Part shown: piece by piece, positions 1 to 64,000 of the stretch
Position numbering within the stretch: position 1 is the first letter of the stretch
Layout: each line of letters begins with the position of its first letter
Source of the DNA: Schizophyllum amplum
Lineage: Eukaryota; Basidiomycota; Agaricomycetes; Agaricales; Schizophyllaceae
Direction: 5' to 3'
Length of the DNA: 64,000 bases
Assembly: GCA_007026445.1 (NCBI GenBank)
Contig: VDMD01000026.1
Span: forward strand, 365,874 to 429,873
The notes under the pieces: model-generated
Databases searched by the model: none
Seen by the model: only the letters and a program-made list of their open reading frames with translations
What the model was told of the DNA's origin: nothing
Position numbers and translations under genes: made by a program

Positions 1-3000
1 TGATCACGGTCTCCTCGCACGCAGTGGCCTCGACCTCACCGACGAACAGCAAATGCCTGCAATAGATGATGTCAGCAAGCGGATCCCAATATGAATGATG
101 ATCAGACTCACTGGGCATCGTCGAGAGCGACCGTGGGGCGGGAGCAAGAGGCGGTTGAGGAGGCGGGAGGCGGCGGCGAGTAAGCGCGGAACGGCGGCGG
201 CGTTGAGAGGGCGAGGTCGAGGCGAGATCGGCGAGGTCAAGGCGAGGTCGGCGACGTCGGAGCGAGAGTGGCAAGAAAAAACCAACGACAGGCGGACAGG
301 TCAACGACGAGGGGGAGAAAGCAGGGGTGCTGCCTCTATCACCCCACGTCCCCCGACTCTTATACACCACCAGCGTCGTTAACCTTTCCAACCTCCTTGA
401 AACGCACGTCAGCCGGCTTCCGAATAGTCCCCGCGGATCGAGAGCCGAGATTGACTTACGACACGGTGGAAGATTCGGTGGCGCGCCCGCGTTCAGGAGG
501 TTGAACTTTTGAACATTCAACGCACACCCGGGTTCCTTGAGTCGCCGATTGCAGCGCACCGTCGTCGCCGTGCGTCCGACGAGTACGGGAGACCTTGTCG
601 TGCGTCCGCGGGGGAAGGCATGTTCGATTTGCAGGCCGGACTGGTGTCAAGCGCCCTCGCGCGTACGAGTCCTTTGGCGCTGTCCAACGCTCAGAAGGGC
701 ATCGAGACACTAGATGATTACGCACCTCAACTCGTATCTGACGCGTCCGCGGCTGAGAACCCCGCGAAGACCGACACAGGATAATCGACGTGGACGTTGA
801 AGACGACCACGTAACGCGCTGCCCCATTGGGAAACCCTTGTTGTTGAACAAGGCGGCGCCTTCGAACGCGCCTCTAGCACGTCGTCTCGCATTGTCCTCG
901 TGCTCCGCTCAGACGGGGACCTTGGTGACGCGTGTTCCCGCCATGCCCAGGCAGCATTAGCATTGCCTGCGCTCTGTAAGTCGCTGCGAATGAGCTGGGA
1001 GATAAAAACGAACATGGCGAGCATGCGAGGGCAGCGCAGAGTCTTTCATTTCTCGTCGGCGATAAGGGGAACCGAGTAACTTAGCGCTAGATGATCCGAG
1101 CAAGCGGCGAGCGCGGAAATGGACGACAGCAGGATGGAAGATTCAGCGAGTTCCAGACGGGGTGGGTATGTGCGATGGCGCGTGCGTGCGGCCGTCGGCG
1201 GTCGGCGTGAGATCGTCCGCAAACTTGAGCCTCCTCAATGAGTCATTGGCGTTTCAGGACAAGCGATCCGTGGAAGAATGGGAGGGCGGCAAGGTAGGGA
1301 ATGACGAGGAAGGGATGGCGTACTGCGCAGCGTACAGCGCGCGTGGGCGTCCAGGACTTCGTAGACAGTTTACCGTGTATGGAATAAACAGCACCTGGTA
1401 CAAACATCAGTCGCCCGAGGCGAGATGCCCATGCTACGAGCGGGCGGAAAACGACGCCACAAAATAAAGTCGACGCTCTTCGCGCCATAGCACTCGCTGG
1501 AAGTTGCGGAGACGGTGGCGACACAGCGAGGGCTACTGAATCATTCCTGTAGAGTCAGAATTCGATGAGGAATATTTTTCGCGGGGATGTCAACTTACGA
1601 CCATGAAGACGCCTAGTTCTACACTCAAACATCCTCGACCTCCCAGAACGATAAGGCGGAACGCTGATCTCGCCCATCGGCGATGCATGCCCGAGTTCTG
1701 AAGCGAGGTGATGTTGAATAACCTTTCATACGACCCATCGCGGTGCTTGGCGAGACCGCGGTGGCGCTCCGGACGGTAGAGACGCGCGTTTTGGCATGCG
1801 GCGTGAATGTTCTCGAACTTCCAGTGGATCCAAAGCAGTTATGGCGTCCCAGATCGACAGAGACTTCGCGAGTGTGATGGGGAACCGAACAGTCTTTTGT
1901 CCGAGGTGGCGGACGCGCTCGATGGGTGGGATGGACGTGGATGATGGGGACAAGTTGAACTTCGGCGCGTCGGACCGACTGCGTCGATCATTATGCACGT
2001 TGTTCCCGACCACCATTATCGCCCGGGGGACGATGTCTGCATGCTCTTCGTGCAGAGCGGCCACTGAATAACAATTCCCTGCCTGTCTGTGCTGATTACC
2101 TGCTCTAACGAGCTATGCCTGCTCTCAAATCGTCGAACGGGCGCCCCGGTGGCGCGCGCCTCCTCAAGCTCACCCGAACAGCGCTCTATGTCCGAAGGCC
2201 GTCCTGATCGACTACGTACAGCAACGCTATCTAGGTTGCTGTGCCGCCGGGCCCTGATCTGCGCGCCATGAACGTCATCTGGCTGAATTAGGTAGCCCTT
2301 GTTGAACCTGTTACCTGACGAGGTGGTGCGCACAGCGCTGCGAGCGAACTGCGCTTTTGCGGGGTCGCGTATGCAGCAGCGGCGCGTACGTTGCGACATC
2401 ACATTTCTTGTCGTGTAATTTCGATCGGGCTATATTCGAGGGTCGGGCAGGAACATGGGTGAGTTGAATCGTCAAAGTTCAACGTTGAACTTTACATGAA
2501 CAGAACGGGAGAGCGCAGCGTCCACCGTGACCCATGCTTCCGACGTCAACTTACTCGGTTCGCGAGATGAAGAGATGATGGCGAAAATGCACGCGGAACT
2601 TTCGGCGCAACGGCAGAGTCAGGAGGTTGGAAACGCAAGAGTACATGTTGAACTTACTCATATCTGTGAGCAGAGACGGGTGCGCTACTGCGCTGCTGTC
2701 GCTGATGGTGGCGCGGAATGATGCGGACGTAATGCGGGGATGTCTGTCAGACTTTGCGCGCGATTGAGGGAGGTACGGAGATGGAAGATTCGGGGTGACA
2801 GGTGAGCGGGAACGGCGGTGGGTGGCGCGGAGAGTCCGTGTCGAGATTGTCAACACCACGCCATTTGGATACGTTGGCTTCGACACACTGCGCTCTCACG
2901 TACCACAGTATAAAATATTTTGTCGGACTGGAGTTGAGACTGCCTTGCTGGGGCTGTAGAACGTGACGATGTCGGCACGCTCACTTCGACGGCCTTTGAA

Positions 3001-3640
3001 CTTTCGCATCGAGACATGGGCCGATCGGCGCACCCGCCCGCGCATCACTTCCGAATAGGTACGCATCTTCCGTACGTCAAACTTCCGGGGAACCGCTCAG
3101 GAGGTTGAGAAAGCGTGTGTAAGTATGCGCCGCAGAGGGTAAGAACTTTTGCGCGCGCTACTTGCGCCGCGCCAACGATGCAAAGTTCAGCGGATCCAGA
3201 GCTGCGGCCGCGCTCTAAATTTTAATGAAGTGTCGGATGATCAAAGGGAGCCGAATAATATTTTTTGGCGATGAGGGGAGCGCGCGATGAGCGTGAGGGA
3301 GGGGGAACGCTTCCCATCAAGTTGAACTTCGCTTGCCCGGACCGGCTGCCGATTCCATTGTTCTCCTTGCTGCCGACCGTCATGAGCGCTCGCTCGCGCG
3401 AGTATGACTATCGTTGCTCGTCGGTCTCAATCGATTCAGCGCTGAGTTCTCTGGCCTCTATGACTCCCATACTGCTGCACAAGGTATGGAAATAGCGACC
3501 AATATGAACATCTCCGCTGGATGGCGCGGCGGGCGCCTAATCCGCGGCCGAACAGCTGATAGCCTCAACACGCTTGTTGACGATCGGGTCAACGAGATCT
3601 GCTACGTACGTGGGTAAGTATTTTGCTCGGCTCCCTTTAG
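1..3640. other. ORF-poor, repeat-rich stretch, no gene recognised
   Basis: Short overlapping ORFs occur on both strands, but none shows a family motif or a consistent exon chain. The words GTTGAACTT and AAGTTCAAC recur (near 498, 2478, 2645, 1953 and 3321), and so do variants of GGAATATTTT followed by CG-rich sequence (near 1570 and 3255). This suggests several diverged copies of old repeats. Part of it (about 1431-1800) aligns by eye with 22550-22925. No terminal inverted repeats or transposase were found. Confidence 0.5.
1431..1800 (+). repeat. Diverged dispersed repeat, copy 1
   Basis: Matches 22550-22925 in order: CATGCTACGAG, then ACGACGCCACA, then CGCTCTTCGCGCCAT, then a CAACTTACGA block, AACGATAAGG, the CCCATCGGCGATGC region and ACGACCCATCGC. 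The copies differ by many substitutions and small gaps, so the duplication is old. No ORF is shared, so it is probably a relic of an unidentified mobile element. Confidence 0.55.
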
Positions 3641-3652
3641 CTCCGACGCGCG

Positions 3653-3659
3653 TATATAT
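3653..3659 (+). promoter_or_regulatory. TATA box of locus A
   Basis: TATATAT lies about 110 nt before the first canonical intron of locus A and is followed by a C/T-rich leader (CTCTCTCTTTTTC), the usual arrangement of fungal RNA polymerase II promoters. It is placed by context only. Confidence 0.45.
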
Positions 3660-4229
3660 GCAGCTCCGCAGCGAACTCTCTCTTTTTCAACCATCATCCC
3701 CCGCGCCCGCCGTCCGTATCCTCCTCCTCCCGTTGCCGCCGCCAAATCCCTCGTCGTGGATCTTAGGTGAGTAGAACCCAACATGTTCTCCCTCTCTGTT
3801 GACTAACCCATTCCCAGGCTGTGCTCGACGCGTCCTCGCCACGCACTCATCATCCCCACTGTCGTGTCGACGGGGACGTCGTCGACATCGACATCGTGTC
3901 ACCAACACATGGTCGGCGCGTAGCGCCCACATTGCGCGCTCTTTGTCTTCGCGACTCAAGGGGATTTGATTTTGTTTCTCTTGGTGCGTTATCCTTCGCA
4001 GTACTGGCTGTTCATGGACTGACACGGGGCACAGGACTTAGGCAGCGCTCCGACGCCTCAGGGTGGGCGCCGACGCACGTGTCACGGCGATGGTGCGCAG
4101 CGCCGTCGCATCATACAGTTTGTGTTGTACTTCGGTAAGTTTTTTTCTTCGCGGTGTCAAATTCTCCTTGACTTCTTGGTTAGCGGTCTCGGCGACGGTA
4201 CGGGTACCCGTGACGCCAGAAATGCGCGC

Positions 4230-4715
4230 TAGGTCGAGGGACGAGGAAGACGACGGCGCGGCCGGAGGCCGCGCGTGGGGGCAGCGCGCAGCGCCGCCAT
4301 TCTCTCCGGTGAGTTTCCCTTTGTTCGCGGCATGCTTTTGACTGATTCTTTTGACCGGGATCCGGGTGGAGGCCCCCCCGCGAAGGGGGGAGGTCGCGCC
4401 GTGGCCGACTAGGGCGAGGGGTAAGGGAGACGACGGCGCGGAGGGCCGCGCATGAGGGCGGTGCGTAGCGCCGCCATCGTCTACGGTGAGTGCCCCATTG
4501 TTCGTGGCATACATTCTTACTGACTTTCCGACTAGGATTGGGGTGGAGGGGGACGATGGCGCGGCCGAAGGCTGCGCATAGGGGCGGCGCGCAGCGCCGC
4601 CACTCGTTTTGGTGACCTTCCCTTCGTTCGCGGCGAGGCCTTCTCATCGAAGGCGCGGCCGGAGACCGCGCACGGGGGCGGCGCGCAGCGTCACCACTGC
4701 TCTTTCGTCTGTTTC
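4230..4715 (+). repeat. Tandem GC-rich hairpin repeats in locus A
   Basis: Four imperfect units start near 4245, 4425, 4545 and 4650. Each reads GGCGCGGCC-GGAGGCCGCGC (a near-perfect palindrome), then a short G-rich spacer, then GCGCGCAGCGCCGCC (a second palindrome). Three units end in GGTGA followed by a TTGTTCG(C/T)GGC-like tail. A more degenerate unit may sit near 4070-4110. The unit ends coincide with intron donors, so the repeats lie across exon-intron borders. Confidence 0.6.
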
Positions 4716-5031
4716 CGCAGTTTGGGATCGCTGGCTACTTTGCTGAATATCTGTGCAGTCATCGTCGGCAATTCCTAATCGCGCCCGTCGGCGTTGTGAC
4801 CATTATGAGAACATTGTTCGACCTCGCATCGGTAGGTCGTCGCATTCTCTTCCTACTTCACGCCGCTAACCCTCATGTAGACGCCCTCGTCGTCATGTGG
4901 ACTCCCACGACCTCTTCAACACCAATGCGCCGAGTCTTTCCGGGCAATGAAGATACAGAGTGCCTCCGGCGAGCAAGGTACGCTACTTATCATGCTGTAT
5001 GTGTCATATTGCTGACTGCCCACCCTCCTAG

Positions 5032-5798
5032 GCGATGAGTATATGTATCGACGTCCCGCGAGCGGCGTCATCGACAACGGATGACATCTGGCCACACTGG
5101 ACGCGCTAGACGTCGTTCAAGATGCACTCAACATTGTGTACCCACCCTTCCAAGACGGACTTACGCCCTCGAGACCTGCTCGTTTTCGCCAACCGCCCCT
5201 TGAGTCGCTTCTACCACCCTCTCAAGGCGAGCCCTACGGTCGCGAGCTCCGTAATCACTGTAGGTGATGAGTATATGTATCGCCGCCCGGCGAGCGAGGT
5301 GAGTAGCCCTTCGCATCCTTATAACATTGCTAACTATCTCAGTAGGTTACCCCAACATCCACGACGATGCATGCATACCCACGCCCTAGGCGATGAGTAT
5401 ATGTATCGCCGTGCCGCGAGCGACACCCTCGACGTTCTCAACCTCGTTGGGATGCGTCCGTCGCCGTCGTAGCAGCATTCTCAGCGTCGCCCAGACGTTC
5501 ACCGCGGCGCCGACGACGCCCTCTACGTCGTCACGACGTACCTGCCTTGTCCTCAAGGCTTGGGGCGACGGCGTAGGCGATGAGCATATGTACCGCCGTC
5601 CAGGGAGCAAGGTGCGTGCTATGTCTACCCACATACTATGCCACTAACCTCTCGCGCCTAGGCGATGAGTATATGGATCGCCGTCCGCCGAGCGACGTGA
5701 TCGAACGCGCCCGACGGCCTGGTGACACTTACAAGACGCACCCTCATGCTCGCCTGCGCGCCTAGGCAATGAGTATATGGATCGCCGTCGGGCGAGCA
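5032..5798 (+). repeat. Array of six 33-bp cores in locus A
   Basis: Cores of exactly 33 bp lie at 5032-5064, 5264-5296, 5390-5422, 5577-5609, 5662-5694 and 5766-5798. The consensus begins GCGATGAGTATATGTATCGC and ends CGTCC-GCGAGCG. Every copy is immediately preceded by TAG, which in most cases ends a canonical intron, so the core forms the start of an exon. Spacing varies (85-232 bp), so this is not a simple tandem repeat. Weaker copies occur near 4945-4977 and 5955-5990. One frame reads DEYMYRRPAS. Confidence 0.75.
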
Positions 5799-6330
5799 GG
5801 CCAACGGTGAGCACTTAGTATTTGGTTTAGCTTGTGCTGACTGTGCCTTTAGGCCTCCTCATCTGGAACTGAGGCCCTCGATCTCGGACCGGGAGACCCC
5901 CCGCTCCTTTATTTCGGACGCGCCACGCCTTCCGGCCGCGCCCGGCGCTGAGCGGCGAAGCAACGTATCGCCGTCCGACGAGCAGGCCTTACGTCGCGCG
6001 CGTCTATCTTGTGAGTACAACACTCCCCTCATCAGTATTCCGCTGACGTTCTCTTAGTAGATGGTGACCTTCCGATATCGTACATGGCGACTGTCCAGCA
6101 GCTGCGTCGACGCTGCTCGGGCGTGCTCACGATGCTAGGGGCGTACTCGGAACTTTGAGCGCGGCCGGCGCAGGACATGGGAGGGAGACTTGTTGTGCAC
6201 GGTGAGGGCGAGTCTGGGTGTTATTCGGGCCTTCTATATCAGTATTTTCGTTGTAGCCTTGTAGGTCGACACTGTAGATTAGAAAATACAGCGATTTGGA
6301 GGAAGTACAATGACTTGGAGATATAAATGA

Positions 6331-6733
6331 CTGGAAAGAACAATGACGTTGCACTCGTTGCGTACGTGACTTGGGGAGCTTGGGTCGGCGTTGAGAGGGC
6401 ACGGGGACTCGGGCATGAAAGGCACGAAAGCGATTGTATTCGGCTACCTACGACTACCTACGTGAGCTTACTGCGCCACCGGGTTCCGCTACCCCCACGA
6501 GTCCCAGCGAAAGCCCTCTCTCCTTCACAGCACGACTGCGAGCGGTGACCGTAGTGCGCGCGCGCTTTCGCGGCGTCGAGAGCTGCAGTACAAGGGTCAG
6601 TGCAAGCTGTGCAACCACACTTACTCGGCTGCCCTTCAAGCAAGCTCGCGCTATCCCTTGAGACGCCCGCCCCCGCACACCCTCGCAGTCCCGGACTCGT
6701 CGCGACCGAGTACGCGGTTCCTGGCGCGAGGAG
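6331..6733. other. Intergenic, nothing recognised
   Basis: This lies between the presumed 3' end of locus A and the next TATA box. It contains CTACCTACGACTACCTACG (near 6443) and no supported ORF. Confidence 0.4.
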
Positions 6734-6740
6734 TATATAA
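6734..6740 (+). promoter_or_regulatory. TATA box of short locus C
   Basis: TATATAA is followed by a pyrimidine-rich stretch (CCCATCCCCTCTCGCCC) typical of fungal transcription starts. The only sequence downstream before the converging TMEM184-like gene is a 24-bp tandem repeat and a hairpin, so any transcript would be short and probably non-coding. Confidence 0.4.
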
Positions 6741-6812
6741 GCCCATCCCCTCTCGCCCTTCCCTCCACCATCCCTGCCCCCTCTCGCCTTGCCGCTGGTC
6801 GTCCGCGTCGCC

Positions 6813-6884
6813 GCCAGTCGTGCAGTCGCACTCGCCGCCAGTCGTGCAGTCGCACTCGCCGCCAGTCGTGCAGTCGCACTCGCC
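6813..6884 (+). repeat. 24-bp tandem repeat, three perfect copies
   Basis: The unit at 6813-6836 repeats exactly at 6837-6860 and 6861-6884. It contains AGTCGTGCAGTCGCACTCG. The perfect copies suggest recent expansion. It is transcribed if the TATA box at 6734 is active. Confidence 0.9.
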
Positions 6885-7014
6885 CCCTCGTCGTGCTGCC
6901 TGCCGCCACGCCGCACGCTGCAGTTATGCTGGGGGAGGCCATGCCGGTCGGAGTTCCGATGGAGGGGTCAGTACCTATACTCGCCTCGTACCTACTCGTA
7001 GTCGTCGTGGCACG

Positions 7015-7057
7015 CCCCCGGACATGGGCCCCTGTAGGGGGAACCCATGTCCGGGGG
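7015..7057. terminator. Strong hairpin just past the TMEM184-like stop codon
   Basis: The arms CCCCCGGACATGGG (7015-7028) and CCCATGTCCGGGGG (7044-7057) are perfect 14-bp complements. An inner CCCC/GGGG pairing leaves a very short loop. It sits about 50 nt downstream of the minus-strand stop at 7108 and ends short locus C on the plus strand. A role in 3'-end formation for converging transcripts is inference; it could also be a repeat scar. Confidence 0.5.
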
Positions 7058-7107
7058 CCCACAAAAGGAGGGATGGGCGCTAGACACCTATCAGAATTCA
7101 TGCCGCT

Positions 7108-8736
7108 TCACCGCGCTACAACATCACGTGAGGTGTGAGCCAAACGAACAGCCAAGTCACGCACGGGTAGTCGTGGTCGCCGGTCGAACAGCTGCTCATC
7201 GGCCTCGTCGTCGGACTGTTGTCGCAGGTCCGGCGCTGCGTGCACGACGTCAGCGGCCTCGGACGCAAGCAACGGTGCGTGCGATTCTTCGTCGTCCATC
7301 GCACGATGCAGTCCCCTAGTGATGGTGTTCTCCTCGCGTGTAGAGGCTGCGCGCGGCAGCCAGTACTTGCGCTTGCCACCCTTGCTATAGCGCAGCCCTG
7401 CACGTATGCGTCTTTCACGGCCCAGCCCCTGATGTATGAAGCCCTCGGACGGCTCAAACTCGCGGTAGTCCATCCCCTCCCCACGCATGGTAGTCTTGAA
7501 GTCCTCGACAACGTCCTTGAGTCCGAACGCATCGCGGAACGCGTGGTAGAACGTCATGCGCGCGACGAAAGACTTGGTCTCGTCGACGAAGTCCGTAAAC
7601 GAGAACGCGTACCAGTGGGCGATCGCAAAGAATGGCATCTCGATGCAGATAATCGTGTCCGAGAGGCCGAGGGATATGCGCTCCGCGTCCGTGTACGGCC
7701 CGAGACGCGTGATGGCGTCAGCGGCGACGAGGATGGAGATGAGGAGCGACTGCCAAAACGAGAAGAAGAGGATGCCCTTGACGCAGAGGAACTTGGGCAC
7801 CGGGCGGAACGGCTTGAGGTCGTCGTTGACGCAGAGCCAGAATATAGCGAGGCAGTAGAGGGCGAGGCAGATGCTGACGTTGTAGACGACGCTGACGTAG
7901 AGGTAGCCGGAGTTGGCGCGCAGGTCGCCGTCGTTGTACTTGTTGCAGGCTTTCAGAATCAGTGTGGCGGTGGCGAGGATGGGCTTGACGTAGACGTATT
8001 CTGGGAACGGGTGAGCGGGTGGAGAGAGGTCAGTGGCTAGACGCACGCATGATGCCTCGCTTGAGGAAGAGGAAGGTGTAGGGGTCGCTGACGTCGATCT
8101 CTCTTGTAAAGATGTTTGCGGGGAAGGGGGGCGCCTTGGGTGGTCGTCCGTGATTCATGATCAACAGAGAACGCTCTCCGCCGAGGTATACGAGCAGCAG
8201 CACGAAGAAGCAGTAGATGACAAAGGCCTGCAAAAGGTTAGAGCATGCACCGTAATCATGGCAAGGGGCGCACCTCGTATACATCTCGTATAGCGTCGAT
8301 GAAGAAGGCGGCTTCGAGGGAGAACAATGGATGCAATTGCGTAGATGGGTATCATGACCATAATTCGGACCACCATGCTGGAGACAGTCAGTACAAACGC
8401 ATGTCTAGGTGGTACAGGCTCTACTCACCGCTGCAGCGCCGGTTTCCTATAGTTCTTCAGATGCAAATATATCGAAAAGACCGAGACGACGACCGCGATG
8501 ACCGTAGAGACGCCAGACAAGATGAGAACACCAGCCGGAAGGTGGGAGCCAGAGCCTTCTCGGTCCCCGAGCTTCAACCCCATGTCTTGAGAAGGAAGAG
8601 TACCGCTGACCACAGGGACACGACCGTTAAGAACAAGGAACAATGGCCGCAGCCGGTGACGCGCTTTGTTTGACCAAATACGGTAATTGGGAAACTCTGA
8701 CACGTGACTTTGCCGACTTTCATTCCGAACGGTCAT
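7108..8736 (-). CDS. TMEM184 / organic solute transporter subunit alpha-like membrane protein (possible frameshift)
   Basis: This is a DUF300/Ost-alpha family polytopic membrane protein. Fungal members are poorly characterised and the family is linked to transport or vacuolar function. Exons (minus): 8429-8736, 8274-8377, 8047-8227 and 7108-8000, with GT-AG introns of 46-51 nt. Family blocks seen are VPAGVLILSG-like helix 1, MVVRIMVMIPIYAIAS, AFVIYCFFVLLLVYLGGERS, DPYTFLFLKRGIMQYVYVKP (after splicing) and SGYLYVSVVYNVSICLALY. The acidic C-terminal tail has DDEESHAPLL. The start is uncertain: Met at 8736, or at 8583 just before the first membrane segment. In exon 2 the frame changes near 8325, between PIYAIAS and FSLEAAFFIDAIRDVYE, where one base stands in place of the expected six or three. 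As given, the protein would be broken there. Confidence 0.85.
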
Positions 8737-9184
8737 CTGCCAGTGCCAATGCAGCAGCGCATAATGCTCTGCGTAGAATCTTCGTGCAAGCCGTCCTCTG
8801 TGACTATTGTATCTACCTCAAGCGCTTTCCCCCAAATTTGTTGCCGTCGACGTCGTGTGTACCCCGCCCGTCGGGGCAGAGTGACGCTTATGCTCTCGCC
8901 TCCGTTCGATATTGAAAGGGCCCGGGGACAGTCCACGTAGTGAGCCTTGCTGAGATCGATGATTTCTACTAACTGCTTGCCCCGCACACGTGGTCTCTGA
9001 TAATCCCCTAGCTGTATGGGCGAGCTACTTTAATCGGGTATGCCACCTTTCAAATTTCAAGCTTCAGGGTCGATCTTTCATGGAAGTTCAGACGCAAGTC
9101 ATGAATATAAGCTGATCTTTCGTACAGGATGCTGCATAATGCCCTAGAATCTGATTCTGCAGCCTCGGGTTCAGCTCGTTCTCG
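8737..9184. other. Upstream region of the TMEM184-like gene
   Basis: No ORF with recognisable features. It probably contains the minus-strand promoter; no clear TATA or CCAAT box could be assigned. Confidence 0.4.
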
Positions 9185-9930
9185 AGTTACTAGCTGCTGG
9201 TTCTAGAAGGCGACAACAAAACCGGCACTCCGCCCGCTCCTTGCTTAGCGCTCAGTACAAAGGGAAATGTAAGGTATCAGACTGCCTGCGGTATGAGCGC
9301 TTAACGGGCGATACACTCACCGGTGCGCTGAGGCCAGGTCTTTTCACTGCTGCTGTCATTGTCCGACGATGGCGCTTCCCGTACTCGGATACACCACGGC
9401 TTTACCAGTCAATCTGGATTGGCATGGCGATTGCATTTGTCCGTACGTGATCACACATCTTTTGAGTATCCTCATTGTGGATCGCAGGCTCTTACTATCG
9501 CGCTGTTCAACCCTTCGGCCTGGCCCACTTCTATGCAAGTAATTGTTGCCTAAGCTAAGCATCACTTATCGCAGAGCACTTCACAACAACACTTGTCACA
9601 TCCATCCACGCGGTGACCGCCTGCGACCATCACGTTGTTCGCAATCTCTGTAGTCCTCCTCGCTCTCGTATTGACCCAGCTATGCTGCAGCAGAGCCCGG
9701 TGAGGCAGCAGTAGGACAAGACCCGTCCCACAAGTAAATATAACTCTGAGTTGGCCTCCGCGGAGGTCGTCGTCGATCCCGGCGCGACCATGCAAAGCAT
9801 TTTATATGTGAGTAGAGGTTGTTTTGTCGCCACACATACTGCACTGTATGAGTTCAATTCGTTGTGCGCTGACTTATACGCAGACACGCTCGTGCGCGGC
9901 GAAATCAACGCCCTCCTGGAGATGTTGACA
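9185..9930 (+). pseudogene. Decayed PTR2 peptide-transporter copy
   Basis: A diverged duplicate of the middle of the PTR2-type gene at 12379-15453. In order it shows the LPEGGN exon relic (9188-9230), ATGGCGCTTCC to CAGTCAATCTGGATTGGCATGG (9369-9428), the GTGACCGCCT block (9608-9700) with CAGCAGAGCCCGGTG, and GTCGATCCCGGCGCGACCATG up to the donor GTGAGTAG (9770-9813). Compared with the intact gene, the 9608-9700 exon has lost internal sequence and runs into TAG after the QQSPVR block. Other exons are missing or out of frame. No protein is expected. Confidence 0.85.
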
Positions 9931-11083
9931 TGAAACAGGTTGGTCTCAAAGCTTACGCAGTCTACTCATTCCCATTCACAGTTGACTCGCGTATTGACCG
10001 ACAAACAGTAGCCCTCGAGGACGAGGACCCGGAGGACCGGCGCGGGCTGCAGAGGGGAGACCGCTTTGGCTTCGTCCGTGGACGATGGACACCGTTTGCG
10101 ATGGCCTCGTAGACCATGGCAGTTCCGGCCGCGGGCCCTAGTTATCCTCGCCATGGCCTCTCCACCCCAAGTCACTTCCCTTCTGCCTCCCTTCCCTCCT
10201 GCATTCCTTCATTGCACCGCCTCCCGCACCCATTCTTCTTGCGTGCCGCTGGATTCGCCTCGCTTTCGCATCTCCCGTCTGTTCCCTGACGCGTCGACGA
10301 AGCCGCGGCGGTCCTTCTGTAGCCCGCCTCCACTTGATTCGATTCGTACGCCGAGGACAACCCCTGCTTGTCAAGCGCAATCTTAAGGCGCGTCCAGTGA
10401 ATGAGGAAGCAGTGTCATGGGATTGAACATCGGACTTGGTACGTTACTGCATCACGCGTTCAGGAAACCGGTTCTCAGCGCTCACAAGGGCACGGTATCC
10501 TCGGTCTTTGTTTTTTTTTTAAACTTTATTCAGGTGCACATTGTATCTCTCAGCCATCGCTCCTCTGAGAGACCACGAAGCGTCACTGCTTCGCACTTCC
10601 TCAATCTGGTGCGCGTCCTGAGCGAGCGATTCGAGTATCGCCACAGGCGCAGCCGAGATGAGTCACGACCCTACGCCAGTCAGCATGGGGAGGCCCGGGA
10701 GGGAAGGCAGCGGCGGGACACCGCACGGCGCACAGTGCGGCGGGACGTCGCGAGATAAGTAGACACGGAGTAGACTGGTCCCCCTCGGCGTAGGCGAGCC
10801 TGTCCAGGGTGCGTTTGTATCGATACTGGGAGCTGCTGCTGCGAGCGAAGCGCGAGATAAGGAATCCTTTAAAGGAAGCAGAACGGGGCTCTCGGCGTCA
10901 TCGCCCTTATCCTGCCCCCACCGCCGTTTTCAGTGCCAGTGACCCTCTCCAGAAGCGTACGTTGCGATGGGCGCGTTCTCCGATGCAGATAGACCTGACT
11001 GACGCGCCACTTTGCAGAGCGTCAATCGCATCGATCCATCATCATCCCGCATAGCAAACCCTCCTCCATACACATCAGCAACA
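9931..11083. other. Intergenic, no supported gene
   Basis: Short ORFs only. 9990-10112 encodes an acidic/Arg-rich frame (EDEDPEDRRGLQRGDRFG) that could be a stray exon but has no partners. A T-run (10508-10517) precedes AAACTTTATT. The 3' part is the promoter and 5' leader of the cupin gene. Confidence 0.4.
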
Positions 11084-11458
11084 ATGTCGACCGACGCCAA
11101 GCCCATCGCCTTCTCCGTCATGAAGAACGTCCCCAAGGAGTTCAAGCCGGCGCTCCTGGCGCCGCCCAACGCCTACCTCGAGGACATGTTCTCGTCGGAC
11201 CAGGTCAACCCCGAAAAGCCGATGTCGTCGGGCTTGTTCCGGCTGGAGAAGGGGAAGGAGCTGGTGTACACGTACACGTACGACGAGATGAAGATCATCC
11301 TTGAGGGCGTCTGGACGATCTCGGACGAGACGGGTCAGAGCGTCACGGCGGAGCCGGGGGACCACTTCTTCTTCCCCAAGGGCACGACGATCACCTTCAA
11401 GACCGACGACTACGGGTTGGCGTTCTACGTCGGGCAGAGGAAGAGGGGAGCCGCATAG
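11084..11458 (+). CDS. Small cupin-fold protein (EutQ-like / DUF861 type)
   Basis: A single-exon protein of 124 residues. The start ATG follows CAGCAACA, a good fungal start context. The C-terminal two thirds is a single cupin barrel: SSGLFRLEKGKELVYTYTYD, ILEGVWTISDE, then the second cupin block EPGDHFFFPKGTTITF and a final strand LAFYVGQR. This order matches the EutQ-like cupin_3/DUF861 family. The usual metal-binding His/Glu set is only partly visible, so a catalytic role is uncertain. Such proteins are often small cytosolic isomerase- or binding-type proteins of unknown substrate. It stands alone between the PTR2 pseudogene and the intact PTR2 gene, with no sign of an operon-like link. 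Confidence 0.85.
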   Translation: MSTDAKPIAFSVMKNVPKEFKPALLAPPNAYLEDMFSSDQVNPEKPMSSGLFRLEKGKELVYTYTYDEMKIILEGVWTISDETGQSVTAEPGDHFFFPKGTTITFKTDDYGLAFYVGQRKRGAA

Positions 11459-12378
11459 GTAGACCCAGGGATTGCTTGGAGGATGATATACCGGGAGGTG
11501 GGGTCGGGTAGCAGTGCTTGACGCACGCGGTCGACGCGGCTGTCAGTTACCCAGATGTATGAAAGCCGAATGTTGTATCGATAATCACTGTAACCTCGGA
11601 GGTGCGCTGCATGCGAAAGTTGCAGTCGAAGTTGGCTGCAGCTCACGCGTTGGAGTTGCGCCAATTTCAAAGGCGCATCGATCCAGCCGATCGCTTAGTC
11701 GGACCCCGGGGATTGCCGGGATCACGCCCACACATGACGTGACGACCTTGACTCTAAGTCCGGTTCTCATCCTTGCTATCATGTCTCCTCACACGGTGAA
11801 CGTTGAACGCTCCAAGCATCGAGCACCCTCTCAAAACCTGCCACGAATCTCGGTAGTACGGGCTAATCTAGCCCTTGGTCAACGACTTTCTAGCTCTGCG
11901 AATGACTTACTCGATACCAAACCACGACTCTCAAGCAACCCAGAGCACGACTTAGCACATATCTGTTGGTGAGTGGCTTTGGATAAGTACATCAACTCTT
12001 TGGCCAATGGCTGGCGCCTGCTATACGCCGTAACGAGCGGAGTGATGCGTGCACGGCGCTCTCCTATGTATAAAGTACGAGCTCCGTCTAGTGAGTGGTC
12101 TAAGTGCGCTCAATACAAAGTCTATCTCTTATCCATCATCCTCGGCCGAGGTGGCGCCTTATGAAGCTCCCTCGCAAATGAATTTCGCTATATTGAGGTG
12201 GAAGACGCGGCGGCGCCTCAGACAAGTCATCCGGTTATGATCAGGGTGTTCTTACTTAGCTCCCCACTTACGTGTGCGTTGCGGCTTCCATGGTAGAGCT
12301 GACTGTACTTACAAGTTGCTTACAAGCTTCACCGTGCCAGAATATCGACCGGGGCCCTTGACGCTGACCGCGATCGCG
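11459..12378. other. Intergenic between the cupin and PTR2 genes
   Basis: No ORF with family features. 12040-12240 holds short Arg/Ser-rich frames on both strands without a plausible exon chain. The last part is presumably the PTR2 promoter. Confidence 0.4.
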
Positions 12379-15300
12379 ATGAACGCCATTCCGCCAATGG
12401 ACGCCGCTGCAGACGCTGAACAGAAGTCGGTCAATGAGGAGCGGGGATCCCAAATTCTCTCCAACACGCTGTATGAGGACGGCAGGCCTCTCACGGACGA
12501 GGAAAGCGGTACATAGATCATTAGCTCGGCATGCGCGGTACCTGATAATACCGTTTTACGAACTAGTTTGTCTTCGTCTCGTACCAGGGAAGATCCCATG
12601 GGCAGCATACATTGTGAGCTTTGCGGAGTTCGGTATGAGCTTCCCTGCCGTCGCCGCTGTATGATTGTCTCATCGTCTGGCAGCTGAACGGGCGAGCTAC
12701 TTCGGATGTGTCACTGTCTTCACGGTCAGTTTCTCGATAAAGTTCAGCGATGAGAGATGGGCTGACTCCCTGAACAGAATTTTATACAGCGCCCCGTAAG
12801 TCAATCAGACGACTTGCTCACTCCTCGTTTCCAATATTCGCCTAGCTGCCGGAAGGCGGTAACAGTGCCGGAGCTCCGCCTGGCGGGACGCAGCTTAATG
12901 GTTTGTCCTGCTGTCGAGATGCTTTGGATGGATGCTGAACAGCTTCTCAATCAGCGGGGGCACTGGGACTAGGACTCATCACCGCGACTGCCGTCGTTCA
13001 AACATTCAGCTTCCTCGTTATGGCGCTTCCTATATGTGGCGGCATGCTCGCGGATGCGAAGTGGGGGCTTTACAGGTCAATCTGGATAGGCACTGGGATT
13101 GCGTTCGCTGGTGAGCATGGTCTCCTTCTCCAATCTTCTGATCGCTCATCTTAGCCCTTCCCATCACCTATGTAAACTGGCGACCACTACAGCGCACATC
13201 ATCATGGTCACCGCCTCCGTCCCCGCGGTCATCGCCAGCGGATACGCCATCGCGCCGTTCGCGATCTCCGTGGTCATACTCGCCTTCGGAACAGCATGTA
13301 TCAAGCCGTGCATCATCCCCCTCATCGTGCAGCAAAGCCCTGTGCGGCGACAGTATGTAAAGACACTGAAAAGTGGGGAGCAGGTTATCGTCGACCCGGG
13401 AATCACGGTGCGGAGTATGGTATACGTGAGTAAGATCTTATTCCGCCGTGAAGAGTATACCATCTGGAGTCAAGTTCTATGTTGTCCCCTTCGACTTGCC
13501 GATCATAGACATGCACGCTCACCAACAGGCAGATATGCTCATGGGCGGTGAACATAGGGGCTTTCCTGGCGCTGCCGTCGACATATGCGGCTAAGCGCGT
13601 GGGCTTCTGGCTCGCCTTTCTGATTCCGGGCCTCATTTATCTGCTCGTTCCTCTCGCGTTGCTGGCGTGCAGTAGGTGCGTGCCAGTCCTCGTAGTCCTA
13701 AAGGCAGATACAGTCTCTCGTCGCCGTTCTGCCGACTCAACGCGTACCCCATATGTGTCCTCGAACCTCACAGGCGACCCGCGTACTCACCTTCGATCCT
13801 CCCATACAGACACCTCGTCAGGCTACCCCCTCAGGGCACGGTCATCCTCGACTGCTACAAGGTGCTTTATGTTATGGTCCGGCGCGCAGGGTTTTGGCGC
13901 GCTCTGCGTGGAGGAAAGGCCTGGGAGGGAGCAAAGCCGGTGAGTGTGTATCTATTTGCGCTTTTGAGTCATCCTGCTTTCTTCTCGCAGTGGGTTTCGC
14001 ATTGTCTGACTGATCTGGTTCTTTGTAGTCAGCGCTCGCTACTTCGGGCAGCTTTACCGGCAAACGACCAATCTGGATCACTGACGCAGGCTGGATCACC
14101 TACGATGACCTCTTCGTCGACGAACTACGGCGAGCGGCACGCGTGTGCAGGTTGTTTCTTCTCACTCCGGTCTCGTTGGTGGCGGGGACGTCGCTGGATA
14201 CGTTGCTGACGAGCCAAGGGGCGACGATGACGACGGATGGGTAAGTTGGGGTCTTGTTTCTCTCCGTCTTCATTCGCATTGTGTGTTCTTTTCTGCGTGA
14301 AATTTCTTCCATCGTGAGCCTCTGACCCTGCGTGCTGTGAGTCTGGCACGACCATAATCGATTTCTCACACATATCTGCGCGGCTCTTGATACGTTCACC
14401 CTCCTACCCAGCGCTCCCAATGACCTCCTCAAAAACTTCAACTACCTCACTATTTCCGTCATGGCGCCCGTCTTCCAGTTGATGATCTTCCCTTGGCTAC
14501 GACGGCGAGGGATCGACTTCTCGCCGATTCGTAAAATCTGCGCGGGGTTTTTGTTTGCGGCGAGTGGGCAGGGTGAGCTTGCTCCTTCTCTATGTCTCCT
14601 TCCAGTCTATCCGAGTATTACAAGCTGATGGCGCACGTAGTTGTCGCCGCTATCCTGCAATGGCGCATTTACGAGACGTCGCCGTGCGGGTACGCTGCAA
14701 CAGCATGCGCAATTGGCACTGGCGTCTCCGCGCTCTCCGTCTGGTGGCAGCTCCCGATCTATGCGCTGGAAGCCGTCGGGGGGATCCTTGTCAATTTTAC
14801 GTGCTACGAGCTCGCGATGGTATGGGCGCCGGAGAGGATGCGCACGGTAAGTGTGTGCAAGATGACAACGGCCTACATAAGAGTTTTGCGCTACCGTATG
14901 CACACGAACCGGCAACACTATGGGAGTTCGTCGTTGTCTCAGTCTGGCGCTTTGAAGGGCCAGTAACGCTGTCAGGGCCGCTGACGCTGCAGACGCTGAC
15001 GAATGCACAGGTCCTGTTCGCGATTGTGGTTTTCATGGCCGCGCTCGCTGCCGCATTGGTTCTGGCTATTTCGCCCGTGTTTGTGGATCCAAATATGTGC
15101 GTGAATTCTATTGTCGTCGAAGCAGTTGCTTGCGTTGGGGATGCATCCCCATGTCGCGAGACTCGCATCATTTCCGAGAGTCTGTCTGCTGCTGTGATGG
15201 CTCGAGAGCGCCCGTCTTGGTCGCGCACAGCTCGCTACCCCGCTATTCACCATGTTCCTGCTCATCCAAATCGTGTCATGCACAGAACCTGGGTCTTCAT

Positions 15301-15453
15301 CTCAGCGGCAGCCGCTTGCGTATTATGTGCCATTGCGATCTACTTCAGTGCGTGTCTCCAAATTTTCTACTCCCGTGCCCCCCCCCCCCCCCCCTGACAA
15401 TTTTTTGCAGTCTGTGAAGAGACACGTCGCATTAGTGCCAATGGGCTTCAGAG
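12379..15453 (+). CDS. PTR2-type proton-coupled oligopeptide transporter
   Basis: A POT/PTR2 (SLC15-like) major-facilitator carrier importing di- and tripeptides with protons at the plasma membrane. It has at least thirteen exons with introns of about 45-130 nt, and splicing restores one frame throughout. Blocks in order: an acidic N-terminus, VPGKIPWAAYIVSFAEF, the signature AERASYFG (spliced over an intron at about 12633-12683), FIQRPLPEGGN, GALGLGLITATAVVQTFSF, GGMLADAKWGLYRSIWIG, GTACIKPCIIPLIVQQSP, WAVNIGAFLALPSTY, RLPPQGTVILDCYKVL, WITYDDLFVDELRRAAR, YETSPCGYAATAC and YELAMVWAPERMRT, then the last helices. The C-terminal end is unsure: the last intron holds a run of 17 C (15378-15394), and the chosen splice ends at 15453. 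The start Met at 12379 precedes the DEE-rich leader. A dead copy lies 3 kb upstream. Confidence 0.9.
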
Positions 15454-15654
15454 ATGAACGTGTTGCGGATATCGACATGGCAACTGGCAGTCACAAGTCG
15501 GTGCTTGTAGACGCCCTTGACAGGCTCATAGTCTCCTCGGATGGTGGTGTAGAGTCACTGCTTCGCGATAGCGATGCAACGGTGCATTGTTTGTGGCTGT
15601 ATGGGTACTGGCCAAACGATGTACTCAAAGCTAGAATTTTACCAGTCCATTGAG

Positions 15655-15860
15655 CTGAACTGCCCTGACGGAGCACCTCCCGACATCTCAAGGCTGGGAA
15701 TGGTAACGTGAGGCTGAGGAGCCATTCTAGGGCTAACAAAGCATCCTGAGACTAGTAGAGAAAACATTGTAAGGCTGGCGAAATATTCCCAAGGCTTGGG
15801 AGGCATCCCAAGGCTGGAAAGACAATATCCCAGGGTTGTTTCTGTGGTCATACTACTAAG
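15655..15860 (+). repeat. Degenerate minisatellite, about 20-23 bp period
   Basis: Variants of (C)AAGGCTGG(G)A followed by an ATCCC/ATTCC-like tail recur about eight times (near 15688, 15710, 15728, 15771, 15790, 15811). It lies 200 bp beyond the PTR2 stop codon. No ORF. Confidence 0.55.
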
Positions 15861-16049
15861 GGTATAAGTGCTCTCAACATGTCCCTGGCATTGTCTCAAG
15901 CATGTCATCGGTGTCTTATCTAGTATACCTATGTCAAAACCGAATTATCTGTAAGCAGTAGGTACGATTCTGGGACTTATCATTGAATGGGTCCAAACAG
16001 TAACAAACAGCAACAATGGATTTTACCAAATCGAGACAGTCATTATCCT

Positions 16050-17540
16050 TGCTTTTACCATCATCCCTTGCACCGGCGCCCGCTGCCGGCAGTCCCGGCG
16101 AGCGCGCGGCATTTGAAACTTGCTGCTCGGCAGGCTTGGGATCAATAATCTAAGGTAAGTCAGGGACTGGTCGCTTGTTGTCGGGCTTGGCGTTGACCAA
16201 GAGTATCTCCTCGTTGTTCTCATCCAGCTCGGGCGTGTAGACGTTCCCTGGAAGTTCCCTTCCCTCCCTTATCTCCTGAAGCAGGCGCTCGCCCTGCGAC
16301 AGGGCGCCATTCCTTTCCCACCATGTTCAAGCGGTCGCAGCATGCCGACTCCGACGACGAACCGGACAACATCGACCCCGAACTTCGCCTGCGCACCGTC
16401 CGCACAGCGCACAGCGCTATCGCAGAGTCCATACGTTCAGAGGTCAAGGCTGAACGCCGCAAGTCGCGCCGCGCCAAGGGTCGCTTCTTCAGGAAGAGCA
16501 CCGAGAAGAAGCCGGCGCAGCAGCCCACACCAGACGCGCCAGCAGACGCCGCGGCCTCCTCCGTGCCAGGCCTCCGTAGAAACATCTATGTCAACTGTCC
16601 GCTTCCCGCCAGCGAGGTTGATCAGCACGGGGAGCCCTTGGCGCGATATGTCAGGAACAAAGTTCGGACGACCAGTGCGTGTACGACCTGCGCATGCGTC
16701 GCGCGAGAGCTGACACCCTCGTAGAATACACGCTCCTCACATATTTGCCCAAGAATATTATCTTCGAGCAATTTAGGCGGTGCGTGCTTCACAAGCCTAT
16801 CATCGCGCTCCCCCTCATCGCGTTGCAGCATCGCCAACTTGTTCTTCCTCACCCTTGTCGTCCTCCAGAGTACGCCCGTTCCGCCCCCTTCCCTTTCTCT
16901 AACTCATCCACGCCAGACATCTCCGTCTTCGGCGCCCCGTCCGGCAGCATATCCATGCTTCCCCTCGTCTTCATCCTCACCGTGACCGCCATCAAGGACG
17001 GCGTCGAAGACTATCGCCGTGCGCAGCTCGACGAGGAGGTGAACACATCGGCATCAACGAAACTCGGCGGCTCCTTCAAGAACGTCAATCAGCCCACCGA
17101 TTCTCGCTCCTGGTATGAGAAACTGCTCAATCTCAATCCCCCGGGGAAGGTCACCCGTGGCGTCCGCAAGCTGCGCGAACGCGAGGCCAGCGAGATCAAG
17201 CGCACTATCGCGATGCCCCGCCGCTCCTCCACCATGGAATCCGAGCGCAACAACGACTCCATGGAGCTTGGCTACAACGGAGCCGGGCGAAAGCTCGACG
17301 ACATTCAGTCCGTGGACTCCCACTCTTACCCGCCCACCAGCCTGGACATGTCCAAGACGTCCATGTCCTCGTCTACGACCTCTCTTATGCCGGGACAGCA
17401 ATTCGGAGGTGGTCCGGGGACACTGGCGGATTACGACTCTGCCATGCTCACTGCCGGCGTCGTCGATTACTCGAAGCGGATCACGGGGGCGAGCCAGTGG
17501 GAGCGGACGCTGTGGAAGAAGCTGGAGGTCGGCGACATCG
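16050..17540 (+). repeat. Direct duplicate of the flippase promoter and 5' exons (copy 1)
   Basis: The block from TGCTTTTACC (16050) to GGCGACATCG (17540) matches 26369-27831 almost base for base, including introns and about 270 bp of upstream sequence. Homology stops sharply on both sides. Differences include small indels in the promoter, the KPAQQPTPDA versus KPAETPKDD region, the first intron, and an 18-bp plus 3-bp insertion near 27700 in the other copy. Confidence 0.95.
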
Positions 17541-17560
17541 GGCGGCGGCGGCGGTTGTAG
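16323..17560 (+). pseudogene. Truncated P4-ATPase (flippase) 5' duplicate
   Basis: It carries the N-terminal quarter of the flippase encoded at 26607-32204: [16 protein letters not shown], the first membrane pair ([31 protein letters not shown]), the second membrane segment and the cytosolic loop up to [14 protein letters not shown]. There it meets unrelated GGC-repeat sequence and stops after five residues (TAG ending at 17560). Intron positions are kept (first donor at 16675). It lacks the phosphorylation DKTGT site, the nucleotide-binding domain and all later helices, so it cannot be an active flippase. Its frame is intact throughout, and at the G-run 17416-17419 it has GGGG where the full-length copy has GGG. 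Expression of a short membrane fragment is possible. Confidence 0.9.
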
Positions 17561-17739
17561 CGACACGCCGCGCGCGCCAGGCGCGGGGGACGAGCGGCGC
17601 GACGAACGAGGTGAGTGCCGCGTCAGTCTGCGCGGCTGGCGATTGTATACTGTAGTTTACGTTGTATTATATAGCACAATATAAGTTGTTGTTGATCTTC
17701 TTCGTGCCCGACGTGCTTGATGAGGCGAGGTAGATGACG

Positions 17740-18960
17740 ATGTGGGGGAGGAGGGAGCGGCGAGAGAAGGGAGGAGCGGGGGGGAGGGAGGAGCGGCGAG
17801 GGGGGAGGGAGGAGCGGCGAGGGGGGAGGGTGACGGGAGGAGAGCGAAGGGAGAAGGGAGAGGGGGGAGGAGCGATAAGGGAGGGGAAGGAGCGAGAAAG
17901 GGAGGGCGAAGGAAATGGAACGAGCGGGTGAGTAAGTCAGATAGCTGTGTATGAGCTAAGCCAGACAGCTGTGTATGAGCATGGCCTCGGGGATGGCGTG
18001 AAATACGACGGGGAGTGAAAGAAGGGAGAGGGGGAGTGAAAGGAGGGAGAGGGGGGAGGGGGGAGGAGGAAGCGAGGGGGGAGGGGGAGGGGGGAGTGAG
18101 AGGGGGAGGGGGGAGGAGGGTTGGGAAGGGACTGGAACGGGGAGAAGTAGTGAGTAGATAGATGAAAAACCTGGTGTGAGTCAGAGAGGTGGAGGAGCGA
18201 GGGGGGAGCGAGGGGGGAGGGGGAGGAGGGACGGGAACTTGGGAGCGAAGGAGCGAGTATACGTGGATGAGGGAATAAATAGATGAGAAAGACGGCGAGT
18301 TGTGGTGAGTGCGGGTACGAACCAGTTGAGGGCGGGGTGAGATACGAGGGCGAGTGAAGGGGGGAGAGGGAGGAGGGAGGGGAAGGGAGGAGCGAAGGAG
18401 CGAGTATACGTAGATGAGGGAATAAGTAGATAAGAAACACGGCGAGTGCGTATACGGACGGGTTGGGGACGACGTGAGATACGAGGGCGAGTGAAGGGGG
18501 GAGAGGGAGACGGAGGAGAAGGGAGCGAAGGAGGGGGTGGAGTGATATGTCGAGTCTGAGGGCGATTACGGATGAGGCAAGGAATGGGGTAAGAAGCGGA
18601 GGGTGTGAGTGAAGGTGGAGGAGGGAGCGAGAGGGGGAGCGAGAGGGGGGAGCGAGAGGGGAAGGGACTCGAGATGAAGTGAATAAATGAAATTGTGAGG
18701 GGAAATGGTGTTGAGGTGCGCGACTTGAGGGTAAAATTGGAGGGAGGGGAGAGGGGAGCGACGGGGGGAAGGAGGGTGAGGCAGCGCGAGAGGGGGGGGG
18801 CACGGGAAAACGGTCGAGTACATAAGGCGAACGTAAGTGCGAGCAAGGGTGATCCGATACCGCGAGAGATGCGGAGCGCGAGGCTGAAGGGGGGAGGGAG
18901 GGGGAAGGAAGAGGAGGAGGGGAGGGAGGGCACCCGGCCTCGACTCACTTCGAAGGAGTG
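17740..18960. repeat. 1.2-kb homopurine (G/A) tract with internal 150-bp duplications
   Basis: The plus strand is almost wholly G and A: runs of GGGGGAGG and GGGAGGGAGG separated by less biased patches. The patch GCGAGTATACGT(G/A)GATGAGGG is duplicated (from about 18250 and 18410), each followed by GTGAGATACGAGGGCGAGTG. The long Ser/Pro/Leu ORFs on the minus strand (17937-19057) are by-products of this composition. Many G-runs could form quadruplexes or triplexes. It begins 180 bp after the truncated flippase copy. Confidence 0.9.
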
Positions 18961-21660
18961 ATGGAACTTGCGGTCTTGACAAGACAGTGAAGCACCGTGT
19001 CGACGAGAAAGGGGTGAGGTAGACAACGGTAAGTAAACCGGACTCGAAGGGTATCATTTGCGGTCACTACGGCACGCACGACTTTGGCGAGCGTGACGGC
19101 ACAACTTGAAGTCAGGCTCAAGCCATGAACTCGGGCGACATATTTCGAAGGCAAACGAAATTTATTCATTACTTATCTACGAAGTACAAAACTACTCCTA
19201 CTGCGTAGCTACATGTATCGAGGCCCACACCCCTGACCGCACGGCCGGCGTGAGATAGATCGTGGGTGCGGGAGCGCGAGCGGACGGCGGGCTCGTCCTT
19301 GAACAGCTTCTTGATGTGTGCGCGAGTCGCCGATGAGGTGCTCGCAACGCCACGGGAGGTGTCAGCAGACGCGGGGTGAGGGGTCTGAGACGACTGTCAG
19401 TATTTTTCGAAGGGGCGGGGCGGAACAGCACCCCGAGGCAGCGACGAGGGCCCAATCAAGCCGAGGGTGGGGTGCCAATGTCCTGAAAACTCGCTGATAT
19501 GAGAAAGTAAAATGGAGAGACGACTGGCAGGCAAGTCATGTAGGACAAACGTGATCTAGGTGGCTATCAAAGAGGTTAAGCGGGTGAAAAAAGGACTAGG
19601 GCGAAGCGGCGAAAGTATATGTAAGATACGAATGATTCTGGAAAAGCGCGGAAATTAGGTGCGAAGGAAAAGGGACCCGGGGTATATAGGCCTTTGCAGG
19701 GCGGTACTGCAACACGCAATAGATGATATAATACTCACATTGGGAGCCTAGACCATTCGCCTTGGCCACGCCGCCTCCGACGACGTCGATTGCGACCTGC
19801 GCGTGCGAGACAGATCGCGTAGCGCACTCACTCTGCGGTCACTATCCGTATCGCGGCACCAGGTAGAACAAAGACCCGGCGACGCGGACGGCGGCAACAA
19901 GTCTACAAGCTGCGTCAGCTGAAGTAAGATAATATACACAGCTAACTCACATCAAACAAAGTGCGCGGCGGCGCTGCGCGCCGCCCGCCGCCCGCCGCGT
20001 CCCAGACCCACGCTCCCTCACGTCGAGTCAGTCACGGCCGTCCCCGAGTCCTCCCGCGCGAATATTCACGCATTTGATCTCGATTTGCACCAATTTTGAC
20101 GTCCAGACTCTCGTCAAAACCGCCCCCGCTTGGACCGGCAGATGGGGCTACAGCAGCGCGAAGAGGACCGTCAAGGGTCCACAGGGGAGGTTGCTATGGC
20201 GACGTAGCCGACGGGGTCGGTGGCGAGGGCAGGCGAGAGGTTGTGGGCACCTGTTTGCGATCGGGCGAGCTAGAACAGAGTCAGACAGTACGTGGCACGT
20301 TCTACGGAGGCTACTTACCACGAGGGACATGAGAGTCTCATCCGCCCAGCCTAGTCGCGGCAAAGAATTTCGCAGACGCGGGCGCGCGTGAGTTGGACTT
20401 GTCAGTCACGGCAGAAGCACGTGGTGCGATGTTGAACTTGCGGGACCGCGCGGGTCACTGCTACGGCACGGCGCTGTCAGGTGGAGCGCACGAGTGGACA
20501 GCAAACATGTACTCACACAAGAGACGTGACGTCGGAGCTCGCCGTCAGGTTGTAGATACGAGCCTGGCGAACGTGAGGGGGATTCGTTGTTGGTGGTAGT
20601 TTGGGAACCCCATCCTGCAATCGGGTTAGGCGTCGTTCGGCGTGGAACGGCTGGGACACGCACCGTGATGAGCGCATGCCAAAGTCGCAGACTCGGCGGG
20701 AACCTGTGAAAACAATGAGCATCATGCCACCGCGCTGCTCGTCGTCGACGGACGCACCTGGACCTCGTCGAGACGATCCCCATTTGCGTCGGCGGCTGGG
20801 GGAAACGCCCTCAGTCCCGCCCAGACGCCTTACGAGATGGTCGCGCCTCTCGTTGTTGTCATGACGACAGCGACGACCGTGTTCCGCCAACGCCGCCGAC
20901 GCTGCGTAGAGCGGGAGGTACGTCGTTGTCGGGCGTCGGTGCATGGCGTACACGGCGTCGAGCGACATCGTCGCGTGTAGCGTGAGGGTGCTCGAAGCGC
21001 GGAGACACGGGCGGACGTGGTGGTACGAGACAAGCTGGGTGCGGTCAGTTTTGTATTGAATGATCTCAATAGAAACGCTTACCAACACGGCCCGAGCGAG
21101 CGATAAACCCGCGTAGCGAGGCCTTGACGAATGGAAAGTCAGCAGGATATCAAGTGGATGAGATCACAATGAGATACTTACCGATGGACAATAGACGAAC
21201 TGCGTGTTGGGAGTGACAGGAGAGCGTTGCTGGGTGTTTGCAAAGTTGATGTGCAGGCGAATCTAGAAAGATAACAAACCCAGAGGCAAATGATCAGCAA
21301 AGTGAGAGATCAGGAGAAAAGCAACAAGCGTACCAACGCGTGCAAGTCGTAGGTGCTCGTCGATATCCGCAGACGGCCAAAGCGAGACACGGGTAGACGA
21401 CTACATGGGAGGAAATAAGACGCTGGGAAGATGCTGGAAACCAACGAAAGTCGCAGGTCTTTATACACGGCGGGACGGCTACGGTCCCGCTCGCTCGCGT
21501 CAGCTCGCTACGCAACCTATTCAGATATCGCATCATATCAGCGCCGGGTAGCAGGCGGAGATGACTCACTGAGTTGGAGGACGAGATACGGGCCCTGGAA
21601 AGCGGAAGATTCGGGGACAGCGCAACACGCAGAACCGGCGTTGCCCTAGGCAGCACGTCA
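18961..21660 (-). other. Region D: ORF-poor, with canonical intron-like segments on the minus strand
   Basis: Clear intron-like segments on the minus strand are 21123-21181 (GTAAGT to AAG), 21035-21082 (GTAAGC to CAG), 20474-20516 (GTGAGT to CAG) and 20270-20318 (GTAAGT, CTGAC, TAG). Joining the exons leaves two frames open for only about 90 residues (one contains VTPNTQFVYCPS), with no known domain. 19200-19960 shows only short frames and a TATATAGG at 19682. It may be a decayed gene or a spliced non-coding unit like locus A. Nothing more definite is supported. Confidence 0.35.
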
Positions 21661-22549
21661 GCTCCGTCGCAACAGAATTCTATAGAAACTTCCCGCCTCG
21701 GGCATGGGCGGCCTTACTCGGAGCAGCCGACGGAAAGACGGAAGTTTTGTCTGGCCTGTGGGCGACGCGCTACAGCACGTACAAGTCGTTCACTGTCGTC
21801 CTCGTCGTTCACCGCGTCGAGCAGAAGACGCCAGAGCTGTAGAGCAACGTGCCTTGAGTGACGAGTAACGCGTGACAAAGTCGCGAGCCCGCGAGTTGAA
21901 GGCGCCAGGATGTTCGTGGTCATTGTTGAACTTGCGAGATCAAGGGTAACTCCTTTTGGCAGTCGTTGAAGTTCACGAAAGGCGGCGCGCCGCTGACGCG
22001 CATCGCCCGCCTCGTTGACCGCGTCCCTCCCTGGGACTCGTTCACAAAATATTTCCTCGTCATAGACGGCACCTACTCCCGGGTTTTCGGGGTCAATGGG
22101 CGCAAACGGCGCCCTGTGAGTGAGTAGGTATAGCGCACAGCGGTGGCGAGCGCAGCGTAGCCCTCGTCGTCTCGCATCATGTTTCCATCAATCTGATGGC
22201 ATATGTCAGCGCCCCGAGACCCGGTTGCTGAGCGCGGAAACGCACCAGATTCCGATGGAAGATGCGGAAGGGTGCAATGCCCGCGTAGAGGAATGGCGCT
22301 ACCGCGAGCGCGTGCGGCGTTCGGCGGCCAATTCGTCACCATACAAACGTTCGGACGGACCTCGGCAGACGAAGTCGTGATTGCGGTGTCGTCGGCGGGA
22401 AGAGTCATTGCGCTGTGAAGTACGAAGGGAGGAGGAGAGGGTGGTGCATACCATGTCGTGGAAGGCGCGCAGGCGCGGTTTGACACCTGGGGCGTCGAGG
22501 GATAGACTATTATACTTGAATGAGTCATCGAGAACGTCAGCACCAGGTC
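21661..22549. other. Accessory DNA, no gene recognised
   Basis: It holds the repeat word GTTGAACTT (near 21926) and GTTGAAGTTC (near 21965). ORFs are short and low-complexity on both strands. Confidence 0.4.
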
Positions 22550-22925
22550 GAACGAACATGCTACGAGCTCACCAAAAGCGACGCCACATAACAAAATCGC
22601 TCTTCTTCGCGCTATTGCACAAGTGCGGGGGCGAAGATCGCCAATCTGACAGCGGGTATCGGTTTCTGACCACTAAACGAACACGTTTTGAGACAGGAAT
22701 ATTTTAGCTTGGGGTGACAACTTACGAACCTGAAGAGGTTGAGTTCTGCATACAGAACTCCCCGACCTTCTGGAACGATAAGGAAGGACGTTGATCCCGC
22801 TCATCGGTGCTTGCTTGTCGTGTTCTGATGGTGTAGGACGTTGAGCTCGACCTTGTACGACCCATCGCTGGTAACGAATTGGAGGTGGGAGCCCTCCGAA
22901 AAGTAGACGCGCCAGGTGCGCGCCA
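22550..22925 (+). repeat. Diverged dispersed repeat, copy 2
   Basis: Partner of 1431-1800 (ACATGCTACGAG, GCGACGCCACATAA, CTTCGCGCTATTGCAC, CAACTTACGA, GAACGATAAGG, CTCATCGGTGCTTGC, ACGACCCATCGC in the same order). It ends where the shared sequence fades near GACGCGCCAGG. Confidence 0.55.
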
Positions 22926-23536
22926 CCCGCGACTCATTTGTGTATTGCGACGGATCCGCTAGCGATATGGGTGCAGTTCTTTCGCGATGGGTGTTTCACG
23001 GTGCAGCAAGGCCAATGCAGGTTGCATCGTGGCGGGAGACAAGGACGATGGACGGGAAGCGAAGACGGCGGCGCGGGAAGACAGAGATCGGCGGTCGCGG
23101 CCCGACCTCCGCGCCTCGCGCTCTCATTTCAATTTTCGTCAAGTTCGTTTTGACCGTCATGGTTCCTCACGCCCTGCTCGCGCATTGCGACGCCGCCGCG
23201 TCCGCTTCACCGGACGCTCGTTCAGTAGACCAGCTGAACAGCGCGTCAGCCACGGCGCTTACATCGCGTCGCGCGCCCTGCCAACAGCCCAGCCTCGCCC
23301 GCAGTGCCGTCGGCGACTCTGTTCAGAGTACTCATCGCACCGGGAATTCACGGTGTCGCCGACGGCCTTGTGAGCGCGACTGTGGTGTTGGGAAGGTGGG
23401 AAACGTGGTCCGCTCAGGACGCGTCCCCGTCGCTCGGGTTCAACGGCATTCGGACGGCACCCTAAAGCGGCAACGCATATAAATTTCCGCTCAGGGTATG
23501 CCGTATGATCGGTCGCCCAGGGTTTGTATCGCGGCT
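22926..23536. other. Upstream region of locus B, nothing recognised
   Basis: GC-rich sequence with short Arg/Ala-rich frames in all phases and no exon chain. It probably includes the promoter of locus B. Confidence 0.35.
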
Positions 23537-24031
23537 TATATACTCGCTCTGACGTTTCCACGTAGTTCCTGTTTCCCCCGCCGCCGCTCCCCCGCGACGA
23601 ACAGCACGGCGGCACGCTATACAACGTGAGTCTTTCGAGCCAACTGTCTTGTAGCTTGGCTGACTCGATGCCCAGCTCGTTCTCCATCGCACTCAAGCTC
23701 CCATACCTGCGTGGCGTCAAAAGTTCTCAGCGCCTTCAAGGCTCGCCGAAGCCCGCCTGCGCGACATGCGACGCTTCAAGCGGACGACTTTTGGTTCTCT
23801 AACGTCAACATCCCCGCTGAATTCGACGCTGAACTTGAAGTCCTTCGGAAACCACTGGACCCAAGGGCGAGGGCGCTATCTTCATGTGAGCCTTTACGAC
23901 ACGCGTGTAGAGCCTGCCGCTGACACCCTTGCAGCTCGCCCCGCTCCCAACGCCGTCCGGCCACGCCGTGGACCCCGCCGCGCGCCGTCGCCATGGCAAC
24001 AGCCCGCCCACGCCCGTCCCCACGTCCTATT

Positions 24032-24459
24032 GACCCCCGTTTACCGGTCCAAGCGGACGGGATTTCGGCGACGTTTCCAGGCCCAAAACGAATGCAAAAC
24101 GGATGCAAACCACGAGATATCCGCGCGGGAATTTTCGAGGACGTTTTCGACGGTTTTGGGGAGGTGGGGAGGGAGTTTTGAGCGCGGCGGGCGGCGCGAA
24201 GCGCCGCCGCCGACATGTATAGGTGCGTCGTGTGGCTTGCTTTCCGATTTGACGCTTACTGACCCCCGCAGAAGCTCGACGACCCCCGTTTACCGGTCCA
24301 AGCGGGCGGGATTTCGGCGAGGATTCCTGGCCCAAAACGAATGCAAAATGGACGCAAATCGTCAAATATCCGCGCGGGAGGTCTCGAGGACGTTTTCGAC
24401 GATTCTAGGGAGGCGGGGAGGGAGTTTCCAGCGCGGCGGGCGGCGCGAAGCGCCGCCGC
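24032..24459 (+). repeat. Two 179-bp direct repeats ending in a GC hairpin
   Basis: Copies at 24032-24210 and 24281-24459 have identical length and align without gaps by eye, from GACCCCCGTTTACCGGTCCA to a terminal hairpin GGCGGCGC-GAA-GCGCCGCC. They differ by scattered substitutions. The offset is 249 bp, a multiple of three, so a 242-residue frame (23766-24494) runs through both. The spacer contains a canonical intron (24223-24271). Confidence 0.9.
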
Positions 24460-24532
24460 ACAACGATGACGGGGTACGTTCTAGGCGTCTATGACCATAG
24501 GAATTCTAACAAATTATTGCAGGCCTCCAAGT

Positions 24533-25232
24533 CGTGAAGCAATGGATTTTCGTCCGGCGAGCGGCGTCTGCGCGTCTTGCCTCGGCTTCGCGACTTCTGC
24601 CTTCGTCTTCGCCACGTCTGCCCTCGTCCTCGCCACGTCTGCCGTCGTCCTCGCCATCGTACTCCCCCACAGCCGAGCTGTCCCGACCCCGACCCCGACA
24701 GGCGATGAGGCAATGTATCGCCGTCCGGCGAGCGTGCCCTAGCCGTTGAAGCGACGCATCGACGTCCGACGAGCGCGCCGTAGCGTAGACGCGCCCCAGC
24801 GTTAACGCAACGTATCGCGCCGTTCACCGCCTGCATCGCGTCCCGGCATTGGCGTATCGCGCCCCAGCGCCGAGGCAACGCATCGCATCCCGGCGTTGAA
24901 GCGACGCATCGCATCCCGGCCTTGGCGCAACGTCCGTGATCGAGGTGAGCAGGCGGTTTTCGACCTCGCACCTGAATAATACTGACAAAGTCCTGCAGCG
25001 GCCAACGAACTCGTGAAGCAATAGATTTTTGTCCGGCGAGCGTGTCCGACGAGGCCAGAAGCTCGCCAAGGCGCAGGTGACGACATGGAATGAGGCCCGG
25101 CGAGCACGATGCAGCGTCCGGGGAGCATGACGCAGCGTCCGCCGAACTCGTCTCCGAGCTTGATTTGGACGTCTGCGAGCTTGACTTGGACGTTTAGGAC
25201 GCGAGGCAATACATCGCCGTCCGCCGAGCACG
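24533..25232 (+). repeat. Relatives of the 33-bp core in locus B
   Basis: Core-like copies: 24702-24734 (GCGATGAGGCAATGTATCGC then CGTCCGGCGAGCG), and weaker ones near 24533-24572, 24745-24775, 24800-24835, 25010-25042 and 25199-25232. The shared part is ATCG-CCGTCCGGCGAGCG. Most begin after GAAGC(A/G)A or GAGGCAA instead of GATGAGTAT, so B has its own subfamily. Confidence 0.65.
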
Positions 25233-25620
25233 GCTCTACAGGTGCGTGTCCTTGCACGCTTGCTGACTATATGCGCAGCGACGGCGTGGCGAGTGCGAGT
25301 TCAGGGTTCGAGGGCTGTATCGGCGAGTTTGCGGACTCGAGGGCTGTATCGGCGAGTCGGACCTCGAACGCGGTCTCGGCGACCTTGGGGATCTCGAGGC
25401 CATTGGCGACTTGAGTGATGTTGTTGAGATGCTTTCGTCGACTTTGACGCAGGAACACGGGTGATTTGTGGCCGTCTTTGGCGTCTTTATGGACGGCTGT
25501 CGCTCACGACGTCTTACGCTTTCGGTGACTTTTGCATCGTGTATACAACTCGTACCTTGTATGCGTTCCGGACGGGTTGCAAATAGAACTTGTAGCCGTC
25601 CTTGAATAAAGTCTTGTTTA

Positions 25621-26368
25621 CGAGAACTGGCAGCCTGGTGTCAGAAACTCATTTTGTTTACGTGAACTCGCAGCCTGAATAGAACGCTGATTCCAGGAAC
25701 TCATTGGGCAACATAGCTGTGGTGATTGCGGCGGTAGTCAACCCTGAGGGTCTGTGTAGAAGGTATACGGAAATGGATCAGGCAACCGGCGGTACTTGGG
25801 TGAAGGAGAGCAGGAGAGAGAGGATTGGAGGGGAGGCAGGACGGTGGTGAACTCGCTCAAAGTGCGACTGACGATTTCGAGAGGAATTGGTGTGGCTGGC
25901 GAAAAACGATGTCAATCGCGCGAGGCGATGGGCGAGAGTAAAGACATACATTACCCGGATATATCTGGTCACGGAAGAGTGACATCGGCGAGAGGATCTG
26001 GGAGTTGAGGAGGTCATTGCACAGGCAGGCAGAGGCTGGAGGCCAGGAAACTAGCAGGACTTGTAGTTCGGAAGTACATGTACTCAGGCCGGGATGTCCG
26101 AGGCGCGTAGCTGTCCCACAGCGCTCGATAGACAAGCTACAAAACCACTTCGACTCGCCTCCGACTTTCTCCCAAAACGGAGTGTAAGCAGCGGCGATAA
26201 CGCAGGAGTCGAACAATGCGCGGTCACGTCACCGTGCGACCATCACGGCATCACGAGACGAGCGTCGATCGCTGCAGCTCTCCCCAAGCCGCGACTGACG
26301 CTGCTCCCGTGGCTGTACACCGTCGTCCGGCAGTACTCGCGTACCACTCAGACTCATCGACGTCTCTC
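25621..26368. other. Intergenic upstream of the flippase promoter
   Basis: A short direct repeat, TTGTTTACG(A/T)GAACT(G/C)GCAGCCTG, occurs near 25614 and 25656. A minus-strand frame (25857-26216) is open, but no family motif was recognised. Confidence 0.35.
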
Positions 26369-27831
26369 TGCTTTTACCATCATCCCTTGCACCGCGCCCG
26401 CTGTCGGCAGTCCCGGCGAGCGCGCGGCATTTGAAACTTGCTGCTCGGCAGGCTTGGGATCAATAATCTAGGGTAAGTCAGGGACTGGTCGCTTGTTGTC
26501 GGGCTTGGCGTTGACCAAGAGTATCTCCTCGTTGTTCTCATCCAGCTCGACGTCCCCCTCCCTCCCTTATCTCCTGAAGCAGGCGCTCGCCCTGCGATAG
26601 GGCGTCATGTTCAAGCGGTCGCAGCATGCCGACTCCGACGACGAACCGGACAACATCGACCCCGAACTTCGCCTGCGCACCGTTCGCACAGCGCACAGCG
26701 CTATCGCAGAGTCCATACGTTCAGAGGTCAAGGCTGAACGCCGCAAGTCGCGCCGCGCCAACCGTCGCTTCTTCAGGAAGAGCACCGAGAAGAAGCCGGC
26801 GGAAACCCCCAAGGACGACCCCGCCGCCGCCGCCTCCTCCGTCCCAGGCCTCCGTAGAAACATCTATGTCAACTGTCCGCTTCCCGCCAGCGAGGTTGAT
26901 CAGCACGGGGAGCCCTTGGCCCGATATGTCAGGAATAAAGTTCGGACGACCAGTGCGTGTCCGACATCACCTACCTACGCGCGCTGACACCCTCGTAGAA
27001 TACACGCTCCTCACATATTTGCCCAAGAATATTATCTTTGAGCAATTCAGACGGTGCGTGCTCAACAAGCCCCGCGCGCCCCCCCTCATCGCGTTGCAGC
27101 ATCGCCAACTTGTTCTTCCTCACCCTTGTCGTCCTCCAGAGTACGCCCGTTCCGCCCCCTTCCCTTGCTCTAACTCATTCACGCCAGACATCTCCGTCTT
27201 CGGCGCCCCGTCCGGCAGCATATCCATGCTTCCCCTCGTCTTCATCCTCACCGTGACCGCCATCAAGGACGGCGTCGAAGACTATCGCCGTGCGCAGCTC
27301 GACGAGGAGGTGAACACATCGGCATCAACCAAACTCGGCGGCTCCTTCAAGAACGTCAATCAGCCCACCGATTCTCGCTCCTGGTATGAGAAACTGCTCA
27401 ATCTCAATCCCCCGGGGAAGGTCACCCGTGGCGTCCGCAAGCTGCGCGAACGCGAGGCCAGCGAGATCAAGCGCACTATCGCGATGCCCCGCCGCTCCTC
27501 CACCATGGAATCCGAGCGCAACAACGACTCCATGGAGCTTGGCTACAACGGAGCCGGGCGAAAGCTCGACGACATTCAGTCCGTGGACTCCCACTCCTAC
27601 CCGCCCACCAGCCTGGACATGTCCAAGACGTCCCTGTCCTCGTCTACGACCTCTCTTATGCCGGGACAGCAATTCGGAGGTGGTCCGGGACACTGGCGGA
27701 TTACCGACAACATGCGTTACGTGACTCCGCTGCCACGCTTACCGCGGGCGTCGTCGATTACTCGAAGCGGATCACGGGGGCCAGCCAATGGGAGCGAACG
27801 CTGTGGAAGAAGCTGGAAGTCGGCGACATCG
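26369..27831 (+). repeat. Flippase promoter and 5' exons (copy 2 of the duplicated block)
   Basis: Partner of 16050-17540. Here the block continues into the complete ATPase gene, so this is probably the original and the other a partial duplicate. Within it, 26465-26560 on the minus strand encodes the same short frame seen in copy 1 (LDENNEEILLVNAKPDNK). Confidence 0.95.
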
Positions 27832-30800
27832 TCCTCCTGCGAGACAATGATCAGGTCCCCGCGGACATCGTCGTGCTCTCCACCTCCGACCCCGACGGCA
27901 TGTGTTATCTCGAGACCAAGAATCTGGACGGAGAGACGAACTTGAAACCACGGAAGGCTATGCGGGCGACCATGAGCATCAGCTCGGAGGACGACATCGA
28001 GCGCTGCAGCTTCGTCATTGACTCCGAACCGCCTCACCAGAACCTCTACGTTTATCGCGGCACCATGCGGTACAGCACCCCGGAGGGCGTCAAGGCGGAC
28101 CCCATCGGCATCAACGAGCTTCTCCTTCGCGGGTGCTCTCTACGCAACACGCAGTGGGTCGTCGGCGTCGTCGTGTTCACGGGCCCGGACACGAAGATCA
28201 TGCTGAATGGCGGCGCTACGCCTAGCAAACGCAGCAAGATCGAGAAGGAGACGAACTTCAACGTTGCGGTCAACTTCGTGCTTCTGACGATCATGTGCAC
28301 AATTTCTGCAATATTCAGTGGCCTTGAAGACGGCAAGGCGGGAACGAGCCGACAGTACTTCGAGGTGGGAGCCGACCCGAGCGACTCGTCCGTCCTTAAC
28401 GCGTTGGTGACTTTCGTGTATGTGAACGATTTTTCACGAATTTGCCTTGTTCGCTGCTAACGCCCCGCAGATCCTGCCTCATCGCGTTCCAGAACATCGT
28501 CCCCATCTCGCTGTACATTTCAATCGAGATCGTGAAAACTATACAGGCGTACTTCATCTCGCAGGATATCGACATGTACTACGAGCCCTACGACACCGCC
28601 TGTGTGCCCAAAACGTGGAACATCTCGGACGACCTCGGTCAGATCGAATACGTGTTCTCGGACAAGACGGGCACGCTCACGCAGAACATCATGGAATTCC
28701 AGAAGTGCTCGGTCGCGGGCATGGCGTACGGCGAGGGCATCACGGAGGCGCAGCGTGGTGCGGCGACGCGGACGGGGGGTACCGGGCCAGGCGACCTTGC
28801 TGCGCTTGCCCCTCAGGAGCTCAACGAGAAGCTGGCGGGGCTGAAGAACCAGATGCTCAGCACTATGGAGCGCACTTTCAAGAACCGCTACGGCCAGCCA
28901 GACCAGCTCACGCTCGTCTCGCCCAAGCTCGCGCAGGATCTCGCCGAACGGGGACCCCAGCGGAACGCGATCTGCGCCTTCTTTCGCGCCCTTGCTGTCT
29001 GCCACAGCGTGCTCGCAGACCGCCCTGACCCCGAACAGCCGAACTACATCATCTACAAAGCGGAGAGCCCGGACGAGGCCGCCTTGGTCGCCGCTGCGCG
29101 CGACGTCGGGTTTCCTTTCGTCGGCAAGGGGAAGGACGGAATCGAGATCGAGGTGCTCGGACAGCGCGAAAAGTACACGCCACTGAAGGTGCTGGAGTTC
29201 AACAGCACGCGGAAGAGGATGAGCGTGGCCGTGCGCGCGCCGGACGGGCGCATCATCTTGTACTGCAAGGGCGCGGACAGCGTGATCTACGAACGTCTAA
29301 GGGCAGACCATGACCCCGCGTTAAAGGATGCGACGGCGAAGGATATGGAGGCGTTTGCAAACTCGGGTCTGCGAACGTTGTGCATCGCGTATAAGGAGAT
29401 GGACGAGCACGCGTTTATGGAGTGGGAGCGGGTGTATGATGTGGCGGCGAGCGCGACGGAGAACCGCGAGGATGAGATCGACAAGGCGAATGAGCTTATC
29501 GAGCGCGATTTAGTGATCCTGGGCGCAACGGCACTAGAAGACAAGTTGCAGGAAGGCGTGCCGGAGGCTATCGATATGTTGCATCGCGCAGGTATCAAAC
29601 TGTGGATTCTGACAGGTACGTTGCAATTGAGCGTGCCCTCGATGATGCACAATATGCTCTTGATGATGGCTGACCTGAGAACGCAGGCGACAAGCTTCAG
29701 ACGGCCATCGAGATCGGCTACAGCTGCAACTTGCTGAAGAACGAGATGGACGTGATGATTCTTTCGGCGGACTCTATGGAACAGGCGCGCCTGCAGATTG
29801 AGGGCGGCTTGAATAAGATTGCGTCGGTTCTCGGTCCGCCTTCCTTCAAGCCGAAGGAGCGAGGCTTCATGCCTGGAGCTAAGGCTTCGTTTGCTGTGGT
29901 CATCGACGGCGACACGCTGCGCTTCGCGTTGTCGCCGGAGCTCAAGCCTCTATTCCTCAACCTCGGGACGCAGTGTGAGACGGTTGTGTGTTGTCGCGTG
30001 TCTCCCGCGCAGAAGGCTTTGACAGTCAAGTTGGTGCGTACATGTCGGCTCTCTACATCATGCTCTTACCTTACCATCATCTCATTCAGGTCAAGGAGGG
30101 CCGGAATGCCATGACTTTGTCAATTGGGGATGGCGCGAACGACGTTGCTATGATCCAGGAGGCTAATATTGGATGCGGCCTCTTCGGCTTGGAAGGCTCA
30201 CAGGCGGCAATGTCGGCGGATTATGCGTTCGGGCAGTTCAGGTTTTTGACTAAGCTCTTGCTTGTGCACGGCCGGTGGTCGTACCAGCGCGTGGCGGACA
30301 TGCACAGCAACTTCTTCTACAAGGTGGGTGGTCTTGATAATGTTATCTACGTATGTTCATGACTCTATGCAGAACGTCATATGGACATTTGCCATGTTCT
30401 GGTTCTTGCCATTTAACAGGTATGCGCTGCGCTGGCTTCTGCTGGGTTCAGACTGACGTGTTCGCAGCTTCGATGCGACATATCTGTACCAGTACACCTT
30501 CATACTGTTGTACAATCTCGTCTTCACGTCTCTACCGGTCATCATTCTGGGAGGTGAATCTCTACGGTCCCCTTTACATGGTCAGTTCTTGACGCGTCTC
30601 TACAGCATTTGATCAGGATATTAACGCCAAGGCTGCGCTGGCCTATCCTGCGCTATACGTGCGCGGGATACGTGGCTTGGAGTACACCAGGACGAAGTTC
30701 TGGATGTACATGATCGACGGCCTGTATCAGTCCGCTGTCGTGTTCTTCATCCCGTACCTTGTGTGGACGCTTGGCATCGCTGTCTCATGGAACGGCAAGA

Positions 30801-32204
30801 CCATTGAATCGCTGGCGGACTTTGGTACGACGGTGTCGGTGGCCGCTATCTTTGCAGCCAATTGCTATGTCGGCATCAACACCCATTAGTACGTTGCCTT
30901 CGCTCGGTTTCCTATGCAAGTCGCTGATCTTTGGCACAGCTGGACGGTCATTACATTCATTGTGGTCATCGGATCCTCCGTTGTGATGCTCCTGTGGATT
31001 CTCGTCTACTCGTTCTTCTTCAGCAGCGACTTCATCGACGAGGTGATCATTCTCTTCGGCGAGTTGACGTTCTGGACATCAGTTATCTTTGCGGTGACCG
31101 TGGCCTTGAGTGCGTACCCCTGTTGACTTGGACACAAGTCAATGGAAGCTGACATTTGAATCAGTTCCTCGATTCGTTGTAAAGTTCCTCAAGACTTCGT
31201 ACTCTCCTCTTGACAAGGACATCGTTCGCGAGATGTGGGTTCTGGGCGACCTGAAGGACACGCTTGGCATCCGGCATCGCAAAGAGAAGAAGAACAGGCG
31301 GCAGATGAGCGACGCAGAGACCGCGCCTATGTTTCGCGACAATCACAATCGCTCCACGTCTGAAATGTCGCAAGCGTATGAGATGGCATTGACGGCAAGC
31401 CCCCGTGGTCCACCTGCGAGGGAGACTTACCTCGACACACCGCCGCTCGACAGAGGTCAGAATGATACTCGCGACTACATCAATCCACGACAGGCTCCTT
31501 CACCACAGCACTCGCCTAATCACCTCGCACCTTCACCCCTGCCGTCTCCTCTACACCTCTCACCTACTTACCAACCGAACACCTCTGCCCCGCCGAGCGC
31601 CTTCAATAGAGCCTCCCCGCAGTCGCGCGACTCCTACTATTCGGCGTCAGACTTGCCCGTTCCTTCACCCCTGCCGTCTCCCAAATTCATGTACTCGAAT
31701 GGCGAAGTCACGAGCACTCCACCTACGCCTCGCAGTGCTTCTTCATCGTATGCGCAGGCTATCCCGCTATCGCAGCGACCACCACCACCCCGTTTGCAAC
31801 CGCCTCCGCCAGGGCTCGGTCGCAGCACCGGACGTCCGCCGTCGACCTATGAAGAAGCGTACGGCGGTACGGCCGAAGCTTACGGCGGTACAGACCCTGC
31901 CTACGCTAGTCACGGTCTGGAACCCAGCAACGCGTCGTATTCTACCGCCCAAAGCTCGTGGGAAGAGGACGATAGACCTCCTCACTCAACACATTCGCCT
32001 GCTCATGCACAACCCTATCAGCAACAGCAGCCATGGTCGCCGATGCATGCACAGCACTACGCTCAGCAGCAGTCACAGCAGCAGCAGCAGCCTTATCCGC
32101 CGGCTCAGTGGCAAGAATCGTCGTCACAGCCCAACCTGGATGTAACATACGACGACGACCGGCGGCTGAGTCAGGTGTCGTGGCAGGGTGGCCGAGCGCT
32201 ATGA
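26607..32204 (+). CDS. P4-type ATPase, phospholipid flippase (Dnf1/2-like), possible one-base frameshift
   Basis: It moves aminophospholipids from the outer to the cytosolic leaflet at the plasma membrane and secretory membranes. Twelve exons: 26607-26952, 26999-27053, 27100-27140, 27188-28417, 28471-29615, 29687-30033, 30090-30323, 30373-30419, 30468-30553, 30606-30888, 30940-31109 and 31165-32204. Motifs: [20 protein letters not shown], the actuator loop NLDGETNLK (the DGET signature), phosphorylation site [13 protein letters not shown], nucleotide-binding [11 protein letters not shown], and hinge [13 protein letters not shown]. About ten membrane segments precede a long Pro/Ser/Gln-rich C-terminal tail (31400-32200). 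At 27687-27689 the run GGG is one G shorter than in the duplicate at 17416-17419; this shifts the frame between the N-terminal part and GVVDYSKR. Apart from this, all splices keep frame. The start is the ATG shared with the duplicate. Confidence 0.93.
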
Positions 32205-32740
32205 AGTGCTCGGGCGGTCGGTGTACTTACTTGTGATCAACTCTGTTGTTGATAGAGGTGTATCTTTAACGGGTTCAGTTTATCTACTTATTTCCCCTTG
32301 CTGCTTTGCGACATCACTCCTCGGTTGCGTCCATCTACGGCACGGGCTCTATTATATCTATACATATCTCGGAATGGACTTGATCAACTGCTAGGACCGT
32401 GGCGCCGCCCGCAGGCCGCCCGTATACCTCTTGCGTCCATTACCATTTTAGGTGCAGTGAATCAGTGTTATATAAACGTCAAATAATGGAAGCACCACTG
32501 GGCATCCTCCGGAGTAGTCAGCACGCAAATTAGGATTCAGGGTGAGTTCGCGCTCGACAGCCAACTCTGACCAGATGGCAAATACTGACAAACAGCGTCA
32601 CGCCAGTCACGATCACAAGACGTCGAAACTGACTTTCTTGAATCTTCTCCTACGCCATTGGCGAGCGCCGAGGAGAAGACCAGGGACGCCCTGACTCAAG
32701 ACGTTTGTGCAGAATCCTACTCCTCTCCAGACGCTCGATC
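32205..32740. other. Flippase 3' UTR and methyltransferase promoter
   Basis: A/T-rich stretches with TTATATAAACG near 32469 are consistent with a 3' UTR. No ORF. Confidence 0.5.
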
Positions 32741-33633
32741 ATGAATTTCTCCGCGATTCTGGGCTTGCTGACGGACCTTTACCTGGCTTTCAAATTCGCC
32801 TTGGTGCCGTCACTGTTAGACACTGCGAGGCAACCTTCACTACTCATACGTCCCATCGCGCTTTCCCGGATATTCATGGCCCATGTATGGACGGCCTTTG
32901 GGCCTGGGGTAGATGAAAACTCTCGCCTGGAGAAGCAGAAGCTGATTACGCCTTACGCTCATGGTGTCGTGCTCGATGCCGGCGCAGGTTAGTGGCTCGA
33001 AGTCCTGACTGTTGCTCATCCGAGACGTAGTCTATATATCTGGATCTTTGCTGATGCTATTTTTTAGGGCATGGACATACGATGTTGTATCTCGATCCCG
33101 CCAAAGTCACGAAATATGTTGCCGTCGAGCCCAACGCCGACATGCATCAGCACATCCGACGGAAAGCCGCTGGCGCAGGATTTAACGAGGCGGATGGGAC
33201 GCTCGTCCTTCTCGGCTGTGGTATTGAAGATATCGGCACGATTCGCGCAGCGCTCAACGCCAACGGGCCATGCGTAGACACCATTGTCTCTGTGCTCACG
33301 CTTTGCACCGTGCCGGAGCCTCAGCGGACCATTCAGGCACTTGTGGACGATATCCTTCGCCCGGGCGGCGCGTTCTTATTCTATGAACACGTGCTCAGCC
33401 ATCGCGCGGACGTAGCCTGGTGGCAGCAATTCTGGGCGCCAATATGGCAGATCCCGTTCGACGGATGTCGGCTGGATAGACCGACGCATCTGTGGATCTC
33501 GGAAGTGAGGGATAGCAAAAAGGAGAGAACGGGTTCCGTATGGGCGGCGCAAAACGTATGGGGCAAGGATGGTGAGACAGAAGACACGCTGTTCTGGCAC
33601 CGCGCTGGGAACTTCGTGAAGCGCCTTGATTAG
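32741..33633 (+). CDS. SAM-dependent methyltransferase, TMT1/METTL7-like
   Basis: Class I methyltransferase. Exons 32741-32987 and 33068-33633; joining at G|GG restores the SAM motif VVLDAGAGHGHTMLYLD. The N-terminus (FSAILGLLTDLYLAFKFALV) is a hydrophobic anchor typical of METTL7/TMT1-type proteins. Further motifs: YVAVEPNADMH (acidic residue after strand 2), VDTIVSVLTLCTVPEPQ (strand 4), LRPGGAFLFYEHV (strand 5). The C-terminal GNFVKRLD is normal. About 270 residues, usual length. Likely bound to the ER or lipid droplets, with a thiol or small-molecule acceptor; the substrate is unknown. The start Met at 32741 precedes the anchor; an in-frame Met at 32705 would add 12 residues. Confidence 0.85.
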
Positions 33634-33774
33634 GTATGTTACACGCTCTATACCTAGTGTCATCTCTCATCCTTGTCCAAGTTCCTAAAGACAATTACCG
33701 TGTGTTCGGGTTAGGCAGCTTCCGCTGAGTATCCGTAACTTTTTCCTTCACTTGCCTGGCTTCACTGTCGGTGA

Positions 33775-34490
33775 GCGTCACATCCATCCGAGGCGAACAT
33801 ATCCAGGCTTTTTCTTCACATCGGGCTGGGCTCCCAATTCACCGCCCTGATGATTCCGCTGTGAGAGCGCCACTTGTGCATCGCGTATAGTCGTGCATTT
33901 GGTGTCTGGAGCACTATCTCTTGCGCGGCAACACAGTTTTCTTGGCTGGCGGACCGGCTCTGAGCAACGTCCGTGAGCGCCTGCTCCGCCCCAGGACTCC
34001 ATCGCAAGGATAATTTTCTGTCCTGTATCTCCAGACGCTTTAGCTCAGGAATGATCTAACGCCACTTCTTTCAGACTAGCTCTTGCAGCAGACAAACGCG
34101 GACGATCTCCCGAGCGCGGCGGCCACGAGAGCTGAATATCCCCTTGCCGACGAGCACGCGGAGCCCCCGCAAGTTGAACAGAATATCACGCAAGTACAAA
34201 GGCTGCACACCATCGCGGCCTCGCGCAGCGAAACGCTTGAGGCGTCACCCGTATCTACGCGCGGATGTGAAGCTCTTGATCGAGTCGAGGTCGGTCCCGT
34301 CGCTTGCAACCGCACCGACAATCGTACCAGGTTGGTTCCAGGTTCTTGGAGTGGAGGATATCAAGGATGGCCGTGGATCCCGGTCTGACGTCGAGGCGCT
34401 TCAGGTGCGGAAGGAGAAGTTCCCGCTACTGCTTATGGTAGTAGGTCTTGGGGTGGAAAGTTGAAGGGGTGAGCGCGTGAAGACGCGAGG
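33775..34490 (-). pseudogene. Truncated inverted copy of an F-box gene 3' half
   Basis: Read on the minus strand it follows the 3' half of the F-box gene at 53070-54740. CACCTGAAGCGC-TCGACGTC-GACCGGGATCC (34413 downwards) matches 54109-54141, and GATATCCTCCA-TG-GAGAACCTGGAA has its counterpart. The ends, GACAGGGATATT-like then GCGATGG-CCTG-GGCGGAGCA, match near 54480-54518. Frames are interrupted by stops and indels, and the F-box half is missing. The two loci are 20 kb apart and in opposite orientation. Non-functional relic. Confidence 0.85.
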
Positions 34491-35205
34491 ACACATGGGC
34501 GCTTCGCAAGTTAAGCCTACCTAGTACCCTCAACTTGAACTTGAGCATGTGATTGAGGATGCGTCCCCAGTCGGGGCTCGCTCAACAGTAATCAGACAGG
34601 GGACTAGCAGCCTACTGCTGAATAGTAGCGGGCCCTGCCGTGAAACGGCCCTTCGCGAGTTATGTCGTACTAGTAAGTACTAAAGGGACGCATTGGCAGG
34701 CAGTGCGATCTATCACGTGAAAGTCAGCTGACTACCACGTATTCCGTTGGCTTTTTATTTTCGAAAATTCTCATCTTCCACCGTTTCCCTTTCTTCAGGC
34801 AAGCATGCAGAGAGAAATCCCCCGACAACACTCCAATCCTTAGCTAGATGGTCCTATAAGGTACAATATACACTTAAATGAGACATCACTTGCAGATTGA
34901 GCGCAGCAGACGACATCTTGCACGGCCTTTGAAACCCGCAGTGCAGAACCTTCAAGTGGCTCGTAGTCCGTTACTTCCGTGTAGAGTACAGACATGAGAG
35001 ATACACGAGCCTCAACTGCCTGCTACTCATGCAATAACTAGTATTACAACTTCAAGCAATCAAATCACATGACGCTGTGACAAAGCGCGTCACGCTGCTG
35101 CAGCGCAGCCCCCGAGAAGTTATTGTTGTTTCTTACCTTCCATCTCCCTCACGAATCGCCAAGAATCATTGCCCACTAAGACCTCTCCTTTATATCCTTG
35201 CCCAA
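34491..35205. other. Intergenic, no gene; PIL1 promoter at the right end
   Basis: No long ORF. The last 100 bp before 35206 (CTTACCTTCCATCTCCCTCACG) is a pyrimidine-rich fungal transcription-start region. Confidence 0.5.
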
Positions 35206-37997
35206 ATGTTCCGGAACGCGGCGACGAAGCTCGCCCACAACACAACTCTTCCCGCTCTGGCTGGAAACAAGGATCTGCGCCCCTTGCAGGATCTCATCCA
35301 TGCAGAGAAATCAGTCCTAATCTCGTATGTGTAATGCTCCCCATCTGCGCAAAAATTTGACGCCCGAGAAGATTGCAGAGGCTCAGTGTAGACATCAACA
35401 AGGCCGCGGAAGCGCTCCGAACATGGGGCTCAACAGAGGGGGAGGACCTGGGGGTGCGTGAATGCAGTTCCCCCTTTACAATGTACTGACCCATCGCAGG
35501 ATATCCTCGGGGCATCTACAAATCTCCTTTCCCACTTCTCCGCCGGCCTCTCGCAGTACGCATCGCACGAACACGCCATCCGCGATCACATGAAATCCAT
35601 CCGCACGAAGGAGGAAGCGCTAGACGATCTCAAGCGCCGTCGTAAGGCGGTCGTCTCGCGCGCCGATGCCGCGGAGAAGAAGCTCAACAAGATGGGCCCA
35701 GAGCACAAGAATCTCGCCATGCAGACGGAGCAGCTTAATCGCCTGCGAGACGAAATCCGCGGCATGGATTTCGACATTATGCGCGACGAGGCGGAGCTTG
35801 GCGACGCAAAGCGCAGCGTCACCAAAGCCTGGATGGCGCTCAAGTTCGGCGGGCTGCAGGAGTGCTGCGAACGGGGGGCGGTGCGTGTCAAGTGACGAGC
35901 CTGCCTGCGTGTACTCATACATCCCCCAGATAGCAGCTGACTTTGGGAAGAAGATCATATTTGTGAGTGACTTTGAGCTGCACAACACGACGAGACTGAC
36001 TGCGTGCTAGGAAATTCCCGAGATCGAAACCCAGCCCGGATACCCGCGCCCCATGTACCACGGACACCAGGACGTCGAGCGTCACATCAACGATGCACTC
36101 CGCGCGCTGTCCACCGTCCAATTCTCCACCTCGCCCAGCGGCCAGCCAGTGCGCCCTGCTCCCGAGCTGCTCCCACCCCCGGCCATCGGCGGGCACTTCC
36201 TCGACTCGACCGCGGACTCGATCGCTTCGACGCCCACATCCACCTACCCGCCCCCGACACCGTTCTCTCCCAATGCATCTGGGTTCCGTCCGCCCGACGG
36301 ACCACCGCCCGGATTCCCAACGGCGCAATACGACCAACCTTCGCGTGCCGTGGACGACTTCGGTGTGCGAATCGGCCCCATGGGACCGCGGGAGTCCTTC
36401 CAAGGACCGCGATACAACACAGTGCCCGCAAAGGGCTCCGGCGCATATGACGGTCTTCCCCACGGCGGCGGCTTCCTGGACGGCCCACCGCGGCTCAGCA
36501 CTCAGGATGAGGGTGATTCGTTCGCGGCTAGCATCTCGGAGGCGCTGGATCGCAAGAGCGGCGAGCAGCACCGGCCGACTGGGTACACGCCGCCCAGTGC
36601 ACCGCCGGGTGCGATGCCGGCGCAACCGCCCTCAGGCGCGGAGCAGGGCTTGGGCAACCCTTGGCAGGACACGCCTTCGCGCAACGACCGCCCTGTGTCG
36701 ACGGTTTCCGGCGAGGGGCTGGCTTACATGGCCAGCGGGGACGAGCTGGACCAGAAGGAGCATGATCACGTCAAGTTTGAAGATGCAACTGATATCGATA
36801 GCGGCCGGCATTCGTGTAAGTAGCACGACCTTGCATATGCCCTCGTACGCGCTGACACCCTTCGCAGCCTTACACGATCCGCGGGATCAAGCCTTTCCGC
36901 CAATTTCGTCTTCGCCCAAGCGCGTGCCGCCTCCGCAGATTGACCCCATCGAAGACGAGGCCGCGCTGAACGCCGCAGCCGCTCGCGAAGTGGAGCGCGA
37001 GCTGAACTCCCTGCATTTCAGTCCGCCTCCTTCGGCCCATACCCCGCTGCCACCTCCAGTGCTGTCGCCCTCAAAGGTGCCCCAGTTACCACCGGTAGCC
37101 CCACTCGCGAATGCGGCCGCCCGCGCACAGCAATCGCCTCCCCAATCTCCCATGGACAACAGGTTTGCGGCAGGCAGCCGCCGCGGCAGTATGGAGAAGC
37201 GTGGCACGGCCGGCATGTATGGGAGTGGCAGCAGGCGCGGCAGCATGGACGATCGGGGCAGCATGGACGCACCCAGACTGTCCGCGGAAGTTCCGCCGCC
37301 TATATATACCCCCGCGCAGTCGTACGCGCGCAATCAGCGGGACTCGCTCTCGCTGTCGACGGATGCCCCGCGCCCTCTGACGGACGAGCCCGCGCCCGTG
37401 TCGCCAGCCGAGGCGTTGCCGCTGCCGACCCTGCCGGGATCTCCCCGTATCACCTCGCCCTCTCCTCTGGCCTCTCCACTGGCTTCCCCGCTTACGCGGC
37501 CCAGCTTCCCGTCGGAGCCCGGCCGGCCAGCGTCGCCGCTCGCGAGCTTCCGCACCGCACCCGACTACCCGCGCAGCCTCGCTAACGCGCGCTCGAACTC
37601 GTCGCTCGCGTCTGCCACGACGACGCCTGCGGGCGGCGCGCGCACGATCTCCGCTGCTGCTTTCAAGAGGCCGCGTCCGGAGGGGGCGGTGGCGGACACG
37701 AGCCCGCTGCATTTGCGCAAGCGCGGCGCGAGCGGGACGGCGACGCCGCCGCCGCCACCGTCCGCGTTTGGCGTGAGTCCGAGCTCGGCCACGTTTGGAC
37801 GGTCTGTGAGCCAGGGTGCGCCCGGGGGTGACTCGGACGCGCCGCAAATCCCGCCTGTTGGTGGAGGGGAGGACGACGACTTTGATTATATCGGGGCGTA
37901 TGGGGGTCCGGAGGGGGATAGGACCCAAGGAAGTCAAGGCCGAGGGGGCTACGGAGAGGGTCGGTTTGCGACGAACCTGGATGATGGGCTGCGTTGA
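35206..37997 (+). CDS. PIL1: Eisosome core protein Pil1/Lsp1 family (BAR-like)
   Basis: It scaffolds eisosomes, the furrow-shaped plasma-membrane domains that bind PI(4,5)P2. Exons: 35206-35324, 35372-35453, 35500-35880, 35930-35962, 36011-36815 and 36868-37997. The PIL domain covers exons 1-5: ALAGNKDLRPLQDLIHAEKS, LSVDINKAAEALRTWGSTEG, DILGASTNLLSHFSAGLSQY, HMKSIRTKEEALDDLKRRRK and FDIMRDEAELGDAKR, all coiled-coil BAR-like helices. The remaining half is Pro/Ser/Ala-rich and disordered, with repeated RRGSM (Arg-rich phosphosite-like), ending GRFATNLDDGLR. Yeast Pil1 is about 340 residues; this one is roughly twice as long, as is usual in basidiomycetes. The RRGSM sites suggest kinase control, but this is inference. 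Confidence 0.92.
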
Positions 37998-38292
37998 GGA
38001 CTTGAGGAAGATGAATAGGAGGATCCGGGCTACTTAAGGTAATATCGAACGTTATAATTCTGTCCTTTGGACATTCTAGTTACTGGCGTGGCACCTGTAC
38101 AGTACCGAATGGAAGTTTGCATTGGTCAGCCTTGATGCAGCTGATTCTCAGAGTCAGACGACAGACTGAGACAAGTCGAACATGGGTCACGTGCCATCCG
38201 GACAGTGCCGTATGGGCAGCCGACGCGCCCCGAAGATCCGGAGCTGAGGATTCAGCAGAGTTTTGCTCAGCTTTTGTTTGCTTTACACCGTG

Positions 38293-40292
<2,000 letters not shown>

Positions 40293-40563
40293 TGAGCTGC
40301 GAAGCTTCATTAGTCTGATCCGTTGGCGTTGAGAAAGTGCAACGTCGCTGTTGAGCGAGGTCAGCGAGACGGACAGGAGGCACGTGCCGCGTTTACCTCA
40401 ACTTTACCCCGTGGGGTCTGGGAGTTGGAGGCTGCTGACCACAACCTGACCGCAACAGTGAAGCCCTGACGGAAACGTGTTCTTCTTCGCTTGTATCCTT
40501 GAGTCCATCCTCAGGCCTAGCACGTCAACATCACGTAGTCCTGCGCTGCAGCTCACTGGCTAC

Positions 40564-43194
40564 ATGATTTCCTCTCGCCGTTTGAGTCTGCGATCTCGGA
40601 CGGTCGTTCATGGAGTACAGACCAGCATCCGATCAACGTACCGGGAGTTGCTGCAGACGCGGCCCCTCAATCTTTCCGCGGTAGAAGGCTCCGTTGAGCC
40701 ACCTCTTGACGAGAGGACGCTTCCTGCCTATTTCTCTCAGGAAACTCTGGCAAAGCACAGCACGCGCCCAGCCCTCGTCTGCCGGCAGGAACGTCCTCGC
40801 GCGCATGCGGGCCCTCCTTCGCGGAATATGGGCATCCAGACGCACTTGGCTTGGGACTTCGAAGAATTCGACCGGCACATCAAGGCCCTGGCGAGAGGGC
40901 TGCTCGAGATGGGCGTTAATCCTGGTGACCGGGTCGCAGTAATAATGGGGAACAACAGGTACGATTTCCATACTTGAGCCGGGGAGCATTGCGGCCTTAT
41001 GGCCGCTTGTCAGCTCCTACGCGATGTTGCAATGGGCTTGCGCGAGTATCGGTGCGATCTTGGTTACCATAAACCCGGCGTACAGAATCAATGAGCTGGT
41101 GAGTCGTGTCCCTTCTTGCAGTCGCCCGCACCAGATTTGAGAACTGTACCTTGACAGATAGAGACGCTGAATGCGGTTGGCGTCAAGCATCTTGTATGCG
41201 TACCTCGCATTCGCTCGTCAGCATACTTGGACATGCTCTCGAAGGCCGCGCCTGGTCTGCCTAACTCGCGCCCGGGCGAGATATGCGATCCTAGGCTTCC
41301 GGAGCTACGCAACCTCATCGTGGTGGATAATAAAGATGAGTTTCGGACGGAGGTCGACCGGTTAGACATCAAGAGCGCAGTCGACTGGAGAGAGATTATG
41401 GCCTGGCGCGACGACTCGCAAGAAGAGAAACGTCGACGCCTCCTGGAGTCTTCGTTGAAGAAAGACGATGTGATCAATCTACAGTTCACTAGGTAAGCGT
41501 CGCGCCAGACTGTCATTGTAGCGACTTACCATACGACAAGTGGCACAACCGGTTCTCCCAAAGCTGTTTCGGTAAGCAAAAGAAGCCGCTTGGTAGCGCG
41601 GGAGCCCTGACGAAACTCAACGCATAGCTGACGCACCATAATCTGCTCAACAACGGTATCTCTGTGGGCCGCTGCATGAACCTTACAAACGCCGACATCC
41701 TATGTGAGCGGTATCTTCATCTACTGGTGTCGTTTCATAACCTTCTTGCGCAGGCAACGTACCGCCATTGTTCCACTGTTTTGATGAGTAGCATTGTGAC
41801 AGTCAACAGGATTTGTGCAGCTTACCTCGCTTTAGATACGCCTTGTCCTCGGCAACCTCGCAGCATGGACGCACGGGGCTTGCATTGTCTATCCGTCGCC
41901 TTTGTTTGACCCGTCAGCCATCGTTGATGCGGTCATTCAAGAGCGTTGTACTGCTCTTCATGGGGTGCCCACGCACTTCCTCGGTGTACTGTCTGAGGTT
42001 GACCGAAGGAGGAGCGAAGGCGAGAGGGTGGATCTGCGCCACTTGAGGTATGGCGATCAGTGTGCCTCGAACTCGTCTGGAATGTTGGGATGCTAACAAG
42101 AAACTAGGACAGGAATAGCTGCCGGCTCGTCCATCCCCATTGACCTCATGAGGCGGCTGATTGAGAAGATGAACTTGCGCCAGTTGACGAATGCGTATGG
42201 GATGAGTGAGTGGCTTGAAATAAGCATCTAAGAATAAAGCTGATCGCTTATAGCGGAGACGAGGTGATTTTCGTCCAGTCGAGGAGTCACAAGCCCGCGC
42301 ATAACATGACTGTATTCCAGCCCCGTCTCGTTCCAGACCGTGACGGACGACCCGGTCCACAAGCGAGTGGAGACAGTCGGGAGGGTCCAACCACACGTCA
42401 AGGCGAAGGTCGTCGACAGCAATGGCGATGTTGTACCAGTCAACACCCCAGGACAGCTCATTGTTAGCGGCTACCTTTTACAGAAAGGGTCAGTCAGCGT
42501 GCTAGATCCGTGTTTAGATTCGACACTGACCCGATACCTTCAAGGTACTGGAAGGACGAAGCACAGACATCTGCCGTAATGCAGCGAGAGGCAGATGGTA
42601 CCGTCTGGATGCATACCGGCGATGAAGCGATCATGGACGAAGAAGGGTATCTGCGTAGTGAGTCTGTTCGGACCGAGTCGCCGTCGCCGCTGTGCTAAAA
42701 ACCTCGACAGTCGTAGGACGGATCAAGGATATCATCATCCGGGGCGGCGAGGTAAGCAGTACTAACCATCAACAAACCGGAAGAAACGGCTTACCTGGGA
42801 ACAGAACCTCTTCCCCGTCCAAATCGAGAATGCTCTCACCTCACACCCCGGCATTCGCGAGGCAGCCGCCATCGCGGTGCCAGATCAGCGCTATGGCGAG
42901 GTTGTAGGCGCATGGATAGTGAGGGAGCCCGGGACCGCCGTGTCACAAGCTGAAGTGCGACGCGCCGTGGCAGACACAATGAATCCTCAGGCGAGTACAT
43001 CTCGTGCGTATCATCCAATGTGTTTTGGCTGACTGAGATTCTTCTGGTAGAATGCGCCCGCATGGGTCTGGTTCACGGGAGAAGACGGCGTCGCCAAGGA
43101 GCTGCCAAAAACTGCGAGTGGGAAGGTGCAAAAACATATCCTGAGAAGATGGAGTAAGCCTTTGGTACAGCAAAAAATTGGACGAATCCCGTAA
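40564..43194 (+). CDS. Acyl-CoA synthetase (AMP-binding family), N-terminal targeting peptide
   Basis: It activates a fatty or other carboxylic acid to acyl-CoA via acyl-AMP; by sequence it is of the ACSF2-like medium-chain type. More than ten exons. Core motifs: the P-loop SGTTGSPKAVSLTH (spliced across 41494-41541), VPPLFHCF, AYGMTETSPVSF, HTGDEAIMDEEGYLRIVGR, IRGGENLFPVQIEN (hinge), and PKTASGKVQK with the catalytic Lys. The start at 40564 gives an Arg-rich leader (SSRRLSLRSRT) suggesting mitochondrial import; an in-frame Met exists at 40477. Two oddities: after VPPLFHCF (41783) no GT donor is present where one is needed (ATGAGT instead), and the last intron uses a GC donor (CAG|GCGAGT near 42990). 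The 3' end lies only 105 bp from the converging esterase gene. Confidence 0.88.
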
Positions 43195-43298
43195 TTTTGA
43201 ATGATGATGTGTGGCCAAACGTCGATACCATCCCTAACAATCCATTATACCGTAAACAAACGCATGCGATTAGAACTAAAAATGTGCCACAATACCTC

Positions 43299-45349
43299 CT
43301 ACTGCGTCACACAGGAAGACGACGGTGCAACTCCTTCTCCTGGAAGTAACGCCGCCAACTTCATATCTTGATCCCAACGCGCATCCTCCGTCCAGCCGAT
43401 CGAACGGTCCTCCTTCAATGTAAGTTTTTCCTTGATCTTCCGACATGGCTTGCCCGTGATCTCGACCTCTTTGAGGGCTTCGTCCACACTATCGAGCCAC
43501 TTGCGAGCAATGGCCTTGTGCTCGTCTGTCAAGCGCGGCTCTCGGAAAGCCCACAAGCATCGGTCGCTGCCGTGCGTCACGTAGCCTGCAGCTCCTGGTC
43601 AACACATCCGAACGACCCTGCTGAACCGCCACTGACCGAGCTTTCGCGTCCCCTCCGGTGCCCACCGCACCTCATATCTCACCACCGGAAAATCCGCGTT
43701 CACGAGATCCCGATGCAACAGCCGCACCGGCACATGCACCTGCCCCGCGCACAATATCTCGCCAAACAGCCGCGCCGCATCCTCCGACGGCGCATCCTCA
43801 GGCAGCGTGCGCCACAGGCTCATCATCCGGTCGACGAGGTCGTCCGCGTAGTAGCGCCGCAGGTTCGGCGCGATGTCTGCGGGGCCGGCGATAGGGTGTG
43901 CGATGCTGTAGAGGTACCACTCGTCCGCGGTGTCGCCGAGGAGGATGGAGCGGACGCCCTTGGCGCGGAGGGCGCGGGCGAGCTCGCCACTGCGCTGCCA
44001 TGCCATAGGGTCGGACGCCATGGAGTCGGACGCCGTGGAGTTGGAGGGCGCGGGCAGCCATGGCGGGGCGAGGCAGCCGCGGTAGGTGCCATGCTCGGTG
44101 CCGACGGCGTCAGTCTCGATGACGTGGGTGATGCGCTCGGCGGGGACGCGCGCTGAGTCGCGGAGGGAGGGCAGGGTGTCCGGCGACGCGGGGTCCAGGT
44201 CGAGGGCAGAGCAGAGGGCAGCGTACTGCGCGCGGAGCTCGGCGGGTGTCTTGGGGATTGTCCTACAGAGGCGTAAGCCGGAGCCTAGACTTCATGTTGC
44301 TGACAACGTACATGATTGCATTTGATTGCAAGACCGCAGACTGGAAAGGCGCCATCACCCCATCCGGTAGATGGGAGACGTGATGCAGAATCTGGTGAAC
44401 GGAATGTCCTCCCGCGGAAAGGCCGGTTATGCGAATATCGCTAGGATCGCCTGGAGGGTAATCATTGGGTATCACGCTGAGGAACACACGCTCGAGATAC
44501 TCACCACCGAAAGCTTCGATATTGTCTCTGATCCACTCAAGGGCGAGATACTGGTCCATGAAGCCATAGTTTCCGTGCAGGTCCGGCTCGTCAGAGGCAA
44601 GGAATCCGAAGGCGGACAGGCGGTAGCCAATGTTAACCCAGACTTCGGAGCGCTCCGCAGAAATATACTGCGGCTGCGACATCAAGCTATGGGGCGAGCC
44701 GAATTGGAGAAAGCTGGGCAATTCTATGATCAGGTATCTTTGAGGGATATACGAGCTAGACGTACCCTCCGTGAATGTAGACGCGGACTGGGAAGCCGGT
44801 CTTAATTGGAAAGTCGGGCGGGCATGCGATGTTGACGAAGAGACTATCTCGGGAATGAGCATCTGGACCCTTACAATGGCTTTTGCTTACGGGTTCTCGG
44901 ACGGGTTTCCAAGGCCGACCTTGTCCTCGAACGGGAGTGCTACACGACAGTCAGGACCGTAATAACGGTATATCCCACTTTGTGAAGACGCACATCCGGC
45001 CTGGCCGTCATTCTTTGGCTGAGCAGCATCTAAGACCACATAAATACGTGTTCAACATGCAGTATGAAAGTCGCATACAAGTCTTTTCGTGTATGTAGTC
45101 CTTATCTTCGTAGACATAATCTGCTGGCAGGGGCTTTGGGTCTTCAAAGCGGCTCGGAGGGAGCCCACAGGGAACCTCTGAAGATGGCGTTAGTAGCGGT
45201 TCACCTGCATTCTAAGACGTGCGGCGCAGACCAAGAAAGACAGCAGCGCCATTCAAAGCTCGTCCTCCGGTGACTTTACCGTGCTTGGTCTCAACGCTGA
45301 CGCGAGCGCCGGTCTGAACAAGCTCCTCCGGCAAGTGAGCGTCCTTCAT
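43299..45349 (-). CDS. Type-B carboxylesterase / lipase family
   Basis: Alpha/beta-hydrolase that cleaves carboxylic esters. Seven exons (minus): 45232-45349, 45079-45177, 44891-45029, 44766-44843, 44312-44713, 43637-44262 and 43299-43585; all joins keep frame. Family blocks: VETKHGKVTGGRALNG, RFEDPKPLPADYVYEDKDYI, NDGQAGCASSQSG, GFPVRVYIHGG (oxyanion-hole HGG), SEVWVNIGYRLSAFGFLAS, NYGFMDQYLALEWIRDNIEAFGG, nucleophile elbow GLSAGGHSV (catalytic Ser) and a C-terminal VTHGSDRCLWAF supplying the His. It begins MKDAHLPEELVQTG with no signal peptide, so it is probably intracellular. VFLEVPCGLPP replaces the usual GIPYA-type block. It shares a 450-bp divergent promoter region with the basic protein gene. 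Confidence 0.9.
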
Positions 45350-45802
45350 TTGGGTAGGACCGTGAGGACGATAGAGATGACGGTAGGAAGAAGAGATGGT
45401 GAAGGAACTGAGGGAAAAGCTAGAGTTCTTATCAGGCGGGAAGTCGGATTAGAGCTGCTGAACACAGCGCCACGTCGCCGTCGGCAAGGATGAGCTCCGA
45501 GTGGCTCTGTGAAGATATATATTGAGGTGAACATGCTACTTATATCGAGAAATCTTCGTCCAGCGCGTCAAAAAGTATTGACAAGAACCCTTCGATGATG
45601 GACGTTCAAACGTTCAAGTTGAAGTTGAAGTTGCAACGCCGATTCGGCTCGGCCAATCGCCGGCCGTCGAATTGACGTCATTACAGTTGATCACGTGGAC
45701 GCGATTGGTGGGAAACCAAACAAGTTGTTGTCAACTATTTTGGCTCGACGCGTTCTTGTTCCAAACATCCATCTTCTCCCCCCAAGTCCCCTCAAATCAA
45801 AA

Positions 45803-46614
45803 ATGCCCCCTCGCAAAGCCCCCGCCGCTACCGAAGGTGACGCTCCCGAGCCACGCCGCTCGTCGCGCATCAAGGAGCAGCCCAAGCCCGTCGAAGCCCC
45901 CGCCCCCGCTCCCGCGAAGAAAGCCGCGAAGCCTCGTGCCAAGAAGGCCGACGCTACCGAGGGGGAAGACGCGGAGAAGCCCAAGTCCGGGAGGGGGCGC
46001 AAGCGCAAGGAGCCCGAGACCAACGGCGACGCCGCAGACGAGCCCGCCGCGAAGAAGGTGTGTTATCGAACCCTATACGATCGCAGCGCCACCCGCTGAC
46101 CTGGTCCGTGCGCCGCCCCCCTAGAGCAAGCCGGCGAGCAAGGCGAAGCCCGCGTCGAAGGCCAAGCCCGCGAGCAAGGCCGCCGCTGCCGAGAAGCCCG
46201 CAAGCAAGGCGGCCAAGCCGGCGTCGAAGGCGTCTGTCAAACCCGCGTCGCGCTCCTCGGTGAAGCCGGCGTCGAAGGCGAGCGCGAAGCCCGCCTCCCG
46301 TGCCGCGTCTGCGAAGCCCGCTTCCCGCGCTGCGTCCGCGAAGCCCCCCTCGCGTGCCGCGTCGAAGAAGCCTGCGTCTCGCGCTGGGTCGAAGAAGCCC
46401 GAGTCCAAGGTGCGTCGTCCCCCCTATTGGTTTTGAACAAGGGGCTAACCTGACCTTAGGTTGGAGCTGTTGAGGGCCAGGAGGGTCCCAAGATTGACGA
46501 GACCATCGCCGAGGAGGCCGAAGAGGAACTGCAGGCCGAGGACGCCACCGCCCCGGTATACGTCATTCCCTACATTTTCGGGCGCTGTACTGATCCTTCA
46601 CACAGGCGTCCTAA
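45803..46614 (+). CDS. Small basic Lys/Ala/Ser/Pro-repeat protein, probably nuclear
   Basis: Three coding exons (45803-46057, 46125-46409, 46460-46555) and a two-codon last exon (46606-46614). The N-terminus MPPRKAPAATEGD with RRSSRIKEQPK and GRGRKRKEPET is like AT-hook/HMGA or linker-histone tails. Exon 2 is a run of about fourteen (A/V)KPASK/KPASR repeats. The C-terminus is acidic (DETIAEEAEEELQAED). There is no globular domain. A DNA- or chromatin-binding role is inferred from composition only. The repeats make it hypervariable and prone to indels. Divergent from the carboxylesterase gene. Confidence 0.75.
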
Positions 46615-47388
46615 TATCGCTAATCAACAGCTGAACCATGGATGCGCACGGTCCGAACATAGATCTGGTTTTATGTCGTCCCTGCTGTTCATGCCGATGG
46701 CTTCTGTGACTGCCATGCCGTTGGCTTTCGTCGTGCCGTGTCGCTTCGCTGGCTTTTGTCGTGTCGTCGCCTTTTATTGTGTCGTGCTTTCCTCTGCGTT
46801 TGATTTATTCTTTGTATGAAGAGGTCATCGTTTCGCTCGTTGTGGGCTTGGCCGACTCCTTCGCCTTTTGCTAGTACACGCTTGGATTCTTATAATCCTG
46901 CGTTGCGCGTTTGACGTTCTTGTACTTATATTCTGAATGACCTTCTAAATCCTCACAACAGGTTTCAGGCCTGCAGTCTCTGGTCTTGCGTAAGAATATG
47001 TTCGATCGCTTTCGTGAGTGTTCAACGCTCATTTGACGTCTTCCTTCCATCGCTCTCCTCAGGTTCTCGCCTATAGCTAAGGATGATTATCGCAACTTCA
47101 AGCCTGGCCGGCCCGCCTGCAGCATCAAACGCTCCCCGTTCACACCATGCTCCGCGACGTCAGGCCATTTGATCGTCTTCTACAGTCCTGCGCCCAGCCT
47201 GCGCCTGTGTTCGACGCACGGTCGGCTTTGGGATAATTTGATGCGCCTGCCGTTACCGGGAACATGCTCGACAACCGTGCCATCTGACCTGCGGATTGTT
47301 GCTCTTCGCGGTCACCTGTGTTTCTCTCGGACCGCTATGGGGACCCCAACGTCGCCGCGGCCCCTGTTGATAAAACGGCAGCGATGAT
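46615..47388. other. 3' UTR and GH115 promoter region
   Basis: 46640-46830 is a C/T- and GTCGTG-rich 3' UTR-like stretch. The rest shows no gene. An upstream start exon for the GH115 gene may be hidden here (see that entry). Confidence 0.5.
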
Positions 47389-50300
47389 GTGCGTGAGCTG
47401 ACCCCATCCCGCACGTATTCCCTAGTGATACTTGCCTTAGAGCGCTCGTTGCTCTTCACCGTGACGTGGGCGATCGCGGTGCTTCAGGTCGCTCATGCCC
47501 TCTTCGAGCCACCGATCATCACCTTCGAGGCAGCCGATGACAGCCTGGACATCACCAGACCGCTGATCGTGGTGGACCTCGATGACCACGCTGGACTGCA
47601 CATAGCCGCCAACGCGGTTGCGGACGACTTCGAGCGCGTGACCGGAGAGAGGGCGCAGACGACGAACGCGACGGCGGACCATATACCTTCAGCCAACAAT
47701 GGAACCGCTGTCATCCTAGTTGGCACCCTTGACAGCTCCTCGATCATCAGTGCCCTCGTTAGCAGCGAGAAGCTGAACACTTCGGCCATCGCTGGCCAGT
47801 GGGAGTCATTCATCGTAGCCGTGGTGGACGAGCCGTTTGATGGTGTTTCCCGGGCCCTCGTCATTGCAGGAAGCGACAAGCGGGGTGCGATCTTTGGACT
47901 GTATACGTTGAGCGAGCAGCTGGGTGTATCACCGTGCGTGTCCGGCTTCTCCCTATGGACGTCGCTCATGCTCGTCGATCAGTTGGTACTGGTGGACCGA
48001 CATCGTACCCAAGCACCACGATGCTGTCTACGCCATCCCGACCTCGACCACCTTCGGCGAACCCAGCGTCAGATACAGAGGGATCTTCATCAATGTGCGT
48101 GCGCTTCATTGCCATCTCATCATTCTGCTCACTCGTTCGCGATAGGACGAATCCCCCGCCCTCAACACTTGGGTCATGGACAACTTCGGCCCCAAGTACA
48201 ACTCCGCGTTCTACGCACACGTCTTCGAGCTCCTGCTCCGCATGAAGGCCAACTACCTCTGGCCCGCGATGTGGCCCGGATACCCAAACCCCGGGAACAG
48301 CTTCTTCGTCGACGACCCACTGAACCAGGCGACGGCAGATGCGTACGGTGTCGTTGTGTCCACTTCGCACCATGAGCCCATGCAGCGCGCGACGAACGAG
48401 TGGCTGACGTCGGGGAACGGCACGTGGGACTGGACGACGGACAAGGACAACGTGACGACGTTTTTCGAGGCGGGAGCGGCGCGGGCGCAGGGCTACGAGA
48501 GCTACTTCACGATGGGCATGCGCGGGGACTCGGACGGGCCGCTGTCCGGGGACGATCCGATGGCCATCCTGACTGACGTTATCGCTACTCAACGGAGCAT
48601 TATAGCGAACATGTATGGCAACGAGACGGCTGTGAAGGTGAGTTGAGAATACAAATTTTGGCTCGTGATGCGGCTGACACCCTGGTCAGCAAGTATGGGC
48701 GTTGTATAAGGAGGTGCAGGAGGTGTACGAGCAGGGACTGGAAGTGCCGGATGATATGACCTTGTTGTTGAGCGACGACAACTTCGGCAACATCAGGAGA
48801 CTACCAACGGACGACGAACACAAGAGAGAAGGCGGCCTTGGGGTGTGTGCCAAGCGTTCGCCCGTGCTGTCGTCGCTGACCATCTGGCTAGATATACTAC
48901 CACTGTGAATTCGTGGGCGACCCGCGCTCGTACAAATGGCTGAACGCCAACTCGCTTGGCAAGGCGCAGCAGCAGCTCGCGAACGCCCACTCGCGAGGGG
49001 CCGACCGTATCTGGGTCATCAACGTCGCGGACATCAAGCCCATGGAGACGCCGCTAAGCATGATCATGGCCATGGCCTACAACATCTCCTCCGTCACCCG
49101 CGACACCATCCCGCAATGGCTTAACGCATACGCCGCGCGCGAGCTGCCCGAGGAGCATGCCGACGAGGCTGGGGACCTTCTGCTGGCCTACTCTCGCCTC
49201 ATGGGCGTGCGGAAGCACGAGCACATCGAGGGTTCGACGTTCTCCTTGCTCAATTACGACGAGGCGGACCGGATACTCGATGCGTGGTCTACCCTGGTTG
49301 ACCGCGCCGAGGCGGTGTACGCGCAGCTCGACGACGCGCACCAGCCATCGTTCTATCAGCTTCTGCTACACCCCATCAAGGCATCGTACATTTACAACGC
49401 TGTGCGCGTCGCGCAGGCCAAGAACTCGTGGTACGGCCAGCAGCGCCGGAACTCGGCGAACGATTGGGCGGGGGCGGCGCTCGACTACTTTGGGCAGGAC
49501 TACGATCTGCAGATGGAATGGAACACGATGTTGGACGGGAAGTGGGCGGAGATAATGCGGCAAACACACTATGGGTACACGTCGTCATGGCGGGCGCCGA
49601 TTCGGGATATGGTGAGAGTCGTTTTCTTGTTTGGTTGATAGACGTGGCTCACCTCCGACGGATGGGGCAGATCACGGGCCTCTCGTATGTCCAGCTCCGC
49701 CAGGACTCTTATCCTGCAGTGGGCCAGATGGGTGTCGTGGTCGAGGGAGCCATTGAGCCCTACGTGGGGTTATTCAATGAGGGCTCCGATGTTGCGAAAC
49801 CGTCGAGAGACGATCTCGTCCCCGTAGTCACTTTCACCGCGGCAAGTCCCTACGGCGCGTCTAGACAATGGTTCGAGGTGTACGGTCGCGGTGGCGGCTA
49901 TGTGCATTGGACAGCTTCGACCGAACATCCTTGGGTATCGCTCTCCTCCGCCGAAGGCGACCTATCTGCCTCGAGTGGCTGGGACACGCGCATCGATGTA
50001 CAGGTCGTCTGGGATGCTGTACCCGACGGCTTCAACGATACATCGCTTATCTATATCAACGGCTCCGACGACTCGTACGAGGAAGTGCACCTCCACGTGA
50101 TGAAGCTCGCGGTGCCCGACGACTTCAGCGGCTTTGTCGAGGGCGGCGGATACGTCTCGATCGAGGCCGCGCACTACACGTCCTCCTCGGACCCTAGCAG
50201 CTTCATCGAGTATCCCTACCTCTCGCGGAGCTTCAACGGCAGCGGCACTGTGGGGCTTGACCCCTCAGTTGGACGCAACCTGGCTATCCCCGACGCCGCG

Positions 50301-50672
50301 CCCTCGCTCGAATACGCATACTACCAGTTCAGCGACATCGCGGACAACGTGACGGTGACGATGTACTTCACGATGGCGATCGACACGGACCCGGATGAGC
50401 CGTTCATGTGGGCGCTGTCCTTGGATGGCTCGACACCGAATGCTACGCGGCTTATGCCCGAGCCAGCGAGCGCGGGAGAGCTTCCGGACGGCTGGGGAGA
50501 CGCGGTGCAGGATCAGGTGTGGACTCGTGAGCAGTCGTTCAAAAGCAGCGCTGGAGCCCACGTGCTGGAGTACTGGGCAAATGGGCCCGCCGTCTTGCTA
50601 GAAAAGATAGTGATCGGCATGGGCGGCGTGAAGGACAGCCATCTTGGTCCGCGTGAGAGCATGCTCGTGTAG
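47389..50672 (+). CDS. GH115 xylan alpha-1,2-(4-O-methyl)glucuronidase, secreted
   Basis: Glycoside hydrolase family 115 removes (4-O-methyl)glucuronic acid side groups from xylan and acts outside the cell. Exons: about 47389-47933, 47983-48094, 48146-48637, 48690-48842, 48892-49611 and 49671-50672. A signal peptide is visible (SLLFTVTWAIAVLQVAHA). Blocks: RGAIFGLYTLSEQLGVSPWY, VRYRGIFINDESPALNTW, MKANYLWPAMWPGYP, SHHEPMQRATNEW, DDNFGNIRRLPTDDE, GIYYHCEFVGDPRSYKW, RIWVINVADIKPMETP, then a beta-sandwich C-terminal half. About 1000 residues, normal for the family. The start is unresolved: no in-frame ATG lies between an upstream in-frame TAA and the signal peptide, so a short 5' exon, or an indel, must be assumed. 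The 3' end is 88 bp from the converging ABHD12 gene. Confidence 0.93.
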
Positions 50673-50759
50673 TTGTATGTGGACAACATGTACTTGTGCG
50701 ACGACCTGGCTGGAAAGGATGTAAACAACGATGTGATCATTCAATTCTTGCGTTCATCA

Positions 50760-52753
50760 TCAACAGTAGCAAGGTTTCATGTCAAACATCTCCCGCACGA
50801 CGTCCTGGACGCCTTCTACGCCATGCATTGCGTGCCCTCCACGATGCGTCTTCAGTAGCACAACTTTTCCTACATCACGATGAGCACAGATACATCCATC
50901 AGTAAGAAGTCTTCGCTCACCATTAGATCCGTCCGTGCCGCTGAGTTCAAAGACAGTCCCAAAATTTGGGACTGTCGTCGGTTTGATCATTGCTTCACGA
51001 GTAGCCCGCCGCTGGGCGACAGCATCTCTCCACTGCGCCCAAAGCTGCGAGTCCATTAGATGAGCGTATCGAATGAAGATTGTACTCCTACCCCTTGTGT
51101 ATCACCGTGCGTAAGCAGCGCGGGTTCGGGCATTCGAGGTTCGGGACCTAGACGTGCTTTAATGATGGCATCGAATAGGCCTTCTGAGTGCGAGAGCGGG
51201 ATCAGCGGGTCGTCCGCAGCGTGCGCTATGAACGTAGGCGTCGTTAGATACTGGAGAAGTCAGCAGGCATAGATGGAATAGAGAAGAAAGTCAGAACGCA
51301 CGGGGACGACGCTGATGGTCTCGAATTTGTGCTGTAGCATCCACGCTACGACTTCTACAATTCGTCAAAGCGCTGAGAAATGTCCAAGAGAAGCAGGGAG
51401 ACAACTCACTATCCGCGAAGGGGAACATCATCAAGGGGCGCAAGATGGGCAGCACGCCGCCGAGTTTGAACTCCACCACTAAAGCGCTCAGACTAGTAAA
51501 AGGCGACCTGATACCAAAGCAGGTCAGATTACAAGCTCCAATCTTGGGGAGCAATCAAGGACGAAGTGTCCACTTGTTGGTCGTGGCCATTGGGTGAAGC
51601 GAGTCAGCTCACAGCAGTACCAAGCCCCTCGGCTTCACATGTTCCCCCTCTAGTTGTTCTACGAGGAGCGTAGCGATGCCTGTCCCAAGGCTTTGTCCCA
51701 TGATCAGTATATCTTCCGCTTTTGCGCCATTCTCGAGTAAGAAGTCCCAAGCGACGCGTGCGTCAGACAAGACTCCAGCCACAGTTGGGGAGCCTAGTTC
51801 ATCAGAAGAGGTAGGGAAGGTCAGGTATAATTCTAGCAGTCCTTCGTCGCATATCATCGTACCTTCGCTGTCGCCAAAGCCCCTGTAATCAATGGCAAAC
51901 ATATTGGCGTTGACGCGTGAGGTCCAAGAAGAGTACAGTTGACAGCGATGGTCCGTCGCACGGTCGCCGCTGTTGCCATGCAGATATAGTATAGTCGGCG
52001 CCCTATTGAGCGCTTGCTGGATGCTGGCAGCTTGACCATCCCAGCTCAGTGGTCTTTGATCACTAAAAGAATGGCCATGAGCAACAAATTACAAGTGGGA
52101 AGACCATTGATGAACAGCTGCACACCCATAAGCTGCGTCCGACATGATAAGCCACGCGCCGATGCGACCGTCCAGGCGTAAGTTCTGAGCCTTGCCAGCT
52201 AAGGAGCAAGACTTTGTCAGCGCCTATCATATATTACACAGATTTGCAGTAGATGGCGAGGCAAGAGCACTATCCGAAATGGACTCACGCGCTAATCCAT
52301 GCGCCTCGGGCGTGGCATACAAGTTGCTTCGCGCAGACAAGGGTCCGTGACCAAACACGAGCCTGACTTGAAAGTTAGATAGTCTTGAGGTACGGATGAC
52401 ATGGCTTGGAATCGCAAGGCAGCACTGGGGACGATGAAGCACGGAAGTCTCCGGCGCCATAATGAAGTCCAGAATGGCCAGCCAGTTGGCATACATAGAG
52501 ACACGAACATGGTTTGAATGTATGGCACAAGCATCGCGCACAGCAGCACACCATATGCAAGTGCAAAGCATTGCATCAGCCTGTGCGCCCGCGGTATGAA
52601 GCTTGCGAAAGTCGAAGAACCAGGTGAGCCTCCTGTGCGAGGCGGCGATGTCGACCGCCGCGCCAGCACCTGCATAGATTGCACACCGTCGTGGGCGTGA
52701 GGTACCTGCGATAGAACGTCAGAGTGCCCTCGGGCACTCTGTTCTGAAGACAT
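50760..52753 (-). CDS. ABHD12-like membrane-anchored serine hydrolase
   Basis: Alpha/beta-hydrolase of the ABHD12/lysophospholipase type. Exons on the minus strand include 52289-52348, 52093-52198, 51613-52062, 51410-51507, 51301-51354, 51092-51249, 50921-51044 and 50760-50869, plus N-terminal exons (52349-52753) whose limits are less sure. Features: an N-terminal membrane helix (ALAYGVLLCAMLVPYIQ), APGKAQNLRLDGRIGAWLI after splicing, YLHGNSGDR (oxyanion hole), FAIDYRGFGDSEGT, nucleophile elbow MGQSLGTGIAT (catalytic Ser), FIAHAADDPLIPL (Asp), and LLKTHRGGHAMHGVEGVQD (His). The start at 52753 lies 317 bp from the divergent F-box gene. Substrate is probably a lysophospholipid or monoacylglycerol, inferred from the family. 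Confidence 0.85.
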
Positions 52754-53069
52754 GCCCAAGAAGTCGAAGAAGAGAAGGAACCGTGGAAGTCATTTCATTT
52801 CAAGAGCCTAACACGGGGAAAAACACGTTTCAATCATGTGACCCACACGTGACCTCAGCCTGATGTGCGGCCCGGGGTAAACTACGGCCCAGTTGAACTT
52901 TTCGCCCTTGCTCTGAACCACCGCTCCTGGACGCATAACTGCCTCCCTTTGACTAGAACCGAGTCGCTCGCTTGTTATCGAAACTATAGCTAACAAATTA
53001 TGGGCATGGGTGCGTGGTAAACGTACAGACGCTTCATCCCACTGACATCCTGCAGATGTTTGTACGACT

Positions 53070-54740
53070 ATGTCCGGAGTGGCAGCGTTTTCATGCGACC
53101 GGCCAGCCTCCCTGTACACCTGGAAGTACGAGGACGACGTCCTCACTTACATTGCCGACTGGAAGTCGCCTCGCAAGGACACTCGCAAGGAAAGGCAGGT
53201 TACGATGATCAGCAACATCCTCATTCTCTGGTTGCGGTCTGCCACAATTCCTCCGGATGATATGGTCTACAATCTCCAAGTGGGCAACAATAGAGACCGC
53301 AACTCCATAATGGAACTGCATCACGCCGCTCGGAGGTCTCCACAGGATATCCGGGGCGTAATCGAACGCAAGATAATGGGCCTCCTGGTGCGCTGCTGCG
53401 TGCGCGACGCGATCCTCGCGCCTGTGCGCCGTCTGCCTTCGGAGCTCCTGCAGGCTATATTTGTCGCAGCAGTGAGCGAGGAGAGAAACCCGGAGCTTCA
53501 AATGCGCACGCGCCTCCGGATTGCCTGTGTATCTTACCATTGGCGCGCCGTAGCTCTCGCGACTGGCGAGATCTGGACGAACCTCGCCTGCACCTATGTC
53601 TTCCCTTCGCCTTTGCGTCGCATACCGATCCTCAAGCTCTGCGTCGAGCGAGCTGGCAGTCGTCCACTTCGAGTCACGGTCATCCGCAGCTTCGAGGAAC
53701 ATGAGTCGCCAAAAGAGCGTGAAGAGCTTCTGGCCTCGATCGCGCACGCGGAATACCTGCAATTGGACGTCACCGACATGCACGCCGATAATGGCATACA
53801 TCTTCATGTCCCCAATGCTAAACGCGTCATGCTCGTAGGAAACAACAACACGTACTCTCTCGGAAGGGAGCGTCGGCACGTCGTAGATGGCCCAAACCTG
53901 AACGACTTGCGCTTGAGGTGCCTCGACGGTCTCGATTTCTGGGTTGCGCCCTGGGAGCAGCTCAACATGCTGCACGTCGATGCCTATAACGGCGATCTCG
54001 CAAGCGCGCTCCCTGCGCTCTCCATGTGCAAATGTCTGGCGTGGCTGTCAATACATCTACGAGTGATCGGGACGAGGCCTGCTCCCTCGGCGATACTTCT
54101 CCTACCGCACCTGAAGCGCATCGACGTCGGACCGGGATCCACGGCCATACTTGATATCCTCCATTGCGAGAACCTGGAACGACTGTCAGTGCGGTTGAGC
54201 GACGGGGCCGACCTCGCCTCCATTAAGAGCTTCACATCCGCGCGTAGATACGGGCGACACCTCAAGCATTTCACTGCGCGAGGCTGCGATAGTGTGCAGC
54301 CGTTGTACTTGCGGGATATCTTGTCCAACATGCCGGGGCTCCACGTACTGGTCGTCAAGGACATATCCTGCTCTCGCCGCCGCCGCGCTCGAGGGCTCGT
54401 CCGCATTTGTCTGCTGCAAGAGCTAGTCTGGAGGGAGTGGCGTCAGACCATGCCTGAGCTGAAGCGTCTGGAGATACTGGACAGGGATATTTATTTGCGA
54501 TGGACGCCTGAGGCGGAGCATGCGCTCATGGATGTCGTCCAGAGCCGGTCCGCCGGGCGAGGGAGTTGCGATGCCCTGCAAGAAATCGTGCTGCAAACTC
54601 CAGATGCGCAGTGCTCACAGACTTTGTGCAATGCACACGCCGCGCTCTCACGGGAAAATATAAGGGTGGTGAGTTGGGTGCCAGGCCTATGTGAAGATCA
54701 GGAGGGGATGCGTTCGGGACGGACCGCTGTTGCATGCTGA
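53070..54740 (+). CDS. F-box protein with leucine-rich C-terminal region
   Basis: A single-exon gene of 556 residues. An F-box-like motif lies at about residues 115-165 (VRRLPSELLQAIFVAAVSEE, then IACVSYHWRAVALATGEIW), the hook that binds Skp1 in SCF ubiquitin ligases. The rest consists of Leu-rich strand-helix segments (for example LKRIDVGPGSTAILDILHCE, LHVLVVKDISC, LKRLEILDRDIYL), typical of the large lineage-specific F-box families of Agaricomycetes. The targets cannot be told. The first 100 residues are unusual and the true start may be a later Met (for example the one in MELHHAARR). A truncated inverted copy lies at 33775-34490. Confidence 0.85.
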   Translation: MSGVAAFSCDRPASLYTWKYEDDVLTYIADWKSPRKDTRKERQVTMISNILILWLRSATIPPDDMVYNLQVGNNRDRNSIMELHHAARRSPQDIRGVIERKIMGLLVRCCVRDAILAPVRRLPSELLQAIFVAAVSEERNPELQMRTRLRIACVSYHWRAVALATGEIWTNLACTYVFPSPLRRIPILKLCVERAGSRPLRVTVIRSFEEHESPKEREELLASIAHAEYLQLDVTDMHADNGIHLHVPNAKRVMLVGNNNTYSLGRERRHVVDGPNLNDLRLRCLDGLDFWVAPWEQLNMLHVDAYNGDLASALPALSMCKCLAWLSIHLRVIGTRPAPSAILLLPHLKRIDVGPGSTAILDILHCENLERLSVRLSDGADLASIKSFTSARRYGRHLKHFTARGCDSVQPLYLRDILSNMPGLHVLVVKDISCSRRRRARGLVRICLLQELVWREWRQTMPELKRLEILDRDIYLRWTPEAEHALMDVVQSRSAGRGSCDALQEIVLQTPDAQCSQTLCNAHAALSRENIRVVSWVPGLCEDQEGMRSGRTAVAC

Positions 54741-55308
54741 CGCTGCCAAAGCCTGGCAAAGAAAGGAGTAAACTATGATTGCATCCCATGTTGTCTGCCG
54801 GATATCAGTAAAAGTCGACCAAGATAGTACTCTGAGTCCGTGGCAACGCACCATCTACATAGTGGATGATCTGGTGTGCACTGGCAGACGCGCATGAATG
54901 TCTCCGTAACACCGTTCGTCACAGTCTCTCCTTTATGAATTCGTCTGCTCTCGTCTCTTGGGCTCTTGGGCTCCTTGGTAGGGGGACGCTACTTTCCTAT
55001 GTTGCTGCAGACACTTGGTGGCGGAGTCGAAGAAACTGGGGATCAGCGCTTCAGCGCGTGAGCACGGCTTTGGCACGGCTCCCTGGATTCAAGCAGTGTC
55101 AGCGAACTTGAAGCTTGAAGCTTGAAGCTTGAAGACCTCGGAGCTTGAGTTTACTAGAGGATGGTTCACGAGACTAGCTGGACTCACAATAATTCAAGAA
55201 TGAACCTGCGCACGTGCCCGCCCAGGGGGGGGGGGGGAAATGCACGTGCCCGCCCACAATTGCCCCGCACTCAAGTCTGTTATTCTTCACCGTCATCATT
55301 CAATATTC
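54741..55308. other. Intergenic with short repeats, PEX19 promoter
   Basis: It contains a perfect CTTGAAG x4 repeat (55107-55134), a run of 13 G (55225-55237) flanked by GCACGTGCCCGCCCA copies (55209-55223 and 55242-55256), and no ORF of note. Confidence 0.6.
55209..55256. repeat. GCACGTGCCCGCCCA direct repeat flanking a poly-G run
   Basis: Two perfect 15-bp copies on either side of a 13-G run and AAAT. Each holds the palindrome CACGTG, the core of basic helix-loop-helix (E-box) sites. The position is about 55-100 bp before the PEX19 start, within promoter range. Confidence 0.7.
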
Positions 55309-56916
55309 ATGTCCAGCGCTGCACTCCCTCAGAAGAAGAAGATCGACAGTGAAGAGGACCTGGACGATCTGGATGGTGCGTTGACCGACTACACCTGTAT
55401 ACGAGAGCACTGAATCCGCTCTCTCAGATGTCCTCGATCAGTTTGACCCCGCAACGCCGACATACCCAACACCGCCAACCGCACAGTCCCCATCCATCCC
55501 AGGTCCGCCCCCTCCAACAGCCACCAAGCCGCCATTTCAGCGGAAGCGCACGAACACTCGCGTCGACACACCTCCAATATCTGTGCCCGGCACTGGCGTC
55601 ATCCCCGGACTCGAGTCCACGACCGAGGAGGGAGATGAGGATGCACTCACCGCCGAATTCGCAAAGGAGCTGTCCAAGGGGATGGAGAGCCTTATGAAGG
55701 AGCTCGGGGAGGAGGCCGTCAAGGAGCGCGCGAGTGCAGGGAAGGAGATCTCCTCAGAAGAGCAGGACCGCATATTCAAGGCCGCCTGGGAGGCGATGCT
55801 TGTCGATGGCATGAACGGGCAGGGAGAGGATCTCGAGGCACTCGGGGATATTCTTGGGGAGGCAGGCGTCCAGCCGAAGGACGCCCAGCGCCCAGAGCCC
55901 GCGGCGTCGAATGACTTCCAGGCGAAAATCAGGCAAGCGACGCAGAAGTTGCGCGAGAGCGAGTCAAATATGACGGTGCGTAGTCGTTATACTGGCTATC
56001 TGCAGCTGCTGACCTACATACTCAGGGCGATGGCGGCGCGGGACCTTCATCCGGAGACGGCGCCGACGCGCTGGAAGCCCTGCTCAAGTCCCTCGACCTC
56101 GATAACCTGCCCGAAGGCGACGACGAGAAGGAGCTTACGGGCTTCCTTGAATCCATGATGGGCTCGCTTATGAGCAAGGAGGTCCTCTACGAACCCATGA
56201 GGGAGCTGGAGGAGAAAGTACGTGCGCGCCACATTCATTTCCATCACGCTCTAGCTTCCGCTCCCCACTCCCAACCCCACTTTGCCTTACTCTCACTATG
56301 ATCCATCCCAACCCCTACTCTGCCTTACTCTCACTACGATCCATCCCCGCTATACTCTATCCTTCCCATGACGCATCCCTACCTCCCTCACGCACGTGAA
56401 TCCTCGCAATACTCATCTCACAACCCAGATGCCCGCCTACCTCGAGAACCCCACCGAACCGCTGCAAGCCGGGGACAAGGAGCGGTACCAGTCGCAACTA
56501 ACTTGCGTACGCAAGATCATCGCCACATTCGACGAGCCCGGTTACACCGACGACGACCCTGCGCGATCAAAGAGAATTGTCGATCTCATGAGCGAGGTTA
56601 GCGTTCCCATGCATCTCTTGCTCCCTTTCTTTGGACGTCTCTGATCCGCCCGTCCTGTTCCCCTTCCGGTCGATGCCTCAGGCGCTCGCTGTAGCTCATC
56701 TAGGTCTTTCCCCGATTCTCCTGTTTTTCTCGACCGTAACTATTCTCACCTTTCACACTCGCATTTGCTTCTCCTTCGTTCTGCCACTCACACAACCGGT
56801 AGATGCAAGATTACGGACCACCACCAAGCGAGATAATAGGGCAGATGCCGGCCGGATTCCCTGGCTTCGGCGCTGATGGTCAGATGCCCAATCCGGCGGA
56901 CTGCACGGTGTGTTGA
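55309..56916 (+). CDS. PEX19: PEX19, peroxisomal membrane protein import receptor
   Basis: A soluble receptor and chaperone that binds newly made peroxisomal membrane proteins and docks on PEX3. Exons 55309-55375, 55428-55975, 56026-56217, 56429-56596 and 56803-56916. The acidic N-terminus (SEEDLDDLDDVLDQFDP) is the PEX3-binding end. The middle region carries EFAKELSKGMESLMKELGEE and FLESMMGSLMSKEVLYEPM, the conserved helices that bind cargo, and the C-terminus has RYQSQLTCVRKIIATFDEPG. It ends CTVC, a CaaX-type farnesylation box (Cys at residue -4), as expected for PEX19. Intron 3 (56218-56428) is long and contains two copies of a TGCCTTACTCTCACTA-GATC motif. Confidence 0.95.
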
Positions 56917-57620
56917 AGGGTGGGGAGGAACGGCTGGGTGGGAGGGGTAAGTGCGGTGCGGTGTCTCCAGAACAGCTCAGGGCAGATGCAACGTGGAAGG
57001 CAGGTAAGCCTGTGGTCAGACTTCGAAGCAGGGAAACGGAGGGATACCTCGGACTCTGTGGTTCAACAATTGTACATGTAATCTAGCATATAAACATCAG
57101 GAAATGCAAACGTAGTCCATCCTATATCCTGGTCGTAAAGCTCGAAGGTTGACACCATGTTGAAACGAGCAGACAACGAGTATGCGGTTGGTATGCGGCT
57201 CTTACATAAGACTTAATTAGAAGAGGCGTGAGATATCGCCGGCATTTCCCGTTTTCGCCCATGGCAAGTTTTTGGCCGCCCGGGTCGTAACCGTAACTTT
57301 GCATGCTGTGAGCCTTCACGAGATAATCGGTCATGACGCTCGAGGTGTCTACTTAGCTGCCGACTCCCGAATCCAGGAGGCTTACTCGCCGTTCGACAGG
57401 TCACTCGCGCCGAAGTAGCGAACTCGTAGCCTACAGTAGGTTCTCAGCAGCTCCAGGTGCGCAATCCATGCTGATTCAGCGGGCCCAGGAGCCAGTTAGA
57501 AACAACATCGTCCTTGTACATGTCCGATTCGGATGGCCTCTCGCCTGGATTGGTTGGGTCTGCCCCCCACCGAAACGGCCCGTGTTGTGTTGCGATTCGT
57601 CGCTGCCAGCAGCGGTGTAG
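56917..57620. other. Intergenic, PEX19 3' end and alcohol dehydrogenase promoter
   Basis: No gene recognised. ATTGG (the reverse of CCAAT) occurs near 57548, 70 bp before the TATA box. Confidence 0.5.
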
Positions 57621-57627
57621 TATATAA
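57621..57627 (+). promoter_or_regulatory. TATA box of the alcohol dehydrogenase gene
   Basis: TATATAA lies 80 bp before the start ATG at 57701, followed by CATTCACTACC-type leader sequence. A strong TATA box suits an inducible gene. Confidence 0.65.
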
Positions 57628-57700
57628 GCGGTGTCCATCCCAGTTTCCTGCTCAGCACCTGCATTCACTACCTGCCATCGCATTCACCACTCCCATTCGA

Positions 57701-59090
57701 ATGGCAAACACTATCAAGGCATACGGCGTCGCTGGCCCTAACGAGAAGCTCCAGCCGCTTACCATCGAGCGTCGCGCCCCCGACGACGACGACGTTGTCA
57801 TCGACATCAAGTACACGGGCATCTGCCACAGTGATATTCATACCGTCAACGGGGTATGTCGATTTCTTTTGTATACGTCTCATCGTCTTTCATGGCTCAC
57901 AATGACATGCGTCGCAGGAGTGGGGCCGGGCCCTCACATACCCCGTTGTTACCGGACACGAGATTGCTGGTCTTGTCCGCAGCGTCGGGAAGAACGTGAC
58001 GAAGTTCAAGGTTGGCGACCGCGTCGGCGTCGGCTGCTTGGTGAATTCGTGCCGCCTCTGCGACGGCTGCAAGGAGGGCGAGGAGCAATTCTGCACGGGT
58101 CATGGCGACATGCCGGGCCACGTCTCCACCTACGGCGGAAAGGTGTGTACACTCTCCCAATCGTCCATGCATGCAGCTAACACGGCGACGTCGTGCTTTA
58201 GGACCCGAAGGAAAACCTCAAGCTAACTGCGGGCGGTTACTCGCAGATGATTGTCGTGGACAAGGACTTCGTCCTGCGCATCCCTGACAGTATTACGCTG
58301 GACAGGGCTGCCCCGCTGCTTTGTAAGTGTAACCCAACGCGCGAGACGACTCATTACTGACCGTACGTTAGGCGCGGGTATCACGACGTACTCGCCTCTG
58401 CGCCACTGGAAGGCGGGTCCTGGCAAAAGCGTTGCCATCATCGGTCTCGGCGGCCTCGGCCACGTTGCCGTCAAGATTGCCAAGTGCGTAGCCATGTTCC
58501 TCATCTCGCCACAATTCCTGATATCGTCACAGAGCGCTGGGGTCCGAAGTCACTGTTCTTTCTCAGTCGCTCAGTAAGAAGGAGCTCGGTCTCCAGCTCG
58601 GCGCTGACAAGTACTTCGCGACGTCGGACGCGGAGACGTTCACGGCCCTCAAGGGTCACTTCGATCTCATCATCAACACGGTGTCCGCGAATCTCAACCT
58701 GAACCAGTATATGTCGCTGCTCCGCCGCGATGGCAGCTTCGTCGAGATTGGCGCGCCCGAGCACCCTATGACGCTGCACGCGTTCAACGTCATCATAGGC
58801 CGCCGAAGCCTCGCCGGCTCGTGCATTGGTGGTATCCGGGAGACTCAGGAGATGCTTGATTTCTGTGGTACGTTCGCTCGGAAATCGCATGATCATAATG
58901 TTGCTGACATTTGTGCAGCCAAGCATGACATTGCCGCAGATGTCGAGATTATTCCAGCATCCCAGATGTAGGTCTTTCTGTCTTATTCCGGGTGTCTGAT
59001 GCTCATATATTCTACAGCAATGAGGCTTGGGAACGTATTATCAAGTCCGACGTGCGCTTCCGCTTCGTCATCGATATCTCCACACTGTAG
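57701..59090 (+). CDS. Zinc-dependent alcohol dehydrogenase, cinnamyl-alcohol / ADH6 type
   Basis: A medium-chain dehydrogenase that reduces aromatic and aliphatic aldehydes, usually with NADPH. Catalytic zinc ligands are in GICHSDIH (Cys) and VTGHEIAG (His-Glu); the structural zinc loop is [16 protein letters not shown]. Further blocks: [36 protein letters not shown], Rossmann motif [46 protein letters not shown], and the end [10 protein letters not shown]. Seven or more exons; joins at 57854, 58142, 58322, 58481, 58866 and 58972 keep frame. About 355 residues, normal. In wood-decay fungi such enzymes detoxify lignin-derived aldehydes; this is inference here. Confidence 0.92.
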
Positions 59091-59431
59091 ATGGAGAATC
59101 GCACAAAATGTCGGTCGGGTGCGATCAAGAATGTTTGTACTTGTATGATTTTGTAGGTTTACCTTGCGCGATGACGATGCCATGCTATATATTTCATATA
59201 TGTTCTCCGCGCTGTTACATGTTAACGCTTGAGTAAACCATCTCCGCATACGCGCTGAATGTGCGCGCAGTAGAACGTGACGCTGCATGTACGTTGCTTT
59301 GGTGTGCGCTCTACTAAATATCCTTTACATATGAGTAATCCCATAACTGATACACCATGATACACCCAAGTCTGATGGATACAGTCATAATATCTATACA
59401 CCGATTAGTCCGCGCCATCTTTGGTAAGGCT
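59091..59431. other. Convergent 3' UTRs
   Basis: AT-rich spacer between the alcohol dehydrogenase (plus) and methyltransferase (minus) stops. ATATATTTCATATATG occurs near 59188. Confidence 0.6.
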
Positions 59432-60625
59432 CTACAGATCCTGGACAAAATTCCAGCCAATTCGATAGTACGCGTAGCGTACGACCTCCCCCTTCACCCC
59501 GCTTCCCGCGTCGCATACGATGATATCCTTCCCCTCGATCACCAGCTGGGGCACGCTCGACGCCTCCGATGCCGTCGGAAACACAGTTTCGATGGTGCTC
59601 GACTCACTGTCGAATGTAGGACGTAAAGGGATGACCAAGTGGAAGGTGGGCGACAGGGCGATATGCGAAGACGTGCTGATCAACTTTGAAGACTTTCTGC
59701 TCAGAAGCCTTTCCAAACATCCCTTGATCCACGTTGCATGCGCTGCCTCGTATACAATATCGGCACCTAGGATCACGTCGAACGGCTCGTCGAGTGGAGG
59801 CGCTGGCGCATGCTCGCGAGGAAACGCCTGCCAATCCAGGCGGTGGCAGTCGAACACTACGCCTGTATCGTTGTTTTGCGGGAAATTCCAGCGGACGTTG
59901 GCAACAAGGTTGTGGAGCACAGACTCGTAAAAGTCCGTCGCGACGATGCGAGCGTCCAGCATCCCTAACGCTTGTACCACCTTCCCAGTTGCGATTCCGA
60001 CGAGGCCGGTCCCAGCGCCGAGCTCGAGGACACGGAGCGCGCGCCGCGACTGTACGAAGCCGAAGCTCTGCGGATCCTCTGCGATGGCCTCCGCAAGCAC
60101 GCACGCGCCGCCCCATGTCTGTGCGCCCACGCTATGGAAGTCGTGGTTGTCTAATGGGATATCTGTGAGACGCACGTCTATGGTCGGTGGCAGGTCCAAA
60201 TGCGTCGCCGGGAACGAGAAATTGCGCGTGAGGATACCTGCAGATGCCGGTCCCGCGCAGAGTGCGATGAGCGAGGTCGCATCGTCGAGGGTACTCTCTG
60301 GGACGTTTTCCAAGCAGCTGAGATATGCAACAAGCGCGCTGAGCCAGCGCAGGGAGTAGGCACGTTCGTACGCATCTCCGCGGAGCTCGTCTGCGGCCTC
60401 GACGTCGTCGGATAAGGAGATATTTGAGGTAAGCTTGACTGAGCTCTCGTCCAACACGGGCTCTCGTATACGAGAAGAGCCTCTGACGTGAGGATTGTAG
60501 ATCTTGCGCAGGTAAGAGATGCAAGCAGACAGCTCCAAGATGGATTGCCGGGGGATGCTTCCTATGGCGGGCAGTCGGATGGATGGTGCCGCTAGTTGGG
60601 CGGGATTTTGTATCTGGATGACCAT
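59432..60625 (-). CDS. Protein-lysine methyltransferase, METTL21 / Methyltransf_16 family
   Basis: Single exon, 397 residues from the Met at 60625 (MVIQIQNPAQ); an in-frame Met at 60760 would add 45 residues without family features. SAM motif I is VLELGAGTGLVGIATG, motif post-I VATDFY, and the family signature DVILGADIVYEAAHA contains the DxxY tetrad (DIVY). It is preceded by TWGGACVLAEAI, the usual WxxG/A substrate-side strand. The N-terminal 130 residues are helical, as in the fungal eEF2/eEF1A lysine methyltransferase group (Rrg1- and Efm-like). The exact target cannot be told. Confidence 0.88.
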   Translation of the reverse strand: MVIQIQNPAQLAAPSIRLPAIGSIPRQSILELSACISYLRKIYNPHVRGSSRIREPVLDESSVKLTSNISLSDDVEAADELRGDAYERAYSLRWLSALVAYLSCLENVPESTLDDATSLIALCAGPASAGILTRNFSFPATHLDLPPTIDVRLTDIPLDNHDFHSVGAQTWGGACVLAEAIAEDPQSFGFVQSRRALRVLELGAGTGLVGIATGKVVQALGMLDARIVATDFYESVLHNLVANVRWNFPQNNDTGVVFDCHRLDWQAFPREHAPAPPLDEPFDVILGADIVYEAAHATWIKGCLERLLSRKSSKLISTSSHIALSPTFHLVIPLRPTFDSESSTIETVFPTASEASSVPQLVIEGKDIIVCDAGSGVKGEVVRYAYYRIGWNFVQDL

Positions 60626-61324
60626 GAAGGAGGGGCAGGATGAGTGGATGCAAGACAAGCGAGGCGCTGGCTGGAAAGAGTGCAGTTTGAAAAGAAGGCA
60701 GGCAACGTGATCCGTGAGAATAAAAACTTGCCTGAGAATCGGGCAAAATCCGAAGTTCAACTTGGTGGCGGTTTCTTCTTGGCCGTGAGATTACTTATAC
60801 CTTTTGCCATGACTTATACCTTGTAACAATTACTCTTCGTCACGCAAGAGATATGGTGACCTCAATCTCGGGGCTACAGGCATGCATGTATCCTGCCTTG
60901 ACCCTTGGCAATCGCAATCCTCAGCCACAACGATCTGATAACTGATGGACGTTCAGAAACAGGCTGAAACAGGGCTCCTCCACCCTGAAGTCAGTATAGA
61001 ATCACAGGAAGCGCCTCCATCGCACACCTGGCACCGGAGATGCCTTTTGTATCTGAATCTTCTATACGAAGAGCATGCTCTCTACACTCGGAGCTTAGGT
61101 ACGGGCGGACATGAGAGGATCTGATGCAGATATATCGCGACACGCACCATCGTTTCGCCCAGGTAGCTTTGAAAGGCCACCTGGCGCTCCTTCTCACGGA
61201 GGCGCCGCCGTGGCAGCAGACGTGACGAAGCTCTCACAGTAGGCTTCGCCATAGAGCAAGTAAGATGGCAACGATAGTCTTACACGGATGGTACTTGATG
61301 CGCTCAGCAGTTGACTTGGAAAAT
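60626..61324. other. Intergenic
   Basis: No gene recognised. The left end is the promoter of the minus-strand methyltransferase; the rest is downstream of the kinase-less Bck1-like gene. Confidence 0.45.
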
Positions 61325-61877
61325 TCAACTGGCTGCCGCTCCTCGTAGGTTCATCATCGACGGCGTCGGAGAGATTCTGGGAAGAGTCTCGGTCAATACA
61401 CCGTACGACGAAAGCGTTAAACTTACTGAAGGTATCGTTCGTAGTCCCCGGATGGTGGTCGATCTCGCGCTGTAGAAATAAAGAACTTGAGGGTCCCAGT
61501 CGCGTCCCCGTGCCGTTCGCAAAGCTCGAACAACGTGTCGTCCGACAACGCCTCGCTGTGCGCAAAAGCGCCAATCTCTGACTGGTATATCTTGAAGCGT
61601 ATCCGCTGTGCCTCGGGGATGTTTATCTTTGGGGAAGAGGGCATCAGCTTTCAGAGACAAAGAACGCTCCCATTGGGCCCTGCCTTGGAGTATATACGCT
61701 CGCGTATATGGGCACCATCTGTCGCGCCTGAGATATCTATGACACGGTACTGCTCAGCATTGCAAGTGACAAAAACACGGAGGACGGCTGGTGGCCTGAC
61801 CTCGTGTAAGCTCTCAAATAAAAGATGCGCGTATACAAAGCACTACTCACATGAATGTGGCCGGTCCAGACGAACAT
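61325..61877 (-). CDS. Orphan RA-like-domain protein related to the Bck1/Ste11 MAPKKK N-terminal region
   Basis: A small four-exon gene of 131 residues: 61851-61877, 61684-61800, 61427-61626 and 61325-61376 (minus). The second intron uses a GC donor (AAG|GCAGGG); splicing restores ERI-YSK-INIPEAQRIRFK. The body reads VFVTCNAEQYRVIDISGATD, HIRERIYSK, IYQSEIGAFAHSEALSDDTL, FELCERHGDATGTLKFFIS, which matches the Ras-association-like segment before the kinase domain in fungal cell-wall-integrity MAPKKKs. In those proteins it continues into a long linker and a kinase; here it stops after SPTPSMMNLRGAAAS. No kinase lies downstream. It could act as a decoy or adaptor, or be a decaying partial copy. 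Family assignment rests on memory of the motif. Confidence 0.6.
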
Positions 61878-62838
61878 AGAGGCTCAAGCCCGGACGGTAC
61901 TTATAAGTACTCGCACTGCGCTGGCGCGATTGCGAAACAGTGATGCCTCGTTGCCGCTTGAAGCTGTAATCAGGCAGGCGCATTTGTGAAGGCGGCACAT
62001 GATGTGCGATGATGTGCGATATCGGTCACCAGTGCACTCGGCGGGCCGCCGAGAAAGAGCGAAGGTGGACGCCAGTGCGCGAGCACGGGCTCGAAGGCGA
62101 TTATGCGTCGCAAGAACATGATGCTTACGGCTGGCAGCGAGCCCACTGTGTAGGCGGGGTCGTTTACGCGGACGTTTTGGCGAGTGCAGTGTCAGCGCCA
62201 GCCGTTGACGGTAGCATCACAGGTCGGATACCTACGAGGCGATAGCAGGTTGATTGAGAAGAACACCAGAAGCCTTGGATAGCCGTCCGCTTTTCGCATG
62301 CAATGCTGCCTGCGTATGACCAAATGATTAGCATGAGATGCACGCTTCTTACGCTGGGCTCGCACCTTGCCAAGAAACCCGGGCTGCCAGAACGCGGATA
62401 CCCAGCCTGAGTCAATTTTCGCTTCAGAACTTCGGACCAGGGAGATGATCGAGGTAACCCCAGTAGGCAAGACTGCATATTATGTATGTGACGACATGGA
62501 CCTACAAGGGTCCGAGGAAGGGAGCAAAGGGCGTGAGGTAAACAAGACAAATGAAAAACGACGTCGCAGTAATAGGCGTGATGCTAAGTAGAGAGTGTTA
62601 TGATGGTACGGCATAGCAGCCGAGTGAAGTTACAGAACAATAATCAGTAGAACGCTGGAATCCAAACGTGCCCAGATCAACGTGCAAATTAGTAGACGTA
62701 CGAGACCATCATAATAAAGGGTATCAAATGGCTTCAAAACAGGTGTTAGTGGATCGGGTAGCATCTGGATGTCGACGATCAATACAAGTCGTCGATAGAC
62801 TGGACACGGCGTACCTGCGCAGCAACAGAGTCGCTAGC
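61878..62838. other. Intergenic; no supported gene
   Basis: 62164-62550 on the minus strand has an open frame and an intron-like GTGCGAG...CGCAG (about 62310-62367), but no recognised domain. It could be an upstream part of the RA-like gene or unrelated. Confidence 0.4.
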
Positions 62839-64000
62839 TCAGTTGCCAGACTCTTCCGTTTCCTTGTCCTTCGCCGCTTCCACAGCTGCGACGGGTTCGC
62901 TGGTGCTAAAAGCAAGCGTGGGTCCTGGTGTGGAGCCGGACACGACTACGCTCTCGGGCGCGGGTGGCATGTCTGCAGCCTCCTCGGGTACCGCATCATC
63001 GCTGCTTGCGGGGACGTCGATGGAAGGCGTCGCAGGGAGGTCGGAGACGTCAGGTACTGCAGGCGCATTGGCAGGCAGGACGGGCTCGCTCGAGACGATT
63101 GGGACGGAAGGTAAGTCCACCAGATCATCTCCCGCGTCCGGAGACGACTCAGGAATGAGTTGCACGATTGGGGCAGGGATGTTATCGTCAACCTGAACGT
63201 ACGTGGTTAACATCTGTTGCTTGTAACACTGCAGCTACGTACCTGAGTAGATTCGACAACAGCCTCATCTTCGGCCGCAACGGCAGGCTCTGATGTACCG
63301 TCGTCCGCGATGACTGGGACCTCAGCGTCTTCAGCTCCGCTTTTGCACGGGCATATGGTCAGCGGAAGAAGTAGCATCGACGTCGACATTGACAGCATCA
63401 TCGACATGCTCGTCGTTTGTGATTGAATCCTGCTCGACGATTTCCGGAACCTCATCTGCGGCCTCGGTCGGTGCGACTTCCGAGGAGGGCTGCTCGGTAG
63501 GGGGAGGAAGTGTTGCCTCCGGCTCGGGGTAGGTTGTGCTTCAGTGTCTTCCGCTTGCGCAGCTTCAGGTTCCACCGACTCCTCGGCGGGGGCAACGTCA
63601 ACGGCAGGTACAGGCTCTTCCAGGTCCTCCGCAGAGGCGGATACCTCCAACGGCTGCGTGGTCACCGGCACCTCGGTCGCGACATCACGGGTCGTTTCCG
63701 GCGCTGGCTCTTCTTCATCGACAACACTCTCCTGAACAGCCTCCCCGGCTTCTTCCTTGAGCTCGGCTTCTTCGACTGGAGTAGCATCGTCTGAAGGAGC
63801 CTCAGCTTCGACTGCAGCCGGTACAACGTCCTCGACAGGAGCTTCGACAGCAGGATCTTCCACATCATGCTCGACGGCGACAGGTTCTTCGGCAGGAGGA
63901 CTGGGCACTTCCTCCTCGACGACAGGCGGGGCCTCAAACCGGCTCGTCAGCCACCGCAGACGTCTCCTGCACAGACGGTGTGGGCTCCTCTTCCTCCAGG
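62839..64000 (-). CDS. Acidic Glu/Ala/Pro/Val-repeat protein, 3' part (5' end beyond the window)
   Basis: The C-terminal part of a minus-strand gene. The exon from about 63242 upwards is joined to 62839-63191 by a clean intron (63192-63241, GTACGT to CAG). The protein is a long low-complexity stretch of EEP, VPA and EAEAP-like repeats ending KDKETEESGN, with no globular domain. The frame is broken three times: near 63943 (EPV then stop, the other frame continuing EAPPVVEEEV), near 63527 and near 63345; the last two compensate each other, leaving about 60 out-of-frame residues. Either the gene is decaying or small indels are present. Function unknown; such acidic tails occur in many unrelated fungal proteins. 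Confidence 0.6.

Follow-up and report, generated by a model that had tools for sequence, protein, structure and literature searches.

The window analyzed here is a 64,000-nt stretch at the end of contig C179, and the genome searched with it was a 49.65-Mb assembly of 309 contigs. Locus A, a predicted spliced non-coding transcript compared in 32 copies, occupies positions 3653 to 6330 on the plus strand and comprises a TATA box, an initiator, and nine introns. The TATA box (TATATAT) lies at 3653 to 3659, and its TATATA columns are 0.84 to 0.89 conserved across 19 clusters of copies. Introns were scanned with a GTRNGY donor, a CTRAY branch point, a YAG acceptor, and a length of 42 to 65 nt (relaxed scan) or with a GTRNGT donor instead (strict scan). 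Intron 1 (3767 to 3817, 51 nt) is identified by the strict-donor scan and by the conservation of its signals across copies. Introns 2 (3984 to 4034, 51 nt), 3 (4486 to 4535, 50 nt), 4 (4832 to 4880, 49 nt), 6 (5299 to 5342, 44 nt), 7 (5612 to 5661, 50 nt), and 9 (6011 to 6057, 47 nt) are found by both scans, and introns 5 (4978 to 5031, 54 nt) and 8 (5807 to 5852, 46 nt) by the relaxed scan only; all are on the plus strand. The relaxed scan thus gives nine introns of 44 to 54 nt on the plus strand and none on the minus strand (0.23 in shuffles), and the strict scan gives seven and none, with a mean of 0.17 and a maximum of 3 in 500 dinucleotide shuffles of the plus strand. The TATA box and the chain of canonical introns described in the initial annotation are both confirmed.

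The exons are rich in repeats. Exon-intron units of locus A are partly tandem duplicates of each other, with three to four units at 4229 to 4698 on the plus strand (repeat families D2 and D3), where the acceptor of one duplicate near 4310 seems, as read by eye, to have been lost. An exon-edge motif of about 35 nt, TAGGCGATGAGTATATGTATCGCCGTCCGGCGAGC, occurs in six copies between 5027 and 5809 on the plus strand, starting near 5029, 5261, 5387, 5574, 5659, and 5763. It is present in all 32 copies of locus A (178 matches), and its core, with up to two mismatches, occurs genome-wide at 118 sites on one strand and 85 on the other, the reversed control giving none. The motif was rejected as an RNA hairpin, as several stem and loop positions vary one-sidedly, and is kept as a sequence motif. 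Its coding reading (GDEYMYRRPAS) was rejected as well, on account of a weak, hand-averaged third-position bias and of frames that disagree. Scans of the window gave no Rfam match at gathering score and no tRNA.

The spliced long non-coding RNA (lncRNA) locus proposed in the initial annotation does not stand alone. It belongs to a high-copy repeat of about 9 to 10 kb, element E, which ends at window position 7132 and contains three or more promoter-led units, locus A being one of them. The window holds the right part of E (1 to 7132, plus strand) as the third unit of the C179 array, the left end preceding the window. Strand-aware pairing of match coordinates gave a minimum of 57 copies, spread over 21 contigs, a count that comes from searches scoring at most 40 candidates each and excludes two C223 copies at 1940 to 1957 kb. 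The flanks of locus A (300 to 2310 and 6408 to 7133) have copies in arrays with a period of 10 to 12 kb. These arrays run head to tail, each unit consisting of E and part of one host gene, with the host segment copy measuring 1.2 to 2.4 kb. Core identity is 70 to 78% between contigs and mostly 80 to 98% within arrays.

The right terminus of E (7040 to 7132, plus strand) is 92 to 100% identical in the 40 copies scored. It is sharp, because every match to the 94-nt right-end query in these 40 copies stops at base 92 to 94; the conserved terminus is CACGTGAG at 11 junctions and CACGTGCG at a twelfth. Its last five bases, GTGAG (7128 to 7132), resemble a splice donor, through which a transcript from the right end could be joined to the neighboring host sequence. 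A hairpin-like stretch, CCCCCGGACATGGG ... CCCATGTCCGGGGG, at 7014 to 7058, about 75 nt ahead of the terminus, also matches other copies inverted. Toward their left ends, E units have pyrimidine-rich stretches. An outward TATA, read by eye, lies near the right end at 6734 to 6740 on the plus strand, and all 10 E units examined have a TATA 324 to 375 nt ahead of their right terminus. A further outward TATA (358 to 364, minus strand) belongs to locus B, the left transcript, which runs left out of the window and has its first intron at 57 to 111 on the minus strand, both features being read by eye. The locus B chain points opposite to locus A, with 39 introns on the minus strand and 1 on the plus strand in 11 units (3.5 expected).

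The core-left block (300 to 3600, no strand assigned) is 57 to 77% identical between clusters in 300-nt windows and carries a repeated GTTGAACTT/AAGTTCAAC motif, which six counted copies contain two to six times each, with 0.01 to 0.06 expected. Coding constraint was measured as codon rhythm, the share of substitution spacings that are in frame, for which chance gives 1/3. The E core blocks showed no rhythm (0.30 to 0.32), nor did the core-left windows (0.31 to 0.33 each, 92 between-cluster pairs pooled), and in all 15 copies examined of the least gapped core-left block, every one of the six frames contains at least three stops. A hidden gene in this block was rejected because of the missing codon rhythm and the stops in every frame. 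A scan for RNA folds in an 11-copy alignment of the block gave a z score below −3 in 3 of 88 strand-windows, none of the 3 with favorable covariation. Between 1200 and 1950, the block is nearly indel-free between clusters though about 25 to 34% of bases differ, and constant stretches are interspersed with hypervariable ones whose length is fixed; no frame and no covarying fold was seen there.

Locus A was compared in a sample of 32 copies in 19 clusters, taken from the at least 57 copies of E. These 32 copies together contain 211 introns on the plus strand and 1 on the minus strand, with 12.4 expected from shuffles. Among the 19 cluster representatives, the donor, branch point, and acceptor columns of intron 1 have a mean majority frequency of 0.92, versus 0.77 for the 195 other columns; in the same alignment, exon 1 stands at 0.77 and the remainder of intron 1 at 0.73. 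None of 20,000 random 14-column sets matched the conservation of the intron 1 splice signals, and the most conserved hexamers of the alignment fall in the initiator, CAACCATC. Some copies are decaying, because the strict test for intron 1 is passed by 13 of the 19 clusters, the failure in C78 being due to an alignment-split acceptor only.

A second subfamily, element X, follows the same plan as E and spans 17541 to 26368 on the plus strand. It has at least 40 genome copies, mostly in arrays of their own, which brings the count over the two subfamilies to about 100. A 312-nt block of X is about 63% identical to E, and the 35-nt motif recurs in X at 24700 to 24734. The counterpart of locus A in X consists of a TATA at 23537 and five introns (23537 to 24998, plus strand, 0.1 expected), and a chain of seven introns lies at 19903 to 22245 on the minus strand (0.33 expected). 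Near the left end of X, positions 17744 to 18900 form a long purine-rich stretch with a strong GC skew of about 0.41 to 0.44. A minus-strand block at 22076 to 22672 has relatives with 59 to 68% amino acid identity over about 150 amino acids and no frameshift among the 16 best listed, of which 3 are without stops. Relatives of this frame with an open length of 164 amino acids occur in several arrays.

The initial annotation held that the joined exons of locus A encode nothing coherent, and the other copies bear this out. Of the 31 aligned copies, 23 have an ATG behind the initiator; the window copy has lost it. In a search for the longest spliced frame from the initiator ATG, the start was present in 24 of 32 copies; half of these 24 frames stop within about 50 codons, and frames of about 190 to 445 amino acids could be forced in 10, these not agreeing between clusters. 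Pairs of locus A copies within arrays that differ by more than 60 substitutions show no codon rhythm (0.29 to 0.39 in frame), while a segment of a TMEM184-like gene inside the same arrays, used as the positive control, gave 0.72 and 0.95. A P4-ATPase pair served as a further control and gave 0.336 in frame over 61 substitutions, in an alignment that includes introns and untranslated regions and in which one copy is truncated; with this share there is no rhythm, and the duplicate therefore shows no constraint. A short conserved peptide may follow the initiator ATG.

These observations bear on whether locus A and the core could descend from a gene family or mobile element that once encoded protein, the sampled copies being pseudogenes and the introns leftover. 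The frequent ATG after the initiator, the peptide reading of the exon motif, and the long spliced frames that can be forced in some copies would all fit such an origin, as would the minus-strand block of X. The X frame may be a remnant or an active coding exon, and X may code, given the amino acid identity and the stop-free members among the relatives of that block. Neutral decay, however, should erase splice and promoter signals along with codon structure, whereas in locus A the signals are kept and the codon structure is not. Moreover, the ATG frames differ between clusters and many end early, stops are common, and the 10 window frames scanned included no transposase-like frame and gave no Pfam match. 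We consider a coding remnant unlikely. The comparison of the 32 copies instead supports locus A as a predicted spliced transcription unit that does not code for protein: of the properties that mark an lncRNA gene, the absence of a protein frame under constraint was found in the copies tested (locus A pairs and core pairs), and the maintenance of promoter and splice signals was found across copies. The earlier proposal of a spliced lncRNA with repeat-derived exons is thereby retained as a prediction for a unit with repeat-rich exons.

In the six E arrays that were read (C179, C46, C106, C112, C223a, and C223b), different host-like frames separate the units. In the window, E is followed by the captured 5' segment of the TMEM184-like gene (7133 to 8684, minus strand), identified by a Pfam match (PF03619). 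Open frames of 638 amino acids for this protein occur at C179:85737 and C101:357056; its best named relative, from Schizophyllum commune, is 83% identical over 83% of the query, and the other listed relatives covering at least 80% of the query reach at most 69% identity, which makes a Schizophyllum-like agaric the probable host. A simple insertion of E into the TMEM184-like gene was set aside, given the 638-amino-acid frames at two other places and the duplication of the segment. The left flank of the C179 array (L009:1839-3895) repeats, in inverted orientation, C179:87232-88612, a stretch 252 kb away that adjoins a full-length TMEM184-like frame; the array site is therefore rearranged. Other captured segments were identified by Pfam as a phospholipase D (PF00614) and a DUF3632 protein, and one is DNA-ligase-like as read by eye, its tested fragment having no Pfam match. 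The captured frames of C46 and C106 had no Pfam match and no coding rhythm; rhythm was found in the captured segments of C112 (0.53 to 0.65) and C179 (0.67 to 0.69). Phospholipase D segments also occur at a third place, C223:220667, 10 to 11 kb further on; this copy may represent either a further unit or the parent gene itself.

Comparison of the array edge with inner units gave captured-segment lengths of 1222, 1398, 1407, 1447, and 1551 nt in five arrays, the 1222 nt belonging to C46, where the edge is uncertain as similarity resumes beyond it; the segment around X measures 1491 nt. By our own reading of the start codons of the four genes in which one could be assigned, the segment edge lies 101 nt (TMEM184), 140 nt (phospholipase D), and 158 nt (ligase-like) upstream of the ATG, and for the P4-ATPase segment 238 nt in the right copy and 273 nt in the left copy. 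Next to the right terminus, about 290 to 840 nt of extra sequence is present in unit 1 of C179 and in inner units of C112 and C46, and such junction differences within one array are unexplained by plain tandem duplication. Since promoters at the ends of E could read the partial gene copies, the arrays might be silencing or regulatory cassettes whose antisense or small RNAs would be directed at the parent gene. The longest gene-like frame beside the right terminus is indeed antisense to the plus strand of E in C179, C112, C223a, C46, and C223b, but the P4-ATPase segment at X, and apparently also the unnamed frame in C106, lie in sense, and we regard a silencing cassette as very unlikely.

Element X is flanked by two copies of a 5' segment of a P4-ATPase gene, taken as the target duplication of X. 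The left copy is at 16050 to 17540 and the right copy at 26369 to 27831, continuing into the P4-ATPase gene, both on the plus strand. The right copy starts, at 26369 to 26390, with TGCTTTTACCATCATCCC, close to the locus A initiator of other copies, CTTTTTCAACCATCATGCCC; owing to this closeness, the end of X may coincide exactly with a transcription start. Contig C101 matches window positions 7205 to 12000 at 97% and 26369 to 31200 at 98%. There, the P4-ATPase segment is single copy: C101:365880-367397 and 365890-370763 match window positions 16040 to 17540 and 26369 to 31200 as one run. The coordinates of the flanking matches leave no room for X on C101, because the first match and the segment lie as far apart there (361838 to 365880) as positions 12000 and 16040 do in the window. 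C101 is probably the other haplotype, although it may be a paralogous segment rather than an allele. This site also bears on an ordinary segmental duplication, in which a long regulatory region would have been copied with its neighboring genes and no mobile element would be involved. Tandem structure alone can come from unequal exchange, but E meets unrelated genes at a terminus that hardly varies and the collinear C101 has the P4-ATPase site without X, which makes such a duplication highly improbable.

No shared left terminus of E and no short target duplication was seen in the ends compared. A comparison of 600 with 600 nt at the ends of one E and of X, with left ends as placed in this analysis, gave as terminal inverted repeats a single 10-mer for E (E-value of 0.27) and none for X, and it detected no long terminal direct repeats inside the element; the direct repeats flanking X are host gene. 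Helitrons begin with 5' TC, end with 3' CTRR preceded by a hairpin, and insert without target duplication. E could be a non-autonomous Helitron or other rolling-circle element with captured gene fragments and tandem arrays: the gene fragments, the head-to-tail arrangement, and the strong conservation of one end all recall such elements, and the Helitrons reported from the mushroom Pleurotus (PMC4289320) are likewise repeats able to hold foreign gene pieces and have a well-defined end. The terminus, CACGTGAG/CACGTGCG, is not CTRR, however, and the other direction has no TC start; the left end of E is not conserved, X shows a target duplication of about 1.5 kb at the one site where C101 has a single copy, and no Rep/helicase was found among the scanned window frames. 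A Helitron origin is accordingly judged distinctly unlikely.

At the level of sequence, E has a conserved right terminus, the divergent chains A and B behind TATA boxes, and no constrained frame. On balance, we favor as probable the joint reading that locus A is a spliced non-coding unit within an unclassified mobile or amplifying repeat, E, which is protein-free in the copies tested. The divergent spliced non-coding units of this repeat are predicted, and we infer their expression and function, and the mobility of E, from these comparisons. E or X would enter the 5' region of host genes and duplicate about 1.2 to 1.6 kb of the gene, either through a very long target duplication or through a circle of E and a gene segment that integrates by homologous recombination. 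The flanking direct repeats would then allow arrays to grow and shrink by unequal exchange, with protein machinery supplied in trans. Selection would keep the promoter and splice signals; because these are kept without a protein, the element probably benefits from the RNAs or from being transcribed or spliced, for instance by escaping silencing or by using an RNA in its own copying. More tentatively, as a possibility that we would not call probable, E may be a protein-free mobile element of a new class whose functional parts are its terminus, its promoters, and two divergent spliced non-coding RNAs and which targets the 5' regions of host genes, copies about 1.4 kb of them, and multiplies as arrays.

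The usual classification of fungal repeats rests on the proteins that they encode. If the joint reading is true, a high-copy repeat that keeps splice signals and promoters but no protein implies that a spliced RNA, or splicing, matters to the element, and the E arrays would offer a naturally occurring, many times internally replicated system in which to study selection on a non-coding spliced transcript. The gene-start duplications of about 1.2 to 1.6 kb suggest an integration route outside the standard transposon classes tested, and such a route would remodel the promoters and copy number of ordinary genes.

Non-LTR retrotransposons have one conserved and one variable end and a target duplication of variable length. 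E and X resemble them in these respects but differ in having no reverse transcriptase among the scanned frames, introns kept in the genomic copies, and duplications of 1.2 to 1.6 kb. Long intergenic non-coding RNAs from Ganoderma lucidum, for which the abstract reports 402 candidates with a mean length of 609 bp from RNA-seq (PMC4059649), are like locus A predicted non-coding units in an agaricomycete; unlike locus A, no high-copy multi-intron unit inside a repeat is mentioned in that abstract. Among the matches listed in a search of titles and abstract beginnings in the open-licence literature, no element like E appeared, which speaks weakly for its novelty. We know of no natural nuclear element in mushrooms that integrates as circular DNA in the way considered here. 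Although the analogy leaves the capture of gene segments unexplained, the integration of circular DNA by homologous recombination shares with E both the direct repeats of host sequence at its flanks and the multimeric arrays.
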